Shown here: positions 1 to 64,000 of the stretch, piece after piece
How the letters are laid out: every line of letters begins with the position of its first letter
How positions within the stretch are numbered: position 1 is the stretch's first letter
NCBI GenBank assembly: GCA_011525915.1
Contig: WYBM01000068.1
Coordinates: 1-64,000 of the forward strand
Direction: 5' to 3'
Origin: Ardenticatenaceae bacterium
GTDB taxonomy: Bacteria; Chloroflexota; Anaerolineae; Promineifilales; Promineifilaceae
Length of the DNA stretch: 64,000 bases
The notes under the pieces: generated by a model
Databases searched by the model: none
What the model saw: the letters and a program-made list of their open reading frames with translations, nothing else
Told to the model about the DNA's origin: nothing
Position numbers and translations under genes: made by a program

Positions 1-2
1 CC

Positions 3-1565
3 GGTGAGATATACCTGAGCGGGGGGGGGCTGGCCCGTGGTTACCTGGGGCGGCCGGAAGCCACGGCTGAGCGCTTTATCCCCAACCCGTACAGCCGGGA
101 AGCGGGCGGGCGCCTCTACAAAACAGGCGACCTGGCCCGTTACCTGCCAGACGGCCGTCTGCAGTTCTTAGGGCGCATGGACTACCAGGTGAAAATCCGT
201 GGCTACCGCATTGAGTTGGGTGAGGTAGAAAGTGTCCTGCGCCAGCACCCGAGTGTGGCCGAAGCCCTGGTGCTGGCCCGTGAAGACACGCCCAACCAGA
301 AACGGCTGGTTGCTTACCTGGTGTTCCACGATGAGCCAGCAGGGCCGACGGTGAGTGAATTACGCCAGTACATGAGCAGCAAACTGCCGGAGTACATGCT
401 GCCGGCGGCCTTTGTCATTCTGGATGCCTTCCCTCTGACGCCAAACGGAAAAGTGAACCGCCAGGCGCTGCCTGCCCCGGATAATACACGCCAGAAGGGG
501 GCACTCGATTATGTGGCCCCGCGCGATACGGTTGAATTGCAGCTCACGCAAATATGGGAAGAGATGTTAAATGTGCATCCCATTGGCATTCATGACAACT
601 TCTTCGCTTTAGGTGGTCATTCTCTGCTGGCTATGCGCCTGGTAACGCGCATCCAGCACGTCTTCCAAAAGAATTTGCCGCTGGTGACGCTGTTCCAAAG
701 TGCCACCGTTGAAGCGCTGGCCACCCTGATTCGCCAGGGCGTAGCATCTGTCGCTTATTCATCGCTGGTTCCGCTGCAGCCTGAAGGGGCAGAGCCGTCT
801 TTCTTCTGTGTGCACCCCATAGGTGGTTATGTTTTCTGCTACCTGGAGTTGGCCCGGACTTTAGGTCAGCAACGGCCGTTTTACGGTTTACAGGCCGCCG
901 GACTAGACGGCCGTCAGGCTCCCCTGACCACCATTCCGCAGATGGCCGCTCATTACCTGCAGGCGCTGCAGACAGCACAACCGGAAGGGCCCTATTACTT
1001 GGGCGGCTGGTCAATGGGCGGCATCGTGGCTTATGAGATGGCACAGCAGCTGCAGGCCGCAGGCCATGAAGTGGCCCTGCTGACCCTCTTTGACACGCAC
1101 GTTCCCAACAGGCTAAAGCGGTTTCAGCCGATGAATGATACCAACGTGCTGCTGGCCCTCATGCGTGACCTGGCGATCATGGCCGGGCATGATGTCAGCG
1201 CGTCTATGGCCGATCTTCAGCAACTGAATGAGGAAGACCCGGTTGAGCATATTTTGGCGCGGGCCAAAATGGCGAATATCCTCCCCGAGGGGATGGATGC
1301 CCCCCAATTACGGGCCCACCTGGACGTTTACAAAGCAAATCGCCATGCCTTCTATCACTACAAACCACGTCGGTATGACGGCCGTGTCATTCTATTCCAG
1401 GCCACGGAGACACAAGGCAACATGCGGCCGTTAAATGGTTGGGGTAAATTGACCCGTGACAACCTGACAACGTATACACTGGCCGGCGATCACTACAGCA
1501 TTATGAAGGCCCCCCTGGTACAAGAGCTCGCCGGGCGTTTACATGAACATCTTACTAGGAAGTAG
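3..1565 (+). CDS. Non-ribosomal peptide synthetase, C-terminal part (A-T-TE), 5' end outside window
   Basis: The frame is open from the first base, so the gene starts upstream; 520 residues are visible. The order is the end of an adenylation domain (A6-A8 motifs GEIYLSGGGLARGYL, YKTGDLARYLPDG and KIRGYRIELGE), a peptidyl carrier domain with the phosphopantetheine serine in DNFFALGGHSLLAM (about residue 206 of the visible part), and a type I thioesterase. The thioesterase has the nucleophile in GGWSMGG (Ser codon 1011-1013) and a C-terminal His in GDHYSI (codon 1491-1493). This is therefore the last module of an assembly line: it activates and loads the final amino acid and then releases the peptide by hydrolysis or cyclisation. 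Substrate specificity cannot be read because the core A3-A5 pocket is outside the window. An ATG at 177 is internal and is not the start. The gene leads a co-directional exporter operon. Confidence 0.95.
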   Translation, partial: GEIYLSGGGLARGYLGRPEATAERFIPNPYSREAGGRLYKTGDLARYLPDGRLQFLGRMDYQVKIRGYRIELGEVESVLRQHPSVAEALVLAREDTPNQKRLVAYLVFHDEPAGPTVSELRQYMSSKLPEYMLPAAFVILDAFPLTPNGKVNRQALPAPDNTRQKGALDYVAPRDTVELQLTQIWEEMLNVHPIGIHDNFFALGGHSLLAMRLVTRIQHVFQKNLPLVTLFQSATVEALATLIRQGVASVAYSSLVPLQPEGAEPSFFCVHPIGGYVFCYLELARTLGQQRPFYGLQAAGLDGRQAPLTTIPQMAAHYLQALQTAQPEGPYYLGGWSMGGIVAYEMAQQLQAAGHEVALLTLFDTHVPNRLKRFQPMNDTNVLLALMRDLAIMAGHDVSASMADLQQLNEEDPVEHILARAKMANILPEGMDAPQLRAHLDVYKANRHAFYHYKPRRYDGRVILFQATETQGNMRPLNGWGKLTRDNLTTYTLAGDHYSIMKAPLVQELAGRLHEHLTRK

Positions 1566-1612
1566 CCGGCCATGTCTGGTCATCTGGAAATAAGGAGAGA
1601 AGCTTTATCGTA

Positions 1613-2437
1613 ATGGTCACACATAACACAGACACCTGGATCGTACATCACAAACCCAATTCCCAGGCAAAATTGCGTCTCTTTTGCTTTCCTTACGCCG
1701 GCAGCAACGCTTCCATTTACCGTACCTGGGCCAGCCACCTGCCGGCAGACGTCGACGTCTGCCCCATACAATTGCCCGGGCGAGGTAGTCGCTTTAAGGA
1801 ACCCCCTTTTACCCACCTGTCCCCCCTGATACAAACATTAATCAGGGTTTTGACACCTTACCTGGATATTCCTTTTGCCTTCTTCGGGCACAGCATGGGG
1901 GCACTTATCAGCTTTGAACTGGCCCGCGAATGCCGCCGCCGTCATATCACTGGCCTGCAGCATTTATTCGTCTCTGGCCGCGGCGCGCCCCATTTACCAG
2001 ACCCCAACCCCCATTTGGCGCAACTGCCAGATACCGAATTCATTGAGAAGCTGCGCCATTATAAGGGCACACCTGAAAATGTTCTGCAAAGTGAAGAGTT
2101 GATGGCCCTTTTTTTTCCTATTTTACGGGCCGATTTTGCCGTTTGTGAAACCTACGTCTATTGGGAAGGTGCACCCTTAAGCTGCCCCATAACCGCCTTT
2201 GGTGGGTTCCAAGACCAGACAGTGCGTACAGACACTGTGCTTGCCTGGCGTCGACAGACAGAAACTATCTTTAAACATTACCTTTTCCCCGGGGATCACT
2301 TCTTTTTGCATAGCAACCAGGAAGCTCTCTGGCAAAGCCTGGCGCAAGAATTGGAACAGGTTATCCATACGTTGGTCGCCTGGCCCAATCCCGACAGTTA
2401 CAAGGAGAGAGACGATGCGTGGTCACGTCCAAATTGA
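1613..2437 (+). CDS. Type II thioesterase (GrsT/RifR family)
   Basis: This 274-residue alpha/beta hydrolase has the family hallmarks: LFCFPYAGSNASIYRTW near the N-terminus, QLPGRGSRFKEPPF, the nucleophile elbow FFGHSMGAL, and the C-terminal His in GDHFFLH. Stand-alone thioesterases of this family remove wrong or stalled acyl groups from carrier domains of NRPS/PKS lines, which fits its place 47 bases after the NRPS stop. ATG 1613 is preceded by a clear AAGGAGA site near 1591. The end overlaps the start of the ABC ATPase by 23 bases, which suggests translational coupling. Confidence in family is high; the peptide it serves is unknown. Confidence 0.93.
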   Translation: MVTHNTDTWIVHHKPNSQAKLRLFCFPYAGSNASIYRTWASHLPADVDVCPIQLPGRGSRFKEPPFTHLSPLIQTLIRVLTPYLDIPFAFFGHSMGALISFELARECRRRHITGLQHLFVSGRGAPHLPDPNPHLAQLPDTEFIEKLRHYKGTPENVLQSEELMALFFPILRADFAVCETYVYWEGAPLSCPITAFGGFQDQTVRTDTVLAWRRQTETIFKHYLFPGDHFFLHSNQEALWQSLAQELEQVIHTLVAWPNPDSYKERDDAWSRPN

Positions 2438-3419
2438 AGGCTTAACCAAATATTACGATGTGAAGGAGCGCAAAGGGCTTTTTAAATCCCATAAAAAGCA
2501 AATTGTGGCCTTACAAGAGGTTTCTTTGGAGATTAAACCTGGGGAAATCTTTGGCTTGTTAGGGCCCAACGGCGCCGGAAAAACAACGCTGATCAAGTGC
2601 CTGACGACATTATTGATTCCCACCCACGGGACGGCTCATATCAACGGCTACCATCTTGGTAAAAGCGACAAACAAATACGCAAGAGCATTGGCTGTATGC
2701 TGATGGGCGAACGGGGTTTATATTGGAAGCTTACCGGCCGTGAAAACCTTTTATTCTTTGGCGCCCTCTATCGGTTGAATGCGGTGGAGCGGGAGCGACG
2801 GGCCGAAGAATTGATCACTCGCTTAAATCTAGCGGGTATTGCTGACCGCGCCGTTGAAACCTATTCATCGGGGCAAAAGATGAAGCTGGCGTTTGCCAAA
2901 GCATTACTTAACGATGCCCCGCTGCTCATCTTGGATGAGCCAACAAACGCCCTGGATTTCCCCACCGCCAGGGAATTACAGGCGTTGGTGCGTGAGATGA
3001 AACGTGAAGGCAAGACCGTGATTTACACCACCCATATCATGGCGGAAGCAGAGCTGTTGTGCGAGCGGGTGGCCATCATTGATCATGGGCAGGTGCTGGC
3101 GCTTGGCCCGGTTCCCGAGTTAAAAGCTTCGTTACAGAAAGAAGAGATCCTGGAAGTTGAAGGGTTGATTCCGGCCGAGGCCGTGGCCGCTTGCCGGCAT
3201 GTGCGGGGTGTTACCCAGACAGCATCTACAGTGGTCGAGGGTGAAACCAGGCTCACGTTAGTCACGGAGGATGCCCGCACCACCTTGCCCCATCTCATTC
3301 GCATATTAACGTCTCACAACACAACCATTTACCAGATAAAACAAAAGGAAACGACATTGGAAGATGTATTCATTGCCCACACTGGGCGCACCCTGGCCGA
3401 AGATACGAGGATACGATGA
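2415..3419 (+). CDS. ABC transporter ATP-binding protein (DrrA-like exporter subunit)
   Basis: This is a 334-residue nucleotide-binding subunit with Walker A GPNGAGKTT, signature YSSGQKMKLAFAKAL (variant of LSGGQ), Walker B LLILDEPT, and the H-loop in TTHIMAEA. A C-terminal extension of about 90 residues after the ATPase core is typical of DrrA/NatA-type subunits that pair with ABC-2 permeases. An upstream in-frame ATG at 2199 lies well inside the thioesterase gene; ATG 2415 has AAGGAGAG just upstream and is the better start. It overlaps the next gene by 4 bases (ATGA). With the two following permeases it probably exports the peptide or gives self-resistance. Confidence 0.93.
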   Translation: MRGHVQIEGLTKYYDVKERKGLFKSHKKQIVALQEVSLEIKPGEIFGLLGPNGAGKTTLIKCLTTLLIPTHGTAHINGYHLGKSDKQIRKSIGCMLMGERGLYWKLTGRENLLFFGALYRLNAVERERRAEELITRLNLAGIADRAVETYSSGQKMKLAFAKALLNDAPLLILDEPTNALDFPTARELQALVREMKREGKTVIYTTHIMAEAELLCERVAIIDHGQVLALGPVPELKASLQKEEILEVEGLIPAEAVAACRHVRGVTQTASTVVEGETRLTLVTEDARTTLPHLIRILTSHNTTIYQIKQKETTLEDVFIAHTGRTLAEDTRIR

Positions 3420-4267
3420 TAAAAGCGCTGACTCTTGACGTTTCGGCTGATTTAGCGGCCGCTGTGGCTGAAGTTCGTTTGCGCCTCATAAACATGAGCC
3501 GCTACCCAGGCCAGCTCATTTTAGAGATATTTTTGCCGATCCTTTTTGCGGCGATGCCTATTTTTCTGAGCCGGGCGGTGCCCAATAGTGACACGGCCGT
3601 TAACTTTCAGATAAACACGGGCACCACCAACTACGTGGCTTATCTTCTGATTGGTTCCACCGCTTACATTATTGTCACCCGGGCCTTTTGGGACGTGGCC
3701 CGCTGGCTGCGCTTTGAGCAGCAGGTGGGGACGCTGGAAGCCATTTTTATGACGCCAACCAACACACTGGTGCTGGCCAGCGGCGTTTCTGTATACAGTG
3801 CCTTGCGGAGTGTGGTTTCCGGCCTTATTGCCTATTTGTTGGGGTGCCTTGTTTTCCGTGTCAACCCTTTTCAAGGAGACGTCTTCCTGGCTATCTTATT
3901 TCTTTTGGTTGGTTTGCCCGCCATGTATGGCCTGGCCTTCATGTTTGGTGCGTTGATCATTCAGATAAAGGAGATGAATGCCTTACTGTCACTGACACAG
4001 TGGAGCATTGCTTTTTTGATGGGGGTATACTATCCGCTGAGTATGTTACCCGCCTTTTTTGGTAACATCGCCTTGTTGCTGCCAATGACCTGGTTGGTAA
4101 ATGGGGTGCGTTCAGCCATACTAGGGGTTGGCTTTTTTCTGGGAACCTGGTATTACGATCTTTTGGTGCTGCTGATGTTTTCTCTGCTGCTGCCTCTGTT
4201 GGGCATCTGGGTTTTCCAGCGTGTCGAGCGCAACACACGCCGACAGCAAGGAATAGGACAATATTAA
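3416..4267 (+). CDS. ABC-2 type transporter permease, first subunit
   Basis: This 283-residue hydrophobic protein has about six predicted membrane segments: near residues 30-50, 75-95, 115-140, 150-175, 185-210 and 235-260. An ABC-2 family stretch reads FEQQVGTLEAIFMTP. It starts within the ATPase stop codon (ATGA overlap), so the two subunits are probably made in equal amounts. The adjacent homologous permease (4269) suggests a heterodimeric channel. It has no signal peptide beyond the first membrane helix. The substrate is inferred from the operon to be the NRPS product. Confidence 0.9.
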   Translation: MIKALTLDVSADLAAAVAEVRLRLINMSRYPGQLILEIFLPILFAAMPIFLSRAVPNSDTAVNFQINTGTTNYVAYLLIGSTAYIIVTRAFWDVARWLRFEQQVGTLEAIFMTPTNTLVLASGVSVYSALRSVVSGLIAYLLGCLVFRVNPFQGDVFLAILFLLVGLPAMYGLAFMFGALIIQIKEMNALLSLTQWSIAFLMGVYYPLSMLPAFFGNIALLLPMTWLVNGVRSAILGVGFFLGTWYYDLLVLLMFSLLLPLLGIWVFQRVERNTRRQQGIGQY

Positions 4268-4268
4268 C

Positions 4269-5159
4269 ATGGATAACAGCGTGCTCACCTCAGAGCCTAC
4301 AAGCAGAACCAGGGAACCGGCATTACCCGCCCTACGGGCATGGGTAGACATGTTTGGGGTGATGATACGGAAAGAGTTTGTCATTAAAACCCGTTACCCT
4401 GTTGAGTTGGTGGCCGGGTTCGCCCAAACGTTTGTGATGATAGCCATCTTCACGCTGGCAACGCTGGCATTTACCAGTGGAGATGATGCGTCAACGGCCG
4501 TGCCGGGCTTAAACATTTACAGTGTGGTCATTTATGGTTTCATTCCCTTCATCTTCCTGACAGAAACATTGTGGGGCATCGGCTTCAACATTCGCCGCGA
4601 ACAAATGCAAGGGACATTGGAAAGCGTCTTTCTCAGCCCCGCTTCACAGGCAGCTAACCTCATCTCGCGGGTGGTGATTATGCTGGCCTGGACAGGACTG
4701 CTCTCCATCCTGGCTGTCATCCTCATGCGTTTCCTTACCAGAGAAATCCCTTATGCCAATCTGCCGCTGGCCTTGTTTATCTTAGGGATGACACTGTCAG
4801 GCACTTTTGGCGTTGGCTTTGCGTTTGCGGCCGTGACACTGTACATTAAACAGACAGCCGAAACCCTGGTGAACTTTTTCCAGTTTGCCTTTATGATTTT
4901 TTGCGCCCCATTTATTCCCTTTGCTATATTGCCCGCCTGGGTGCTGGTGGTTTCCAAGTTTATTCCCCTGGCATATGGCGTCGATGCTTTTCGCTCAACC
5001 TTGATGAATTACCCACCTGGTTTTCCGGAATTGGCACCCCTCAACGTTGAGCTTGTTATTGTGACACTGTTTGGCCTATTGGCCCCCCCCCTAGGGCTGT
5101 GGCTCTACTACCGGGCGGAAGCGCACGCCAGACAAACAGGTAGTTTGGGTATCTACTAA
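4269..5159 (+). CDS. ABC-2 type transporter permease, second subunit
   Basis: This 296-residue membrane protein is related in layout to the preceding permease and shares the coupling-helix region with motif REQMQGTLESVFLSP, equivalent to EQQVGTLEAIFMTP in the neighbour. Hydrophobic segments occur near residues 50-72, 88-110, 130-150, 160-190, 205-230 and 260-280. ATG 4269 follows the previous stop by one base. The hydrophilic N-terminus of about 30 residues (TSEPTSRTREPA) would be cytoplasmic. The pair plus the DrrA-like ATPase form a complete exporter. Confidence 0.9.
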   Translation: MDNSVLTSEPTSRTREPALPALRAWVDMFGVMIRKEFVIKTRYPVELVAGFAQTFVMIAIFTLATLAFTSGDDASTAVPGLNIYSVVIYGFIPFIFLTETLWGIGFNIRREQMQGTLESVFLSPASQAANLISRVVIMLAWTGLLSILAVILMRFLTREIPYANLPLALFILGMTLSGTFGVGFAFAAVTLYIKQTAETLVNFFQFAFMIFCAPFIPFAILPAWVLVVSKFIPLAYGVDAFRSTLMNYPPGFPELAPLNVELVIVTLFGLLAPPLGLWLYYRAEAHARQTGSLGIY

Positions 5160-5175
5160 TGGGTGGAGGAACTTT

Positions 5176-5943
5176 ATGAAATGGAGCAACAATCATTCGC
5201 CTGCGTCCCCGTCTGGCGCCCTGATCAGGTTAGAACATGTCGTCAAGCGCTTTCCTGTAAGTGACAAGGAGATCACGGTGCTGCACGACATTACATTAGA
5301 AGTACACGCTGGCGAATTTGTGTCCGTCGTTGGCCCTTCCGGCAACGGTAAATCAACCCTGTTAAACATGATCACAGGCATAGATCGCCCCAGCGAAGGT
5401 ACCGTTCGTGTGGCCCATCATCCCGTCCATGAAATGAGTGAAGGTCAACTGGCCACCTGGCGCGGCCAGTATGTGGGCGTTATTTTTCAGTTCTTTCAGA
5501 TGCTGCCAGGGCTCAGCCTGCTGCACAACGTGATGCTGCCCATGGATTTTGTGCGCAAATATCCGCCTAAAACGCGCAAGGAGCGGGCCATGCATCTGTT
5601 GGATCTGGTGGATCTGGCCGATCAGGCCCACAAATTACCGGGCATGGTCTCTGGCGGGCAGCAACAACGGGCGGCTATTGCCCGGGCGCTGGCCAATGAT
5701 CCCCCGCTCATCATTGCCGACGAGCCCACAGGGAACCTGGACACCCATACGGCCGAGAAGGTTTTTTCTTTGTTTGAAGCAGCCATCACCCAGGGGAAAA
5801 CGATGTTAATGGTTACCCACAATCATGAACTGGCCGAAAGGACGCCGCGTCAGGTAGAGATAAGAGACGGCCATATTGTTAAAGATTCATTGGCAGCCGA
5901 AACGGCCGTGGCCGGAGGAAACAATGGGCGTCATTCAGCATAA
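5176..5943 (+). CDS. ABC transporter ATP-binding protein (MacB/LolD-like)
   Basis: This 255-residue ATPase has Walker A GPSGNGKST, signature SGGQQQRAAIARAL, Walker B LIIADEPTGNLD and H-loop MLMVTHNHE. The TGNLD extension and the HDITLEVHAGEFVS start are typical of the LolD/MacB/FtsE branch that partners FtsX-fold permeases, which matches the gene that follows. ATG 5176 has GGAGG near 5164. The end overlaps the next gene by 20 bases. This is a second ABC system in the same operon. The family moves lipids, lipoproteins or peptides, or drives envelope remodelling, often in response to antimicrobial peptides. Self-protection against the NRPS product is an inference. Confidence 0.92.
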   Translation: MKWSNNHSPASPSGALIRLEHVVKRFPVSDKEITVLHDITLEVHAGEFVSVVGPSGNGKSTLLNMITGIDRPSEGTVRVAHHPVHEMSEGQLATWRGQYVGVIFQFFQMLPGLSLLHNVMLPMDFVRKYPPKTRKERAMHLLDLVDLADQAHKLPGMVSGGQQQRAAIARALANDPPLIIADEPTGNLDTHTAEKVFSLFEAAITQGKTMLMVTHNHELAERTPRQVEIRDGHIVKDSLAAETAVAGGNNGRHSA

Positions 5944-8311
5944 GATTTGGCACGACTTGTGGTACCACAAAGCACGGACATTTCAGGTCGTGCTGATCAT
6001 TGCCATAGGGGCTGCGGCCATTGGTGTCATTGTGGGCGCACGTACCCTGGTTATCGCCGGTATGACCAGATTGTGGCAGGAATCTTCACCGGCCATGATT
6101 ACCATGTGGGCAAACCCGGCCGTTGATGACGATGTGCTTAACTCACTGGCCAAGGTAGAAGGGCTGGTGGGCGTAGAAGGGTATAACTACGTAGATATCG
6201 CCTGGCGTAGAAGCCCTGAAGACCGTTGGCGCCCCGCCGCCCTCATTGCCCGGGACGATTATGCAGAGCAAAGTTTCACCAAGTTAGATCTGTTAAGTGG
6301 CTCCTGGCCGCAAAGCAAGACCTTCGCCATTGGTCAGGGTGCCGGTGCTGTTTTTGGTGTTGACGAAGGGGCTCAGATTCACATTCGCATCAACGACGAC
6401 GAAGAAGTGGTCGCTATCGGCGGTGTCGTTTATGATCCCATTGCCCAGCCACCGAGTTTTGGCGGTAACGTCCAGTTTTTTACCACCCGTGAACGCCTGG
6501 GTGAGCTAACCGGTGACCAGAATTTTAACCGCATTCTGGCCCGAGCCCCCGCATTCAACCAACAAGCCGTCACGCAAACGGCCAACGCCATCAAGGAGAA
6601 GTTGGAAAAACAGGGCGTGGAAACTGGCGGTTTCCTGCCCCCGTTTGGCAGCCGTATTGCTGACCCGGAGCAACACTTTTTCCAGGCGATCATGGACGGA
6701 GTATTTCTCATTTTGGGCATTATGGCGCTGCTCTCGCTCTTTTTAGGGCTGTTTCTTGTCTACAACACAATCGAAGCCATTCTCAGCCGCCAGATCAACC
6801 AGATCGGCATTATGAAGGCCATTGGCGCCAAATCATCCCAAATATTCCTCATTTATCTGGGTAATATCTTTGCCTACAGCTTCTTTGCCTTGCTCATCGC
6901 CGTGCCCATTGGCATTATTGGCAGCTGGGGGCTTAGCGTCTTTTTATTAAACAACTTCAACGCGGACCCTGGTTCCTTTAGAATCGCCTGGCTGGCCATT
7001 GGCGCCCAGGTGGCTATTGCTCTGCTGGCACCTTTGTTGGCCTCGCTCATACCCATTTTGTCTGGGGTGCGCATCTCGGTTCGTGAGGCCATCAATACCT
7101 ATGGTCTGCAAGCCGCGCCTGGTATTTTGGGCCGGCTGCTGGTCAAAGCCACCTTCTTGCCGCGGTTAGTGGTCTTGGCCATCAGCAACACATTCCGGCA
7201 TAAGGGCCGCGTGATCCGCACCCAAATTACACTGGTATTTAGCGGCATTATCTTCATCGTGGTTATGAGCGTGCGCGACTCTACCATTTATACTTTCAGT
7301 GATGTGCTGCGCACCGTTAACCAATATAACGTTTTCCTCATTTTCCAAAACCCACAGCGAATCAGCCGGTTGGAATCACTAGCATACCCAGACGTGCGTC
7401 AGACTGAGATGTGGTACAGGGGCAGCGGCAGAATTCGCCTGAAAGACAGCGCCACTTCGGCTGACGAGCCCGCTGTTTCTATCACTGGGTTACCCAGTGA
7501 CACGCAGCTCTACGTCCCTCAAATGCGCCACGGCCGTTGGCTATTACCCGATGACCGGCAGGCGATCGTCTTAAACGAGCGTGTTGCCCAGGCAGCCGGC
7601 ATTGAAGTTGGCCAATGGGTAACCATTGATCACGGCATCGAGGGGGAAACCGCCTGGCAGGTGGTGGGGTTGTTATTTGACCCTAACAGTATCACCTCTG
7701 CCCATGTGCCCCGAGATACGCTGTTAAGGGAATTGGGCAGCGTTGATAGAGTAGACCGCATCTACATACAGACGATTTCCGGCACGGCCAATGAAGCCGC
7801 CAGTGAACAAAACTTACGGGACTATTATGAGCAATTGGGGGTTGAACTCAGCCCGGGCGGCGGCACACTGTCAGAAATAGCCGATGACGTCATGGGACAG
7901 TTTGCCATCATTGTTAACCTGATGGCCATTATGGCCATCCTCATTGGTTTGGTAGGCAGCGTCGCCTTAAGTGGGGTTTTATCCCTTAATGTCATTGACC
8001 GGCAACGAGAAATTGGCGTGATGCGGGCTATTGGTGCATCTTCGGTGGATGTGAGCCTGTTGTTCATCGGTGAAGGGGTGATTTTGGGGTGGTTAAGCTG
8101 GCTTATTGCCCTGCCGTTTACGCTGCCGCTGAGCCAATTGATGACCCAAGGCCTGGGAGCGGCCGTACAGGTTAGTATTGTGCACAGGTATACGTTGACG
8201 GGGGCGGTGGCCTGGTTGGGCATTATTACCATCTTATCAATTGCGGCCAGCTTTTTCCCGGCGCGGCGTGCCATGCAAACCAGCGTGCGTGAGAGCATTG
8301 CTTACCAATAA
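5924..8311 (+). CDS. FtsX-like (ABC3/MacB) permease, large two-repeat form
   Basis: The protein has 795 residues from ATG 5924 (GGAGG at 5915-5919); an ATG at 5876 in the same frame would overlap the ATPase more and has no good site. The layout is one N-terminal helix (KARTFQVVLIIAIGAAAIGV), a large extracytoplasmic domain, three helices around residues 260-400, a fourth helix starting a second repeat near 430, a second extracytoplasmic domain, and three C-terminal helices. The paired motifs RQINQIGIMKAIGA and RQREIGVMRAIGA are the conserved FtsX-fold stretches, one per repeat. Both halves are fused, so the protein may work as a pseudo-dimer with a dimer of the preceding ATPase. No periplasmic adaptor gene is seen. 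Confidence 0.9.
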   Translation: MGVIQHKIWHDLWYHKARTFQVVLIIAIGAAAIGVIVGARTLVIAGMTRLWQESSPAMITMWANPAVDDDVLNSLAKVEGLVGVEGYNYVDIAWRRSPEDRWRPAALIARDDYAEQSFTKLDLLSGSWPQSKTFAIGQGAGAVFGVDEGAQIHIRINDDEEVVAIGGVVYDPIAQPPSFGGNVQFFTTRERLGELTGDQNFNRILARAPAFNQQAVTQTANAIKEKLEKQGVETGGFLPPFGSRIADPEQHFFQAIMDGVFLILGIMALLSLFLGLFLVYNTIEAILSRQINQIGIMKAIGAKSSQIFLIYLGNIFAYSFFALLIAVPIGIIGSWGLSVFLLNNFNADPGSFRIAWLAIGAQVAIALLAPLLASLIPILSGVRISVREAINTYGLQAAPGILGRLLVKATFLPRLVVLAISNTFRHKGRVIRTQITLVFSGIIFIVVMSVRDSTIYTFSDVLRTVNQYNVFLIFQNPQRISRLESLAYPDVRQTEMWYRGSGRIRLKDSATSADEPAVSITGLPSDTQLYVPQMRHGRWLLPDDRQAIVLNERVAQAAGIEVGQWVTIDHGIEGETAWQVVGLLFDPNSITSAHVPRDTLLRELGSVDRVDRIYIQTISGTANEAASEQNLRDYYEQLGVELSPGGGTLSEIADDVMGQFAIIVNLMAIMAILIGLVGSVALSGVLSLNVIDRQREIGVMRAIGASSVDVSLLFIGEGVILGWLSWLIALPFTLPLSQLMTQGLGAAVQVSIVHRYTLTGAVAWLGIITILSIAASFFPARRAMQTSVRESIAYQ

Positions 8312-8335
8312 CCGGCAAAACCAGGAGAGATTTCT

Positions 8336-9391
8336 ATGAATTACGCACACATCACTGGCTGGGGAAGTTATTTGCCAGAGCAGATATTAACGAACGAGGA
8401 TATCGCCAGGACCATCGACACCACCGATGCCTGGATTCGGCAGCGAACGGGCATTGGCCAGCGGCGGATTGCTGCCAGCCGCGATACGACAACCGGTCTG
8501 GCACTGCAAGCGGCACTGCGAGCGTTGGCGGTAGCTGGTTTACCGGCGGCTGATGTTGAGTTGATCATTGTCGCTACCTCGACACCGGACTATATGTTCC
8601 CCTCTACCGCTTGCCAGGTGCAGGGTCATCTGAATGCCACACGAGCGGGCGCTTTTGATTTAAGCGCGGCTTGTTCCGGGTTTGTTTATGCGCTGCACAT
8701 GGCCACCCAGGCCGTCGCCACCGGCTCTGTCAGCAATGCGCTGGTCATTGGCGCGGAGATGATGTCCCGTGTGTTAGACTGGCAAGATCGGGAGACGTGT
8801 GTCTTATTTGGTGACGGTGCCGGAGCTGTTGTCTTGCAGGGATCGTCCCGGCCAGGGGGCGTGTTAACATCAAAGCTGCGTTCCGATGGGTTGCAAAGCG
8901 ATATTTTGTGTTTGTCGGCTGCCAATAGCAACCCCATACCTGCGCTTAGCTCTGAAAATGGGCATGCCCGCCCGGTGCAGAACACCATAAGCATGAACGG
9001 CCGTCGTGTTTTTCGCTTTGCCACGCGCGTTTTAGTGGAGTCCGTGCAGGATATATTGGCCATGGCAAACCTGACATTAGACGATATCTCCCTGATTGTA
9101 CCCCATCAGGCCAACTTTCGTATTTTGGAGAGCGCGGCGAAGCAGCTAGGTGTGTCACCGGAACTTTTCTATACAAACCTTGAAGATACAGGCAATACCT
9201 CGGCTGCCTCTATTCCAGTGGCCCTGTGCAAGGCGGTTGAAGACGGCCGTATACACTCGGGCGATCATCTGATCTTGGTGGGATTTGGCGGCGGCTTGAC
9301 CTGGGCTTATGCCTTAGTCGAATGGCAGAAAGATGTAGCCAGCATATATATACCGGCTACTTATCACGCCGCCGCCTTCGCTAGAGCTTAG
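8336..9391 (+). CDS. Beta-ketoacyl-ACP synthase III (FabH-like)
   Basis: This 351-residue thiolase-fold enzyme has all three residues of the Cys-His-Asn triad: DLSAACSGFVYAL (Cys), VPHQANFRI (His) and EDTGNTSAAS (Asn). The N-terminus GWGSYLPEQILTNEDIARTIDTTDAWI is classic FabH, and AGG AGA precedes ATG 8336. The family condenses an acyl-CoA starter with malonyl-ACP. Placed 24 bases after an exporter gene in an NRPS operon, it may make or transfer a fatty acyl or short acyl unit for the peptide, as FabH-like enzymes do in lipopeptide and hybrid pathways. It could also be the housekeeping enzyme, but no other fatty acid genes are adjacent. Confidence 0.9.
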   Translation: MNYAHITGWGSYLPEQILTNEDIARTIDTTDAWIRQRTGIGQRRIAASRDTTTGLALQAALRALAVAGLPAADVELIIVATSTPDYMFPSTACQVQGHLNATRAGAFDLSAACSGFVYALHMATQAVATGSVSNALVIGAEMMSRVLDWQDRETCVLFGDGAGAVVLQGSSRPGGVLTSKLRSDGLQSDILCLSAANSNPIPALSSENGHARPVQNTISMNGRRVFRFATRVLVESVQDILAMANLTLDDISLIVPHQANFRILESAAKQLGVSPELFYTNLEDTGNTSAASIPVALCKAVEDGRIHSGDHLILVGFGGGLTWAYALVEWQKDVASIYIPATYHAAAFARA

Positions 9392-9510
9392 AGTGTGTCC
9401 ATATTCTAAAACACGGGCTGGTCGTTGAAATCACCTAGAACAAGTGGCTGCAAGGGACGCCAATTTACCCCTGCTTGTCACTTTATCACCTTGTCACTAA
9501 ACTTCCCCCC

Positions 9511-10299
9511 ATGTCTGATGAAATTATCTTTACCATAGAGAAACAGGTTGCCACCTTAACGGTTAACCGACCGGCGGCGCGGAATGCGCTGAATTGGGCG
9601 GCACAGGATAAGTTTGCCAAAACGGTCACGGCCGTGGCCGAAGACCCTATGATCCGTGTTCTGATCATCACCGGGATAGGGCGGCAAGCCTTTGTGGCCG
9701 GTGGTGATTTAAAAGAGTTAAGCGGCCATCCCGAACCAGAAGCCGGGGCGCGGCTCAACCACATTATGGGCGGCGCTTTGCAGCAGCTTACGGCCTTGCC
9801 TATTCCGGTGATAGCGGCTGTCAATGGTGACGCCTTTGGGGGCGGCTGTGAAATTTTAACGGCTTGCGACCTGCGCATAGCCCACAGCAGCGCCCGCTTC
9901 AGTTTTGCCCAGATCAAAAATGCGCTGACCACTGGCTGGGGTGGTACCAGCCGGCTGGTGCGGCTGGTGGGCCACAGCCGGGCAATGGAGCTGTTATTGA
10001 CAGGGCGGCTGCTTACCGCCCAGGAAGCGCAGCATATGGGGCTGGTGCACCGGGTGGTGGCGCCAGGGGAAGGTTGGGAGACGGCCGTGTACGGTTGGGC
10101 CCATGAATTAACGCAGTTTCCGGCGGCTGCGTTGGCGGCCCTGAAGCAATTGACCTACGCTGCCGCAAACCTTTCTGTGGCCGAAACCAACCAGTTGGAA
10201 ACACAGCACTTCGTCCAGTTGTGGTCACACCCTGATCATCTGGAGGCAATGGCTGCCTTTGGGGAAAAACGCCCCCCCTTCTTTAACACCAGCCCATAG
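9511..10299 (+). CDS. Crotonase-superfamily enzyme (enoyl-CoA hydratase/isomerase-like)
   Basis: This 262-residue protein has the crotonase fold signature: oxyanion-hole segment FVAGGDLKEL, then VNGDAFGGGCEILTACDLRIA, then GGTSRLVRLVG. In alignment with enoyl-CoA hydratase, the Glu in GGGCE (first catalytic acid) is kept. The second catalytic Glu (in the family motif FGQPEI) falls on a Gln in FSFAQIK. That argues against a simple hydratase and leaves isomerase, decarboxylase or other crotonase chemistry possible. ATG 9511 is preferred; a TTG at 9475 would add 12 residues, and neither has a strong Shine-Dalgarno site. It lies 119 bases after FabH and may be the last gene of the biosynthetic operon. 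Confidence 0.87.
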   Translation: MSDEIIFTIEKQVATLTVNRPAARNALNWAAQDKFAKTVTAVAEDPMIRVLIITGIGRQAFVAGGDLKELSGHPEPEAGARLNHIMGGALQQLTALPIPVIAAVNGDAFGGGCEILTACDLRIAHSSARFSFAQIKNALTTGWGGTSRLVRLVGHSRAMELLLTGRLLTAQEAQHMGLVHRVVAPGEGWETAVYGWAHELTQFPAAALAALKQLTYAAANLSVAETNQLETQHFVQLWSHPDHLEAMAAFGEKRPPFFNTSP

Positions 10300-10340
10300 A
10301 CACTTCGCCTATGGATATACGCCCGCACAATTTCTACCTC

Positions 10341-10690
10341 TCAATCAGAGAGACTGTGTTCAACCATATATATTTCATCACGCCCTTTTATCTTGCGCTC
10401 GCCATGCTGCTTGTAAAAGCCGTTGGAGCCAATGGGAACAAAATGTCCTATCAAGGCGTCAGCCCGCTGCAAGCCGGCCAGCCAACTGAGCGACTCCAGT
10501 CCGACTTCGGTCATGGCTTTGTGGAAGCTAGGATCGGCAAAGGAGACATTAGGGATGCCGTGAGGGATCAGTCGGTGGCGATAGCCTCACACAAGTCAGT
10601 GGTGAAGGTGGCGATGCCGCATTAGCGCGGCAAATAATTGCCGATGAACCCAATGTGGCTGATGGTTGAATGGGTTGAGTTGTACTCCAT
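10341..10690 (-). pseudogene. Decayed GT4-type glycosyltransferase
   Basis: Read on the minus strand from ATG 10690, the frame gives HIGFIGNYLPR, then a TAA (10622-10624), then CGIATFTTDLCEAIA. Intact family members have PR-Q-CGIATFT here, so a CAA-to-TAA change is likely. The frame stops at 10568. A second frame (open from 10586 to the stop at 10341) continues with LIPHGIPNVSFADPSFHK, which resembles the central HGIPxVPFxDP stretch of the same glycosyltransferase group, and then ends in unfamiliar sequence. Nonsense change, frameshift and loss of most of the gene together indicate a dead remnant. I worked from remembered family motifs, so the assignment is moderate. Confidence 0.6.
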
Positions 10691-10701
10691 AGTTGTAAAT
10701 C

Positions 10702-10932
10702 CTAAACAATCCAGTGTATAGAAGGCCATGTTTGACTTAAATACGCTAACAAGACATCCATCCGATCATAGCTTTCTATAATGGAAAGTAGATGGCGAAC
10801 ATTTTCAGTTGGATACGCTTGTGCCTTGCTTGCCTGACTATAGCGGGCAACGGCCGTTTTCTCAGCTTTGGTGGCTAGAGAAAAACACTCCTTTCCTTTG
10901 TTAAGTACACCCTGCCTCGTATGGGTGCTTCT
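10702..10932 (-). pseudogene. Open frame without a start, possible gene remnant
   Basis: On the minus strand a 76-codon open frame runs without any ATG near its beginning. It reads like real protein (KAEKTAVARYSQASKAQAY, then ENVRHLLSIIESYDRMD) and stops at 10702-10704, 11 bases before the ATG of the glycosyltransferase remnant. The composition is helical and amphipathic. I do not recognise it. It is probably a 3' fragment of another decayed gene. Confidence 0.3.
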
Positions 10933-10942
10933 TCAGCCTGCC

Positions 10943-11077
10943 TTACAAACCGGAAATTTCAGGATTCTCCTTTCTGTCTTTTTTGTCTTTTTTCTCTCTT
11001 TTGGCCTGCTTTTTTTCCTTTAAAGTTTTTGCTGGTTTGTTCTTGCCCTTCTTTTTATCATTCTGGCCTTTACTCAC
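10943..11077 (-). CDS. Small Lys-rich basic protein (44 aa)
   Basis: A GTG start at 11077 is preceded by a strong AAGGAGA site (minus strand, near 11084-11091). The 44-residue product has about 19 lysines and four acidic/Lys stretches (MSKGQNDKKKGKNKPAKTL at the start, ending in NPEISGL). Such short highly charged proteins are seen in many bacteria and are usually annotated as hypothetical. A nucleic-acid or ribosome association is plausible from charge alone. There is no membrane segment and no cysteine. It stands alone between the pseudogene region and a response regulator. Confidence 0.65.
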   Translation of the reverse strand: MSKGQNDKKKGKNKPAKTLKEKKQAKREKKDKKDRKENPEISGL

Positions 11078-11113
11078 AATAATTTCTCCTTATGATTTCC
11101 TGATCGTTTGATC

Positions 11114-11174
11114 TACTGGACACTGATGACTGATTACCTGGCAAAAGTCCAAAGTTATTTTTGAACGAACCGTT
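11114..11174 (-). repeat. Dispersed intergenic repeat, copy A, ending in three CAGT heptads
   Basis: Read on the minus strand from the response-regulator stop codon, this stretch matches the DNA just after the lipid-kinase stop (31449-31510) almost base for base over about 55 positions. It includes a shared GGACTTTTGCCAGGTAATCA. It ends in heptads CAGTCAT, CAGTGTC and CAGTAGA. Both copies sit directly after a stop codon and in the same orientation relative to the gene. Confidence 0.8.
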
Positions 11175-11595
11175 AGGCTTCATATGATTTTGCTGTTCCG
11201 AAAGCTGCCCGCGTGACATTGAGCAGGGTGTCTACGTCATAGGGTTTCCGTAAAAACGTGGGCAGCTCTTGTTTCCCAAAACGGGCTCTGGCCTCTGCCT
11301 GGCTCAAACTTGAAGAAATGATCACCCCGACCTGGGGTGCGATCTGCTGCAATTTTTCATAAGTTTGCTGACCGTTCATCACTGGCATTTCTACATCAAG
11401 GAAAATCAGGGTGATGTGCTGCTGCTCTTGAAAAACCTGTAAACCTTCGTGTCCATTGGCCGCGGTATATATGGGCATCTCCAGGAAAAGGCTAAGGATG
11501 TCGGACAGCACCTTACGAATGGCAAAATTGTCGTCAATGATGAGAATGGCCCCTTGGGGCGTTTTTATAGGCAGAACATTACTTTGATCGTTCAT
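11173..11595 (-). CDS. Single-domain response regulator (REC only)
   Basis: A 140-residue receiver domain protein with the acidic pair in ILIIDDN, the phospho-acceptor Asp in LIFLDVEMPVMNG, a Ser/Thr switch region (IISSSLS) and the conserved Lys in FLRKPYD. There is no output domain, so it acts as a CheY/Spo0F-like relay or protein-interaction switch. ATG 11595 is preferred to the upstream TTG at 11634, whose extra residues are not receiver-like. No kinase is adjacent; the nearest is the GAF-type kinase at 13989. Confidence 0.88.
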   Translation of the reverse strand: MNDQSNVLPIKTPQGAILIIDDNFAIRKVLSDILSLFLEMPIYTAANGHEGLQVFQEQQHITLIFLDVEMPVMNGQQTYEKLQQIAPQVGVIISSSLSQAEARARFGKQELPTFLRKPYDVDTLLNVTRAAFGTAKSYEA

Positions 11596-11704
11596 AAACG
11601 ATGTTTTTCCCTCTGGCAATCGCCCCCGTAACAAGCGATGTCCGGGATCGGGATGTTATCTTAATAACGACGTTCATGTTGTTTGTTCCGGCTGCTGGTA
11701 ACGC

Positions 11705-12097
11705 TTAATCGGCTATAAGCATAAGCTGCTGCGAGCATTCGGCAGCAACCTGGTCGTCAGGTCTTGCCTCACCAGGCATTGTGGCCCATCCTTGCTCTTG
11801 GATATACCTGGCACGCTGGAAAGTACTGGGTAAAGCCTTTAATTCCTCAAGTTTCTGATCTCTCAGTGGGTCTTGGTTAAACTGCATAACACAGATGGGT
11901 GCCAGGCGCTCGATAACAGCGCCTTGGGATGCGCTCTTGGCCATTCGTTGAGCAGACCCCCCTGTCATCCAGCCGCCACGAGAAAAGCCAAGAAACAAGG
12001 TGAGCGTAATGGCACCAATGGCGACCCAGAAGGCCGCCATTTTTGTCAGTTTTGCTTCGGCCCATCTTTGTCGAATAGTTGCTATATTGGCTTGCAT
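11705..12097 (-). CDS. Small single-pass membrane protein, unknown function
   Basis: This 130-residue protein starts at ATG 12097 with AAGGAG upstream (CAAAGGAGAAAAACG). A short cytoplasmic N-terminus (IRQRWAEAKLTKM) is followed by one membrane helix (AAFWVAIGAITLTLFLGF) and then GGWMTGG, with a soluble tail holding two cysteines (one in ICVMQF, one in AAECSQQ). I do not recognise a named family, though TM proteins with a GGWxTGG tail occur in other bacteria. An upstream GTG or ATG would add residues not supported by a ribosome site. It is flanked by receiver-domain genes, so a link to signalling is possible but unproven. Confidence 0.75.
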   Translation of the reverse strand: MQANIATIRQRWAEAKLTKMAAFWVAIGAITLTLFLGFSRGGWMTGGSAQRMAKSASQGAVIERLAPICVMQFNQDPLRDQKLEELKALPSTFQRARYIQEQGWATMPGEARPDDQVAAECSQQLMLIAD

Positions 12098-12232
12098 CGT
12101 TTTTCTCCTTTGTGAATCGCAGGGCAAACCACCAGCTTGCCCTGCACTTCTCATTCATGGTGGTGTATACCATCCATGTTATTTCCTGGGTCCATCATTT
12201 ATTTGGTTCCAGAAAAGATATATACGCTGTTA

Positions 12233-12592
12233 TCATAAACGAATATTTGCGGCGGCTCGCAGGCGTTCTACCACGCGGTCAGGTGTCTCGCTTTTACTGA
12301 TAAAGCTGTCGGCTCCGGCAGAAAGCGCAGCTTGCTGACGTGCATCCAGATGGCTGATGAGGACAATGACAACGGCCGTCGGGCAGGTTACACGCAGTTC
12401 AAGAAGCGAAGCGTTTGTGGGGATTAAGTCCCAATCCACCACCACCATATCAGGGTTTGTCCCTGCGGCCTGGGTTAAAGTTGTAGGCCAGTCGGCCGCA
12501 TCACCGACGACCTGCATGTTTAAGTCGAACAGCAATAGTCGTAATGCTGAACGGACTTCCAGATGGCTGTCGGCTAAAAATACACGGGTCAT
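12233..12592 (-). CDS. Single-domain response regulator (REC only)
   Basis: 119 residues with receiver-domain layout: VFLADSHLEVR at the N-terminus, the likely phospho-acceptor in VVVDWDL (Asp), ISHLD and the Lys in FISKSETPD. The first acidic pair is weakened: ADSH keeps one Asp where two acids are normal, so metal binding may be altered. It resembles the receiver of NarL-type regulators with the DNA-binding domain missing. ATG 12592 is the start. The following minus-strand gene is 112 bases downstream. Confidence 0.82.
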   Translation of the reverse strand: MTRVFLADSHLEVRSALRLLLFDLNMQVVGDAADWPTTLTQAAGTNPDMVVVDWDLIPTNASLLELRVTCPTAVVIVLISHLDARQQAALSAGADSFISKSETPDRVVERLRAAANIRL

Positions 12593-12616
12593 GCGTTCAT
12601 ACTCCAGTAACCAAGA

Positions 12617-12862
12617 TTAATCTGGGGAGTCTTTTGCTACTTGTTTTGCCAAAAGGAATTCTTGCCAGGCTTCATTAAAAACAGCAATGTGTCCCGGTTC
12701 AGCGATTCTAATAACAATATCGGCCCAGCTCTTATGTTCATCGGGCTTGCGCCTTGAGAGTTTATGATCACTGTCCTGCATCTTCAGAACACGCGCCAGA
12801 TCACCAATAAGGTCCTCTCTATTTTGTTGGTGAGTGAGCCACTCCTCAAATCTTAGAATCAT
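12617..12862 (-). CDS. Hypothetical small protein (81 aa)
   Basis: A soluble 81-residue protein starting MILRFEEWL. The pattern FEEWLTHQQNREDLIGDLAR followed by WADIV and FNEAWQEFLLAK is somewhat like the YozE SAM-like fold, where an N-terminal FxxWL and a GDLA stretch are common. That resemblance is weak and from memory. It lies 24 bases upstream of a receiver gene and 12 bases downstream of the next small gene on the same strand, so the three could share a transcript. Confidence 0.65.
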   Translation of the reverse strand: MILRFEEWLTHQQNREDLIGDLARVLKMQDSDHKLSRRKPDEHKSWADIVIRIAEPGHIAVFNEAWQEFLLAKQVAKDSPD

Positions 12863-12874
12863 CGTCTACTGCTT

Positions 12875-13126
12875 TCAGGTAATGATGTAGCGCCCTTTGT
12901 GTTGACTCAGCGTGAGAGTCTTTGTCTCATTGTCCAGTTTGCGAGCAATATTCCAGCCGGTGGCGCCATTTTTGAAGTAGATATCATACCGTGCCGACTC
13001 GGCCGATAAGACGCAAACTTCACCAGGGTCAGCCACACAGGTGCTGACAAGTGTAGGGCCTATAAATATTTGCGCCTGCACCCTTATGTTTATCTTGTTG
13101 TGGAATGTCACTTCTGTCTCGATCAT
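12875..13126 (-). CDS. Hypothetical small protein (83 aa)
   Basis: From ATG 13126 (AAGG seven bases upstream) the product is an 83-residue beta-rich protein starting MIETEVTFHNKINI. It contains two cysteines (VSTCVADPGEVCVL) and a repeated ThrLeuThrLeu tail ending GRYIIT. It has no signal peptide or membrane helix. The length and strand pattern suggest a small beta-sandwich; I cannot assign a family. A GTG at 13150 would add eight residues. Confidence 0.6.
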   Translation of the reverse strand: MIETEVTFHNKINIRVQAQIFIGPTLVSTCVADPGEVCVLSAESARYDIYFKNGATGWNIARKLDNETKTLTLSQHKGRYIIT

Positions 13127-13333
13127 ATTTTTGCCTTCTGTGTATGTCACTCGAACGATGCTCTAATCACAAATGGAAAACGTTTACGGCCGTTTGTACA
13201 TAGTGTGGGGCCTGAGTTAATCATAGAAGCATTACTTCTCAACGGCATCGGCTGGTCAGGGGATATGTAGCTCCACCAGTTGGGGGATAAAGGATGGGGA
13301 TGAGGAGGAGATGAAGCGGGGTGACGAACGGCC

Positions 13334-13359
13334 GTTGAGTAAACGGCCGTTTACTCAAC
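13334..13359. terminator. Perfect 26-bp palindrome over the response-regulator stop codon
   Basis: The arms GTTGAGTAAACGG and CCGTTTACTCAAC are exact inverted repeats with no loop, centred on an ACGGCCGT octamer. The stop codon of the minus-strand response regulator (13351-13353) lies inside it, and a further ACGGCCGT begins at 13328. There is no T-run, so an intrinsic terminator is uncertain; mRNA 3'-end protection or protein binding are alternatives. Confidence 0.6.
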
Positions 13360-13992
13360 AAGATGGTGGCGTACGGCTAACGCGACGGCTTCTGTGCGGC
13401 TGGTGACACCCAACTTGGCCAGGATATGGCTGACATGGGATTTGATGGTGGAAGGGCTGACAACCAGTTTCTCGGCGATCTCAGTATTGTTTAAGCCGGC
13501 GACCATCAAGATCAATACGGTTTGCTCGCGGTTCGTCAGGTCGTGGCCTGTTGGTGGCGGTTGCGTGGTGGCGTGTACCAACGCCTGGGTAGCCTCCGGA
13601 GAAAGTGTGCTGCGGCCAGCATGTGCTGCGCGGATAGCCTCGGCCAGTTTTTCCGCCGACACGTCTTTAAGCAAATAGCCAATAGCTCCCGCTTGCAGCG
13701 CGTCTTGCACCAACGTCTCTTCTTTGAAACTGGTCAGTACTATGACCTGTACGGTAGGAAATCGTTGGCGAATAATGCCGGTGGCTGTTACACCGTCCAT
13801 AGTCGGCATGACTATATCCATGAGGATCACGTCAGGCAGGGTGCTTGCACACAGTTGGAGTGCCGCCTCCCCATCGGCTGCCTCGCCGATCAGTTCCAGG
13901 TCGTCAAAAACCTTCAAGAAAGTGGCTAGGCCGCGGCGCACCATCGTATGATCATCAACGAGCATCACCTGTATAGGCTGAAAAGGGGTCAT
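13351..13992 (-). CDS. NarL/FixJ-family response regulator
   Basis: 213 residues: a receiver domain (acidic pair in VMLVDDH, phospho-acceptor in DVILMDIVMPTMDG, Lys in YLLKDVS) and a C-terminal LuxR-type helix-turn-helix (LTNREQTVLILMVAG then NTEIAEKLVVSPSTIKSHVS). It overlaps the histidine kinase stop by four bases (ATGA), so the pair is translationally coupled and functions as a two-component system. The target genes are not known; the secreted-protein gene divergent from the kinase is one candidate. Confidence 0.95.
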   Translation of the reverse strand: MTPFQPIQVMLVDDHTMVRRGLATFLKVFDDLELIGEAADGEAALQLCASTLPDVILMDIVMPTMDGVTATGIIRQRFPTVQVIVLTSFKEETLVQDALQAGAIGYLLKDVSAEKLAEAIRAAHAGRSTLSPEATQALVHATTQPPPTGHDLTNREQTVLILMVAGLNNTEIAEKLVVSPSTIKSHVSHILAKLGVTSRTEAVALAVRHHLVE

Positions 13993-15572
13993 AGCGCCTC
14001 CTGTCCCGAGGTTTTCGGCCAGCGGATGAAGATTTCGGAGCCGTAACCTGGCTGGCTGGCAACTGATAAAAATGCACCAATGGCGTTGGCCCGCTCTCGC
14101 ATCATGCTTAAGCCGTAATGACCCGATGGGATGTGCGCCAGATCGAAGCCCTGACCGTTATCAAGGATGTGTAATTCCACCGAGCCGGCGTTATATTGCA
14201 GATTGATTACCACCTGGCTGGCCATAGCATGTTTGGCAATGTTGTTCAGAGCTTCCTGACAGAGACGGTAAAATGCCACTTGCACCTCGGCAGGCAAGGA
14301 GCCTTTTTCTGTTATAGTTACAGTGACCGGAATGTTTGTCCGACCTGTGAGTGCATCGCCCAACTGGTGCAGCAGGTTACCTAGTTCAGAATCAGTCAAG
14401 ACCAGGGGGCGCAGTTCGGCCAGCAGGCCGCGCATCTCAGCCATGGCGCCACGTGTTAACCGACGCAAGTCCTCCAGCGACTGACGCGCTTCATCCGGGT
14501 TTCGCTCCCACAGACGTGGCAGGACTTCGGCGATCAGGCTGGCGGAGAAGAGTGACTGGTTGACGGCATCGTGCAGATTCTGCGCCAGGCGTTGGCGTTC
14601 TTGCAAAGTGGCGAGCGTTTGCGCCTGTTCGTACAATTGGGCATTAACCATCGCAATAGCCGCCTGATTGGCCACGGTCGAGGCCAGGTTGGCGTGGTGA
14701 GCAGTGAAGGCATCTGGCTCTGCATGAACAACACCAATGCCACCAATGCCCCGATCCTTTACGGCCAGGGGAACCCACATCCACGCCTTTGCACCTGCTA
14801 ACAATACCGCTGCCTGATCGTTCAGCAGTGACCGGAGAAACTGTGCTGCCGGGTCGTCACTCCATACGTTAGCAATTCGTTGGGGTTGGTGTCCATTCAA
14901 CAGCGTCGCCAGTGTCGCCGGCACATGCAGGTGGACGCGGAGGGGCATGGCTTGCTCCAACTGCTGGGGTCCACGCACGGCCAGGGCGACTAGGTCTAAT
15001 CCTTCCAACGCGAAGAGTACAGCATGCGTGTACTCGATAATCATTTGCAGTTGGTCGAGGATCAAACCTGGTTTTAGTTCCAGTGCAGAGGCCAGCGTTT
15101 GGGAGATCTCCAACAGAGTGAACTGCTCACGGGTGTGGGCTGCCACCTGCTGCCGGAGTAACTTTTCAGCCTGGACCCGTTGGCTGACATCACGGACTAC
15201 ACACAGGAGACAGAGTCGATCTTGATAGGTACAGCCTGTCCCGCGTACCTCGACGGTGAACGGTGTACCATCCTGGCGCATATGGACGACGGTCGCCTCA
15301 AACATGTTGCCTGCTCGGACTGTCTCGGTCCACTCAGCAAACTGAGCATGACTATCTGGGTGCATGAACGCGGCTGGGGACGAGCCAATGAAATCCTTGT
15401 GGGCATAGCCATGCAGGGCGCTGGCGGCGGGATTGGCCTCGATCACCAGACTGGTTTCGATGTCGTTGAGGATTAGCCCATCACTAACCGCTTTAAAAAT
15501 GTGCCGATACGGCCGTTTTTTGTCATCAGGCTGCAAGTGACGCTCCTCGCTGCCGGTAGATGCTGTAGACAA
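13989..15572 (-). CDS. PAS-GAF sensor histidine kinase (HisKA_3 type)
   Basis: 527 residues with no obvious membrane helix, so probably cytoplasmic. The order is a PAS domain (about 20-135, YRHIFKAVSDGLILNDIETS), a GAF domain (about 150-310), a HisKA_3 dimerisation domain with the phospho-acceptor His in RQRLAQNLHDAVNQSLFS, and a HATPase_c domain with N-box EALNNIAKHA and ILDNGQGFDL. This is the standard partner of NarL-type regulators. No ATG is near the N-terminus: TTG 15572 is the best annotated start but remains uncertain because the frame stays open further upstream. Confidence 0.92.
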   Translation of the reverse strand: MSTASTGSEERHLQPDDKKRPYRHIFKAVSDGLILNDIETSLVIEANPAASALHGYAHKDFIGSSPAAFMHPDSHAQFAEWTETVRAGNMFEATVVHMRQDGTPFTVEVRGTGCTYQDRLCLLCVVRDVSQRVQAEKLLRQQVAAHTREQFTLLEISQTLASALELKPGLILDQLQMIIEYTHAVLFALEGLDLVALAVRGPQQLEQAMPLRVHLHVPATLATLLNGHQPQRIANVWSDDPAAQFLRSLLNDQAAVLLAGAKAWMWVPLAVKDRGIGGIGVVHAEPDAFTAHHANLASTVANQAAIAMVNAQLYEQAQTLATLQERQRLAQNLHDAVNQSLFSASLIAEVLPRLWERNPDEARQSLEDLRRLTRGAMAEMRGLLAELRPLVLTDSELGNLLHQLGDALTGRTNIPVTVTITEKGSLPAEVQVAFYRLCQEALNNIAKHAMASQVVINLQYNAGSVELHILDNGQGFDLAHIPSGHYGLSMMRERANAIGAFLSVASQPGYGSEIFIRWPKTSGQEAL

Positions 15573-15849
15573 AACTTGACAGTTCTGTGCTTCAAAAGAA
15601 TGACAGCATGTGCCGTAGATATGTCATTTTGTGGCACTGGTCAGGCATATACACAGGGCAGCATAAAGCTAGTGTAACTGAACATACTGTGGTTGTCACT
15701 CTTTGAGAAACCCTTAAAACAACAGGCAAGGCCGGCCTGGCTCTGGTAAAATCAGGTAGCCCGGCGTGCGTTTAAGGGCTTGCTATCAGTCGCTACACAG
15801 CCATCATCGTAACCAGGACGCAGCTTGAGAAAACTATGCGGAGGCGTTT

Positions 15850-17271
15850 ATGAAACAACGGATGAAGCAGCGTATGTTTGCGGGAGGCGCTTTGGTAGGG
15901 GGGGGCATCCTGCTCTTGGGCCTTATGACCAATTTATCAGTGGCCGGTGATCCCACCGATCCACTGATCAACGAATTTGTGGTTGATCACGTCAGTGTAG
16001 ACACCCATGAATACATTGAAATCAGCGGTGACCCGGATACAAATTATTCTTTTTTTACCCTTTTGGAAATTGAAGGGGATGCCAGCAGCGGGACACAGCG
16101 GGGACGCGTAGACACGGCTATCACTGTAGGTACCACCAATAACGATGGTTACTGGACCACCGGTTTTCAAAATAATGTGTTTGAAAATCAGACGATCTCC
16201 CTGCTGCTGGTTAAAAATTTTGTGGGTGTGGTTGGCAGTGACCTGGATATAGATGATGATGGTATTCTGGACGTTACACCCTGGACTGCTCTGGTAGACG
16301 CGGTTGGTGTGAATGATGGTGACGCCGGTGACCATAATTATGCCAACGTGACGCTCACCGCTGGTTTTGACGGCCAGCCAGCACAACCCGGTGGCGCTTC
16401 GCGCCTGCCAGACAGCGTGGACACAGACACGGTGCCGGACTGGACCCGTAATGACTTTGATGGAGCTGGCCTGCCCGGGTTTGTAGGGACGCCGGCCGAA
16501 AATGAAGCCAGCAATACCCCTCATACCGTCAATCAATTAGCGCTGGTGCCCTCTTTGGCGGCCTCGTTAACGGCCGTTCCTCTCACCTTGCCAGAACCAG
16601 GTGGGTTGGTGACATTCGCGCTTCACATTCAAAACACCGGCCCTTTCACCTTAACATTGTCTGCTATGGTAGATGATGCCTGGGGCAGCCTGCATGGGCA
16701 GGGCTCTTGTTTGCTGCCGCAAACGGTAGGTATAAACGATCAATATGCCTGCGCGTACAATGGGGCTGTTTCCGGCCAGATGGGAGAGGTGATAACACAC
16801 ACGGCCGTGGTCACCGGCACCACCACAAACAGTCTGATCGCGGTCAACAGTGCCACAGCCTCTGTAACCATTACCACCCCCGTTGACCCCCCAGACGACA
16901 TGATCTATTTACCTGTGGTTCTGAGTCCGGACCTTTACGGTGAACCAAACAACAGTTGTAATGATGCTCATCCCCTGGTGTTGAACCAGCCTGGCAGCTT
17001 TCTGGCCGAAGATACAAACGATTGGTATGCCTTTACCCTGCCCGTTGCCAGCCACGTTCAGGTGGTTCTGGCAAACTTTGTACCGGCTGTGGGCCAGATC
17101 ACCGTCTGGTCAGGGAATTGTGCCGATGCGCAGCTCATTGGCCACGATGGCAGCCGTAATACCGACCGGGTATTGGATTTGGGCATGCAGCCGGCCGGCC
17201 CCTATTACATTTGGCTGATCAATGACGGCCCCACGAATATGACAGATTTCTATACCCTTACAGTGCGGTAG
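15850..17271 (+). CDS. Secreted lamin-tail/PPC domain protein
   Basis: 473 residues from ATG 15850 (GGAGG just upstream). A basic N-terminus (MKQRMKQRM) and hydrophobic stretch (GGALVGGGILLLGLMTNL) look like a signal peptide ending near VAG. Residues about 38-210 read as a lamin-tail-like beta domain (LINEFVVDH then HEYIEISG, with TNNDGYWTTGF). Residues 240-345 resemble a DUF11/CARDB-type sandwich. The C-terminus (GEPNNSCNDAHPL, NDWYAFTLP, GPYYIWLIND) fits a bacterial pre-peptidase C-terminal domain. It is probably exported and cell-wall or matrix associated. No catalytic domain is seen. Confidence 0.8.
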   Translation: MKQRMKQRMFAGGALVGGGILLLGLMTNLSVAGDPTDPLINEFVVDHVSVDTHEYIEISGDPDTNYSFFTLLEIEGDASSGTQRGRVDTAITVGTTNNDGYWTTGFQNNVFENQTISLLLVKNFVGVVGSDLDIDDDGILDVTPWTALVDAVGVNDGDAGDHNYANVTLTAGFDGQPAQPGGASRLPDSVDTDTVPDWTRNDFDGAGLPGFVGTPAENEASNTPHTVNQLALVPSLAASLTAVPLTLPEPGGLVTFALHIQNTGPFTLTLSAMVDDAWGSLHGQGSCLLPQTVGINDQYACAYNGAVSGQMGEVITHTAVVTGTTTNSLIAVNSATASVTITTPVDPPDDMIYLPVVLSPDLYGEPNNSCNDAHPLVLNQPGSFLAEDTNDWYAFTLPVASHVQVVLANFVPAVGQITVWSGNCADAQLIGHDGSRNTDRVLDLGMQPAGPYYIWLINDGPTNMTDFYTLTVR

Positions 17272-17277
17272 ACTCTG

Positions 17278-19764
17278 TCAGGGGTTGGCCGGCGGCGTAA
17301 GGGTGGGTAGGGTCGGCGGTGTGGCCGTGGCTGGTTCTGTGGGTATTGCTGTGACTAAGGGGGTGAAGACGGCCGTAGGCTCTGGCTCCGTGGAAACAGT
17401 TGTAGGGGAGGGTGTGGTTTCGGCGGCGGTGGGCGTTGCTGGCAGGTAGGGCAGCCATAGGCGCTGCCCTATGCTTAAGATAGTGTTATCCAGGCAATTG
17501 GCCTGTAAAATGGCAGATACCGTGGTACCTGTGGCCGTCGCCAGCCCAAAGAAGGTATCGCCGGTTTGTGTGGTGTAAGTGACCCAATTGGCAGGCCTGG
17601 TGCAAGCCGCGGTGGCTGTGGCCGTAGCCGCTACCGTGGGGCTGGCTGTGACAGAGTTTGTGGGCGTCTGGCTGGCGGTAGGTGAAGGCCTGGCGGTGGC
17701 CGTCTGGGTGGGTGTTATCGACGGCGAAGGTGTGGCCGAAGCAGATGGTATGACGGCGGGCACGGCCGTGGTCATGACGGTAGTAGACGTAGCTGTGGCT
17801 GACGGTGTTTGGGGCACGGCTGTGGGCGTCCCAGTGGCTAAGGGGCTGATGGCAGCCGCCAGCTGCCGCCTGACCATAAAACCTGCAGCCAGCAGCAGCA
17901 AAAACCCCATCAACACCAGCACATACCACCATCGCCACCAACCGGGAGTTAAGGAAGTGGGTGTTCGTGGAGGTAAGGGTACCGTGGTTGGAGGCAGCGT
18001 GGGCTCCTCCTGAAATATCTTCTCAGCTTCAATGGCGGCATCCAGTTGGGCTAAAAAAGCTGTCATATTGACAAAGCGTTGCCCTTCATCGGTAGCCAGA
18101 CATTGGCCTATGAGTACATTGGTCTCCGGTGCCAGCCGGGTGCGGTTGGGGGTCAAAGGGGACGCTGGCGGCACATCGGCCGGCGCATAGTGAGCCAGAT
18201 TCCACAACGGCATGCTGGGCCTATGGCCAGACAGCAGTTCATAGAGCATGATGCCTAACGAATAAATATTTGACTGTACAGACACCCGTTTGCTGGAATA
18301 AAGCTCTGGCGGCACATAATCGGGTGTATTCACATGGATCTCTTGAGCATTGATGGTCGGAGGCATGGGGATTTCCAGACCAACAATGACAGGCTGATTG
18401 TCTGCCTGCAGAATGATATGCTCCGGTGTGAGTTCATTATGAACCAGCCCGGTCTGGTGAACCACATCCAATGCTTCAGCAATGGCCCGGATAAGGGCCA
18501 TACTGGCGGTGATCGGTAAACATTTATCTGGCCGTGACCATTCATGGTTTAATCTGGCAGCCAACGTTTTCCCCGGCACAAATTTATAAGCTACAAACGG
18601 CCGTTGCTCGGCTGTCTGCCCGGTGCGTGTGATAGAGGCCAGGCCAGGATGGTCTAATATGGACAGGGCCGCCAGTCGATTTTGAAACAGTTCAGCCTGG
18701 GCGGCATCACTTTCGGCCGGTTGCCTGAGAACGGTCAGAACGGCCGTAGATTCCAGCGCTTCATTGCGGGCCAGGTATCGTTGGTAAGGGCGAGACTGGT
18801 CATTGGCGAACTCACGCTGGATTTTATAGTTGTCAATTTTGATGCTGGGTAAAGCGATAAAACCAGAGGATACGGCCGTGTCAATATCAAACGGTGGTAA
18901 GTCTGGTACGTGACGTGTGATCGCCTGGCGCAAATCAACCACAAATGACACGGCATCCCCATAACGGGCTTCTGGTTCTCTGGCAATGGCTTTTAAGATA
19001 ACGGCTTCCACATCGGTTGGGATATCTGGGTTCAGCCGGCTGGGGGGCAATGGCGGTTCTGACGACTTTCGCATGATCAAATTCATGATATTTTCGCCGT
19101 CAAACGGCAGCTTTGTCGTCAACATCTTATACAACATTACCCCCAGCGCGTAAATGTCTACCCCCGGTGTCATGGAGGCTGTTTCAATTTGCTCTGGTGC
19201 CATATAAGCGGGTGTCCCTGCCCCCAGGCCACTTTGGGTGTGCAAGGATGCGCCGATAATTTTTGCCAGACCAAAATCACCCAGATACGCATGCTCACGG
19301 GTGTCCAGGATAATATTCCCCGGCTTTACATCGCGGTGAATGATGCCCTGCCTGTGTGCATAATGCAGCCCCCCCACAATAGGGGTGATCAGTTCATAGG
19401 CCTTCGATGGCGATAGTGGGTGTTGCTCTAAAGAGAGATACTCCTCCAGTGAAGGGCCATTGATGTACTGCATGACCATGTAATAGAGACCATCATCAGA
19501 CACATCAAAGTCAAAAACCTGAATAATGTTGGGGTGGATAAGGGTGGCTGTTGCCGCTGCTTCATGGCGAAACCGCTCTACAAAACCGGGGACACGGGTG
19601 TGGTGTGGGTGCAAAATTTTGACGGCGATATCACGTTGCAAGTCAGGATGACGAGATTTATAAACGTTCCCCATCGCCCCATACCCGAGCAAATTTTGCA
19701 GCTTGTAGCGGCCCACGGAAAACCCGTGTAGATTGGCAAAATTGATTGTTTCCGTTACAGGCAT
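17278..19764 (-). CDS. Transmembrane Ser/Thr protein kinase with pseudokinase and LysM domains
   Basis: 828 residues from ATG 19764, 10 bases after the FHA gene stop; a GTG at 19818 would overlap that gene. Kinase domain 1 (about 17-290) has the ATP Lys in IAVKIL, catalytic HRDVKPGN, GDFGLAK and GTPAYMAPEQ. A second kinase-like domain (about 310-560) has Arg in TVLRQ for the ATP Lys, HNELTPEH for HRD, and GLE for DFG, so it should be inactive. One membrane helix (WWYVLVLMGFLLLLAAGF) is followed by a Thr/Pro/Ala-rich stalk and a LysM-type domain (TTQTGDTFFGLA, GQRLWLPYLP). This suggests cell-wall glycan sensing coupled to a cytoplasmic kinase, with the pseudokinase as regulator. Confidence 0.93.
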   Translation of the reverse strand: MPVTETINFANLHGFSVGRYKLQNLLGYGAMGNVYKSRHPDLQRDIAVKILHPHHTRVPGFVERFRHEAAATATLIHPNIIQVFDFDVSDDGLYYMVMQYINGPSLEEYLSLEQHPLSPSKAYELITPIVGGLHYAHRQGIIHRDVKPGNIILDTREHAYLGDFGLAKIIGASLHTQSGLGAGTPAYMAPEQIETASMTPGVDIYALGVMLYKMLTTKLPFDGENIMNLIMRKSSEPPLPPSRLNPDIPTDVEAVILKAIAREPEARYGDAVSFVVDLRQAITRHVPDLPPFDIDTAVSSGFIALPSIKIDNYKIQREFANDQSRPYQRYLARNEALESTAVLTVLRQPAESDAAQAELFQNRLAALSILDHPGLASITRTGQTAEQRPFVAYKFVPGKTLAARLNHEWSRPDKCLPITASMALIRAIAEALDVVHQTGLVHNELTPEHIILQADNQPVIVGLEIPMPPTINAQEIHVNTPDYVPPELYSSKRVSVQSNIYSLGIMLYELLSGHRPSMPLWNLAHYAPADVPPASPLTPNRTRLAPETNVLIGQCLATDEGQRFVNMTAFLAQLDAAIEAEKIFQEEPTLPPTTVPLPPRTPTSLTPGWWRWWYVLVLMGFLLLLAAGFMVRRQLAAAISPLATGTPTAVPQTPSATATSTTVMTTAVPAVIPSASATPSPSITPTQTATARPSPTASQTPTNSVTASPTVAATATATAACTRPANWVTYTTQTGDTFFGLATATGTTVSAILQANCLDNTILSIGQRLWLPYLPATPTAAETTPSPTTVSTEPEPTAVFTPLVTAIPTEPATATPPTLPTLTPPANP

Positions 19765-19774
19765 AATAAGATGG

Positions 19775-20740
19775 TTACCAATCAATGACTGGTTCCAACG
19801 GGCTGGTAACCAGGACACCCAAAGCTGGCATTATTTTTTCTACGTGAGCCAATGTAACCTGTCCCCCAGGCAGGGGGTCGGTTAATATATCTATGGCTAA
19901 CTGTGCTAGATTTTCATGGGGTGTATCCTTTGCCTGGCCAATAAAATCAGGATGTGTCGCCCGCCAGGGAAGCACCCATTTTCGGACGGCCGGTAACAGT
20001 TCACTGGCCTTTGTCATATTAACCGCAATACCGGCCTCGTGCTGGGTTAAGGAATGAACGTAAATGTGTTCCGTAGTTTTACCTTGATATTCTACCTGTA
20101 CCTGATAAGCGTTCGAAAGGGCCTGTAAATAGGGTGTGATCTCACTGACAAAAAAGTATGGCGTTATCCCTTGCTCAGGGCTGGTTAAGGACCTTTTTAG
20201 AATAAATGTTGCGGTGCCTGTTTTGAGGCCAACCAGTACTTTAAGCGGCCCCAGCGATAATTGGTCGCCGTGATGCAGCTCACACAGCTGACCTGCCTCT
20301 AGCCGTTTGCGGTTTACCCAGGTGCCGTTTGTGCTGTTCAGGTCTTCTAAGGTAAAGATGCCGTTGGCAAAATTCACCCGGGCATGATGGCGTGAAATAC
20401 CTAACGTCAGGGTGCCATATTTGGTCAGGTCTATAACGTTACCGGGCGTATCGCTGCGGCCCAGAATGACCGCCTGAGGCTGAGTGAGAACGATGATTTC
20501 TTGCTGGTCGCTGACAAACAGCGCCAGGGTGTTTGCTGGCAATGAAGCCATGCGCCTTTCAAAATCAGGATGTGTTGTGGCGCCCGCTGCGGGGGTTTCG
20601 TGAACGCGGAATGTGGTAAGGGCGTGGCCTTGTGTTGAAAGAAAAGGGGTACCACAATGTTTGCATTTTGTGTTATCAGGTTCATTTTCACGTTGGCAAA
20701 ACGGGCAGTAGATGATGTTCATAATCCCGGTGTCACTCAT
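19775..20740 (-). CDS. Zinc-ribbon and FHA domain protein
   Basis: 321 residues from ATG 20740, with AAGGAGAACAA directly upstream. A four-cysteine zinc ribbon (YCPFCQRENEPDNTKCKHCG) leads into an FHA domain at about 85-165 (ILGRSD, ISRHHARV, LNSTNGTWVNRKRL), the module that reads phosphothreonine. The last 150 residues are an unassigned alpha/beta region. The gene is immediately upstream of the kinase, so it is a natural reader or substrate of it. There is no membrane segment, placing it in the cytoplasm. Confidence 0.9.
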   Translation of the reverse strand: MSDTGIMNIIYCPFCQRENEPDNTKCKHCGTPFLSTQGHALTTFRVHETPAAGATTHPDFERRMASLPANTLALFVSDQQEIIVLTQPQAVILGRSDTPGNVIDLTKYGTLTLGISRHHARVNFANGIFTLEDLNSTNGTWVNRKRLEAGQLCELHHGDQLSLGPLKVLVGLKTGTATFILKRSLTSPEQGITPYFFVSEITPYLQALSNAYQVQVEYQGKTTEHIYVHSLTQHEAGIAVNMTKASELLPAVRKWVLPWRATHPDFIGQAKDTPHENLAQLAIDILTDPLPGGQVTLAHVEKIMPALGVLVTSPLEPVIDW

Positions 20741-20755
20741 TTGTTCTCCTTCCTT

Positions 20756-22981
20756 TCAGTTCCAACGTTGGCGGTGAGCTTCAATAACATTAGGCAGGTT
20801 TTCAAATTTCTGCAACAACCAGTTTAACTGATCCAGGCTGGTGACTTCAACTTCTAAATAGACGGTGGTAATGCTGCTGGCAGTTGTTGTTTTGGCGCGG
20901 GGGCTGTTGATTTTCTGCCCGCGCAGAATATTGACAATATCTTCAATCAGGCCAGGCCGCCGGTAAGCTTTAATGATAACCGGAATAGGGAATGTTTCCG
21001 CTTCTGTCCCCCAATCTACGTCAATCAGGCGTTCTGGTTCGGTGATGTTGTCTAGCTCTTTGCAGTCCCGCCGGTGGATGGTGATGCCTTGCCCGCGGGT
21101 GATGAAGCCGATGATTGGTTCTGGCGGAATGGGCTGGCAGCAGCCGGCCATTTTGGTAGCCAGCCCTCCTAAACCCTGCACGGTAAGGCCCTTGGCGCTG
21201 CCTGGTTTGGGCAAGAGCAACGGCCGTAGTTCGTCATCTGGCTTAAGACTGGTTTGCATCAGGGCAATAGCCCCGCTGATCTGCGTGCTTTGGATGTCAC
21301 CAAACCCTACCTTGGCCAGGAATTGTTCTTCGTCTTTGTACTTTAACGCTTTGGCAATGTCTGAAATGGTGTACGTGTCGGTCAGGTTCAGCCGGCGCAG
21401 CTCCCGCTCAACCACCTCACGCCCCTGCTGAATATTTTGCGCCCGTTCTTGGTTGCGGAACCACTGCCGGATTTTGCTGCGTGTGCGGGCCCGGCCTGTA
21501 TACCCTAGCGTGGGGTTCATCCAGTCGCGGCTGGGGCCGCCTCGTTTGGCCGTAACAATTTCCACCCGATCACCCGAACGAAGTTTAACATCCAGCCCCA
21601 CCATTTTGCTGTTCACCTTGGCCCCCCGGCAGCGGTGGCCTACCTCAGTGTGAATCTGGTAGGCAAAATCAATGGGGGTAGACCCGGCCGGCAAGTCAAT
21701 AAGGTCTCCTTTGGGTGTGTAGACGTAGATGCGTTCTGCCAGGAATTCTGTTTCTAAAATGTCGGGGTCTGATTGTAAATCATCCCCCTCGCGCAGCGCT
21801 GCCAGCAGTTCACGCAGCCCCTGAATTTGCCGCTGCACAGAAGAAGCCACACGTGCGCCGTCTTCTTTATAGGCCCAATGGGCAGCCACACCACGTTCTG
21901 CCTCTTCATCCATACGTTGGCTGCGAATTTGCACTTCCAGTTTATGACCGGTTTCGGGGTCAATAACGGCTGTGTGCAATGATTGATATCCGTTGGCTTT
22001 GGGCGCGGCGATATAGTCGTCAAACTCACGTGGAATGGGTTTCCACAGGTTGTGAACTGCTCCCAAGACCAGGTAACAGAGCGTACGGTCGTGATCTTCT
22101 TTTTCCTTAACGTTCATTTGGGTATAAGTAGCCGGGTCAGACGGCCGTAAGATCACCCGCAGCGCCTGTACGTCATAAATTTCCTCAAAGCTGACGTTTT
22201 TACGCACCATTTTGCGGTGAATGGAGTAAATGTGTTTTGGCCGGCCGGTCACCTCGGCATCAATCCCCAACTCCTTGATTTTATGCCGTAATTGGGCAAT
22301 GGATCCTTCAATATAACGAGCACGTTCCGCCCGGCGGTCTGCCAGTTGGCTGGCGATCTCCTTGTATGTTTCTGGCTCCAGGTAACGGAAGGCCAGGTCT
22401 TCCATCTCCCACTTAAGCTGCCAGATGCCTAACCGGTTAGCCAACGGTGCGTAAATGTTCATAGCTTCGGCGGCAATCTCCTGGCGGCGCTCTGGGGACA
22501 ACTGGCTGGCTTTGCGCAAATCTTGCAAACAGTCGGCCATGCGAATAAGCATCACCCGGATATCACCTTCAATGATGGCTAAGATGGCGCGGCGAATCCC
22601 CTCCAGGGTACCCGCTTCTGAGTTCTGATACTTTTTATACTGCGCTCGCTCCGCATAAGCATACAAATTTAACAAACCGCTAACCAGGTTTGCTACCTCT
22701 GGGCCAAATTCACGCGTAATGGTCAGCGCATCTAACCCCGTATGGGGCAGCAGGCTGTCATGCAGCAGCCCGGCTATGATGGTTTTGATGTCTGCACCCA
22801 ACTGAACCAGGATTTGGGCGACGGCAATGTCATGGTCAATAAACATCTCACCAGATTCCCGACGACGGCCGTGATGCGCCCGCTCTGCTACTTCATAAGC
22901 TTGCCGTACGCGCTGGGCCGTACTGCCATTTGGCAAGGCTTCCAGCAGTTCATTCAGGCTGATCAACGCTACCTGAGTCAT
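20756..22981 (-). CDS. rel: RelA/SpoT-family (p)ppGpp synthetase, hydrolase motif probably inactive
   Basis: 741 residues from ATG 22981 (a GTG at 23032 would add 17). Domain order is HD, synthetase, TGS (IYVYTPKGDLIDLPAGSTP) and C-terminal zinc-finger/ACT. Synthetase motifs are intact: RPKHIYSIHRKM, DDYIAAPKANGYQSLHT and EEAERGVAAHWAYK. In the HD domain the metal ligands are kept (His50, His74-Asp75, Asp150), but the HDxxED motif of bifunctional Rel enzymes reads HDSLLP, so the catalytic Glu-Asp pair is Leu78-Pro79. Loss of this pair in known Rel proteins removes (p)ppGpp hydrolysis, so a synthetase-biased enzyme is predicted. It lies 16 bases upstream of the FHA gene. Confidence 0.93.
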   Translation of the reverse strand: MTQVALISLNELLEALPNGSTAQRVRQAYEVAERAHHGRRRESGEMFIDHDIAVAQILVQLGADIKTIIAGLLHDSLLPHTGLDALTITREFGPEVANLVSGLLNLYAYAERAQYKKYQNSEAGTLEGIRRAILAIIEGDIRVMLIRMADCLQDLRKASQLSPERRQEIAAEAMNIYAPLANRLGIWQLKWEMEDLAFRYLEPETYKEIASQLADRRAERARYIEGSIAQLRHKIKELGIDAEVTGRPKHIYSIHRKMVRKNVSFEEIYDVQALRVILRPSDPATYTQMNVKEKEDHDRTLCYLVLGAVHNLWKPIPREFDDYIAAPKANGYQSLHTAVIDPETGHKLEVQIRSQRMDEEAERGVAAHWAYKEDGARVASSVQRQIQGLRELLAALREGDDLQSDPDILETEFLAERIYVYTPKGDLIDLPAGSTPIDFAYQIHTEVGHRCRGAKVNSKMVGLDVKLRSGDRVEIVTAKRGGPSRDWMNPTLGYTGRARTRSKIRQWFRNQERAQNIQQGREVVERELRRLNLTDTYTISDIAKALKYKDEEQFLAKVGFGDIQSTQISGAIALMQTSLKPDDELRPLLLPKPGSAKGLTVQGLGGLATKMAGCCQPIPPEPIIGFITRGQGITIHRRDCKELDNITEPERLIDVDWGTEAETFPIPVIIKAYRRPGLIEDIVNILRGQKINSPRAKTTTASSITTVYLEVEVTSLDQLNWLLQKFENLPNVIEAHRQRWN

Positions 22982-22991
22982 GGTATATACC

Positions 22992-23029
22992 AAAAAAAAA
23001 CAGACGTACCCCTCGTCAGAGACGCCTGT
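22992..23029 (-). terminator. Intrinsic-terminator-like hairpin directly upstream of rel
   Basis: On the minus strand ACAGGCGT and ACGTCTGT can pair (8 bp with one G-T) and are followed by a run of nine T. The run ends about 11 bases before the rel ATG, leaving no room for another promoter. It therefore terminates upstream transcripts, or works as an attenuator in the rel leader. Confidence 0.55.
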
Positions 23030-23143
23030 CACGCTTACTAAAAATGGCAGGAAATTTTGATTGAACCAGAATCATGCCATAAACGCCAACAACCCCCTCC
23101 TATAACGCATAGGGTTAAGCGCCTACTGAAATTACCAGTATAT

Positions 23144-23162
23144 TAATCAGTATTCCTGTCAA
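23144..23162 (-). promoter_or_regulatory. Possible -35 region upstream of rel
   Basis: A perfect TTGACA (minus strand, 23157-23162) lies about 180 bases upstream of the rel ATG. Candidate -10 boxes downstream of it are poorly spaced (TATACT at 14 bases, TACTGG at 16), so this is only a weak promoter call. Confidence 0.3.
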
Positions 23163-23181
23163 AATGGTTGACGCGCCAATT

Positions 23182-23577
23182 TTACACCGCGCCATCGCCG
23201 GTGGCCTCATCAGCACCGGTGCTTTTTTCTACATCTGCACTGTTGTCAGCCGAGTCTGTGCTCTTGCCACGATCCAGCACGATGCGTGCCTGTTCTTGCA
23301 CCCGCCCTGTGGCCGATTCCACTTGCTGCCGGGTCTGGCTCATCATCTCGTTGGCCCGATCCACGTATTGGTGCGTAAAGGTGGCAGCTGTGTCCCGGTA
23401 TTGTTGAACCTGCTCTTCACCAGCATGAATAAATTGCTCACTCCTGGCCGCAATCTGGGCACGTGTTTCTTGCCCAGATTGTGGCGCCAGAATAATGGCG
23501 GTGGCGGCGCCAACCAGCCCCCCGATAACAAACCCTGCCAGAAAGGCGCCCAAATCATTTGATGTATTTTCGCTCAT
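23182..23577 (-). CDS. YtxH-like membrane-anchored protein
   Basis: 131 residues from ATG 23577 (AAGGA seven bases upstream); an upstream in-frame start would overlap the neighbouring gene. The N-terminal helix FLAGFVIGGLVGAATAIILA and the following LAPQSGQETR are the YtxH family signature. The rest is a charged amphipathic helix with a Ser/Asp/Glu/Ala-rich tail. Family members are small stress-related or gas-vesicle-associated envelope proteins. It is co-directional with the next membrane protein and with rel. Confidence 0.85.
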   Translation of the reverse strand: MSENTSNDLGAFLAGFVIGGLVGAATAIILAPQSGQETRAQIAARSEQFIHAGEEQVQQYRDTAATFTHQYVDRANEMMSQTRQQVESATGRVQEQARIVLDRGKSTDSADNSADVEKSTGADEATGDGAV

Positions 23578-23638
23578 AGTCTCATCCTTCTTTAGACTGT
23601 ACCTGGGCATCTGATGCTCAGGTGCAGCCCTGCTTTTT

Positions 23639-24139
23639 TTACTTGATGTTATTGCGGGGATCGCCAAATAATGTTTTGAATGCCCGCCGCACGCCAGCCA
23701 TATGGGCGCGGGTGCGAATGGTGGGTTGCACCAGGTTCTGGCTGAGAAAGGTGGTGGTGCCCCGCAGTGTGTTTACAGTTTCATTTGTTTTTTCCAGAAT
23801 CGGTTTGATTTCAAATTCCAGCATGTTTACCAGACGTATCATCATCACCAGCAGCAGCATGATCACAATGCCAAACAGGCAAGACTCCAGGGCCAGAACG
23901 ATGATCAATATGTCTCGCACCGCCGCGATGGTAGTGGCCTGGGTTTGTGCCAGCCAGATGGCCAGGATGACAAAACCAAACAGTAACAGCATTAAGACCA
24001 AAGCAACAATGATCATGACAGGGGTCGATGGGCCCCGCCGTGATCGAGTCTCCTCCGTGTCTGTTGGGTATGCTGGTAGATAGCTCAGCGTGCTTGATTG
24101 TGGATTTTTTGATGTTTGTTCAGGTGGTTGTGTACTCAT
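23639..24139 (-). CDS. Two-helix membrane protein, unknown function
   Basis: 166 residues from ATG 24139. A hydrophilic, Thr/Ser/Pro-rich N-terminus (about 40 residues) leads to two strong hydrophobic segments (IIVALVLMLLLFGFVILAIWL and ILIIVLALESCLFGIVIMLLLVMMI region), then a basic helical C-terminus with KTLFGDPRNNIK at the end. It resembles an uncharacterised membrane protein that is often paired with YtxH in Chloroflexota, but I state that only as an impression. The gene is 61 bases upstream of the YtxH start. Confidence 0.72.
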   Translation of the reverse strand: MSTQPPEQTSKNPQSSTLSYLPAYPTDTEETRSRRGPSTPVMIIVALVLMLLLFGFVILAIWLAQTQATTIAAVRDILIIVLALESCLFGIVIMLLLVMMIRLVNMLEFEIKPILEKTNETVNTLRGTTTFLSQNLVQPTIRTRAHMAGVRRAFKTLFGDPRNNIK

Positions 24140-24261
24140 TCTGGTATCCTAATGATTAGTATATCATTGTTGGTGGCAAGTCGCACATGGTCTTACTTAG
24201 GTCTTGTTTTCGGCACGGCCGTGGTCGTGGTAAAATGCCACTATCAGCCCACTTTTCCGTA

Positions 24262-24317
24262 ACCCGTCATCCGCAGGCCTTACGCCGATACCCTCAATCG
24301 GTTTACGGATGATGGGT
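24262..24317 (+). promoter_or_regulatory. Long leader hairpin before the Rossmann-protein gene
   Basis: ACCCGTCATCCG (24262-24273) pairs with CGGATGATGGGT (24306-24317), one G-T type mismatch, and CCGAT/ATCGG (24284-24301) forms an inner stem. It ends about 20 bases before ATG 24340, so it could control translation or protect the message. There is no T-run. Confidence 0.45.
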
Positions 24318-24339
24318 GACGAGTTGCTAGGAGGTATTC

Positions 24340-26040
24340 ATGAATCAAGACCGTTGCATTTTAGTCCTTGGTGGGGCCGGCCTGGTAGGGGCGCAAATTG
24401 TGCGTACACTCGCCCGCCAGATCGTGCCACAACGTATTGTGGTGGCCAGCCTGTTTCGTGGTGAAGTCCGCGAATTTTTGCATGACGCCCGCAAGGAGTT
24501 TCCCCATATCGAATTTGTAGGTGCCTGGGGTGACGTATTTGTGCGTGACGAGTTTATGATGGAACGGCGTCTGCGCCTGATGCAAAGCCGTGCCCGTCGT
24601 GATGAACTGTACCAGGATCTGTTTGGCCCGCTAGAAGAAGCCTATAAACGTTCCGCCCTGGTGCAACTTATCCAACAATATAAGCCTGATGTCATTGTAG
24701 ACAGCATTAACACTGCCACCGCCATCAGTTACCAGGATGTGGAGTCGTTAAGTAAAAAGACCTATGATATTTTGCAACAACTTCGCCAGATTGTGGACCA
24801 TCAGGATTTGGCGGCGTTAGATGCCCTGGGCAAAGCCATTGAGCAGAACATCAGCGCGCTGCTTATTTCCCAATCGCTGCCGCAGTTGATTCGTCATGCG
24901 CAAATGATTCACCGGGCTATGTGTGAGGTGGGTACACGCCTTTATTTAAAAATTGGCACTACGGGTACGGGGGGCATGGGCTTAAACATTCCTTACACCC
25001 ACAGTGAAGACCGGCCCAGTGCCAGGCTCATGAGCAAGACGGCCGTCGCTTTTGCCCATACAGGCCTGCTCTTCCTCATGGCCCGTACACCTGGTGGCCC
25101 CCTGGTCAAAGAACTGAAGCCGGCAGCCATGATCGGCTACCGGCGGGTGGCCTATAAAACGGTGAAGATGCGCGGACGGCCGCAATTTCGTTACCAGAGC
25201 CAGGCACAAGCCTTAAACGGTACACTGATGCTGCGGGGTGATGAGAGCCAGTATGAACGGTTGGGTAAACTGCACATGGCCGGGGTAGATACCGGCGAAA
25301 ATGGTTTTTTTGCCCGCGGCGAATTTGAGGCCATTACCCACATTAACCAGATGGAGTTTGTAACACCAGAGGAAATTGCTCAACAGGCCGTGCTGGAGAT
25401 CAAGGGCAGCAATACCGGCTATGACGTGATCGCTGGGGTGGACAGCAGCATCATTAACCCCAGCTACCGTGCGGGTGTGCTGCGCCAGACAGCGCTGGAT
25501 AAATTGGCGCGCATCGAGGAAGAAACAAACAGCCACAGCGTAGCGCTGGGCCAGCTTGGCCCCCCAGAGTTATCTAAGTTGTTATATGAGGCGTACTTGC
25601 TGAAACTGAATTACCAGACGCTGCGGGCTGTCCTGGAAGAACCAGCCACGGCCGTAGCCGAGACACTATACCACTTCATCCTGGAAAATGAAATACTGCG
25701 TACCCAAATCACGTCGATCGGGGTGCCCATTTTGGTGCCTGATGGCCAAGAGATCATCCGTGGCCCACGTCTGAACATTCCGGAAAGCATCTATCATGAA
25801 GTGCCCCTGACAGCAGAGCATATTGATGCCTGGGCCCAAAAAGGCTGGGTAGATTTACGGCCGTTGAACTTAAAGACCTGGCAAAACCGCTTCCAACGGA
25901 TGCGCCGCACCCAACATATGCTGCACACACGCGGCACATCTTCTGTGACCGTACTCACCTATCTGCCAGAGAAAATTGAGATTGGTGCTGTGGTGGCCTG
26001 GTTGTTTAATAATGATTATGAAGGTTACCGCATAAAATAG
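24340..26040 (+). CDS. Rossmann-fold NAD(P)-binding protein, unknown substrate
   Basis: 566 residues from ATG 24340, with GGAGG at 24330. The N-terminus ILVLGGAGLVGAQIVRTLA is a classic dinucleotide-binding GxGxxG-like loop, and the beta-alpha-beta continuation (VVASLFRGEV, VDSINTATA) suggests an extended SDR/epimerase-like fold. The C-terminal 300 residues (GYRRVAYKTVKMRG, GANGFFARGEFE, GWVDLRPLNLKTWQNR) match nothing I know. There is no signal peptide. It probably acts on a nucleotide or sugar-type substrate; this is only inferred from the fold. A structured hairpin precedes the start. Confidence 0.72.
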   Translation: MNQDRCILVLGGAGLVGAQIVRTLARQIVPQRIVVASLFRGEVREFLHDARKEFPHIEFVGAWGDVFVRDEFMMERRLRLMQSRARRDELYQDLFGPLEEAYKRSALVQLIQQYKPDVIVDSINTATAISYQDVESLSKKTYDILQQLRQIVDHQDLAALDALGKAIEQNISALLISQSLPQLIRHAQMIHRAMCEVGTRLYLKIGTTGTGGMGLNIPYTHSEDRPSARLMSKTAVAFAHTGLLFLMARTPGGPLVKELKPAAMIGYRRVAYKTVKMRGRPQFRYQSQAQALNGTLMLRGDESQYERLGKLHMAGVDTGENGFFARGEFEAITHINQMEFVTPEEIAQQAVLEIKGSNTGYDVIAGVDSSIINPSYRAGVLRQTALDKLARIEEETNSHSVALGQLGPPELSKLLYEAYLLKLNYQTLRAVLEEPATAVAETLYHFILENEILRTQITSIGVPILVPDGQEIIRGPRLNIPESIYHEVPLTAEHIDAWAQKGWVDLRPLNLKTWQNRFQRMRRTQHMLHTRGTSSVTVLTYLPEKIEIGAVVAWLFNNDYEGYRIK

Positions 26041-26345
26041 TGTGCATCTGTTTAGGTGGCTCAATATTCTCCTAATACCTGAACACTGGAACCCTTAAAC
26101 ACTTGCACACTTACATACTCCTGATATAAATAAGGCAAAGGCGCGAAGCGTTTGAAGTTTAAAGTAGCATTTTTGCTTTTCCAAACAGACCCACTTTTGC
26201 GCATAACCTTTATTGTAAAGAGTTACCAGGGTTTACCAAGCTGGAATTTGTTGAATAACCCTCTACCATTTACCCCAAAATTAACAAATGACATCTGGCT
26301 GCTTTATGATGAACAATCCCAGAAATGAAGTGTAAGGATTGAAAA
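26041..26345. other. Intergenic stretch with a degenerate 8-bp tandem
   Basis: No gene is seen. Bases 26083-26122 form five 8-base units (ACACTGGA, ACCCTTAA, ACACTTGC, ACACTTAC, ATACTCCT). The stretch after about 26150 is AT-rich and carries the ribosome site AAGGA before ATG 26346. Confidence 0.6.
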
Positions 26346-27422
26346 ATGACAACAGGACAATCTTTTTCTGGCCTGACAATGCCTGTCTTTGCTGCCTTTG
26401 GTTGGGCAGGGCAGGAGGCCGCAGTTAACTTTGCTTTAGAACAACTTGAACAGTTTATTCACCTGTTACATGCGCGTCTGCCGCGTGCCCTGCATGCGGA
26501 GTTTCCGCATGCAGGCATAAGCCGGACGAACCGCACGGTATACCTGGCAGCCAGTGAAGATGTAGAGTCAGACCTACACATTATCTTCATTGCCCGGCCT
26601 GTGAGCCTGGAAATGCAGCTGGTGTTAACCGACAAGAAAGCATTGGCTAAAGCCCTGAAATTTGCCGAAAAACAACCGCTCATGGCCCATCGTCTGATCA
26701 CCGAATTAGGCATGGATTGGTCATTTAGGCTGCAGCAGATGCAGGTAGATGAAGACAGCGGTGAAGCTTCGCATTATGTGGATTTGTTTAAGGATGATAT
26801 GGTCAAGCTAGATGAAGACACGGCCGTGGCTGTCATCAACAAAGCCATCTACCTAAACAGCGAAGATAAGTGGTTAACCCCTATTTATCTGAGCCGCCGC
26901 TTTAACGCCGAGCAGATTTCGTTCATGGGGCAGGTGGTGCTGGATGTGGTTACCAAAGAACTGGAGAAGCTGGTGCCGTTGATCCATTTCTTGAACGGGC
27001 AAAGGGCCGCCAAAGGGGCAAAATCCAAAAGTAAGGCTCGTGTCAGGTCACAGGCGGCCGTGGTCTTGGAACCAACTGTCACCAGTACGGCCATCGATCC
27101 CGAAACAGGTTTCATTTTTGTCACGGATATTAAACCCCTTTATTTACGCAAAGGGTTTGTGAATATGTCCCCGGAGTATTGGGACTTTTTTGCCGTTAGT
27201 GCCCGCACCGAAACCCGCAGCGTCACGGTCTATTATGACGGCATCTATGATAAAGATTGCTCCGTCTGGCGGATTCAATCAAGTGACATGGTTCGGTTGG
27301 TTTTCAGCCCGAGTGTGCATCACTGGTTTGAGGATCACTTTGAACAGGGCGACCATATCCAACTGGCCGTCAAGCGGCTGGATAATGATGAAATTCAAGT
27401 TTCCCTCAGACCCGTTGAATAA
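26346..27422 (+). CDS. Unknown protein with possible C-terminal DNA-binding barrel
   Basis: 358 residues from ATG 26346 (AAGGATTG upstream). The first 200 residues are helical and have no family I know (VNFALEQLEQFIHLLHARL, SDLHIIFIARPVSLEMQL). A basic linker (RAAKGAKSKSKARVRS) leads to a beta-rich C-terminus (GFIFVTDIKPLYL, VTVYYDG, HHWFEDHFEQGDHIQLAV) whose pattern is like the B3/EcoRII-N pseudo-barrel, with a WF pair followed by a GDxI strand. That similarity is from memory and untested. There is no signal peptide. It stands alone and is followed by a good terminator. Confidence 0.68.
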   Translation: MTTGQSFSGLTMPVFAAFGWAGQEAAVNFALEQLEQFIHLLHARLPRALHAEFPHAGISRTNRTVYLAASEDVESDLHIIFIARPVSLEMQLVLTDKKALAKALKFAEKQPLMAHRLITELGMDWSFRLQQMQVDEDSGEASHYVDLFKDDMVKLDEDTAVAVINKAIYLNSEDKWLTPIYLSRRFNAEQISFMGQVVLDVVTKELEKLVPLIHFLNGQRAAKGAKSKSKARVRSQAAVVLEPTVTSTAIDPETGFIFVTDIKPLYLRKGFVNMSPEYWDFFAVSARTETRSVTVYYDGIYDKDCSVWRIQSSDMVRLVFSPSVHHWFEDHFEQGDHIQLAVKRLDNDEIQVSLRPVE

Positions 27423-27444
27423 AGCGTTTGTTTTTCCCAACCTG

Positions 27445-27476
27445 GGGCGTTGCTCAAAAGGCAGCGCCCTTTCTTT
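27445..27476 (+). terminator. Rho-independent terminator after the 26346 gene
   Basis: GGGCGTTGC (27445-27453) pairs with GCAGCGCCC (27461-27469; one G-T pair) around a 7-base loop, followed by TTTCTTT. It is well placed 22 bases after the stop codon and insulates pyruvate kinase. Confidence 0.85.
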
Positions 27477-27597
27477 ATGCCGCAAACCTTTTCCCAGTTA
27501 AAAGGGTTTGATAAAATGCTGTGCGCCTATGCTCTTCCCACAACCCCGCCTGACAGTGCAACATTCACATCAGAATCCCTAGAGACAAGGACACACT

Positions 27598-29016
27598 ATG
27601 GCACGAACAAAAATTGTAGCGACCATTGGCCCTAGCTCCAATAACCCTGAAACCATTCGTCGTATGCTGGCGGCGGGTATGACCGTGGCCCGCGTTAATT
27701 TTTCACACGGTGACCATGAATCCCATAAGGCCACCATTAACATGCTACGCGAGGTGGCCCAAAGTGAAGGCAAAGTACTGGCTATTTTGGGTGATTTGCA
27801 AGGCCCTAAAATAAGGCTGGGGCATGTCAAAACAGGCGGTATTCAACTCCAGCTTGGTGAAGAGATTGTCTTGACCCCTCATCGTGGCCAACCGGCCATG
27901 ATCCATTTGCCTCACCCAGACCTGATAGAGGCAATACAGCCCGGCGCACGTCTGGTCATTGGTGATGGCGAGGTAGAATTTACCGTCGCTGAAAAGAAAG
28001 GTGACACGCTGCGCTGCATCACTACGGTGGCCGGGTTGTTGGAATCACGTAAAGGAGTTAATGCCCCAGGCACAGATCTGCGTGTTTCCAGCATGACAGA
28101 TAAAGACCGAGAGGATTTTGAACTGATTTGCCAACTGGATCTGGATTATGTAGCCCTCTCTTTTGTCCGCACGGCCGAGGATATTCACGAACTGCGCCGG
28201 TTAATGTCCGATAAAGGGTTGCAAATCCCGATCATTGCCAAGATTGAAAAAAGCGAAGCTATTAAATGTTTGCTGGAAATTCGGGATGTTGCTGATGGGA
28301 TGATGGTAGCCCGGGGTGACCTGGGCATTGAAGTTCACCCGCAAGAAGTGCCCCTGCTGCAAAAGCGCATCATTCGGGCTTGTAATGATGTGGGCAAACC
28401 GGTTATTACAGCGACACAGATGCTGCAATCTATGGTGGAACACCCACGCCCCACCCGCGCCGAAGCCAGCGATGTGGCCAATGCCATTCTGGATGGCAGC
28501 GATGCGATCATGTTATCTAATGAAACGGCGTCAGGGCGCTTTCCGGTTGAAGCCGTTTTGATGATGAAGCAGATCAGTGAAATCACCGAGACCGCTTTCC
28601 CTTATGATGAATGGCGCAATCGGCGGCAGGCCGCACTGCCACACGCTACCAGTGTCACCGAAGCTATTAGCGCGGCCAGTTGTGCTGTTGCTGAACACGT
28701 CCAGGCGAGGGCTATTGTCAGCTCTACCATGTCTGGCTATACGGCCAGACAAATAGCGCGCCATCGCCCCCCTACGGCCGTGATGGCTGTCTCCCCTTTA
28801 GCCAGCACACAGCGGCGCCTGGCTCTTGTCTGGGGTGTGGATTGTGTGTTGGTGCCAGACTTTACGGACACCGATGAAGTGCTGGCCCAAACAGCCGCCG
28901 CCATGCGTAAATTTGGCTTAAAAGAAGGCGACCGCCTGGTGATCACCGCGGGTGTCCCTTTTGGGCAGACGGGCCAGACTAACCTGATACAGGTTCACGA
29001 AATTGTCTATGAATAA
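27598..29016 (+). CDS. pyk: Pyruvate kinase
   Basis: 472 residues from ATG 27598 with AAGGA upstream. Family blocks are all present: TKIVATIGPSS, RVNFSHGDH, GDLQGPKIR, the B-domain at about 70-170, IAKIEKSEA (catalytic Lys and Glu), MMVARGDLGIEVHPQEVPLLQK, ATQMLQSM and SNETASGRFPVEAV. The C-terminal allosteric domain is complete and ends VHEIVYE. It converts phosphoenolpyruvate and ADP to pyruvate and ATP in glycolysis. It is monocistronic, with the next gene 112 bases on. Length is typical for the bacterial type II enzyme without the extra C-terminal domain. Confidence 0.97.
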   Translation: MARTKIVATIGPSSNNPETIRRMLAAGMTVARVNFSHGDHESHKATINMLREVAQSEGKVLAILGDLQGPKIRLGHVKTGGIQLQLGEEIVLTPHRGQPAMIHLPHPDLIEAIQPGARLVIGDGEVEFTVAEKKGDTLRCITTVAGLLESRKGVNAPGTDLRVSSMTDKDREDFELICQLDLDYVALSFVRTAEDIHELRRLMSDKGLQIPIIAKIEKSEAIKCLLEIRDVADGMMVARGDLGIEVHPQEVPLLQKRIIRACNDVGKPVITATQMLQSMVEHPRPTRAEASDVANAILDGSDAIMLSNETASGRFPVEAVLMMKQISEITETAFPYDEWRNRRQAALPHATSVTEAISAASCAVAEHVQARAIVSSTMSGYTARQIARHRPPTAVMAVSPLASTQRRLALVWGVDCVLVPDFTDTDEVLAQTAAAMRKFGLKEGDRLVITAGVPFGQTGQTNLIQVHEIVYE

Positions 29017-29128
29017 ATCATAATCGGACAATCAGACAGGTTGTAATCCCGCGGCAATCAGGCTATCATCTTAAAGCAGTTTCGGTCACATCATTTTTAT
29101 TTATTCTTAATTAATTGGAGAAGATGCT

Positions 29129-30454
29129 ATGGCAACCTCAACTTTAAAAGTTGAGTCAGGAGCACTCACAGACCTTGATTGGGAACCCCCAACCGTAAAA
29201 AGCATTGAAGATACAGGCCTGACCCACGGCTTTTTAGAAGATTTAGCCCTGAAGATCATGTATTTCCGGGGCCAATTAACCGGGCATGATATTGCCGAAC
29301 TGATGCACCTGCCCTTTGCGACAGTGGTAAGCCCTTTGATGGATTATTTAAAACGAGAGCAAATGTGCGAAATTAAAGGCTCTGGTGGTTTAGGCGCCGC
29401 TACATACCAATACAACATTACTAACAAAGGTGCCAGTCGAGCCCGTGAACAATTGGAACGCACCACTTATGTAGGACCAGCACCCGTGCCCTGGGAAAAT
29501 TATATCGCCGCTATTAAGGCCCAAAGTGGCAAGCGGCTTAAAGTTAACCCTAAAATGATGACCAAAGCGTTGGCCCACCTGACACTGGAAGAGGATGTGT
29601 TTCGGAAAATTGGGCCGGCCGCCAACTCTGGTAAATCTATCTTTCTCTACGGCCCCCCCGGCAACGGTAAGACGACCATTGCCGAAGCTATTGGCCGCAT
29701 GATTTTGACAAACGATATCTACATTCCCTATGCGGTTGAAGTGGATGGTCAGATTATCAAAGTATATGACCAGATTAACCATGCGGCCGTGCCCGACATA
29801 AGTGAAAAGTCTATCACCGGCACCTTAGGCTCCCGTAAGGGAGATGCCCGGTGGATTCGCATTCGGCGGCCCGTCATTATTGTAGGTGGTGAACTGACAT
29901 TGGAGGGGTTGGACCTGATTTATGACCCCATTAACAAGTATTATGAAGCGCCCTTCCAGATGAAGGCTAACGGTGGCATGTTCCTGATCGATGACTTTGG
30001 CCGCCAGCAGGTGCGCCCCCGTGACTTGCTTAACCGCTGGATTGTGCCCATGGAAAAGATGATAGACTTCTTAACCTTGCATACAGGCCGTAAGCTGGAA
30101 GTGCCATTTGAAGTGATGATCGTTTTTTCCACGAACTTACCACCGCGTGACCTGGTAGATGAGGCCTTTTTGCGGCGTATCCGGCATAAGATTGAGGTGC
30201 CGGCCCCTACCTTTGATGGCTTTCGCGAAATTTTTAAGAAAGTGTGTGAACGGCGTAGTATTGCCTTTGATGATCAGGCGGTACGCTACCTGCTGCAAGA
30301 GTATTACATTAAACGTAATCAGAAACTACGGGCGAACCATCCGCGTGATCTGTTGGACCAGATCATAGATATTGCCAACTACATGGAAATTCGGCCCCAG
30401 TTGACAAAGGAACTGCTTGACCGGGCGGCGGATTCATACTTTGTGGAGTTGTAG
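29129..30454 (+). CDS. AAA-family ATPase with N-terminal winged-helix-like region
   Basis: 441 residues from ATG 29129 (TTGGAGAAGATGCT upstream). Residues 20-115 look like a winged helix (FRGQLTGHDIAELMHLP, YQYNITNKGASRAREQLER). The AAA core follows with Walker A YGPPGNGKTT, Walker B GGMFLIDDFGRQ and sensor 1 MIVFSTNLPPRDL, and an arginine-finger region in AFLRRIRHKIEV. The C-terminal lid has KLRANHPRDLLDQIIDIANY. This single-gene AAA protein has relatives in Chloroflexota as an uncharacterised conserved ATPase. Its substrate is unknown; DNA or protein remodelling with a transcription-linked role is inferred from the domain pairing. Confidence 0.85.
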   Translation: MATSTLKVESGALTDLDWEPPTVKSIEDTGLTHGFLEDLALKIMYFRGQLTGHDIAELMHLPFATVVSPLMDYLKREQMCEIKGSGGLGAATYQYNITNKGASRAREQLERTTYVGPAPVPWENYIAAIKAQSGKRLKVNPKMMTKALAHLTLEEDVFRKIGPAANSGKSIFLYGPPGNGKTTIAEAIGRMILTNDIYIPYAVEVDGQIIKVYDQINHAAVPDISEKSITGTLGSRKGDARWIRIRRPVIIVGGELTLEGLDLIYDPINKYYEAPFQMKANGGMFLIDDFGRQQVRPRDLLNRWIVPMEKMIDFLTLHTGRKLEVPFEVMIVFSTNLPPRDLVDEAFLRRIRHKIEVPAPTFDGFREIFKKVCERRSIAFDDQAVRYLLQEYYIKRNQKLRANHPRDLLDQIIDIANYMEIRPQLTKELLDRAADSYFVEL

Positions 30455-30481
30455 ACTGACAGGATAACCACCGTGTTGTCA

Positions 30482-30528
30482 AAAGCGCAGAACGTCACGG
30501 CCGTGTACGTTTTGCGCTTTGCGTTTTT
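30482..30528 (+). terminator. Terminator hairpin with ACGGCCGT at the apex
   Basis: AAAGCGCAGAACGT (30482-30495) pairs with ACGTTTTGCGCTTT (30507-30520), one mismatch, around CACGGCCGTGT. The apical CACGGCCGTG is itself a palindrome and extends the stem. TTTTT follows at 30524-30528, slightly displaced from the stem, so it is probably a terminator of the AAA gene. Confidence 0.7.
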
Positions 30529-30554
30529 AAGGGGGATGGCCAGGAAGCGTTAAC

Positions 30555-31442
30555 ATGCTTGTGAAAGTTATACTCAATCCTTACGCCAATCGCTGGCACG
30601 CTGGGGAAAAAGTGGCGTTGGTACAGGCGGCGTTTACCGCTGCCTCCCTTGACGTCGATATTTACCAGACACAAGGGCCAAGGGAAGGCACGGCCGTGGC
30701 CCGTGAAGCAGCCGCTCACTATGATGCAGTCGTCGCCGCTGGTGGTGATGGCACCATTAATGAAGTGATTAATGGCATCATTCAGGCCGCGGGGGAAGGC
30801 GTCACCGTACCGTTTGGTGTCATGCCCATTGGCACCGCCAACGATCTGGCCGATACCATTCCTTTACCACGTGACTTACCACAAGCAGCCCGGGTCATTG
30901 CTGACGGCCGTACCCGCCAGATTGACGCGGCGCGGGTGAATGAGCATTTTTTTGTCAACAACTGTGCTATTGGTATGGAGCCGCTGGTGACACTGGAAAA
31001 CACCAGGATTAAGCGCCTGTCTGGCAATGCCCGTTACCTGGTGGCGTTGATACGCGCCCTGGCCAAGCTGCGCGCCTGGCAGATGGATATTCAGTTTGAC
31101 GCAGACCTGTTCAGTGGGCCGGCTTTGCTGCTGTCTGTATGCAATGGTCCGCGTACCGGCGGCATATTTCAGATGGCCCCAGGTGCACTGTTTGATGACG
31201 GTTATTTTGATTACATATTTGCGCCAGCACTGCCCACACGCACCGTGCTGGCCCTGCTGCCGCGCCTGCTCAAAGGGACACATGTGCACCACCCCAAGGT
31301 AACCCACGGCCGTGCCCGCCGCATTACCATCAGCTGCCAGCCAGGTACTCCCATTCATGCCGATGGTGAGCTGATCGCCGAAGCCGCAACCACGATTGAC
31401 TATGAACTTTTGCCGGGAAAATTAACGCTGTTGGCCCCCTGA
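30555..31442 (+). CDS. Diacylglycerol/lipid kinase (YegS/BmrU family)
   Basis: 295 residues from ATG 30555. The nucleotide-binding motif AAGGDGTINEVING and the glycine-rich PIGTANDLADTIP define the DAGK catalytic family, and DPA-like ends include GTPIHADGE near residue 270. The N-terminus VKVILNPYANR is the typical start. Family members phosphorylate diacylglycerol or related lipids with ATP at the membrane face; sphingosine or undecaprenol substrates also exist. It is monocistronic, and the repeat at 31449 begins right after the stop. Confidence 0.93.
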   Translation: MLVKVILNPYANRWHAGEKVALVQAAFTAASLDVDIYQTQGPREGTAVAREAAAHYDAVVAAGGDGTINEVINGIIQAAGEGVTVPFGVMPIGTANDLADTIPLPRDLPQAARVIADGRTRQIDAARVNEHFFVNNCAIGMEPLVTLENTRIKRLSGNARYLVALIRALAKLRAWQMDIQFDADLFSGPALLLSVCNGPRTGGIFQMAPGALFDDGYFDYIFAPALPTRTVLALLPRLLKGTHVHHPKVTHGRARRITISCQPGTPIHADGELIAEAATTIDYELLPGKLTLLAP

Positions 31443-31448
31443 CCGGAC

Positions 31449-31510
31449 CGCAACGGTTTGTTCAAACAAAACTCTGGACTTTTGCCAGGTAATCAGTCGG
31501 CAGTGTCCAG
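31449..31510 (+). repeat. Dispersed intergenic repeat, copy B
   Basis: Matches the minus-strand copy at 11114-11174 for about 55 bases, including GGACTTTTGCCAGGTAATCA and a shared AACGGTT-TTCAAA segment near its start. It begins a few bases after the lipid-kinase stop codon and runs into a heptad array. Confidence 0.8.
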
Positions 31511-31601
31511 TAATCAGTGTCCAGTAGTCAGTGTCCAGTAGTCAGTGTCCAGTAGTCAGTGTCCAGAAGAGCAGCCAACTGAATACCGCCAACTGAATAC
31601 C
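31494..31601 (+). repeat. CAGTNNN heptad array and 14-base doublet
   Basis: Eleven consecutive 7-base units start at 31494 (CAGTCGG, CAGTGTC, CAGTAAT, CAGTGTC, CAGTAGT and so on to CAGAAGA), so a 14-base doublet of CAGTGTC and CAGTAGT repeats. Then GCCAACTGAATACC occurs twice in tandem (31574-31601). No protein is encoded. The region to 31679 between the convergent lipid kinase and hydrolase genes holds nothing else. Confidence 0.85.
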
Positions 31602-31679
31602 GCTCACTTTAACACACCAGGTTAATGGTAAACGAGCCCTTGGTGATGGGCGTGGTCTAAACCGGTGGCCAGTGACACA

Positions 31680-32513
31680 TTACCCCCGCCCATTCATTTC
31701 TGTATACAACTTTTGTAAGTTAGCATAGTGCAGATCTGCCACCAAACCATTAAGAGGGATGCGAGATTTGCCACAGCTTTCAATATCAATCTTCTGCAAA
31801 GATTCAACCGAATTGCCGTTCGAGAGGATTTTGGCCACGGCCGTGTGAATGTTTCGCAAATAGGCCAGATCACTATGAATGACGCCTTCAATTTCACCGC
31901 GCAGAATCACCTCGCCATGCCCTTGGACAATGGTATCTGGTTCCAATGCCAGCATCATTTCCAGAGAATGTACCAGATCATCATGATCGCCATCAAACAT
32001 TGTGGGCACCGGCATCATATTGTCAGAGGCAAATAAAATCTGGTTATTGGTCACGTAAACTGCCAGCAAGTCTGGGCTATGACCGGGCATGTGGCGCAGT
32101 TCTACCGTCTTGCCCCCTAAATGCAGGCATAATATGCCCTCTTCAAAAACCAGATCTGGTAGGACGATCTCCACCTCTTCTAATTCGGGTGACTCTGTTT
32201 TGGCTTCGGCCAGCCCTTCACGCCCCACCGTATCCAGTAATTCGCGGCAGAGGGCATGGCTCACAACCTGGGCGTGGGGGAACAGGTAAGTCCCCTGAGA
32301 GTGGTCAGCATGGTAATGTGTATTGATGACATACCGTACCGGCACACCCAGGCGCTCTTCTAAAAACGATTTAATCGCTTGTGTTTCTTCTGGGAAATAT
32401 AAAGTATCAACGAGGATAGCCCCTTCTTTGGTCAGAATGGCTCCCGCCGTGACCTGGGCATAGATCCGACTCGTAAAAACGTAAATGTCGTCAGCAATGC
32501 GCTCACGAACCAT
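31680..32513 (-). CDS. Metallo-beta-lactamase-fold hydrolase
   Basis: 277 residues from ATG 32513 (a GAGGACG stretch upstream); a 44-residue upstream extension is not protein-like. The metal-binding motif THYHADHSQGT, the later His in MPGHSPDLL, the Asp in FASDN and the His in VQGHGEVI are all present, so a dinuclear zinc site is expected. The family spans glyoxalase II-type thioesters, phosphodiesters and lactones, and the sequence does not settle which. No signal peptide is visible from this start, so a cytoplasmic enzyme. Confidence 0.85.
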   Translation of the reverse strand: MVRERIADDIYVFTSRIYAQVTAGAILTKEGAILVDTLYFPEETQAIKSFLEERLGVPVRYVINTHYHADHSQGTYLFPHAQVVSHALCRELLDTVGREGLAEAKTESPELEEVEIVLPDLVFEEGILCLHLGGKTVELRHMPGHSPDLLAVYVTNNQILFASDNMMPVPTMFDGDHDDLVHSLEMMLALEPDTIVQGHGEVILRGEIEGVIHSDLAYLRNIHTAVAKILSNGNSVESLQKIDIESCGKSRIPLNGLVADLHYANLQKLYTEMNGRG

Positions 32514-32822
32514 AAACCCCAAACGTCCTCTCAACCCTAAAAAAGAAGGTGCCCCGCCATGCCGTGTGAACCTCAGAGTTTGAACCTGCAGATGCAGGTG
32601 GGAATCTTTCCGCGAGACTCTGCCTTGCCGGACAACGGCGACCATCGCCGCCTGTTGTGAGCTACTACATCCCCTCGGCGTATCGGCGATTCCCTCAAAC
32701 TAAGTGTTGGCTCAACCGTGACAGTTCATCACGCACACCGCAGGGCTGGCAAAATACTAGCACAACCTCTGAGGGCAGGCAACGTTGTACTATTATTCAC
32801 AAATAATGCCTGATGCTGGGTC
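32514..32822. other. Intergenic region with no clear feature
   Basis: 309 bases between the hydrolase and haem O synthase genes. I see no promoter, repeat or gene I would defend; an upstream extension of the hydrolase frame (to 32645) is rejected. Confidence 0.6.
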
Positions 32823-33785
32823 CTAACCAAAAATGTTTTGCAGCAGGGGTGTCATCACCGTGCCTGTACAGATGGCCAATAATAGGACCAGCAGGTAGAT
32901 ATTTGAGGAAAGAAACAGGGCGCGTGCATGGGCTGGCGTGGGCTCCCGGATAAGGCGCACATTACGCCAGAACAGATCAGCTGTTACCCATGTGGTAGGC
33001 AAAAGGTAAGCCCATCCCAATGCAGGTAAAGAGGCCAGCAGTAACCCGGCCAGGCAGGTGGGCAGGGTGTGCGCCATCACCCACCAGGCAGCCTGATGAG
33101 GGGTGGTATGCACGGGCAACATGGGTACGTCAGACCGGGCATAATCATCCCGATAGAGCAAGGCCAGGCTCCAAAAGTGAAAAGGTGTCCACAGAAATAA
33201 GATCAAAGCCAAGATGAGCGCGCCGGGCGCCTGCCAGGAGCCGGTGGCGGCACTGCCGGTTAACACGGCCGCACTGCCAGCTGCCCCACCAATAACAATG
33301 TTAAGCAGGGTGCGTGGCTTGAGCCAGATGGTATAAATGCAGACGTAAATAAACGCGCCTAGTAATAGGAAAAAGGTCATCGGCGGGTTAAAGGGCAGCA
33401 CCACTAACGAAGGGGCAGCTATGAGAGCCAGTGCCACCACGGGCACCCACTGTGGGTTTTTAATGTCGCCGTTGACCAACGGCCGTTTTTCGGTGCGCCC
33501 CATGGTCCCGTCTGTATGCCGTTCCCAGTATTGGTTAAGAGCTGATGACCCGGCCGCAGCCATGCCCCCCGCCACCCAGACCAGGCATAATGTGGTTAAC
33601 CCCGGCCAGCCAGCAGCTGCAATAAAAGCACCGGCCGTAGCCGCCATCAGCAGCAGAAAGACAATGCGCAGCTTAAACAGAATAACAAGCAGCCGTGCCC
33701 ATTCGCGCCAACTTTTGTATGGGTGATCACCTTGTTTTAGAGGCAGTGCTGCCGCATTTTCTTTGGTTGGCTCTGAAAAGGCCAT
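32823..33785 (-). CDS. ctaB: Protoheme IX farnesyltransferase (haem O synthase)
   Basis: 320 residues from ATG 33785. It is a UbiA-family prenyltransferase with about eight to nine membrane helices. The first aspartate-rich region reads NQYWERHTDGTMGRTEKR, with a Glu where most family members have Asp (N-x3-D). The tail of the motif (MGRTEKRPL) is typical of CtaB/Cox10. It transfers a farnesyl group from farnesyl diphosphate to haem b to give haem O for terminal oxidases. It stands as a single gene here. The missing oxidase genes may lie outside the window. Confidence 0.92.
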   Translation of the reverse strand: MAFSEPTKENAAALPLKQGDHPYKSWREWARLLVILFKLRIVFLLLMAATAGAFIAAAGWPGLTTLCLVWVAGGMAAAGSSALNQYWERHTDGTMGRTEKRPLVNGDIKNPQWVPVVALALIAAPSLVVLPFNPPMTFFLLLGAFIYVCIYTIWLKPRTLLNIVIGGAAGSAAVLTGSAATGSWQAPGALILALILFLWTPFHFWSLALLYRDDYARSDVPMLPVHTTPHQAAWWVMAHTLPTCLAGLLLASLPALGWAYLLPTTWVTADLFWRNVRLIREPTPAHARALFLSSNIYLLVLLLAICTGTVMTPLLQNIFG

Positions 33786-33942
33786 TCAACCCTCGTTTGT
33801 ACTGATTGCGTTTGAATCGTGGTCGTCAGCATAAATTGTAACAAGTTTCACAAGTCCAGCCAACCTGACCGAAAGGGGGATATAAGTACCTTAATATGCC
33901 GTGAATTTGTTGTAGTACCACAACAAACATGACTAAAATTAC

Positions 33943-33970
33943 TTGACATAGTCTTTACTCGTGTTACACT
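33943..33970 (+). promoter_or_regulatory. Sigma-70-type promoter, apparently leaderless
   Basis: TTGACA (33943-33948), a 16-base spacer and TACACT (33965-33970). A start point about 7 bases after the -10 box would fall on or near ATG 33977, leaving no room for a Shine-Dalgarno site. This predicts a leaderless message. Confidence 0.6.
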
Positions 33971-33976
33971 GGCGGC

Positions 33977-36274
33977 ATGATGCGTGGGCAATTGAGGCGC
34001 ATTCCCCGGCAGTTAGGAAGACTGCTCATCGCTGTACTGGCTGGCTGCTGGCGTTTTACCGGCAGGGTTGGTTTGGCTTTTCGTAAAATCCTCACCTGGT
34101 TTGTCTGGACCCCCTTTGTCTTTGTAACCATACCTTTTTGGCTGCCCCTGCGCTGGCTGTTCTGGGATTATATGAAGGATATTTTCCCCCCGATCTGGGC
34201 GTTTGTGGGTCAGATAGGGCATGCCGCGCGCCGCCTGGTCACACGCCTGGTGTGGCGGCCATTTGACAAAATTGTTCTCAGCCCCATACGTTGGTATTAC
34301 CGCAATATCCTCGTCCCCGTCGCCCGCTGGTTTTATGAGCATCTGCATCGGGCTCTCTGGCTTCGGAGTGCCCGGCGCCGGGCTTTGTGGCGAAAGGGGT
34401 ATCGTTCGCGCTGGTCTTTATTTCGTGCCCGGCTGCGTGTTTCTATCACACGGCCGTCACCCCCTGAGAAAGCAGACATAGCACCCTCTCAACCCCGGCT
34501 GGTTGGCTACCACCCGCGCCGGGTGCGCCTGGCCACGGCCGTGGCTGCGATCTCACTCATCATGGCGGTGGGGCTACTCAGCCTGCAAGAGAGACAAGGC
34601 AACGCTGTTATTGCCGATTCGGCTACGCCGGTAACCATTATCCTGACGCCCACCCCCTTGCCGCCCACGCGCACGCCGGTCCCCACCGTGGCCATCAAGC
34701 TGACGCCCTGGGTTACACCTGACCCTACCACCGGCGGCGGGGCCATTGCCTTTGCCCAAACCGTTAACGGCAATACAGACATTTACGTGCTGCCGCTGGG
34801 GCAGGCAGAGCCCGTGCGGGTGACCACACATGCCGCCCCAGACCGTGACCCGGTTTGGAGCCCCGATGGTACCCGGCTGGCTTTTGCTTCCCGGCGTGAT
34901 GGCAACTGGGAATTATATGTATACGCCATTCCTGAAGGCCGCTTGCAGCGCCTGACACGTGGCCTGGCTTACGATGCCGCCCCTACCTGGTCGCCTGACG
35001 GCCAGTGGCTGGCGTACGAATCGTACAAAGATAACAACCTGGATATTTACCTGATCAAGGCAGACGGCCGTGAAGGCCCCTTCCGCCTGACGTACCATCC
35101 GGCGCCGGATTTTGCCCCGGCCTGGTCGCCACAAGGGCGGCACATTGCTTACACCAGTTGGCGTGCCGGAAACAAAGATATTTTCTTGCAATCACTGGAT
35201 GATACGGCCGGTCAGTCGGTCATTAATCTGACAAACTCACCTGGGGTTCAAGAAGATGGCGCCGCGTTTTCCCCAGACGGCCGTTTTCTGGCTTATGACG
35301 ACGATCGTGCCGGTTTCCCAGTTATCAATGCCCAACCCCTGCTGGCCGATAACTGGCCAGACGGCCCACCGGGAAGCCTGGGCCATCAGGGCAGCCGCCC
35401 TACCTGGTCGCCTGACAGCCAATCATTAGTGTATGTGCATGAGCGGGACGGCCGTTACTACCTGGTAGCCGGCAGCGCCGATGTCTGGGGTATTGCCCCT
35501 CAGGTGTTTACCACGGTAGGCCCCCTGGGCAGACCCTCTTGGGTGGCCGTAGACCTCTCCCCCGCACTTTCTGAAAGCCTGGAAACCATTGACGGCCTCA
35601 CCCAAGAAAAACCGCTGTTTGTGGAGGCAATGGCCCGGCCAGAGCGCAACAACCCACCGGTAACGCTGTTTGAAATGGCTGTGAATGCCCCCTCTCCCTA
35701 CCTTAGTGATCAGGTAGACCAATCCTTTAACGCCCTGCGCCAACGTGTCAGAGAAGAGGCCGGCTGGGACTTCCTGGGGCAGTTAGATGGCATGTTTGAG
35801 GCGTTGGATGTCAGACCCCTGCCAGGTCAGTCGGCCGAATCATGGAATAAGGCCGGCCGCGCTTTTGATTTTTATTACCGGGAAGCGTTGGGGCTAGACC
35901 CAAAGGTGAAGGTCGTGCGGGAAGATATAGGACCACGTACATATTGGCGCATTTACGTGCGCACGGCCGTGCAAGATGGCAGCCAGGGCGAACCGCTAAA
36001 AGTCAGCAACTGGGATTTTCAGGCACGCAGTGGTGATGACCCCCAATACTACGAACAGGGGGGCAAACCCGCAGAGGCCGTACCGGCCGGTTACTACATA
36101 GACTTTACCGCCCTGGCTGCAGCTTATGGCTGGCGGCGCACACCGGCCAATGATAACTGGCGCACCTACTTTCCAGATATTCGTTTTTGGCACTTTGAGA
36201 ACCGGGGAGATTTAACCTGGGAAGAAGCGATGCTGCAGCTTTATTCAGAGACAGAGCTGAATGAAAACCAGTAA
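33977..36274 (+). CDS. Membrane-anchored TolB-like beta-propeller protein
   Basis: 765 residues from ATG 33977 (a second ATG is adjacent). The N-terminus is rich in Arg and aromatic residues and may pair with membrane (FVWTPFVFVTIPFWLPLRWL). A membrane helix (LATAVAAISLIMAVGLLSL) is followed by a Thr/Pro linker and at least five PD40/TolB propeller repeats (DPVWSPDGTRLAFASRRDG, APTWSPDGQWLAY, APAWSPQGRHIAY). The C-terminus is a separate alpha/beta domain of about 240 residues. It is probably anchored with the propeller outside. It overlaps the next gene by 14 bases, so the two act together. Confidence 0.85.
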   Translation: MMRGQLRRIPRQLGRLLIAVLAGCWRFTGRVGLAFRKILTWFVWTPFVFVTIPFWLPLRWLFWDYMKDIFPPIWAFVGQIGHAARRLVTRLVWRPFDKIVLSPIRWYYRNILVPVARWFYEHLHRALWLRSARRRALWRKGYRSRWSLFRARLRVSITRPSPPEKADIAPSQPRLVGYHPRRVRLATAVAAISLIMAVGLLSLQERQGNAVIADSATPVTIILTPTPLPPTRTPVPTVAIKLTPWVTPDPTTGGGAIAFAQTVNGNTDIYVLPLGQAEPVRVTTHAAPDRDPVWSPDGTRLAFASRRDGNWELYVYAIPEGRLQRLTRGLAYDAAPTWSPDGQWLAYESYKDNNLDIYLIKADGREGPFRLTYHPAPDFAPAWSPQGRHIAYTSWRAGNKDIFLQSLDDTAGQSVINLTNSPGVQEDGAAFSPDGRFLAYDDDRAGFPVINAQPLLADNWPDGPPGSLGHQGSRPTWSPDSQSLVYVHERDGRYYLVAGSADVWGIAPQVFTTVGPLGRPSWVAVDLSPALSESLETIDGLTQEKPLFVEAMARPERNNPPVTLFEMAVNAPSPYLSDQVDQSFNALRQRVREEAGWDFLGQLDGMFEALDVRPLPGQSAESWNKAGRAFDFYYREALGLDPKVKVVREDIGPRTYWRIYVRTAVQDGSQGEPLKVSNWDFQARSGDDPQYYEQGGKPAEAVPAGYYIDFTALAAAYGWRRTPANDNWRTYFPDIRFWHFENRGDLTWEEAMLQLYSETELNENQ

Positions 36275-37484
36275 TTGGTTATCGGTTATCAATAATCGCG
36301 GGCCGGTGGTAACACTTTGTGTGCTGCTGGCCTTTTTTCTGGGTGGTTGTGGCCGATCACCCCTGGCGGCCGTACCCACCTTAATGCCTGCGGCTTTTGC
36401 CCCGAAGGGAGCCACGACCACACCCACACCCCTGACGCTGGTGGCAGACGGCCAGCGCCAGCGTGACGTGACGGCCACGGCCGTGCCCACAACCATCCCC
36501 ACCCCAGAAGGCAGGGGCATTCGCCCGCGCGAGGCTGAGCAAAAATACCTGCCAGACGCCGGCCCACAGCCGCCAGCCAATTGGCGACCACCACCCTATG
36601 ATGTACCCCTGGCTTTCCACCCAGACGACCATTACTGGCTTATACGCCCGATCCCTTCTGGCAGCCGTAACTTTGACCTGGAATGGTACCCATTTGGCAA
36701 CGACGTCCTGGCGTCCAGCTTGCCTCCTTACCGCATCCATCATGGCATAGACTTTCCCAATCAGTCTGGTACGCCGGTGTTGGCCGCCAGCAGCGGCACA
36801 GTCATTCACGCCGGGTCATTACCCAGCCCGCGTGACGGCGTTAACTATTATGGTAATACGGTGGTCATCCAGCATGATTGGCAGTGGTATGGACAAGATG
36901 TGTTTACGTTGTATGCACACACGCTGGAGTTGTTTGTGGCTGAAGGTGATTATGTGGCGCAGGGGCAGTTGATCGCCGGGGTAGGCAGTTCTGGTGAAGT
37001 GACTGGCCCTCACCTGCATTTTGAAGTGCGAGTAGGCCAAAATAATTACAATGCGGCCCGTAACCCGGCCTTGTGGATGGCGCCTTATGAGGGCTGGGGC
37101 ACCATTGCCGGGCGCTTTACCGACCGGCGGGGACGGATGGTGGGCAGTGCCTCGTTACAGCTACGGCCGTTGCCCCTGCTAGATGAAGACCTGATACGCG
37201 AACAGCGCACCTATGATCTCACCGTGGCTTCTGACGAAGCATGGCAGGAAAACTTCGTCTTTGGTGATGTGCCCGCCGGGGATTATGAGCTGTTTATTGA
37301 CCTAAACGATGGCATTCATCGTTATCGCCGTGAGGTAACCGTTTACCCTGGCCAGACCAGCTTTATTATCATCTCTGATAATTTTGACTTTTATCCGACG
37401 GCCACGCCCATTCCCACGGCCGTGCCTACCCCCACCCCCCTCACCCTCTACACCCCTCCAGAAATTGCTACCCCAGAAGGATGA
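36261..37484 (+). CDS. M23-family peptidase lipoprotein
   Basis: 407 residues from ATG 36261, overlapping the propeller gene by 14 bases. The N-terminus has a lipobox (FFLGGCGRS), so the protein is probably lipid-anchored on the outer face of the membrane. A proline/threonine-rich linker leads to an M23 (LytM) domain: HHGIDFPNQSG with the His and Asp metal ligands, and the final HLHFEVR. This family cuts peptidoglycan cross-bridges. The C-terminal 120 residues are beta-rich (PKD-like and Pro/Thr-rich). The pairing suggests a cell-wall remodelling unit. Confidence 0.92.
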   Translation: MKTSNWLSVINNRGPVVTLCVLLAFFLGGCGRSPLAAVPTLMPAAFAPKGATTTPTPLTLVADGQRQRDVTATAVPTTIPTPEGRGIRPREAEQKYLPDAGPQPPANWRPPPYDVPLAFHPDDHYWLIRPIPSGSRNFDLEWYPFGNDVLASSLPPYRIHHGIDFPNQSGTPVLAASSGTVIHAGSLPSPRDGVNYYGNTVVIQHDWQWYGQDVFTLYAHTLELFVAEGDYVAQGQLIAGVGSSGEVTGPHLHFEVRVGQNNYNAARNPALWMAPYEGWGTIAGRFTDRRGRMVGSASLQLRPLPLLDEDLIREQRTYDLTVASDEAWQENFVFGDVPAGDYELFIDLNDGIHRYRREVTVYPGQTSFIIISDNFDFYPTATPIPTAVPTPTPLTLYTPPEIATPEG

Positions 37485-37945
37485 TGCCCGGCTTCCATCG
37501 TTGCCTACAATTCAAAGAAAGTTTATGCAAATTCAAAGGGAAATTTATTGCATTTTTATGGGTGCGTCCTGTAAGATAATTTGTGTCAGAGAGTTTTTCA
37601 TGTACTGGTTTTGTGTGTCATTGTGCTTTAGGGGCTGCTCTGGGCGTGGATGTCACACCATAAAATTCACCTGTTTTGTATTGGCCTGGTAAATAATTAA
37701 ATACACTGTTACAGAAATTATATAACTAGGGAAAGGTCTTGTGCCTGCCCCTACCAAAGTGCGGTTTTTACGTAATACTGTATTAAACAGCGCTTCGGTT
37801 GGGTCTGCTGTTTCCTGATGTTTTTGTTTGCAAGAACAGTCAGGTTCTGGGAAATCAGTGGTTGGTTGAAGGCGTCAAGCCGGTAAAGAAACCTGTTTAA
37901 GTCACCCCTGTCGGTGCAAAATGCTGCCCTAAGAGGAGTATGCTC
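37485..37945. other. Long leader of the giant surface-protein operon
   Basis: 461 bases without a gene. The first half is AT-rich. A weak hairpin (AAACAGC 37785-37791 with GCTGTTT 37807-37813) lies in the second half. GAGGAG at 37933-37938 is the ribosome site for the giant gene that follows. I looked for a riboswitch and found no match. Confidence 0.5.
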
Positions 37946-40900
37946 ATGGAGAGAATGTTGGCCTCTCGTTATTCTCGCTTGCCTGTGATCTTTATGATTA
38001 TGTCATTGCTGCTGGTGATCCTTTACGTGATAACCAGTCTTTACGCGGCCACAGTTGGTGAAAAATTGCCCGATGTGGCCGGCTACGGGTACACCACAAC
38101 CAGCCGCACCCCGTTAACGGCCGCTCCCCACCCAGGCTTCTCCTCTGCTCAGTCTTCAGCCGGTGGTGACCTGGTTAAACCAGCATTGGGTGATGGCATC
38201 AAACTCCCCTTTGATCCCCAGGTGATCATTGAGCAGTCACGTAACGCGGTGCAGACAGATGAGGCCGGACGGCCGTTTATCCACCACCCTGCCCATCAGG
38301 CCTTGTTTACGGACAGCCGCTTTCACTTTACCGCCCTGGCTGGCAGCAAGGGTGACCTTGTCAATGCAGAAACAGGGGCGTCGGCGGCTCTGCCGGCGGC
38401 CCTGCCAGTAACAGCCCGGCCACTTTGGGCGCTTAACCTTGAACTGGCGCAAGTCACTGTCGGTCAAGAGCCAATCCCCATTGCCACCACCCAGGCATAC
38501 GCCGTGGTGGGGAACATCGTGTCTGCGCAGCGCGGTGATCATCTGGTGGAAGAATTTGTAGCCCGCGATGAAGGTGTAGAGCAGCGCTGGCGGCTGGAAA
38601 AAATACCAGACACACCCGGCGATCTGACACTGACGATTTTGGCGGAAACCCCTCTGACATTGGCGCAAGCAGGCGCCGATTTTGTGTTCCAGATGGCCGA
38701 TGATAGTGGTGTTCCCGTGCCCATCATCAGCTATAGTCGTGCCCTGGCCATTGATGCCGACGGCCGTACGCAATGGGCAGAGGTAGATTACAAACAAATA
38801 GCTGCTGAACCAGGTGCCAACCGCTATCATGTGTCCTTTACTTTTTCGGAAGCGTGGCTGGCTGCCGCCGCATACCCCATCCTGATCGATCCCCTCATCA
38901 GTAATCTGGTTCGCCTGGAACAGAACGGCCCCGCCAACGACCAGAGTATGCCTGAAGTGGCCTATAACCCGGACCAGGATCAGTTTCTGCTGGTGTGGCA
39001 GGATTATCGCAGTGGTAACTGGGACATCTATGCCCAACGGGTGAATGGTGACGGCGCTTTGCTGGGCGAAAACTTTGTCATCGCCAATGCCGCTCACGAA
39101 CAAAGCGGTCCCCGTATCGCTTACGGTAATGGTGTTTACCTGGCAGCCTGGAAACACCATACCAGTTCCTCCTCGGCTGCGTTTGATACCTACGGCGCCA
39201 TCATCTCTGGCACGGGCAGCATTCTCATCAATAACCTGCCGATTGCGGCCGACAACAGCATCTATGACCGCGAACTACCCTCGGACATTGTCTACAACGG
39301 TGCTTCTGGTCAATTCCTGGTGTTGTACCGCACCATGAGCGGCGGCTGGACCAACGTCTGGTCGCGGCGTGTGGCCCCAGACGGCACCATGCAGCCCAAG
39401 ACACAAATCACCTCCCAGCCCAGTAACCACGAGGAAAACGCGGTGGCCGCTTACCACCCCGCAGCCAACAACTATCTGGCCGTCTGGGAGTCCCATACCG
39501 GGAGCGGGCGAAAGCTGTATGCGCAGCGGCTGACCAACAGCGGCAGCCCATCTGGCCCGGTGATAGATATCAGCAGCGGCAGTGGTGATGAACGCCAGGC
39601 AGACATCATCTACCTGGCGACGGCAGACCGCTATGTTGTTGTGTGGCGTGACAACCGTAACACCAGCAGCAGCTATGATGTTTACGGCCAGCGTGTAGCC
39701 CCAAATGGCACGCTGGACGGGGGTAACTTTGTGGTGGCGGCCGAAACGGTGATGGAAAGCGCGCCGCGCCTGGCGCCAGATGCCATGACCAGTGGTGCAC
39801 TGGTGGTGTGGCAGCACAACAGTGGGGGGAGTGCCGGTTATGATGTATACGCCCGTTATCTAGACCATGCTGGTCTGCTGGTTGGCAGCAGCTTTGCCCT
39901 GGAAACAGCGAGTGCGCACCAAAACCGGCCGGTGCTGGCCCAGAACAGTGGCGGTGACTTCCTCATCGCCTGGTATGATAACCGCCACGGTGACCAGGAC
40001 ATCTTCACCGGGATGAGAATGGCCGACGGCCGTTGGGTTGGTGCAGGTATGGCTCATCCCACTTCCGGTGGGCAGGAAAAGCCCCAAGTGGCCTATAACC
40101 CCGATGATGATGAATACCTGGTTGTCTGGCAAGATTACCGCAGCGGTGAAGATTGGGATATTTATGGCCAACGGGTAGCCGCCAATGGTTCGCTTATTGG
40201 TGAGAACCTGGCCATTGATGCCACCACAAAATATAACCAGAGTGAACCGCGAGTAGCCTATGGGGCCAATGAATACCTGGTTGTCTGGCAGAATGAGGAG
40301 GAAAAAACGGGGTATTTGGGCGTCTACGGCCGTGTGCTCAACCGGAACGGCAGCTTTGCCACTCTCAAATTCCCCATCCAAATGCTTGCTTATACCCGGC
40401 TTATGCAAGAAAGCCCAACGGCCGTCATTCACAACAGTGCGGCGAATCAATTCCTGGTGTTGTGGGAGGCACAGGTAAACGCCACCAACTGGAATATCTT
40501 AGCGCGTCACGTCCTGCCAAATGGAACCTTAGGCACGTCTAGTACCATCACCAACCTGACGGTTCACGAAATAGACGCCACCGGCGCTTATAACCCTGAC
40601 GACGATCAATATCTGGTGGTGTGGGAAGAGATCAATAACTTTGGCTATCACGCGGTTTACGGCCGTCGCCTGACCGGCAGTGGCACGGTGATCACGGGCG
40701 ATTACATCCAAATCAGCACAAACCTGGCCAGCAGTGCCGCTGCCGATGTGATGTACCAGGCTGACACGAACCAGTATATTGTCGTCTGGCAGCAGGTGGG
40801 TGACATTTACAGTCGCGGCGTTTTACCAGTAGGTGAAGTGGCGCCTGAAGGCCCTTTTGTGGTAGCCAACAGCAGCGACTACGAAACTTACCCCCGCCTG

Positions 40901-43900
40901 GCGCCAAACGCCACGGGCGCCTTTGTGACCTGGCAGGCAGGTAACAACTTTGGCGCCCAAAATGACCTGTACGGCCGTTTGTTAGACAATGACGGCCGTC
41001 CTGACGACGACGTGGTGACCGTGCTGGAGGCAGACGGAGAACAACAAAACGCGGTGGTGGCCTACGGCGGGAATGACCATTACTTGCTCGCCTGGCAGAA
41101 TAACTGGGAAGGCGTCTGGGATGTCTACGCGGCCCTGTTTACCCCCTTTTCGCCCCAACTGCTCGTTAGTAAAAGCGGCCCGGCCGTGGTAGACCTAGGC
41201 GATCTGATTACCTACACCTTAACCATCAGCAATGGTGGCCCCCTGACGGCAACCCACCTGCTGATTACCGATACCCTGCCAGCCAATGCCCACTATGTGA
41301 GCGGCGGTACACGCAACGGCAATGTTGTGTCCTGGTCTTTACCGTTTTTGGGTGTGGGCCAGGGTGCGGCCGTCTCCTTTGTGGTAACGGCGACAACAAC
41401 CATCACCAACAGCGACTATGGCGTCAGCGCCGATGATATGCCGCAGGCGGTGATGGGTGCACAGCCGGTGGTGACACTGGTACGGCCGTTGGCCGACTTT
41501 ACCGCCGCCCCGCTCGCTGGCACCTGGCCCCTTACCGTGACCTTCACCAACCTTTCTACCGGCGGGCAGAGCTTCCTGTGGAACTTTGGTGATGGCGCTA
41601 CCTCGCCAGAAGCCAACCCAACCCACACATATAATGCCACCGGCATCTACACAGTGACCTTGACAACCTTTGGTGATGGCATCAATGCCACGCTGACGCG
41701 CCCCAATTACATCGTGGTGACCACACCACCCCCAGCCCTCAACATCAGCAAAACCGCCCCGGCCATCGTAGACGCCGGGGACCACATTACTTACACCTTG
41801 ACGGTGACAAACAGCGGTTTAGGCCCGGCCCATCACCTGCACATTACCGATACATTGCCCACCAATGCCAGTTATAGAGGCGGCGGCCGGCTGATAAATG
41901 ACATCGTTCACTGGTTCCTGCCCACGCTGCCAGAGGGCAGCGCCACGCAGGTGCAGTTTGTGGTTACAGCTAACGAAACGATTACCAACCAGGCATATAG
42001 CGTTCTGGCACACAATGCGCCTGAAGAAAAGCTGACGCCGACACTGCCTGCCAATAATATGGGCCATAGTGTGGTCATCAGCGGGACCACGGCCGTGGTC
42101 GGCGCCGTGAATATCCCGCATTCTGCTTATGTGTTCCTGTTTGAATGGGATGGATATCGGTGGGTGCCCCAAGGCCAGCTGCTGCCGGGTGATGGCGCTA
42201 CCGGTAACTGGTTTGGCGCCAGCCTGGCCATAAGTGATGATACTTTGCTTGTGGGTGCGCCGGGTGACGATGATTTGGGCGCCAGCGCCGGTGCCGTCTA
42301 CGTCTATGTGCGGGATACCAATGGTGAATGGCAGTACTTGCAAAAATTATTAGCTGATAACGGTGATAGTTCCGACCAGTTTGGTATCAGCGTGGCTCTA
42401 GACGGGGATACGGCCGTTATCGGTGCTTACAAAGACAGCGGTGGTGGCCATGGTTGGGGCTCAGTCTACGTGTTTGAGCGGGATGTTAATGGTCTATGGC
42501 AGCAAGATTTCCAGATCCTGCCGCCGCTGGCAGAACCTTATGGTTTGCCCTATCGGGATTTTGGTTACAGCGTGGCCATAGACCAGGATGCTGTTGTCAT
42601 TGGCGCCCCGGACGGCCCCCCCTCTGACAATTACGTGGGCCATGCCTTTGTCTACGAGCGCGATGCGGCCGGTTGGGTTTTGGAAGACGAACTCATACCC
42701 GGCGGCGCAAGCCGGCAGGGATTTGGGTTGGATGTGGCTATTGATGGTGATACGGTGGCGGTGGCCGCTAACTTAACCACGCTCTTCTCCTCCAACAGTT
42801 ATCAGACGACCGGCCGGGCTTATGTTTTCCGGCGCAGTGGGAATAACTGGCTGCCACACCAGCGGCTCAATCGCATCGGTGGTTCCAGCAATGATGGGTA
42901 CGGCAGCAGCATCGTCATTGCCGGCGATACCATTCTGGTAGGCGCTCCCTATGACAACGACAACAGCCTGGATGCCGGTGCTGTCTACCGCTTCCGGCGA
43001 GACGCCACCAATACCTGGAACCAGGATTTAAAGCTGACAGCTACCGATGGCGATACAGCGTCGCCCTACGGTTATCAATTTGGCTGGAGTGTTGCCTTAA
43101 ATAATAACAACGCTTTGGTTGGCGCGAACAGCACCTGGCCTTTTGGTGCGGCCTATGTATATGACCTTGCCGCTGATACTGCTGTCTGGGCTGTCGGGCA
43201 AGCGCCGGTGGTGACGTTGGTACGGCCGTTGGCTGACTTCACCGCCGTCCCCGTGACCGGCACCGCCCCCCTGATGGTAAATTTCACCAATCTCACGGTG
43301 GGCGGTGATACCTACCTGTGGCGTTTTGGTGATGGCGCTGCTTCTACCGCTACAGACCCCAGCCATCTCTATTTGCAGCCTGGTGTCTACACCGTCACTC
43401 TCACCGCTTACAACCCAGTAGATGCCGACGTTATTACCAAAACCAATTACATCACCGTGGCCGTCCCCCGCGCCTGGCAGCAGATTACTTCCACCAATAC
43501 CATCTCTGCCTGGGGCAGTTATGCGCTGGCCTTTGACAGCCAGCGCCAGGTGGCCGTCCTTTACGGCGGCCGCAATGGCTGGCCTTACACCAGCCACACC
43601 TGGGAATTTAACGGCACAACCTGGCTGACGGCGACCACCAGCCAGCAGCCAGAAGCAGCCTATGGCGCGGCCATGGTTTATGACCAGGCGCGTGGCCACA
43701 GCCTGCTCTTTGGCGGCAGTAATGCCGCGGATGAAGTCCTTGCCCAAACCTGGAGCTACGATGGCCTCAATTGGAGCCAGCAAACGCCGGTCAATGCACC
43801 ACCGGCGCGTACCGAACACCAACTAGTCTATAACCCGGCCACCCAAACGGTTTTCCTCTTTGGCGGCCGCAATCAGACCACCGTTTTTAATGACGTGTGG

Positions 43901-44344
43901 GAATACGATGGCATCGATTGGACACAGATAACGGTGGGCAGCTTCTCACCACAGGCCCGCTCGCTGCCTGCCCTGGCCTTTAACCCGGCCGATGACACCT
44001 TGCTGCTTTTTGGTGGTCGCAGCCAGAGCGGTGCACAGTTGGGCGACACCTGGGCCTTTGACCCGGCTACAGACAGTTGGGCCTCCTTGCCTGGCGGCCC
44101 GCCGGCGCGGCAGGCGGCCAGTATGGTTTATGACCCGTACCAGCAACGCCTTGTGCTGGTTGGCGGGGTGGCCGGCGACGGCGACACTCTCTTTAGCGAT
44201 ACCTGGGGTTTTGCTGCCGGTATGTGGGTGGCCATCAATACCAGCCCACCCGCGCCGCCCGTGGCCTACCACACGCTCATCTATGACAGTCATGCTGATG
44301 CCCTCATTCTCTTAACCGTCGGGCAGACCTGGAAGATGGAGTAG
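37946..44344 (+). CDS. Giant modular surface protein (propeller, DUF11, PKD, FG-GAP, kelch)
   Basis: 2132 residues. ATG 37946 is preferred: AGGAG (37934-37938) lies 7 bases away, against 1 base for the ATG at 37940. An N-terminal membrane helix (VIFMIMSLLLVILYVI) leads to long tandem repeats of the type FLLVWQDYRSGNWDIYAQR (about 330-1070). Then come DUF11-like (SGPAVVDLGDLITYTLT), PKD (LWNFGDGATSPE), a second DUF11-like (DAGDHITYTLTVTN), an FG-GAP propeller of about 395 residues, a second PKD (LWRFGDGAAS) and kelch repeats (LFGGRNQTT, VWEYDGIDWTQ). It is probably exported and surface-exposed. No sortase motif is seen at the end. It is followed 17 bases later by the YD-repeat gene. Confidence 0.88.
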   Translation: MERMLASRYSRLPVIFMIMSLLLVILYVITSLYAATVGEKLPDVAGYGYTTTSRTPLTAAPHPGFSSAQSSAGGDLVKPALGDGIKLPFDPQVIIEQSRNAVQTDEAGRPFIHHPAHQALFTDSRFHFTALAGSKGDLVNAETGASAALPAALPVTARPLWALNLELAQVTVGQEPIPIATTQAYAVVGNIVSAQRGDHLVEEFVARDEGVEQRWRLEKIPDTPGDLTLTILAETPLTLAQAGADFVFQMADDSGVPVPIISYSRALAIDADGRTQWAEVDYKQIAAEPGANRYHVSFTFSEAWLAAAAYPILIDPLISNLVRLEQNGPANDQSMPEVAYNPDQDQFLLVWQDYRSGNWDIYAQRVNGDGALLGENFVIANAAHEQSGPRIAYGNGVYLAAWKHHTSSSSAAFDTYGAIISGTGSILINNLPIAADNSIYDRELPSDIVYNGASGQFLVLYRTMSGGWTNVWSRRVAPDGTMQPKTQITSQPSNHEENAVAAYHPAANNYLAVWESHTGSGRKLYAQRLTNSGSPSGPVIDISSGSGDERQADIIYLATADRYVVVWRDNRNTSSSYDVYGQRVAPNGTLDGGNFVVAAETVMESAPRLAPDAMTSGALVVWQHNSGGSAGYDVYARYLDHAGLLVGSSFALETASAHQNRPVLAQNSGGDFLIAWYDNRHGDQDIFTGMRMADGRWVGAGMAHPTSGGQEKPQVAYNPDDDEYLVVWQDYRSGEDWDIYGQRVAANGSLIGENLAIDATTKYNQSEPRVAYGANEYLVVWQNEEEKTGYLGVYGRVLNRNGSFATLKFPIQMLAYTRLMQESPTAVIHNSAANQFLVLWEAQVNATNWNILARHVLPNGTLGTSSTITNLTVHEIDATGAYNPDDDQYLVVWEEINNFGYHAVYGRRLTGSGTVITGDYIQISTNLASSAAADVMYQADTNQYIVVWQQVGDIYSRGVLPVGEVAPEGPFVVANSSDYETYPRLAPNATGAFVTWQAGNNFGAQNDLYGRLLDNDGRPDDDVVTVLEADGEQQNAVVAYGGNDHYLLAWQNNWEGVWDVYAALFTPFSPQLLVSKSGPAVVDLGDLITYTLTISNGGPLTATHLLITDTLPANAHYVSGGTRNGNVVSWSLPFLGVGQGAAVSFVVTATTTITNSDYGVSADDMPQAVMGAQPVVTLVRPLADFTAAPLAGTWPLTVTFTNLSTGGQSFLWNFGDGATSPEANPTHTYNATGIYTVTLTTFGDGINATLTRPNYIVVTTPPPALNISKTAPAIVDAGDHITYTLTVTNSGLGPAHHLHITDTLPTNASYRGGGRLINDIVHWFLPTLPEGSATQVQFVVTANETITNQAYSVLAHNAPEEKLTPTLPANNMGHSVVISGTTAVVGAVNIPHSAYVFLFEWDGYRWVPQGQLLPGDGATGNWFGASLAISDDTLLVGAPGDDDLGASAGAVYVYVRDTNGEWQYLQKLLADNGDSSDQFGISVALDGDTAVIGAYKDSGGGHGWGSVYVFERDVNGLWQQDFQILPPLAEPYGLPYRDFGYSVAIDQDAVVIGAPDGPPSDNYVGHAFVYERDAAGWVLEDELIPGGASRQGFGLDVAIDGDTVAVAANLTTLFSSNSYQTTGRAYVFRRSGNNWLPHQRLNRIGGSSNDGYGSSIVIAGDTILVGAPYDNDNSLDAGAVYRFRRDATNTWNQDLKLTATDGDTASPYGYQFGWSVALNNNNALVGANSTWPFGAAYVYDLAADTAVWAVGQAPVVTLVRPLADFTAVPVTGTAPLMVNFTNLTVGGDTYLWRFGDGAASTATDPSHLYLQPGVYTVTLTAYNPVDADVITKTNYITVAVPRAWQQITSTNTISAWGSYALAFDSQRQVAVLYGGRNGWPYTSHTWEFNGTTWLTATTSQQPEAAYGAAMVYDQARGHSLLFGGSNAADEVLAQTWSYDGLNWSQQTPVNAPPARTEHQLVYNPATQTVFLFGGRNQTTVFNDVWEYDGIDWTQITVGSFSPQARSLPALAFNPADDTLLLFGGRSQSGAQLGDTWAFDPATDSWASLPGGPPARQAASMVYDPYQQRLVLVGGVAGDGDTLFSDTWGFAAGMWVAINTSPPAPPVAYHTLIYDSHADALILLTVGQTWKME

Positions 44345-44360
44345 AAAGAAGGACAGTCTT

Positions 44361-47300
44361 ATGAAACAGTCGCTCTCTCAGCAAACGCACCCTACACCTG
44401 GAACGGGAATAAACCGTGCCCGCTATTTTCTACTACCGGTTTTGGTGGCCATCACGGCCGTAGCCGGGCTGATTCTGCTGCTGCGCGGGCCCGAAGCCTT
44501 GTTTGCCGCCATTCCCCCGGAGATGCCCATCTTGCAGACCGGCGGCATCACCCGTTATGTGCAGGCTAATGGTCTGGAAACGGGTGATTGTACCACCCAG
44601 GCCACTGCCTGCACCCTGGCCTACGCGGTCAGCCAGGCCACCACGGGTGATGAACTGCTGGTGGCTGGCGGCCTTTATACCGTGCCGGCTGGGGCAGACG
44701 AAGTGCTCTCTCTGACAAAATCCATCACCCTCACCGGCGGGTATGATGGCAGCGAGGCCATCCTGGATGCCCAGGCGCAGTTTCAGAAGCGCGTTGTGCT
44801 TATTCAAGGCAGCGTGACGCCGGTGCTCGAAGGGTTCACCATACGGAACGGGAACGCTGACTTTGGCGCCGGCATTGCTGTGCTGGCCGGGGCCAACCCT
44901 CTCATTCGTCACAACAAGATTTATGGCAATAACGCCACCCACAACGCTTCAAACCTGACGGCGGCCGGCGGCGGCGGTATCTACGTCGGCGGCGGGGCCA
45001 CCATTGCCCACAACGAGATTTACAGCAACAGCGCTACCTACAAAGGCGCGGGTATTTTCACCGATGGTGACCCTGCCATCATCCGCACGATTGCCTTTAA
45101 CCATATTTATCATAACAGTGCGCAGAATGACGGGGGCGGCCTGGCATTGGAAGGTGTGGTGGTGGTGGATGGCAACGTGGTGCATGGCAACACGGCCGTA
45201 CGCGGCGCCGGTGTCTACCTGAACAAATACGGCGGTAACATCCGCCTGCAAAACAACATGCTTTACCAGAACCGGGCCGTCCAGAGCGGTGGTGGTATTG
45301 GCACCGGCCTCTTGCTGGAGCCGGGCGCTGCCCTGGTGGCCGAAATCTGGCATAACACCATCGTCTCGAACGTAGTGACGGCCACCAACGGCACGGGCGG
45401 CGGCCTCTACTGGGGTATTGACCTGTCGCTGGACCTGAGGAACACCATTGTGGCCAGCAACACGGCCGTGACCGGCAGCGGCATTTACAGTGACGCGGCC
45501 GGGTCCACCGTCACCAGCGGCTTCAACAACCTTTACAACAATACGGCCAACATCACCCTGGTCGATCCCATTGTTGGCGCGCCGCACTTCCGCGACTGGG
45601 CCAATTTTGACCTGCGCCTGTCCCTCAACAGCACCGCCCACATCGACACCGCCGATGGTTCAGCGCCGGTGGTTACGGACTTTGAAGAGGACCCACGGCC
45701 GTGCGGCAATGGCCCCGACGTGGGCGCAGATGAATATTGCCTGGCCGACCCGGCCTACTCTTCCGTGGCTGTCGCCCCCGGAGCGGCGTTTGCCGATGGC
45801 GTCGACGTTATCACCGTCACCGTGACGGTGCGCAACAGCTCTCGGCTGCCGTTGGCCGACCGCACGGTGGATCTGCAAATTTCTAACCCCAACGTTAACG
45901 TCACCTGGGTGAATGGCAACCAGACGGGCGCCGGGGGCACCGCCACGGCCGTGCTCACCAGCACCACGCCCCTGACGGCCACCCTGCAAGCTGTGGTCAG
46001 CAGCGACGGTGTTACCCTGCCGCCAATCCCTAACATTGCTTTCCTGGCTGATGATGACTATCGTTGGCAAACCATCGCCATCACCATCAGCAACGGCCTT
46101 GATGATGCCGGGCACTCACATCTGAGTTGTTTTGAGGCTAACAACCACAACGAAATTTATTTTGGTTACTGCGACAATGGCAACCGTATCTTAAGCGGTC
46201 TCCGTTTCCCCGGCGTGACGCTGCCGGCAGGGGCCGTTCTGGCCGATGCCCGTCTGGCCTTTACCGCCAGTGATGATTACGGCAATGTCATGCCGGTTGT
46301 CCACTTTTACGGCGAAGCCAGCCCCAACTCACCGAACTTTAGCGGCCGTCTGCCCAGCCATGTGACAGCGCGAACGGCGGCGCATATCGAGTGGGCCATC
46401 ACCGGCTTTTGGGACGGTTTTCCCAGTGGCTACATTGTGCAGACGCCCTCTCTTTACCCCATTGTGGACGAAATAATACGCCTGGGTGGCTGGGTAAACG
46501 GCAACCCTATATTGCTCCTGGTAGAGCCCCTGGAGCCAACGCCGCTCAACCATCGCCGGGTGGTGGCCGAAGATTTTGGCATCTATGACCCGGCGCGGTT
46601 GGTGCTGACCGTGGCCGTGCCACGGGTGGCCGATCCGCAGCTCTCTACATTGGCCGTGACGCCCACGGTGGCCATCGCCGATGGCACGGATATTCTGACG
46701 GCCACGGCCATTATTCGCGATGACCTGGGGCCGCTGGCCAACAAAGAGGTAAACATTGCCTCTGACAACCCCCAGACCCAGATCGCTTACCCCTACGGCT
46801 CTCTGACCGATGGCGATGGCCAGGTCATCGTCCACCTGACGGCGAACGTGCCGCATACGGCCACCATCGAGGCGACCGTTCTTGATGACGGCGTCACCCT
46901 GGATCAGACCGTGGTCGTTACCTTCACCGACGTGCCTATCACCGGGCTGGCGGTACAAAATGACAGCCCCACTGACCTCAACGGGACTACCCTCTTTACG
47001 GCCACCATCAGCAGCGGCACCAACGTGGTGTATACGTGGGACTTTGCCGATGGCCTCACCGTCAGCGGCAGCAGCCCGATGACGACACACGTCTACGCCA
47101 GCACTGGCCTGTACACGGCCGTCATCACCGCCCACAACAGCGTCAGCCAGATCAGCGCCACCACGCCTGTCACCGTCTACCAGTCAGTGGCCGGTTTAAC
47201 GGCCGTCAATGACAGCCCCACCGTCTTAAATAACGCCACCACCCTGACGGCGGCGGTGACGGCTGGCAGTGACGTGGTTTATCTCTGGAACCTGGGCGAC

Positions 47301-50300
47301 GCGGTCACCACCACCCTGCCCATCACCAGCCATCTCTACCCGGCTATTGGCCAATACACGGCCGTGGTCACCGCCCGCAATGAATACAGCCAGCTCTCTG
47401 CCTCGACGCTGATCACCATTACCGATGAACCCATCGCCGGCCTGACGGCCAGCAATGACAGCCCCACGGTGCTGAACAACAGCACCGCCTTTACCGCCAG
47501 CCTCACCGGCGGCACCAACCCCACGTTCCTCTGGGACTTTGGTGACGGCCAGCACGGCAGCGGCCCCAACCCCAGCCACACCTATACCCAAACCGGCGAT
47601 TACACGGCCGTGGTCACCGCCAGCAACACCGCCAACCAGATGGTGACGCAGACGGCCGTTTACGTGCGCCACGCTGTCATTGATCCGGCACTTTCCCAGA
47701 TCGCCGTCACTGGCAGCAGCACCGCTGCTGCCGATGGTCAGGACACGGTGGCCATTTTGGTGACCGCGCTGAACGGCCAGGGCCAGCCCGTGCCTGATGC
47801 CCAGGTGACGCTGACGGCCACCGCGGCCGTAACCTTCAACCAGCCGCCGACCACCGACGCCAACGGCCGGGCCACCGGCACCGTCAGTCATGACCAGGTG
47901 GGTGTGGTCACCATCGGCGCCGTCATCGACGGCCAATCCATTGCTGCTACGGTCAATGTCACGTTTGTGGCCGCAGAACTGGCCATTGATAAAACCGGCC
48001 CGGCCGAAGCCGTGAACGGCTACCCCCTCACCTATACCCTTCACATTGCCAATCAGGGCTTGCTCACCGCCAGCAACGTCATCGTCACCGACAGCCTGCC
48101 GGCTCAGGTCAGCTACAGCGGCAGTTCCATACCGCCAACCTCGGCTGTGGGCGGGGAAATCGTCTGGACGTTTCCCACCCTGGCCCCTGGCGCCATGATC
48201 TCCCTGACCCTGACGGGTAATGTGGCCGGCGCTTTGCCCAACAACACCCCCATTACCAACGACGTTATCGTTTCCCAAACGGGTGATGAACTGAACCTGA
48301 GTGATAACCAGGACGCTCTCACCTCGAATTTTGTCCAGCCGTACCCCATTCTCACCGTCGACCCCTACCAGACGCTGCTGGTGGAACAGGGCAGCACCCA
48401 TACGCTGGTCATTGACGTGCGTAACACCGGCACCAATCCCCTGGCCAATGCCGTCATCGCCAACCCCTCCGGGCAGTTACAAAGCTGGATTGACGTCTCT
48501 CCCACCGCTTTAGGCACCATCCCGCATCTTAGCAGCGCGCCGGTGACGGTCACGGCCGTGACCAACGGCGCCATCACCCCCGGTTATTACCGCAACCTGC
48601 TCACCGCCGATGGTGACGAGGTTACCGCCAAGAACATTTACCTGACCGTGCGTGTGCACAAGCCGTTCCGTGATCTGCAAATAACCGTCATCAATGATCG
48701 CGGTTTGCCGGTGGCCAACGCCATCATCGCCTTGCAATCTAATTTCCCGGTAGTAACAGACGGGCAGACACAACCAGACGCCACCTTCTTCTGGCAGGGA
48801 ACCACCGACGAAAACGGTATCCTCACCTTCCCCGATCTGGAAAGCGACCGCACCTACCAGTACACGGTGCTGGAAGCCCCCTTCCATGAATTGGGCAGCG
48901 GCGGCAGCTTTTTTGTGCCCGAAGGCACGGCCGTGCATCAAGAGAGTATCATCCTGACGGCGCTGCCGGCGTTACAGGTGTATCCCGAAGCCGTCGTCTT
49001 TCCGGTAACGGCCGGCGATTCGGAGCAGCGCCAACTGGTGCTCTATAACCAAGGGGCCACGCCCATTACCGGCATCACCATCACCGGCCCGGCCAACATC
49101 CCCTTTGTCTTCTTGGGGCAGCCCCCGGCCAACGCCACCATCCCGCCGGGTGGTGACCTGACGCTGCTGGTGAACGCCGCGCCGCTGTTTACAGAGACGC
49201 TGGGCATTTATACCGGCCAGATCATGGTAACGGCTGATGATGGGCTGACGGCCGTGGTGCCCCTCACCCTGACCGTGCATGACGGCAACGTGCGCAACCT
49301 GCATGTGGAAGTGCTGGCCCAGGATGGCTACTACGCCTATGCCTTCCCCAACGCCACCGTCATTTTAGAGAATTTACACGGACAGGTGATCGTCAACGGT
49401 ACCTATACCGAAACTTTTAACCAGACGCTGGTGGAGCAGACCGACATCGACGGCAACGTCTGGTTTAATGACCTCATTCCCGGCCCTTACCGCCTGACGG
49501 TGCAGAAAGGCGGCACGACCCTGGCCACCAAAGAGGTGGAGGTCATCGGCGGTACAGGTGACCAGTTGGAGATCATTTACGTGGAAGATCAGGGTCTCAT
49601 TACCACCTTCTCTGTGCAAGAAGGCACCATTCCCGATTTTTATACCACCATTATGACTATGACCTTCATCCCGCATGCCCGGCCGCGGGTCACCCTGACG
49701 CCGCGCCATGTGAACTTGTGTGGTGCGGGCACAGAAGGCATCACAGAAACGCTGACCATTCACAACTTCTACAACGTGGAGTTCAGCAACGTACAGGTAA
49801 ATTTAGAGACGTATGGCAACGTACGCGCTCGCCTCTCTCTGGCCGATGGTTCCAACTCTGTTTCCTATGAACCGGGCCAGCCTTTGCCAGGGCCGTTGAC
49901 CCTGGGCACGATCCCGCGCAACTCGCATGCCATCACACTGCAGCTGAACGCGCAATTGCTTGATCCCGTTTGTGAAGAACGCAGCCAGGGCGGTGTCCAC
50001 TTGCAGGCCACCGGTGATTGGGTGCACAGTCCGCCGCAAGCGTGGTATGGGTTTGTGCCGGGCCAGACGCCGGGTATGCTCCAGCCGACGGGCACGCCTT
50101 TTGACATCCCGCTGGGCTTGCGCAATGAGGGCTACCCGGCCGAAGCCAATATGAATGGTACCCCGCCGGATCTGGTAGACATCACCCTGACACCGCCGCA
50201 AAACCTTGACTGGATGGGCATTGATACCACCCACATCCCATCGCTGACGGTGGGCAGCGTCTATACCTTCAACCTGGTGGTAACGCCTACCCAATGGCTG

Positions 50301-53300
50301 CCACCGGGCACGTACTTTGACCATATCCTGCTGCAAGCCACCAACGGCATTACCGCCCTCATCGGTATTGAAGCAGAGATGACCCCCCAGGGCATGAGCG
50401 TGGAGACAAACCTGATCACGCCGCTGTATGCCAGCGCCGGCAGCGGTGGGCAGGCGGGCAGTGGGGTGCCTTTTGGCCTGCCGTTGGCCCACGGCCGTAG
50501 CCCCGGCCTGGCCAATATGACCAGCTACCTGCCGCCCGAACAGGCGGTTGGTGGTGGTGACTTGTTGGAACTGGTGTGGCAGTCACTGGCCGATTTGTAC
50601 AACGAAGACCCCACCATTACCCTGTTAGACGAGAATTGGGAACTCAACGTTGGCTGTTTCTGCGGTATGACCGTGACCTGGCATCTTATTGGCGGTGGGC
50701 TTGTCTATGTCGTTGGTGGGGGCGGCGGCGCCTCTTGGGTGCCACGGCCGCACGGTGACTTCAAAGAAAACGTTGTCATCCTGCGCCTGGAACAACGCTT
50801 CTCCTTTGAGCGCGAAGCCTTTTTTGCCCAATTGGACCTGACCAATGCCTCTTTCTTCACCCTGACCGACTTTACGGTGGACCTCTTCATCAGCCACATC
50901 GATCCCAACGGGCAGTTACAGCAGGTCATTCAGCGCCTGCCGGGCCAGGTGTTGACGCCGACCACCCCCTTTATACCCAACTTCCCTCTGACCAGTACGC
51001 TCATCTCGACGCAAACACTGCAATCCCAGATGCCCGGTTACTGGACGGAAATCCCGCCGGTCAACTTTGTCGTCATTCCCGAAGAAGTGAACGTGCCTGA
51101 CCTGCCACCGCGCCCCTTGATCTCGCCCACGAACCCGTTTATCGGTTCGCATACCGTTAATTGGACCATTGTGCCCGATGCCTTTGGCCTGGAAGAAAAC
51201 GAGCAAAAAGAATTTTTTATCCAGGCGGTTATCAACTACAAGAAAAACGGCATCGATCAGCCAACCATTGTCACGACAGATGAATCTATCTGGGTCAATC
51301 CGCAGCCACGGCTGATGCTGGATTACTTTGTGCCCAATTTTGTCCTGGGCGGGCAGACCTTTGATTGGGTGGTTGTTGTCACCAACCTGGGTTATGGCGC
51401 CGCCCGCAACTTCCGCATTGAAACGCCGCAGCCGGAAATCATCCAGCAAAGCGAACTGTATCCCACCACCTTTACGCTGGTGGGGGAACCAGTCATCGAG
51501 TATGGTGACCTGGGACCGGGTGACCAGTTTATTGACGCCTGGCGCATTATTCCCAGCCGCTGGGGATCCTTTGTGGACTGGGAAGCCACCTGTGTTCACG
51601 AAAACTATATGGGGGTTGAGCTGCCGCCGCTGATGAGCTGCGTGCCCAATATCCATGTCATTAATACCGCGCCCCCCGCGCCCGAGTCCCAACAGTGGGG
51701 CAAGGATAATTCCTGCCTGGTAGGCAGCTACCAGGGTTTTGACAGTGACCCGGTCAATACCTTCTCTGGCAACTTTACCTACAGCGATATGGATGTCAAC
51801 ATCCCCTCCTGGGGGCCGCCGCTGGCATTTGAGCGCAGCTACAACTCGCGGGAGACGGAAGATGGCCCTCTGGGTCCCGGCTGGACGCACAACTACAACA
51901 TGTGGATCGAGCGCAATACCTGGCTGCCCCTGGGCGGCAACCAGAATGATGCCCTGGACATCATGAAAGTGCGGCTGCCGCATGGCTCCTGGGCTTACTT
52001 TGAAATTGATGATACCGGGCCCATTACGGCGTTTGTGCCCTTCCCTGGTGTGCGGGCAGACCTGGTCTTTGACAATGCGGCCGGGGAATACCGCCTGACA
52101 CGGCCGAATGACCAGACGGTGTATACCTTTAACCTTACCCAGACGTTAAAGTCTATTGAAGATGCCAACGGCAACCGCCTCACCTTCACCTACGTTGACC
52201 AGGACCTGGGCGGTGGGCAGCACAACTATTACCTGAAAGACGCCACCGACCCCGCCGGCCGCCAGCTTGTTTTTACCTATACCCCGGAATGGCACCTGGA
52301 AACGATGACGGATCCATTGGGCCGCGCTTACAGCTACAGCTACATCAACGGCTACCTGACGGCCGTCACCGACTTCCGCAGCCAGACCACCCAATACACC
52401 TACACCTCGCCCGATGGCGCCTTCCCCGACCTGCTGGGCACCATTGTAGACGCCAACAATCACACCGAGGTGACCAACCATTACAACGATTTGCGCCAGG
52501 TAGAGTGGCAGGAAGATGCCCTGGGTAACCGCACCACCTTCACCTACCTGGTGAATACGTTTGCCAACACCCGCATCACGGCCATGCTAGACCCGCACGG
52601 CAATCTGACCACCGATGTCTATGATGGTGACGGCCGTCTCATTGAACGCTATGACACCGACGGCTTCTATGAATCTTACCAGTACAACGATGACAACAAC
52701 ATGACCAGCCTGGTAGACAAAAACGGTCACACCACCACCTATGAATGGAACGACTGTGGCTGTGACATCACCCGCATCATAGACCCCATGCTTAACGAAA
52801 CGGTGATGACCTACAACGCCAACAACCAGGTCACCAGCATTGAGGATGAACGTGATGCCGTTACCAGCATCGAATACGATGCCTTCAATAACCCCATTAC
52901 CACCACTACCCCCGCCGGGCAGGTTATCCGTGTTTATGGTTCACACGGTGAACTGCTGGCGGAAACCAACGAAAACGGCATTATCACCACGTATGGATAT
53001 GACATTTACGGTAATACCACGGTCATTACCGATCCGTTGGGCAACGCTACCCTTATGGCGTATGATCTGGCCGGCCGTCTGCTGGCCAGCACCGACGCCC
53101 TGACGCACACCACCACCTATACCTACGATGCTGGTGATAACCTGCTGGCACTGCACGCGCCGCTGGGCGTCTCTACCTTCTTCGGCTATGACAACGTGGG
53201 CAACCTGCGCACTACCACCGACGCCGAAGGGCGGGTGACCACCTACACCTACAACGCCCGCAACGAGCAAATTCGTATCACCAACGCCCTCAGCGGCACA

Positions 53301-56300
53301 CAGCTTTTTGCCTACGACGACGTGGGCAATATGACGGCCGCGACCGATGAAAACGGCCGTACCACCACCTATGGGTACGATGGCTTGAACCGGGTGGTGA
53401 CCATCACCAATGCCCTCGGCGGTGTTACCAGCTACAGCTATGATCCGGTGGGCAATCGGCTGACGGAAAGAGACCCCAATGGCAACCTCACCCGTTACAT
53501 TTATGACGACAATGACCGGCGCACCCATACCATCTTCCCTGATGGCACGTCTATGCATGCCACCTATGATGAGGCTGACAATATGCTCACCCTCACGGAC
53601 GCCGAAGGGCGTACCGTCACCTACACCTATGATGCCCTGGGGCGCACGGAAACCAAAACAGACCCGACGTATCTAGGCACCAACAGCGGCACCACCATCT
53701 TTACGTATGATGCCGTGGGGAACCAGACGCACGTCACCGACCCGGAAGGCCGTGTGACCGCTTACGCCTATGATGCGCTCAACCGCCTGGTGACAGTGAC
53801 CAATCCGCTCTCGGGCACGACCATTATTGGCTATGATGCTGTGGGTAACCGCCTGAGCCTGACCGACGCCAACGGCCGTATGGCTACCTTTGCCTATGAC
53901 GCCCTCAACCGACTGGTGCAGATCACCGATCCCCTCACCGGCACCACCACCTTTGCCTATGACAAGGTGGGCAACCAGATTCGTATCATGGACCCGCTGC
54001 GGCGGCTGACACAGACCGCCTATGATGCCCTGAACCGGCCGATCACCATCACCAATGCCCTCAGTGGCACCATCATTTACACCTATGACGCCGCCGGCAA
54101 CGTCCTCAGTGAAACAGATGAGGAAGATCGCACCACCACCTTTGCCTATGATGCCCTGCACCGCACCACTTTCATTACCGATACGCTGGAGGGGGTCACG
54201 GCCCTGGCCTATGACGCCAACGGCAATCTGCTCAGCCAGACAGACCCGGAAAACCGCACCACCGTCTACGTTTATGATGAGCACAACCAGCTCATCCGGC
54301 TCACCGATCCCTTAACCGGCACCACGCAGTATGAGTATGATGACGTGGGTAACCTGGTGCGCCTGATTGACGCCAACGGCCAGACCACCACCTATCGTTA
54401 CGATGGACTCGACCGGATCATTGAAGTCACCGACGCGCTGACCCACACCACCACCTACGCCTACGACAAGGTGGGCAACTTGCTTAGTCTGACCGACGCC
54501 CAGAATAACGTCACCACCTCTGCCTATGACGCGTTGAACCGGGTTGTGACCATGACCCAATACCTGGGCGTCCAGGCCATTCAGACGGTTTATGACTATG
54601 ATGCCGTGGGCAATGTGCTGACTGTCACCGATCCGGAAACGCGGGTGACGACGTTTATCTATGATGCGTTGGACCGGCTGGTGCAGGTGACAGACCCGCT
54701 CTCCCACACCATACATTACCACTACGATGCCGTGGGCAACCAGATTCAGATCACCGATGCCAAAGATCGGCCCACTACCTTTGCTTATGATGCCTTGAAC
54801 CGGCTGGTGACCATGACCAACACCATTTCCGGAACGACGGTCTTCACCTACAGTGCCGCCAGCAACCTGGTGAGCACCCAAAACCCGCTGGCCCAGGTGA
54901 CGCAGTACCATTACGACGCCTTAAACCGCCTGCAGCAGGTCATTGACCCGGCCAGCCAGGTTATTAGCTATACCTATGATGCTGTAGGTAATGTGCGCTT
55001 CTTTACAGATGCCGCCGGCCGTGTCACCGAGTTCCATTATGATGACCTGAACCGGCTGGCGACGGTGATCGATCCCCTACAGGGGGTGACCAGCTACGGG
55101 TATGATGCTGTCGGCAACCAGACACGGATGACCAATGCTGAAAACCAGACCATTCGTTACACCTATGACCCGGTCAACCGGCTGGTGACGGTCACAGATC
55201 CACTGACCCACACCACTCAATTCATTTATGATGCGGTGGGTAACCAGATTAACCTGATCGATCCCCTCTCCCGCACCATCACTTACACTTATGACAGCCT
55301 GTACCGGCTGGAAATGGCGCAGGACGCGGACGGCAGCCCCACAGTCTATGGCTATGATCTAGTGGGCAACCAGACCAGCATCACCGACGCCGAAAGCCGG
55401 CAGACGGCGATTGGCTATGACGCCCTCAACCGGCCGATCACCATCAGCGACGCCCTGACCGGCACCACCTTCCTCATCTATGATGAAACAGGCAACCTGC
55501 GGCATGAGATTGACGCCGAAGGGCGTGTGTACACATATACCTATGACTTGCTAGACCGGCTGACCACAGTGACCGACCCGCTGGGGCACGCTACTACTTA
55601 CCGCTATGACGATCTGGGCAATCTGCTCAGCGTCACCGACGCCCTCTCGCGGACCACCACCTACGGCTACGATGCACTCAATCGGCTGATGACCATTACC
55701 AACCCCCTGACGGGGACAACGGTGTTGAGTTATGACCCGGTGGGCAACTTGCTGTGCCAGACAGACCCGCTGCAAAACGCCACCTGTTACCAGTATGATG
55801 CCCTTGACCGCGTCATTGCCGAGACAAACGCGCTGACCTATACCACCGTCTATACCTATGACGCCATCGGCAATCTGCAAGCGGTGATGGACGCCAATAA
55901 CCATACGGTACAGTTGACGTATGACCCACTGAACCGCCTGCGCACCGTCACCGATCCCTTGCAGCGAGAGACCACCTACCAGTATGACGCGGTGGGGAAC
56001 AACACCTTTATCCTGGACCCCCTGCAGCGGGTGACGCAGTTTGAATATGACAACCGCAACCTGCTGGTGCGGGTGACCGATCCGCTGTCGCGGACGACCA
56101 GCTACGCGTATGACCGTGTCGGCAACCAGACAAGCATGACGGACGCTGCGGGCGTCACCACCCGTTACGTCTACGATCCGCTCAACCGGCTGTCTCAGGT
56201 GATTGAAAATTACCGGCCCGGCAACCCGGCAGACGTGGAAACCAACGTAACGACGCAGTTTGGTTACGATGGTGTGGGCAACCTGACTCGTGTCATCAAC

Positions 56301-59300
56301 CCGCTGCAGCAAGACTTTACCTTTGCGTATGACCCGTTAAACCGGCTGCAGACCAGCCGTGATCCGTTGGGCAACACGGCCGTCTATACCTATGACCCTG
56401 TGGGTAATCTGCAGCAGGTATTCGACCCCAACAGCCAGACCACAGCCTATACCTATGATGCCCTTAACCGGCTCACGGCCGTAACCCGGCCAGATGAGGT
56501 GGTGCGTTATGGCTATGACGCTGTGGGCAACCGGCGCATCATGACCGACACAACCGGGGTCACCACCTATGATTATGACGCCCTCTACCGGCTCACGGCC
56601 GTGAGCGATCCCTTTAACCAGACGGTGGGTTATGACTATGACCCGGTGGGTAACCGCACTCGCCTGGTGTACCCCGGCGGCGATGACGTGGATTACGTCT
56701 ATGACGCTGCCAACCGCCTGCGCCTGGTGACGGATTGGGCTGACGGTGTAACCCAGTACGATTATGACGAGGTGGGCCGCCTGGCGGCGATGGTGCTGCC
56801 CAACGGCATCACCAGCACTTACCAGTATGACGTCGGTGACCAGGTGATCGATATCCAGCACCTGCACCCGGTGACGGGCGTGCTGGCCAGCTACAGCTAC
56901 GGCTATGACCTGGTAGGCAACCGCACCCAGGCCATCGAAATGGTAAGCACGCCAGACCTGACAGCGCCGACGGCCGTCTTCACAGCCACACCCCGCCTGG
57001 GCGTGGCCCCGCTGGATGTTACCTTTACCAACGCTTCGGTTGATGCTGACGAATTCACCTGGGACTTTGGTGATGGCACGCTGTTGACGACCACCCAACA
57101 AACACCGTTAACCCATACCTATACGGCCAACGGCGTCTACACCGTTACCCTGACGGCGCGGAATGAACAGTTTACGCACGTGTTGATGCGCACCAGCTAC
57201 ATCCTGGTGGTGCCGGCCGATGCTTTTGTGGAGATCGACGGTCTGGCGGTGATGGAGGCGGAAAACGCCCATGTCCACACACCGCGCAGCAGCCAGGCAT
57301 GGCTGACGGCCACCACCTTCAGCGGCTACGTGGGCGCGGCTTACCAGCAGGTGCTGCCAGACGTAGGTGCCCTGTACCTGACGGGCACTGTCACCACCGC
57401 CAGCCCCGAATTACAGTATCAGGTGACGTTTGCCAACCCCGGCCTCTACCGGGTGTGGGTGCGCGGTGCGGCCGTAGACCCGGCTGGCGACTCCTTGCAC
57501 ATTGGCTTAAACGGGGTGGTGGGTGGCACGGCCGTAGACCTGACTGGCTTCCGCTTCAACGAATGGACCTGGTCGGCACAAACGGCCGTGGGCCTGGCCT
57601 CTGTGACTATCCCTGAACCGGGGGTGTACACCATCACCGTGTGGGCGCGTGAAGATGGCCTTCGCGTAGACCGCCTGCTGCTCACATCAGATATGGGCTT
57701 CACCCCTACGGGCGCCGGCCCGGCGGAAAGCCCACGCGCCGGTGATGTCCAGGCTTCCTTGCTGCCACATCTGCGTTCAACGGTGGCTAACGAACTGACC
57801 ATCAACCGCGACTATGTGCGGGCGCTGCGGCAGCAGCAGGCCTGGGCCGAATTCTGGGCCAATGTTCTGGCCAACCCGGGCAGCCTGGCATTGGCCCCGT
57901 TGGCCTTCATCTCGCCCCTGGCCTACAACCAGCGGCGGCGCAGCAAGATGCAGCGTGTGACCAGCGTGTTGATGGTGCTGGCGGTGGTCGCCTTGGGGGT
58001 GGGCCTGGCTTCAGCCGGCGGGCTGGGGGCCGTAAGCAGTGGTCAGTATTCGGTGTTCAGTAGTCCGTTAATGGATGTCGAATGGCGTGAGTCAGAATAC
58101 GCGCTGCAAACCAGCACCAGCACCACCATTGATTACACCTACGATGACCTCTACCGGCTCACCGACGCCGTGTATGATACGGGCCAATCGTTTGGCTATA
58201 GCTATGATGCCGCTGGTAATCGCCTGGCTTACAGCCTGAATGGCAGCCCGGTGATGACCTATACCTATGATGTGGCCAACCGGCTGGTGCAGACCCACGA
58301 TCTGGTGGCCAGTGCGGTCACCAACTTCAGCTACGATAACAACGGCAATCTGCTAGATGACGGCGCGTACAGCTACACCTATGACAGCGCCAACCGGCTG
58401 ACCGGCCTGGCAGACGGCGTCTCTGTCATGAGCTACGTGTACAACGGTGACGGTGTGCGTGTGGCCCAGATGGTAGACGGCCTGCGCACCGACTACGTGC
58501 AGGATATCGCCACGCCGCTGCCGCAGGTGCTCACCGCGCGGCAGGGGGGCACTGTGTCCCAATACTTGCAGGGGCTGGGGCTGATTGGGGAAGCGCGGGC
58601 CGGCAGCGGCGGCGGGGCCAGCCCACCTGCCTGGCAGTTCCACCTGCCAGACGCCATCGGTTCGGTGCGGCAGGTAGCCGACGCCCAAGGGGCCGTCACC
58701 CTGGCCCGCAACTACGACCCGTTTGGTGGCCTGTTGGCCAGCGATGGGCCGGCCAGCAGTGCCTACGGCTTTGCCGGGGAAGAGCAAGACCCGACGACCG
58801 AACATCTGTATCTGCGGGCGCGCACGTATAACCCGGCCAACGGCCGTTTCTTGCAGCAAGACAGCGTGTTGGGCCAGACCAACCAGCCGCGCAGCCTGCA
58901 CCGCTACACCTACGCCTTCAACAACCCGGTCAACTACACCGACCCCAGCGGCCACATGCCGCCCACCGGCGGTGGCACGCCCCCGGCTAACAGTGGTGGC
59001 GGCAGCGGCGGTGGTTCCCAGGGTGGCAATCCGTCACATACGCCGGGCAACAACCCTGGCCGTTCGGCCAACAATGGCAAACCCAATACCTATAGTGACC
59101 CGCACGCGAAAAAACAAAGCCAGGGCTTCTTACCTCAGCTCTGCGGCTTCCTTACAGACCTGGGTGAAACGATCATTGATGTGGCCGATCACCTTGACCG
59201 TGCCAACCAGAACCTGAAGGACTTTGTGCACGATGTGGCGGAGTTCGCCAAGAACCCGACGGATCCCAGTCACCTGGCGAATGCCTATCAGGATTTGCGC

Positions 59301-61337
59301 CGGGCAGGCCAGGAGGTAAGGCAAGCGTATAACGCCACCAGCGCCTTTGTCGAACGCAATAAAGATTTCATGCTGGATACGATTGCCAAAGGGGTGGAAA
59401 TTGGCCTGCAAATTGCCATTGCCTTCAGCCCCATAGATTGGGTAGTAGATGGCATCTCGCTGGCCCTGGGTTATGACATTCTGACCGGTTATGAACTGAG
59501 TGACTTTGAGAAAGGGGCCATTATCTTTGGCCTGCTCACCGGGGGGATTGGTGATGACCTGCTGCAAACGGGCAGCCGTCTCGCGCGCCATGCTGATGAA
59601 CTTGGCGAAGGGGCCGCGTTTGCCGCCAAACATGCCGACGAACTGGGAGATGCCGCCCACGTAGTTACCCGTCATGGCGATGAGCTCACAGAACAGGCCC
59701 ATCTGGCCGCCCGGCTGGATTTCTATGTGGCCCGCAGTGATGAGGCCATAGACGCCGCCCGCCTGCAAAACCGCCTGAACTTCAGCGTCAACCGTGGCGA
59801 CGATACTGCCCGCCTGGCTGATGATCTGGGTGGTGTCTGTGACAACTCCTTTACGGCCGGCACGTTGGTGGAAACGGAAAGAGGTCCCCGGCCCATTGAA
59901 GATATCCGTGAAGGTGATGAGGTCTTTGGTGAAGACCCGGTCACGGGTGAGCAAGGCTACTTTGAAGTGGTGGCTCTGACCAATCACCCCACCGATGAAA
60001 TCCTGCGGATCACCATTGAAGTCAGCGAAGAGGACACGGCCGTTACTCCCGAAGCAGACGCCGAAGCTGGCGAAGAAACCGGTGAAAGCCAGGATGATGA
60101 CGCCACGGACCAGGAAACGATGGAGATCACGCCGGAGCATCCGGTGTACGTGGAAGAAGAAGGCTGGCTGCTGGCTGAAAACCTGGAAACCGGCGACCGC
60201 CTGCGCCGTGCTGACGGCGGCATGGCCAAGGTGCTGGCCATCGAGCGCGTGCACCTGGAGGAGCCCGAATCCGTCTACAACTTCACCGTCCGCGGCCCGC
60301 ACACCTACTTCGTCCTCGAAGCCGAAGTCCTGGTCCATAACTGCAAAGTTATCAAGTACGCACCCGCCCTGGAAAGTGGCCTGACCCATGAAATGCAGCG
60401 AGCCTTGATGAAGAGCATTGACGAAGATGGCGTTATTGCCGTTCGTTCAAGACCATATCGCGCTGCCGGTCTGGAATCGAAATATGGGCCAAAGGAAATG
60501 TGGGTAAAAGATTGGATGGTTACTCACAAACACAAAAACGGAGTCAGACCGTTGTTAGATGCGGGGAAAGTTGACGCTGGGGCTTACAATCATGTCAGGC
60601 GCGTTGAAGGCGGCTACATGATAAAGGCGAACGGTAACGGGCCTGAAATGTTTGTTACCGATGCAGAGTTTCTTGAAGCTGCCAGCAAGGGCAAACTTGG
60701 CGGACAAAAAGTCCTCTCCGATCTTGACATCGCCGGATACACCAGAAGTGGTCAGGTTGTAGACGATACTACTTTCATGGACACGGTTGCGAGTAATTAC
60801 ACTGATATTTACGGAAATAGGGTGATAGCCCATGGTCATTTGTATAATGGGCTTAATAAGCCTAAGGTTATAGCGGATTTAAATAAAAACCCGGAAAGGA
60901 TTCAGAAACTTTTAGATGAACAAGTTTACTTGTTTAACAAACAGGGATTTATTGGGCAGTTCCGTTATGATGACTACCAACGTGCAGTATCCAAGAATTT
61001 CGCTTCCCCAGACCCACATGTTGAAGGGCTTGCACGGGCAATAGAATCTCGTTATCCTGGCCATGTACTTGCTGCAAATTTCCATCGAGGAGGTGTAGAA
61101 ATAGACATTGAAACTGTTAATGCAATCATTGAGGTTAAGTCTGGTACAGGTGGATTTGGTCGCCAGATTAGCAGGCGAATGAAGGACCGCCTCGTAAATC
61201 CTTTAGGTAAGCCAGTCATCGGATATTCTCCCAATCTTGGCATACACGGAGCCCGGGAAATAAATCAACGCGGGGGGATTGCAGCAGGAGGGAAAGCTAG
61301 CGATATAAATACACTTCTTGAGATCCTTCGCCCTTAA
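44361..61337 (+). CDS. Giant YD-repeat/RHS polymorphic toxin with HINT and nuclease-like tip
   Basis: 5658 residues from ATG 44361, AAGGA upstream. Order: N-terminal membrane helix (FLLPVLVAITAVAGLILLL); right-handed beta-helix (about 50-450); invasin-like BIG_1 repeats and three PKD repeats (GTNVVYTWDFADGLT and so on; one more BIG_1 follows the PKDs); a DUF11 (VNGYPLTYTLHIANQG); beta-rich domains; YD repeats (about 2470-4190); PKD; a carbohydrate-binding-like domain; a second hydrophobic segment (SVLMVLAVVALGVGL, about 4540); more YD; an RHS core (FAGEEQDPTTEHLYLRARTY, NPVNYTDPSGH); HINT (Cys5160 to HN at 5326-5327); and a 331-residue tip. This is the plan of a secreted contact toxin: the shell encloses the tip and HINT or core proteolysis frees it. 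Confidence 0.9.
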   Translation: MKQSLSQQTHPTPGTGINRARYFLLPVLVAITAVAGLILLLRGPEALFAAIPPEMPILQTGGITRYVQANGLETGDCTTQATACTLAYAVSQATTGDELLVAGGLYTVPAGADEVLSLTKSITLTGGYDGSEAILDAQAQFQKRVVLIQGSVTPVLEGFTIRNGNADFGAGIAVLAGANPLIRHNKIYGNNATHNASNLTAAGGGGIYVGGGATIAHNEIYSNSATYKGAGIFTDGDPAIIRTIAFNHIYHNSAQNDGGGLALEGVVVVDGNVVHGNTAVRGAGVYLNKYGGNIRLQNNMLYQNRAVQSGGGIGTGLLLEPGAALVAEIWHNTIVSNVVTATNGTGGGLYWGIDLSLDLRNTIVASNTAVTGSGIYSDAAGSTVTSGFNNLYNNTANITLVDPIVGAPHFRDWANFDLRLSLNSTAHIDTADGSAPVVTDFEEDPRPCGNGPDVGADEYCLADPAYSSVAVAPGAAFADGVDVITVTVTVRNSSRLPLADRTVDLQISNPNVNVTWVNGNQTGAGGTATAVLTSTTPLTATLQAVVSSDGVTLPPIPNIAFLADDDYRWQTIAITISNGLDDAGHSHLSCFEANNHNEIYFGYCDNGNRILSGLRFPGVTLPAGAVLADARLAFTASDDYGNVMPVVHFYGEASPNSPNFSGRLPSHVTARTAAHIEWAITGFWDGFPSGYIVQTPSLYPIVDEIIRLGGWVNGNPILLLVEPLEPTPLNHRRVVAEDFGIYDPARLVLTVAVPRVADPQLSTLAVTPTVAIADGTDILTATAIIRDDLGPLANKEVNIASDNPQTQIAYPYGSLTDGDGQVIVHLTANVPHTATIEATVLDDGVTLDQTVVVTFTDVPITGLAVQNDSPTDLNGTTLFTATISSGTNVVYTWDFADGLTVSGSSPMTTHVYASTGLYTAVITAHNSVSQISATTPVTVYQSVAGLTAVNDSPTVLNNATTLTAAVTAGSDVVYLWNLGDAVTTTLPITSHLYPAIGQYTAVVTARNEYSQLSASTLITITDEPIAGLTASNDSPTVLNNSTAFTASLTGGTNPTFLWDFGDGQHGSGPNPSHTYTQTGDYTAVVTASNTANQMVTQTAVYVRHAVIDPALSQIAVTGSSTAAADGQDTVAILVTALNGQGQPVPDAQVTLTATAAVTFNQPPTTDANGRATGTVSHDQVGVVTIGAVIDGQSIAATVNVTFVAAELAIDKTGPAEAVNGYPLTYTLHIANQGLLTASNVIVTDSLPAQVSYSGSSIPPTSAVGGEIVWTFPTLAPGAMISLTLTGNVAGALPNNTPITNDVIVSQTGDELNLSDNQDALTSNFVQPYPILTVDPYQTLLVEQGSTHTLVIDVRNTGTNPLANAVIANPSGQLQSWIDVSPTALGTIPHLSSAPVTVTAVTNGAITPGYYRNLLTADGDEVTAKNIYLTVRVHKPFRDLQITVINDRGLPVANAIIALQSNFPVVTDGQTQPDATFFWQGTTDENGILTFPDLESDRTYQYTVLEAPFHELGSGGSFFVPEGTAVHQESIILTALPALQVYPEAVVFPVTAGDSEQRQLVLYNQGATPITGITITGPANIPFVFLGQPPANATIPPGGDLTLLVNAAPLFTETLGIYTGQIMVTADDGLTAVVPLTLTVHDGNVRNLHVEVLAQDGYYAYAFPNATVILENLHGQVIVNGTYTETFNQTLVEQTDIDGNVWFNDLIPGPYRLTVQKGGTTLATKEVEVIGGTGDQLEIIYVEDQGLITTFSVQEGTIPDFYTTIMTMTFIPHARPRVTLTPRHVNLCGAGTEGITETLTIHNFYNVEFSNVQVNLETYGNVRARLSLADGSNSVSYEPGQPLPGPLTLGTIPRNSHAITLQLNAQLLDPVCEERSQGGVHLQATGDWVHSPPQAWYGFVPGQTPGMLQPTGTPFDIPLGLRNEGYPAEANMNGTPPDLVDITLTPPQNLDWMGIDTTHIPSLTVGSVYTFNLVVTPTQWLPPGTYFDHILLQATNGITALIGIEAEMTPQGMSVETNLITPLYASAGSGGQAGSGVPFGLPLAHGRSPGLANMTSYLPPEQAVGGGDLLELVWQSLADLYNEDPTITLLDENWELNVGCFCGMTVTWHLIGGGLVYVVGGGGGASWVPRPHGDFKENVVILRLEQRFSFEREAFFAQLDLTNASFFTLTDFTVDLFISHIDPNGQLQQVIQRLPGQVLTPTTPFIPNFPLTSTLISTQTLQSQMPGYWTEIPPVNFVVIPEEVNVPDLPPRPLISPTNPFIGSHTVNWTIVPDAFGLEENEQKEFFIQAVINYKKNGIDQPTIVTTDESIWVNPQPRLMLDYFVPNFVLGGQTFDWVVVVTNLGYGAARNFRIETPQPEIIQQSELYPTTFTLVGEPVIEYGDLGPGDQFIDAWRIIPSRWGSFVDWEATCVHENYMGVELPPLMSCVPNIHVINTAPPAPESQQWGKDNSCLVGSYQGFDSDPVNTFSGNFTYSDMDVNIPSWGPPLAFERSYNSRETEDGPLGPGWTHNYNMWIERNTWLPLGGNQNDALDIMKVRLPHGSWAYFEIDDTGPITAFVPFPGVRADLVFDNAAGEYRLTRPNDQTVYTFNLTQTLKSIEDANGNRLTFTYVDQDLGGGQHNYYLKDATDPAGRQLVFTYTPEWHLETMTDPLGRAYSYSYINGYLTAVTDFRSQTTQYTYTSPDGAFPDLLGTIVDANNHTEVTNHYNDLRQVEWQEDALGNRTTFTYLVNTFANTRITAMLDPHGNLTTDVYDGDGRLIERYDTDGFYESYQYNDDNNMTSLVDKNGHTTTYEWNDCGCDITRIIDPMLNETVMTYNANNQVTSIEDERDAVTSIEYDAFNNPITTTTPAGQVIRVYGSHGELLAETNENGIITTYGYDIYGNTTVITDPLGNATLMAYDLAGRLLASTDALTHTTTYTYDAGDNLLALHAPLGVSTFFGYDNVGNLRTTTDAEGRVTTYTYNARNEQIRITNALSGTQLFAYDDVGNMTAATDENGRTTTYGYDGLNRVVTITNALGGVTSYSYDPVGNRLTERDPNGNLTRYIYDDNDRRTHTIFPDGTSMHATYDEADNMLTLTDAEGRTVTYTYDALGRTETKTDPTYLGTNSGTTIFTYDAVGNQTHVTDPEGRVTAYAYDALNRLVTVTNPLSGTTIIGYDAVGNRLSLTDANGRMATFAYDALNRLVQITDPLTGTTTFAYDKVGNQIRIMDPLRRLTQTAYDALNRPITITNALSGTIIYTYDAAGNVLSETDEEDRTTTFAYDALHRTTFITDTLEGVTALAYDANGNLLSQTDPENRTTVYVYDEHNQLIRLTDPLTGTTQYEYDDVGNLVRLIDANGQTTTYRYDGLDRIIEVTDALTHTTTYAYDKVGNLLSLTDAQNNVTTSAYDALNRVVTMTQYLGVQAIQTVYDYDAVGNVLTVTDPETRVTTFIYDALDRLVQVTDPLSHTIHYHYDAVGNQIQITDAKDRPTTFAYDALNRLVTMTNTISGTTVFTYSAASNLVSTQNPLAQVTQYHYDALNRLQQVIDPASQVISYTYDAVGNVRFFTDAAGRVTEFHYDDLNRLATVIDPLQGVTSYGYDAVGNQTRMTNAENQTIRYTYDPVNRLVTVTDPLTHTTQFIYDAVGNQINLIDPLSRTITYTYDSLYRLEMAQDADGSPTVYGYDLVGNQTSITDAESRQTAIGYDALNRPITISDALTGTTFLIYDETGNLRHEIDAEGRVYTYTYDLLDRLTTVTDPLGHATTYRYDDLGNLLSVTDALSRTTTYGYDALNRLMTITNPLTGTTVLSYDPVGNLLCQTDPLQNATCYQYDALDRVIAETNALTYTTVYTYDAIGNLQAVMDANNHTVQLTYDPLNRLRTVTDPLQRETTYQYDAVGNNTFILDPLQRVTQFEYDNRNLLVRVTDPLSRTTSYAYDRVGNQTSMTDAAGVTTRYVYDPLNRLSQVIENYRPGNPADVETNVTTQFGYDGVGNLTRVINPLQQDFTFAYDPLNRLQTSRDPLGNTAVYTYDPVGNLQQVFDPNSQTTAYTYDALNRLTAVTRPDEVVRYGYDAVGNRRIMTDTTGVTTYDYDALYRLTAVSDPFNQTVGYDYDPVGNRTRLVYPGGDDVDYVYDAANRLRLVTDWADGVTQYDYDEVGRLAAMVLPNGITSTYQYDVGDQVIDIQHLHPVTGVLASYSYGYDLVGNRTQAIEMVSTPDLTAPTAVFTATPRLGVAPLDVTFTNASVDADEFTWDFGDGTLLTTTQQTPLTHTYTANGVYTVTLTARNEQFTHVLMRTSYILVVPADAFVEIDGLAVMEAENAHVHTPRSSQAWLTATTFSGYVGAAYQQVLPDVGALYLTGTVTTASPELQYQVTFANPGLYRVWVRGAAVDPAGDSLHIGLNGVVGGTAVDLTGFRFNEWTWSAQTAVGLASVTIPEPGVYTITVWAREDGLRVDRLLLTSDMGFTPTGAGPAESPRAGDVQASLLPHLRSTVANELTINRDYVRALRQQQAWAEFWANVLANPGSLALAPLAFISPLAYNQRRRSKMQRVTSVLMVLAVVALGVGLASAGGLGAVSSGQYSVFSSPLMDVEWRESEYALQTSTSTTIDYTYDDLYRLTDAVYDTGQSFGYSYDAAGNRLAYSLNGSPVMTYTYDVANRLVQTHDLVASAVTNFSYDNNGNLLDDGAYSYTYDSANRLTGLADGVSVMSYVYNGDGVRVAQMVDGLRTDYVQDIATPLPQVLTARQGGTVSQYLQGLGLIGEARAGSGGGASPPAWQFHLPDAIGSVRQVADAQGAVTLARNYDPFGGLLASDGPASSAYGFAGEEQDPTTEHLYLRARTYNPANGRFLQQDSVLGQTNQPRSLHRYTYAFNNPVNYTDPSGHMPPTGGGTPPANSGGGSGGGSQGGNPSHTPGNNPGRSANNGKPNTYSDPHAKKQSQGFLPQLCGFLTDLGETIIDVADHLDRANQNLKDFVHDVAEFAKNPTDPSHLANAYQDLRRAGQEVRQAYNATSAFVERNKDFMLDTIAKGVEIGLQIAIAFSPIDWVVDGISLALGYDILTGYELSDFEKGAIIFGLLTGGIGDDLLQTGSRLARHADELGEGAAFAAKHADELGDAAHVVTRHGDELTEQAHLAARLDFYVARSDEAIDAARLQNRLNFSVNRGDDTARLADDLGGVCDNSFTAGTLVETERGPRPIEDIREGDEVFGEDPVTGEQGYFEVVALTNHPTDEILRITIEVSEEDTAVTPEADAEAGEETGESQDDDATDQETMEITPEHPVYVEEEGWLLAENLETGDRLRRADGGMAKVLAIERVHLEEPESVYNFTVRGPHTYFVLEAEVLVHNCKVIKYAPALESGLTHEMQRALMKSIDEDGVIAVRSRPYRAAGLESKYGPKEMWVKDWMVTHKHKNGVRPLLDAGKVDAGAYNHVRRVEGGYMIKANGNGPEMFVTDAEFLEAASKGKLGGQKVLSDLDIAGYTRSGQVVDDTTFMDTVASNYTDIYGNRVIAHGHLYNGLNKPKVIADLNKNPERIQKLLDEQVYLFNKQGFIGQFRYDDYQRAVSKNFASPDPHVEGLARAIESRYPGHVLAANFHRGGVEIDIETVNAIIEVKSGTGGFGRQISRRMKDRLVNPLGKPVIGYSPNLGIHGAREINQRGGIAAGGKASDINTLLEILRP
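51760..56940 (+). repeat. Main YD-repeat block of the RHS gene
   Basis: About 75 to 80 units of roughly 21 codons, typified by TYTYDALNRLVTVTDPLG and GYDAVGNQTSMTDA. Units are similar but not identical at DNA level. The frame is uninterrupted. Antisense reading frames in this block are a by-product of the repeats. Confidence 0.9.
57950..58071 (+). repeat. Second hydrophobic segment with in-frame heptad repeats
   Basis: The residues MQRVTSVLMVLAVVALGVGL form a second signal/TM-like stretch in the RHS protein. Right after it, bases 58037-58071 hold heptads CAGTGGT, CAGTATT, CGGTGTT, CAGTAGT and CCGTTAA, the same family as the intergenic array at 31494. They are translated as SSGQYSVFSS. Confidence 0.7.
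59838..60341 (+). other. HINT (pretoxin/intein-like) autoprocessing domain
   Basis: Residues 5160-5327 of the RHS protein. Cys5160 opens CDNSFTAGTLVETERGPR, HPVYVEEEGWL is the internal block and the domain ends VLVHN followed by Cys5328 (TGC 60342-60344). The fold-typical HN-C end predicts self-cleavage just before Cys5328. An acidic insertion of about 35 residues (SEEDTAVTPEADAEAGEE) separates two halves, which is unusual. Confidence 0.85.
60342..61337 (+). other. C-terminal toxin tip with PD-(D/E)XK-like nuclease motif
   Basis: The 331 residues after the HINT cleavage site. The last 100 residues hold Asp5582 in VEIDIE and Glu5591-x-Lys5593 in IIEVKSG, the pattern of restriction-endonuclease-like toxin domains. 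The first 230 residues (IAVRSRPYRAAGLESKYG, FVTDAEFLEAASKGK) are unassigned. The region is AT-richer than the shell and lacks ACGGCCGT. Confidence 0.68.
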
Positions 61338-61349
61338 TGTGAATATGTG

Positions 61350-61745
61350 ATGGAAGACTTGTACTATTTTACAAAATCAAATGTAGATTTGAGTGATATA
61401 AAAAGAATAGCAAAGAACCTTTACTATCCTTGTACTGAATATACGCGGACACACGATCAATGGTTAAATATTTACTTTAGGGAAACAAGTTTCTGGCAGT
61501 GGTCAAGGCTCGATGAAAGCGAAGGCGATTTTGAAGGGTTTGAAATGCCACAACAACATGTGATTAATCGATTCCAGCCGACTTCTGCATTCTTAATAGA
61601 ACACCATGTAGATTCCAAGTATGAGCTTGTATCCTTCCTAAGGCTGGTATTGGAGAAGTACGGTGGATGGGTAGGGTGTAACGATGGAAATTTTGGTACA
61701 GTATACACTCTAGAAAATATTAAAGATCTGGATTATCCTTTTTGA
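61350..61745 (+). CDS. Candidate immunity protein for the RHS tip
   Basis: 131 residues from ATG 61350 (a GTG directly before it also works), starting 12 bases after the RHS stop codon. Polymorphic toxins are followed by an immunity gene in this position. The product is small, acidic and aromatic-rich (MEDLYYFTKSNVDL, VISRF-like core, YGGWVGCNDGNFGTVYTLE) with no signal peptide, as expected for a cytoplasmic inhibitor that binds the nuclease. I recognise no family. The AT-rich composition matches the toxin tip rather than the shell. Confidence 0.7.
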   Translation: MEDLYYFTKSNVDLSDIKRIAKNLYYPCTEYTRTHDQWLNIYFRETSFWQWSRLDESEGDFEGFEMPQQHVINRFQPTSAFLIEHHVDSKYELVSFLRLVLEKYGGWVGCNDGNFGTVYTLENIKDLDYPF

Positions 61746-61770
61746 CGTGCGCTTTGCAGTTTTTAGCCAG

Positions 61771-61804
61771 AGGTGACAGTCATTTTCAAAAGTGACTGTC
61801 ACCT
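61771..61804. repeat. REP-like perfect hairpin
   Basis: AGGTGACAGTCA (61771-61782) and TGACTGTCACCT (61793-61804) are exact inverted repeats around a 10-base loop. There is no T-run. It may be a repeat-type element, a cassette boundary or a message-end hairpin. Confidence 0.7.
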
Positions 61805-61877
61805 TAAGAAGAGGATGAAAAGAGCAAATATCGTGACTTGAGGTTTATAAGTGTACTTTCAAGATCGAAAATAGAGC

Positions 61878-62618
61878 ATGGTCAATCTACATTTGCTGAA
61901 ACTACAACTCACTATTACAGATTATATCGTTGCCAAAAGGATTAGAAATTCATCTGATCCAACGCCGTATCTTAACCAACTTCCAGCCTATACCATTGCT
62001 CGTTGTCCATATTGTTTAGCTGCAATCAGTGAAAGATTGGACACCTACTCAGTTCAGGGGTGGAGCCGCAGTTATGGAAAATCAGTTTATCATCCCTATG
62101 CAGTCTTAAATCATTGTGAACACTTCACATTGGTAGAACCATTCTTTCATTTTCATGGGATTTGGCCGGACGAAGCAAAAGGTATGTTTGGGCCAGAAAA
62201 GCCACATGTAATTGGCACCTTGCTGGAATCCGGCAAGTGTCTGGCTGTCATACATGCGCTTCCAGTTTGCCGGATTGAAAACGACACTTTTGTGCCTCGT
62301 TATACCCTGTTCATGATAAGCTATTTTTCCGAACAACCGGAAAATGCCTATGATACGGTGATCAACTTCAACCGTAGGTATACGGATGAACCGTATACGC
62401 CATTTCCATTTGCGGAGCCACCGTATGATGCGCCGCAGTGGTGGGATTTGTGTTATTGGGGCTCTCAGAAACTGTTATTCTGGCTAGACAGCAATGATCC
62501 AGATTTGCCTCTTAAATCCGGAGATTGTAATTCTTTTCCGTATGGGAATATCGAGGGGCGACGATTCTCTCACGGTTTTCCGTATCCTTTGCCAAAATCA
62601 TATGACTTTAAACGTTGA
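61878..62618 (+). CDS. Hypothetical protein, possible orphan immunity or cargo gene
   Basis: 246 residues from ATG 61878; the ribosome site is weak. The N-terminal third has RCPYCLAAISE (a CxxC pair), then aromatic-rich segments (WSRSYGKSVYHPY, PFFHFHGIWPDE, WWDLCYWGSQKLLFW). No known family is recognised and no signal peptide or membrane helix is visible. Its placement after the immunity candidate, its AT-rich composition and the absence of ACGGCCGT place it in the same exchanged segment. Second immunity gene or displaced toxin cassette are guesses. Confidence 0.6.
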   Translation: MVNLHLLKLQLTITDYIVAKRIRNSSDPTPYLNQLPAYTIARCPYCLAAISERLDTYSVQGWSRSYGKSVYHPYAVLNHCEHFTLVEPFFHFHGIWPDEAKGMFGPEKPHVIGTLLESGKCLAVIHALPVCRIENDTFVPRYTLFMISYFSEQPENAYDTVINFNRRYTDEPYTPFPFAEPPYDAPQWWDLCYWGSQKLLFWLDSNDPDLPLKSGDCNSFPYGNIEGRRFSHGFPYPLPKSYDFKR

Positions 62619-62857
62619 TATAAGCAGGTGACTTACCCGACTTTTGTTGTGGCCGGACTTCCGGACCGTACCGCCTGGCATTAAGTTTGGGTAGTTGACT
62701 AAGCCAGTACACGGCCGTTTCCAAGGCACATCGAAGGCGAGGTGAGTACTTCTTCTAACCCACATTCCGCACCTTAAAACGATGCTTTTGAATAATTAAA
62801 TTTTGGGGGAAATTCTGGATACGGCCAAAAATTTATAATAGCGACAGTTGGAGCCTG
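62619..62857. other. Junction between the toxin cassette and the Tn3-like element
   Basis: 239 bases with no gene. ACGGCCGT reappears at 62711-62718, so the host-type sequence resumes here. The stretch GGGGG at 62805-62809 is a candidate left end of the transposon (Tn3-family ends begin with G runs). The right end is outside the window, so this cannot be matched. Confidence 0.4.
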
Positions 62858-63502
62858 TCATTTTGCTTGCCAAGCACGGCGTAAAACACCCTCAGTTTGC
62901 ACATAATAACGGTATGTGTTGTAGGTGACAGGTTGCTCCAATTGAGGATTGATGAGTTTCATAACGGCAGCAATATTTAATCCCTGCTCTAGATAACCAA
63001 GAATATCTGCCTTAAAGGGATCAAGCACACGGTTTTTGTTGCGACTGCCCTTGGGCCGACCCAGCACTTTCCCTTGTGCCCGAGCGGCGGCCAAACCTTG
63101 TTTCGTACGCATGGAAATATATTCACGCTCAGTTTGCGCAAAATAGCTATAAATGGCCAACAGCAACTGTCCATGTGGGCCATTGGTAGACAATTCAGGT
63201 TGGCGTACAAAGACAAGCTGAATCTCCCGTTGAATGAGTTCGTTGACCAGGTTGAGCGTCTCCAACATGTTACGGCCCAGTCGGCTTAACTCAGCGATGA
63301 GCAGCGTATCCTTAGCTTCCAGTTTAGCTAACAGTTCCTCAACACGGCGTTCGCGCAGATTTTTTTGCGAAGAAATCTCTACCTGAACAAACTCGTCAAT
63401 CAGCAATTGGTGAGTTTGTGCGTACTGCCACAGCAGATGTTGTTGCTTTTCCAGGTCTTGCTTGTCCGAACTAACACGAATGTATCCAACCACCTTCGTC
63501 AT
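62858..63502 (-). CDS. tnpR: Serine recombinase (Tn3-type resolvase TnpR)
   Basis: 214 residues from ATG 63502. The N-terminal catalytic domain has the nucleophile Ser in GYIRVSSDKQDLEKQ, the later ELSRLGRNMLE with catalytic Arg residues, and QTEREYISMRTKQGL at the end of the E-helix. The C-terminus (RPKGSRNKNRV) is followed by an extra helix-turn-helix-like tail rather than the short HTH of Tn3 itself. It resolves cointegrates at the res site next to its gene and may repress its own and the transposase promoter. Confidence 0.92.
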   Translation of the reverse strand: MTKVVGYIRVSSDKQDLEKQQHLLWQYAQTHQLLIDEFVQVEISSQKNLRERRVEELLAKLEAKDTLLIAELSRLGRNMLETLNLVNELIQREIQLVFVRQPELSTNGPHGQLLLAIYSYFAQTEREYISMRTKQGLAAARAQGKVLGRPKGSRNKNRVLDPFKADILGYLEQGLNIAAVMKLINPQLEQPVTYNTYRYYVQTEGVLRRAWQAK

Positions 63503-63652
63503 AAGTCAAAACCCCAGAATAGCAAAAGAAACGTCTTTTCCTATTTGTTTTACAACGGAAATATAAGACAATCACATCCTTTCTGGTGCAGTTTGAGTGA
63601 CAAATTATAGATCGTTTGCTTTGCGAATGACAGCCAGAATGAGGTTATTTCT
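63503..63652. promoter_or_regulatory. Probable res site and divergent promoters
   Basis: The 150-base gap between the divergent resolvase and transposase genes. Bases 63533-63569 hold an imperfect dyad (GTCTT and AAGAC ends with an A/T-rich middle), the shape of a resolvase subsite. The promoters for both genes should also be here. The call rests on position. Confidence 0.55.
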
Positions 63653-64000
63653 ATGACCATGCAAGAACGCACAGCTTATCCTCGTTTCAAACGGAAATTA
63701 ACGGATGAAGAGCTGGCGGAATTCTTCACGTTATCGGATGAAGAATGGCAGTTTGTTACCGCAACCGCCCGTGGAGATGCACCCCGCTTTCAGTTGGCTC
63801 TTTATCTCAAATGCTTTCAGAAGTTGGGGTACCTGCCGCAAATGGCGGTCATTCCACAAACCATCATCAACTATATCGCTAAACAACGCTACCATGATTT
63901 GCAATTACCCGTTACTGAGGTGACGGATGCAACCCGTTCCACTTATCGCCAGGCAATTCATACGTATTTGCAGGTTCGGCCATATGGAGAGGGCGGTGCG
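63653..64000 (+). CDS. tnpA: Tn3-family transposase (TnpA), N-terminal part, cut by window end
   Basis: The frame from ATG 63653 is open to the last base, giving 116 residues and no stop. The start (YPRFKRKLTDEELAEFFTLS, then EEWQFVTATARGDAPRFQL, LKCFQKLGYLP) matches the DUF4158 N-terminal region of Tn3 transposases, which is about 1000 residues long in full. A possible ribosome site (GAGG) lies about 10 bases upstream. It would move the element by replicative transposition, with TnpR resolving the cointegrate. Whether it is intact cannot be seen. Confidence 0.92.
   Translation, partial: MTMQERTAYPRFKRKLTDEELAEFFTLSDEEWQFVTATARGDAPRFQLALYLKCFQKLGYLPQMAVIPQTIINYIAKQRYHDLQLPVTEVTDATRSTYRQAIHTYLQVRPYGEGGA

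Follow-up and report, generated by a model that had tools for sequence, protein, structure and literature searches.

The crotonase gene at positions 9511-10299 of the window, the whole 64,000-nucleotide stretch of DNA analyzed here, encodes a protein in which the second catalytic glutamate of enoyl-CoA hydratase (ECH), Glu164, is replaced by glutamine, and which belongs to a bacterial clade of crotonases with glutamine or histidine at this position (the Q/H clade). The chances are about even (a probability of roughly 0.5) that the protein, judged from its sequence and those of its relatives, is an ECHDC1-like alkylmalonyl-CoA decarboxylase acting on methyl- or ethylmalonyl-CoA. This reading was favored because of 1) the tentative placement of a provisional ECHDC1 sequence with the clade, 2) the lost Glu164 and 3) a weak association with methylmalonyl-CoA mutase genes. 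The substitution noted in the preliminary description of this DNA is real and its hint about the chemistry is plausible; the partnership with FabH and the NRPS that it proposed is unsupported.

Catalytic residues and predicted fold

The open reading frame matched the PF00378 profile (E 1.9e-53, 181.8 bits against a cut-off of 27), and the AlphaFold (AF2) model of the protein, with a mean pLDDT of 96.5, retrieved crotonase folds in a structure search with Z about 35 (5jbx, Z 35.4; 3kqf, Z 35.2). The protein thus has both the profile match and the predicted fold that characterize the crotonase superfamily. The nearest solved folds among the 50 best structure-search matches were mostly hydratases or dehydratases, and no entry titled ethylmalonyl-CoA decarboxylase occurred among the best 60 sequence-search and 50 structure-search matches to solved structures. 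Of 71 NCBIfam models, the 25 listed included none whose curated cut-off the protein reached. The gene and the codons of interest are as follows, where Q/H and E-type refer to the residue at column 134 of a 98-sequence alignment described below.

9511-10299, + strand: crotonase of 262 amino acids, Q-type, with the Glu144 equivalent kept and Gln as the Glu164 equivalent (PF00378, clade, AF2 model)
9850-9852, + strand: codon GAA of Glu114, equivalent to ECH Glu144 (alignment to solved crotonases)
9910-9912, + strand: codon CAG of Gln134, equivalent to ECH Glu164 (alignment to solved crotonases)
9937-9939, + strand: codon of Trp143 (GWG), found in 49/49 Q/H and 11/49 E-type sequences
10222-10224, + strand: codon of Trp238, found in 48/49 Q/H sequences (the remaining one is a fragment) and in 1/49 E-type sequences (L032)

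A comparison with solved crotonases placed Glu114 on the Glu144 position and Gln134 on the Glu164 position of ECH. The canonical pair of catalytic glutamates is consequently incomplete, E114 being present and Q134 standing in for Glu164, as had been claimed from the letters of the gene. In a profile alignment, the same two residues fell on Glu113 and Glu133 of M. sedula 3HPCD (PDB 5zai), the catalytic residues named in an excerpt of PMC6048173. Wild-type M. tuberculosis crotonase (3pzk) has Glu in the column of Gln134, and the entry 4fjw, titled as the E131Q mutant of that enzyme, has a Gln aligned on Gln134. A limited literature search turned up no description of Gln occurring naturally at the Glu164 position.

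According to PMC13126182, the water molecule is activated in ECH by Glu144, whereas the C2 proton is proposed to come from Glu164. The DmdD mutation E141A, at the Glu164 position, cuts MeSH release about 88,000-fold in kcat/Km (PMC3660561, in the excerpted part). Because of these roles of Glu164, activity as a normal hydratase is unlikely for the window crotonase.

The Q/H clade and its genomic neighbors

The 98-sequence set consisted of the window crotonase, 17 further loci found in a search of 400 genomes belonging to the phylum, and the 80 top-ranked of at least 563 confirmed places in genome contigs. Column 134 held Glu in 49 sequences, Gln in 41 and His in 8; since the sample was limited to these top-ranked places, the Q/H share of 49/98 is not a frequency in nature. 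In a maximum likelihood tree (quick search, column 134 removed), the Q/H clade was one branch of 48 rows (39 Q, 8 H and 1 E) with an SH-aLRT of 99, and Q and H interchanged within it. Dropped from the tree were L058 (a fragment), L005 (a near copy of L006) and L091 (a near copy of L018), along with the weak own-genome matches C6:229768 and C6:251108; alignment A2 was made without L005, L058 and L072. Glu114 was present in all 49 Q/H sequences, and Gly65 in 45/49 of them as compared with 2/49 of the E-type. The window crotonase carries the signature of Q/H together with W143 and W238. By their record titles, most of them MAGs, the Q/H crotonases come from Chloroflexota, Bacillota, Pseudomonadota, Rokuibacteriota, Binatota and others.

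Within the taxonomic family, 39 of the 52 genomes had a match to the crotonase at E 1e-60, and Gln was found in 29 of the 30 loci returned from these 39 matches, the window included. A sequencing error at the Gln134 codon was ruled out on this count, and the residue is thus more than a chance event. The exception, L155, has Glu. It appears as L032 (6001-6777) in the larger set, a close orthologue, 64% identical, that has Glu at the Glu164 position and keeps W/W/H, so that Gln is not absolutely required there. L032 is a naturally occurring case in which a return of hydratase activity might be looked for. The counts from the 98-sequence set and the family set overlap, because each of the pairs L018/L091, L032/L155 and L029/L151 apparently represents a single record.

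These sequences bear on the idea that the protein is a hydratase that degenerated once Glu164 was lost, inactive or merely able to bind CoA. The same substitution was engineered into M. tuberculosis crotonase (4fjw), a mutation at this site nearly abolishes DmdD activity (PMC3660561, in the excerpt), and 2 of the 39 family matches contain an internal stop codon. However, the other 37 have none, Gln and His replace one another inside the clade, and Glu114, Gly65 and both tryptophans are retained at the frequencies given above in several phyla, so decay of this kind is very improbable.

The genome that contains the window has no second member of the clade among the 11 paralogues placed in the tree, and the next best match in it is 38% identical. 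The two weak matches on C6 (G000:C6:229768-230319 and C6:251108-251620) are 26% identical to the crotonase; one of them lies inside an open frame of 7589 amino acids, and they are possibly crotonase domains of a giant synthase.

Human ECHDC1 is a (m)ethylmalonyl-CoA decarboxylase; the sequence of it that was used in the tree was a provisional one rather than a database record. In the ECHDC1 tree, from which five long-branch rows were also dropped, it joined the Q/H branch (49 rows, SH-aLRT 98) but on a long branch of 2.35; because the sequence is provisional and the branch is long, its exact place is unsure. The provisional sequence has E/H/W/W at positions 114/134/143/238, and when it was compared by BLAST with the rows of the tree, the 20 top-ranking matches were all Q/H.

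Neighboring genes were compared at the 97 other loci. The sequence covered at least 3 kb on both sides of the crotonase at 61 of them and at least 5.5 kb on both sides at 48, and it extended 1.4 kb or more upstream at 90. Methylmalonyl-CoA mutase adjoined the crotonase at L012, L048, L056 and L072, all of them Q-type, which amounts to 4/48 Q/H as against 0/49 E-type loci, a weak difference (Fisher p 0.056). Among 14 loci of the class to which G360 belongs, with flanks of up to 1.5 kb, the mutase was linked in one, the G360 locus already counted. A mutase is encoded in 50 of the 52 family genomes, so its co-occurrence in the family is uninformative. CoA-transferase III was near five Q-type loci and one E-type locus, and at L056 it lay just upstream of the crotonase. 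The clade that takes in the provisional ECHDC1 and, weakly, the mutase neighbors fit the earlier suggestion that a Gln in place of Glu164 signals a non-hydratase, possibly a decarboxylating enzyme; of that suggestion, the first half is likely and the second is the even chance stated at the outset.

The most common neighbor was a class I methyltransferase (PF13649 and others in the domain search), encoded near the crotonase and on the same strand in 21 of the 97 loci (20 Q/H and L032) and directly after it in 19 of these 21. One methyltransferase query found a match in 15 of 30 family loci, most of them with 1.5 kb flanks. Such a gene (e.g. L029:6820-7593) is often the direct neighbor of the crotonase in Anaerolineae-like genomes.

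The methyltransferase and the CoA-transferase III genes would suit a different reaction served by one glutamate, in which the protein is a thioester hydrolase, an isomerase, a C-C lyase or a slow hydratase of a special substrate, perhaps coupled to the methyltransferase, and many chemistries are possible on the crotonase fold (PMC3660561). However, the placement with the provisional ECHDC1 and the mutase neighbors point elsewhere, and the known one-glutamate isomerases in an excerpt of PMC13126182 use the Glu164 position, which is lost here, or another loop. We regard this explanation as rather unlikely, though still to be taken seriously.

Location of the crotonase gene

From the contig edge, the + strand carries a run of genes that ends with FabH and is followed by the crotonase. 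The rest of the NRPS is out of view, because the window begins at base 1 of the contig (C64). The features of the window that set the scene are:

177-1565, + strand: C-terminal part of an NRPS (AMP-binding_C, PCP, TE), truncated where the contig begins (domain search)
1613-2437, + strand: type II thioesterase (thioesterase domain, PF00975; domain search)
2415-8311, + strand: ABC systems, a Drr-type ATPase with two ABC-2 permeases, then a LolD/MacB-type ATPase with an FtsX-like permease; the first ORF was listed from 2199 and has an ATG at 2415
8336-9391, + strand: FabH (KAS III), motifs intact, itself the second full copy in its genome and 63-64% identical to the other FabH of the genus (domain search, motifs)
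9467-10279, + strand: segment that blastn aligns with the crotonase loci in five genomes of the same genus ( starts 9467-9490, ends 10272-10279)
37940-44344: repeat protein of 2134 amino acids with FG-GAP, PKD, Kelch and DUF11 domains (domain search)
44361-61337: protein of 5658 amino acids with PKD, Big_1, RHS repeats and a pretoxin Hint domain (domain search)

FabH is intact beside the crotonase, as first described. It scored above its NCBIfam cut-off (427 versus 249 bits) and keeps the motifs ACSG from residue 112 (Cys113), PHQAN from 256 (His257) and GNTSA from 286 (Asn287), which we take to be the Cys-His-Asn triad. In five same-genus draft genomes, the relatives found at E 1e-40 were 63-64% identical or more distant. 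Pieces 90% and 87% identical to the FabH DNA at 8748-8923 and 9200-9328, respectively, occur on the minus strand at 343-638 of L108 (G000:C29), where they abut at a contig end and the central part of the gene is absent, as in a decayed further copy. About 120 non-coding bases separate FabH from the crotonase. Two promoters and two terminators were predicted at 8200-10700, with no clear excess over shuffled sequence.

The five same-genus genomes encode a crotonase 77-78% identical to the window copy in a different neighborhood. Only the crotonase in their loci, one of which is a stretch of just 3.8 kb, matched window positions 1-37,900 at E 1e-15, and a GH18 gene lies directly after it in three genomes and within about 2 kb in two. 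The genome under study has its own copy of the GH18 gene (PF00704) at C85:62145-63131, adjoining the only close methyltransferase homologue in the genome (C85:61342-62127). No crotonase or remnant of one was found at C85:62000-64200 (best E 1.2), and six methyltransferase queries against window positions 9401-15600, downstream of the crotonase, gave nothing below E 0.7. The crotonase has probably moved, since the same-genus copies lie near GH18 and here GH18 and the methyltransferase are on C85 without it. The segment at 9467-10279 approximates what was relocated, because the blastn similarity stops on both sides. This is most simply explained by a move of just the crotonase gene to its place next to the NRPS/FabH island; a small residual chance is left to an assembly misjoin that brought the two together.

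Positions 11109-11171 and 31454-31516 of the window contain a repeat, some 60 bases long, that was found in at least 37 other places of the genome (40 scored of 169 first-look candidates for the whole query). At the C85 site, a 45-base stretch with 89% similarity to it adjoins GH18, at the place of the crotonase in the relatives. The repeat could have helped the crotonase to move, or its presence could be chance. Just after the crotonase, positions 10408-10692 are 79-87% alike, in pieces, to a gene of 769 amino acids at C44:56004-58313, presumably a glycosyltransferase, and are probably a decayed fragment of that gene.

The preliminary description placed the crotonase in an NRPS operon, where it and FabH would act together in the peptide pathway. 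A recruited tailoring enzyme of this kind would work with FabH on acyl-CoA or acyl-ACP and so start or decorate the non-ribosomal peptide. Several observations lend themselves to this explanation, 1) the crotonase is the next gene after FabH, on the same strand and in one run with the NRPS/TE, the type II TE and the exporters, 2) its new place in this genome could itself be a recruitment and 3) the window FabH has no relative closer than 64% in the five same-genus genomes. However, the gap between the two genes is about 120 bases, the key residues of the crotonase are the same as in its family relatives and, with no close second copy, the general role of the protein would still need to be served. 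Moreover, no relatives of FabH, the type II TE or the MacB-like genes were found among the neighboring ORFs of the 97 other loci within the flanks covered (BLAST, E 1e-8), and FabH was likewise not found at the 29 further loci of the family, where the flanks extended up to 1.5 kb. When used as a query against the 97 loci, the window NRPS piece matched at one Glu-type locus (L106), and the window ABC ATPase matched generic transporters among the neighbors.

The linkage of the crotonase to NRPS and FabH is thus not kept in relatives. What stands of the operon claim is the shared run on the + strand with the NRPS C-terminus. The FabH-crotonase partnership in the peptide pathway was rejected because FabH was not found in the neighborhoods covered elsewhere and the same-genus genomes locate the crotonase differently, and recruitment as a tailoring enzyme is improbable. 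The place of the crotonase behind FabH and the NRPS terminus is best read as a relocation in one genome rather than a dedicated peptide-pathway operon. The window crotonase probably keeps the general role of its family, because none of the 11 own-genome paralogues in the tree belongs to the clade. The case is a caution that a single genome is insufficient for assigning a gene to a biosynthetic cluster.

A second NRPS at 37940-61337 was also considered and was ruled out by the domains of the two long proteins listed above. The larger of them has 35 RHS-repeat stretches in its second half, an architecture that we take to be that of polymorphic RHS-type proteins.

Proposed chemistry and comparison with known crotonases

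In the decarboxylation that we infer for the window crotonase, the backbone NH groups of Gly65 and Gly111 would bind the thioester carbonyl. Gln134 is neutral and, like a His in its place, would not repel the malonyl carboxylate and might form a hydrogen bond near it. Once CO2 had left, the oxyanion hole of Gly65/Gly111 would contain an enolate, which Glu114 or water could then reprotonate. ECHDC1 is a metabolite-repair enzyme, and the window crotonase would be its prokaryotic counterpart. The genome that contains the window encodes methylmalonyl-CoA mutase in two genes, and a search of it for carboxyltransferase gave three matches. The usual neighbor of the family, a methyltransferase, is unexplained by the decarboxylase reading.

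More tentatively, the Q/H crotonases may form an unnamed prokaryotic ECHDC1-like branch that clears ethyl- and methylmalonyl-CoA arising from unselective carboxylases, with Gln and His interchangeable and a methyltransferase as partner in Anaerolineae-like bacteria. Should the clade indeed consist of ECHDC1-like decarboxylases, then metabolite repair acting on branched malonyl-CoA would be old and spread over several bacterial phyla. Members of the clade may well be named enoyl-CoA hydratase despite the lack of the second catalytic glutamate. The overall interest of the finding is modest, and the putative bacterial ECHDC1-like clade is the part of most value for further study.

The window crotonase resembles ECH, EchA8 and PaaF in its fold, its oxyanion-hole region and its Glu144 equivalent, and differs from them in having no Glu164 equivalent. 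It has Trp238, where the E-type sequences have Phe in 30/49 and Trp in one, and position 65, mostly Gly in the Q/H clade, is Ala in 46/49 of the E-type. In carboxymethylproline synthases of the CarB/CorB type, the two catalytic positions likewise carry a Glu and a Gln, the Gln corresponding to Glu144 and the Glu to Glu164. By this description, their order is the reverse of that in the window protein, which sets them apart.

E. coli ScpB, a methylmalonyl-CoA decarboxylase of the same superfamily, catalyzes the reaction proposed for the window crotonase. However, its alignment puts Pro in column 134, it has neither of the tryptophans (the five key columns read E/P/L/Y/Y) and it falls outside the Q/H clade on a long branch; a ScpB-like assignment was ruled out on these residues and this position.

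ECHDC1 acts on ethyl- and methylmalonyl-CoA and has a highly conserved Glu in its GGGAEFTT motif, as stated in PMC6717113; this Glu corresponds to the position of Glu114 in the window crotonase. By its provisional sequence, ECHDC1 is roughly 30% identical to clade members, has in common with the window crotonase the lone Glu at the Glu144 position and both tryptophans, and tentatively falls in the same clade. The window protein is bacterial and has Gln at the Glu164 position, where the provisional ECHDC1 has His.

Follow-up and report, generated by a model that had tools for sequence, protein, structure and literature searches.

A tandem kinase-pseudokinase LysM receptor restricted to one family of Chloroflexota, and its possible link to a neighbouring FHA protein

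Comparative sequence analysis has revealed that a gene in the window (the whole stretch of 64,000 nucleotides of Ardenticatenaceae bacterium DNA that was analysed) encodes a membrane receptor in which a PknB-like kinase, a pseudokinase and an extracellular LysM domain are joined in one chain. The receptor is real, selected and family-restricted, and its anatomy, its kept and lost residues, its conservation, the separate origins and the joint inheritance of its two kinase folds can be read from the sequences compared. Our preferred explanation, held with a probability of roughly 45%, is that of a wall-tethered fused receptor whose kinase would dimerise and whose pseudokinase would be a phosphorylated platform docking an FHA protein; here the tethering, dimerisation, phosphorylation and docking are putative steps. 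The host genome (7.46 Mb in 106 contigs) contains 43 kinase-domain matches and 47 LysM matches in profile scans. Kinases and LysM domains are each common in it; both together with a second, degenerate kinase in one chain are uncommon. The features of the locus are as follows.

17278..19764, minus strand: kinase-pseudokinase-transmembrane-LysM receptor gene, encoding 828 aa from a likely ATG at 19764
18961..19707, minus strand: PknB-like Ser/Thr kinase domain of the active type, residues 20-268, full catalytic motif set
17995..18828, minus strand: pseudokinase domain, residues 313-590, the second Pkinase stretch above the cut-off
17929..18024, minus strand: juxtamembrane segment, 32 residues of which 6 are Thr, candidate phospho-docking site
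17872..17928, minus strand: transmembrane helix, residues 613-631, mean hydropathy 2.39
17449..17577, minus strand: LysM domain, extracellular, profile match
19775..20740, minus strand: gene for a protein with zinc ribbon, FHA domain and C-terminal domain, 321 aa
20249..20467, minus strand: FHA domain, residues 92-164, carrying the motifs G-R, S-R-x-H and N-G
20756..22981, minus strand: rel, with HD, RelA_SpoT, TGS, RIS and ACT domains
23182..24139, minus strand: conserved partners of rel, namely a YtxH-like gene and another small membrane gene

The coordinates first given for the locus hold, apart from the start codon. The receptor reading frame was listed from a GTG at 19818, which falls within the FHA gene. 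Homologues align from query residue 19 of this frame, and the ATG at 19764 is therefore the more likely start. The tandem layout is kept at seven loci in six genomes of one family, belonging to three genera: the window, a paralogue on contig 37 of the host genome, and five loci (L001-L005) in other genomes. Strong matches to the receptor (E below 1e-130) were found in 6 of 52 family genomes, from three genera, and in none of the five congeners of the window's genome. A separate contig scan returned the same set of receptor-bearing genomes, and the relatives sharing the receptor are labelled Chloroflexi, Anaerolineae, Ardenticatenaceae. No genus from outside the family reached E below 1e-130 when the top few candidates per genome were scored in 298 genomes sampled from the class and 400 from the phylum. 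Compared with the window protein, the five homologues from other genomes are most alike in the kinase (62-65% identity), followed by LysM (50-54%), the pseudokinase (41-44%) and the transmembrane and linker region (24-32%). At the three loci of one genus, a large gene follows the receptor (L001:10770-13136, L002:3008-5332 and L005:10606-12954; 782-788/774 aa), and its product in L001, which was scanned, is TgpA-like transglutaminase.

Pfam recognizes Pkinase in two stretches of the receptor, with 226.7 bits in total, and the best stretch covers positions 1-252 of 263. The first domain carries the glycine loop LGYGAMG, AVKIL, HRDVKPGN, DFG and APE, which bears out the initial annotation of a kinase retaining every catalytic motif, and it is apparently a working protein kinase. 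PknB is its best sequence match in the PDB. The residues R10, L33 and D76 of the PknB N-lobe dimer correspond to R19, L42 and D85 of the receptor kinase, invariant at all seven loci; the equivalents of L33 and D76 were located via mutant PDB chains, and R10 is taken as the third residue of the dimer face. With the glycine loop, the VAIK lysine, HRD, DFG, APE and the N-lobe dimer residues all present, this half has the features of a PknB-type domain. Thr176 in its activation loop is conserved. The receptor, with 385 bits, falls below the curated cut-off of 450 for the PknB/Stk1 PASTA kinases (NF033483). Outside the membrane Pfam finds no PASTA repeats; it finds the LysM domain that had been predicted there, with 38 bits for a cut-off of 20.9.

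The second domain had been described as having lost Lys, HRD and DFG. The losses of Lys and DFG held fully, as Thr344 (VLTVL) at the lysine position and GLEIP at the DFG position are invariant in all seven pseudokinases. The loss of HRD stood only in part: HNELTPEH occupies the place of HRDxKxxN, the His is kept, and the Asp is present in three homologous loci (HND) and replaced by Glu in four (HNE). The domain thus has a kinase fold but neither the catalytic lysine nor the metal-binding Asp, which is the general definition of a bacterial pseudokinase. Judged against the described hallmarks of ActPs3, the MviN type (deletion in the activation loop, Y-- or FPG at DFG, complete loss of HRD), the domain differs in having HN[ED] and GLE instead; its spacing from DFG to PE is 23 residues, versus 26 in the kinase of the same protein. 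The listed PDB sequence matches of the pseudokinase did not include MviN, which may nonetheless be kin to it. The DLHK pseudokinases lack a transmembrane segment and have helicase/DNA2 partners (PMC12599244), and the receptor does not belong with them, having a transmembrane helix and LysM. At the positions of R10 and D76 the pseudokinase carries N/G and R/H, respectively, and because of these replacements it is unlikely to form the PknB-type N-lobe contact. For the same reason, a back-to-back contact of PknB type between kinase and pseudokinase was not favoured.

The two kinase folds differ in origin. A pseudokinase profile gave 77-100 bits with its own kinase neighbours and 166-256 bits with other proteins, which are either intact kinases whose DFG is replaced by DLG or solo pseudokinase proteins with a transmembrane segment. 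In a tree of 53 rows, every pseudokinase, whether solo or fused, falls in a single clade (100/99) inside the DLG side, and the kinase halves form a separate clade (100/99) on the opposite side, which rules out the pseudokinase as a duplicate of its own kinase. Both halves share the topology ((L002,(L001,L005)),((WIN,C37),(L003,L004))), where WIN is the window and C37 the contig-37 paralogue, and these matching topologies point to a single fusion followed by joint descent. Together, the sequences indicate that a PknB-like kinase was grafted once onto the N-terminus of a pre-existing pseudokinase-transmembrane-LysM receptor.

The solo proteins consist of an N-terminal pseudokinase, a transmembrane segment and then LysM (class I, 8 of 8) or SH3b (class II, all three complete members). 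Most class I members have lost the lysine and the glycine loop and have kept HHD, the Asn and D[LF]G. In the fused pseudokinases, with GLEIP, DFG is gone too. The solo receptors come from the same Chloroflexota family (L140-L150) and lack the N-terminal active kinase, but the fused receptor belongs with them by its position in the pseudokinase clade (100/99), its transmembrane helix and its LysM domain. Solo membrane pseudokinases with LysM or SH3b were recorded at L140, L141, L142, L143, L144, L145, L146, L148 and L150, and their genes are often clustered with genes for giant Cadherin/Big_9 proteins. They apparently constitute an undescribed bacterial family. Their existence lends some weight to another reading, in which the pseudokinase is a wall-tethered adaptor, derived from solo LysM receptors that sit beside cadherin/Big_9 giants in the same family, and merely localises a kinase with other substrates, FHA and rel being uninvolved. 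The FHA and rel linkage is specific to one genome, as this reading would have it; the repeated pairing of the FHA family with kinases and the tight, same-strand spacing of 10 nt at this locus speak against it, and we consider it rather improbable.

The faster evolution of the pseudokinase, by about three times or more compared with the kinase half, could also be taken to mean that the second domain is a functionless, decaying duplicate. Neutral decay would bring dN/dS near 1 and scattered losses, whereas the pseudokinase has values of 0.13-0.16 and the kinase values of 0.02-0.05 (dS being saturated in all pairs but L003/L004). Since dN/dS is low and both the Lys-to-Thr change and GLEIP are invariant at the seven loci, the pseudokinase is judged from its sequences to be maintained under purifying selection, and gene decay of the second domain was ruled out on these grounds. 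The separate, non-duplicate origin seen in the tree points the same way, leaving this reading with hardly any probability. In the contig-37 paralogue (L067:7912-10314), SH3b replaces LysM, HRD of the first domain has become HGH with loss of the catalytic Asp, and the activation-loop Thr is lost, so that both of its kinase folds look degraded.

The FHA gene lies directly upstream of the receptor on the same strand, as had been noted, and rel lies further upstream; the FHA gene begins 15 nt after rel, and the receptor ATG follows the FHA stop by 10 nt. A promoter scan found promoter-like sites no commoner than in shuffles. The FHA domain scores 61.2 bits (Pfam cut-off 20.7) and has the Arg, Ser and Asn of a pThr-binding site. 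G94 and R95, S116, R117 and H119, and N138 and G139 are invariant in 14 family members, and the zinc ribbon has four invariant Cys. The predicted structure superimposes on GarA with Z 15.6 (rmsd of 1.6 for 102 residues) and on the FHA domain of FhaA, which was crystallised with the intracellular domain of MviN (Z 13.3). Because the pThr-binding residues are invariant and the model is GarA-like, the protein looks competent for pThr binding. The C-terminal domain (window 19778-20188, minus strand, about residues 185-321) is common to the 14 members and has no Pfam match; the matches listed in a fold search with the whole model were all to the FHA part. The window FHA protein is 27-37% identical to other family members (alignment A3), and its position in the FHA tree is unresolved.

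Genes of this FHA family adjoin kinases at 8 of the 12 loci with a visible neighbour, a count that includes the window and relatives that are not independent. At seven of them (L068, L071, L072, L074, L075, L077 and L078), across genera, the zinc-ribbon FHA gene forms a divergent pair with a kinase-CHASE2 gene, often with a cyclase. No FHA gene was seen at the other six receptor loci, two of which lie on contigs that are short on one side. The proposed role of the FHA protein as a reader is thus upheld by its pThr residues and kinase neighbours and weakened by its presence beside this receptor at one locus in seven. Because the family habitually sits beside kinases, a partnership with the receptor is plausible, the pairing itself being a single-genome fact.

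A link to rel, which had been noted upstream, was not supported by comparison. Among 19 relatives the block of small membrane genes and rel is found almost throughout, and in these no FHA or receptor gene was seen within 0.5-1.5 kb after rel. A conserved rel-FHA-receptor operon is rejected on this context, which is kept with neither gene behind it over that flank. The receptor and FHA genes look like an insertion behind a native rel gene; by gene order, a functional tie of the receptor to (p)ppGpp is not supported and the rel neighbourhood is incidental.

In the explanation that we prefer, LysM would tether the receptor to wall glycan, and crowding or a ligand would bring receptors together. 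Wall sensing fits the domain content, because LysM and SH3b are the only extracellular domains recognised in the receptor family and in the nearest pseudokinase relatives. The kinase half would then dimerise via its conserved PknB-like N-lobe face and autophosphorylate; kinases of PknB type are activated by N-lobe dimerisation (PMC3601408). The pseudokinase would serve as a non-catalytic, membrane-proximal platform, whose long Thr-rich tail (or, alternatively, Thr176 of the activation loop) may be phosphorylated in the host genome and recruit the neighbouring zinc-ribbon FHA protein, which would pass the signal on. The tail is a candidate docking site: the five homologues from other genomes have juxtamembrane segments of 15-17 residues with 0-1 Thr, versus 32 residues and six Thr in the window, and the contig-37 paralogue has 36 residues and two Thr. 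The sole genome with the FHA neighbour is also the one with the six-Thr tail, a correlation that rests on one locus.

The pseudokinase might instead act as an allosteric switch, moved by LysM engagement so as to release or prop up the kinase, with FHA an ordinary substrate or unrelated. Tandem arrangements of pseudokinase and kinase are known from the JAK/TYK2 kinases, which are of Tyr type; the receptor differs in having the kinase first, in being of Ser/Thr type and in being a true transmembrane receptor. A switch resembling that of JAK2/TYK2 would agree with the constancy of the tandem layout at the seven loci and the joint inheritance of the two halves, with the position of the pseudokinase between membrane and kinase, and with the lack of FHA at the other six receptor loci. 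However, the pseudokinase lacks R10 and D76 of PknB type and so could not use the activating interface known from bacteria. The contig-37 paralogue keeps its pseudokinase although its first domain has lost the catalytic Asp, which a scaffold fits better, and the AlphaFold model of the receptor (pTM 0.50) leaves relative domain placement unreliable. On balance, we find allosteric switching doubtful.

The closest known arrangement for a receptor with a phosphorylated docking platform is the wall-related set of PknB, MviN (ActPs3) and FhaA in M. tuberculosis, where the tail of the MviN pseudokinase, once phosphorylated by PknB, binds FhaA (PMC12599244, PMC11898655). Both systems contain a PknB-type kinase, a pseudokinase with Lys changed to Thr (VALT in MviN), a membrane protein and an FHA protein. 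The receptor differs in uniting kinase and pseudokinase in one chain, in having LysM for PASTA and no MurJ flippase, in its separate sequence family and in its Chloroflexota host. In plants, active LysM receptor kinases (LYK3/NFR1) signal with pseudokinases (NFP/NFR5) (PMC3672211). These too place an active kinase and a pseudokinase under LysM domains, but as two separate proteins of RLK origin, unlike the single bacterial chain with one LysM; the parallel is one of analogy, not homology of assembly.

Bacterial pseudokinases are largely unexplored by experiment, and the families described for Ser/Thr kinases are ActPs1-3, GLW, CP1, DYD and DLHK (PMC12599244). The words "tandem", "LysM" and "Chloroflex" were absent from the main text of that 2025 review in a word search. 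A literature search for bacterial tandem kinase-pseudokinases or LysM kinases, subscription papers aside, gave nothing relevant, which does not in itself prove novelty. One could speculate, although we think it unlikely, that LysM/SH3 pseudokinase receptors of Chloroflexota normally act in trans with separate wall kinases, and that one lineage has fused its partner in cis, with FHA as the phospho-reader. If true, this would be a bacterial counterpart of the plant LysM kinase/pseudokinase receptor pairs. The family offers a graded series in which to test what a pseudokinase contributes to wall sensing, running from intact DLG kinase through solo pseudokinase with HxD/DxG and fused pseudokinase without DFG to a paralogue degraded in both domains.

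Other large and kinase-bearing genes were also observed in the host genome. The window contains two giant genes. The product of the one at 37940-44344 (2134 aa) has FG-GAP, kelch and PKD; that of the one at 44361-61337 (5658 aa), scanned over half its length, has PKD, Big_1/invasin-type and Rhs repeats. On contig 102, a frame of 1033 aa (21497-23101) has a tandem pair of strong kinase domains, both well over the cut-off, and another kinase frame, on contig 47 (147748-151608, 1309 aa), has LysM as well.
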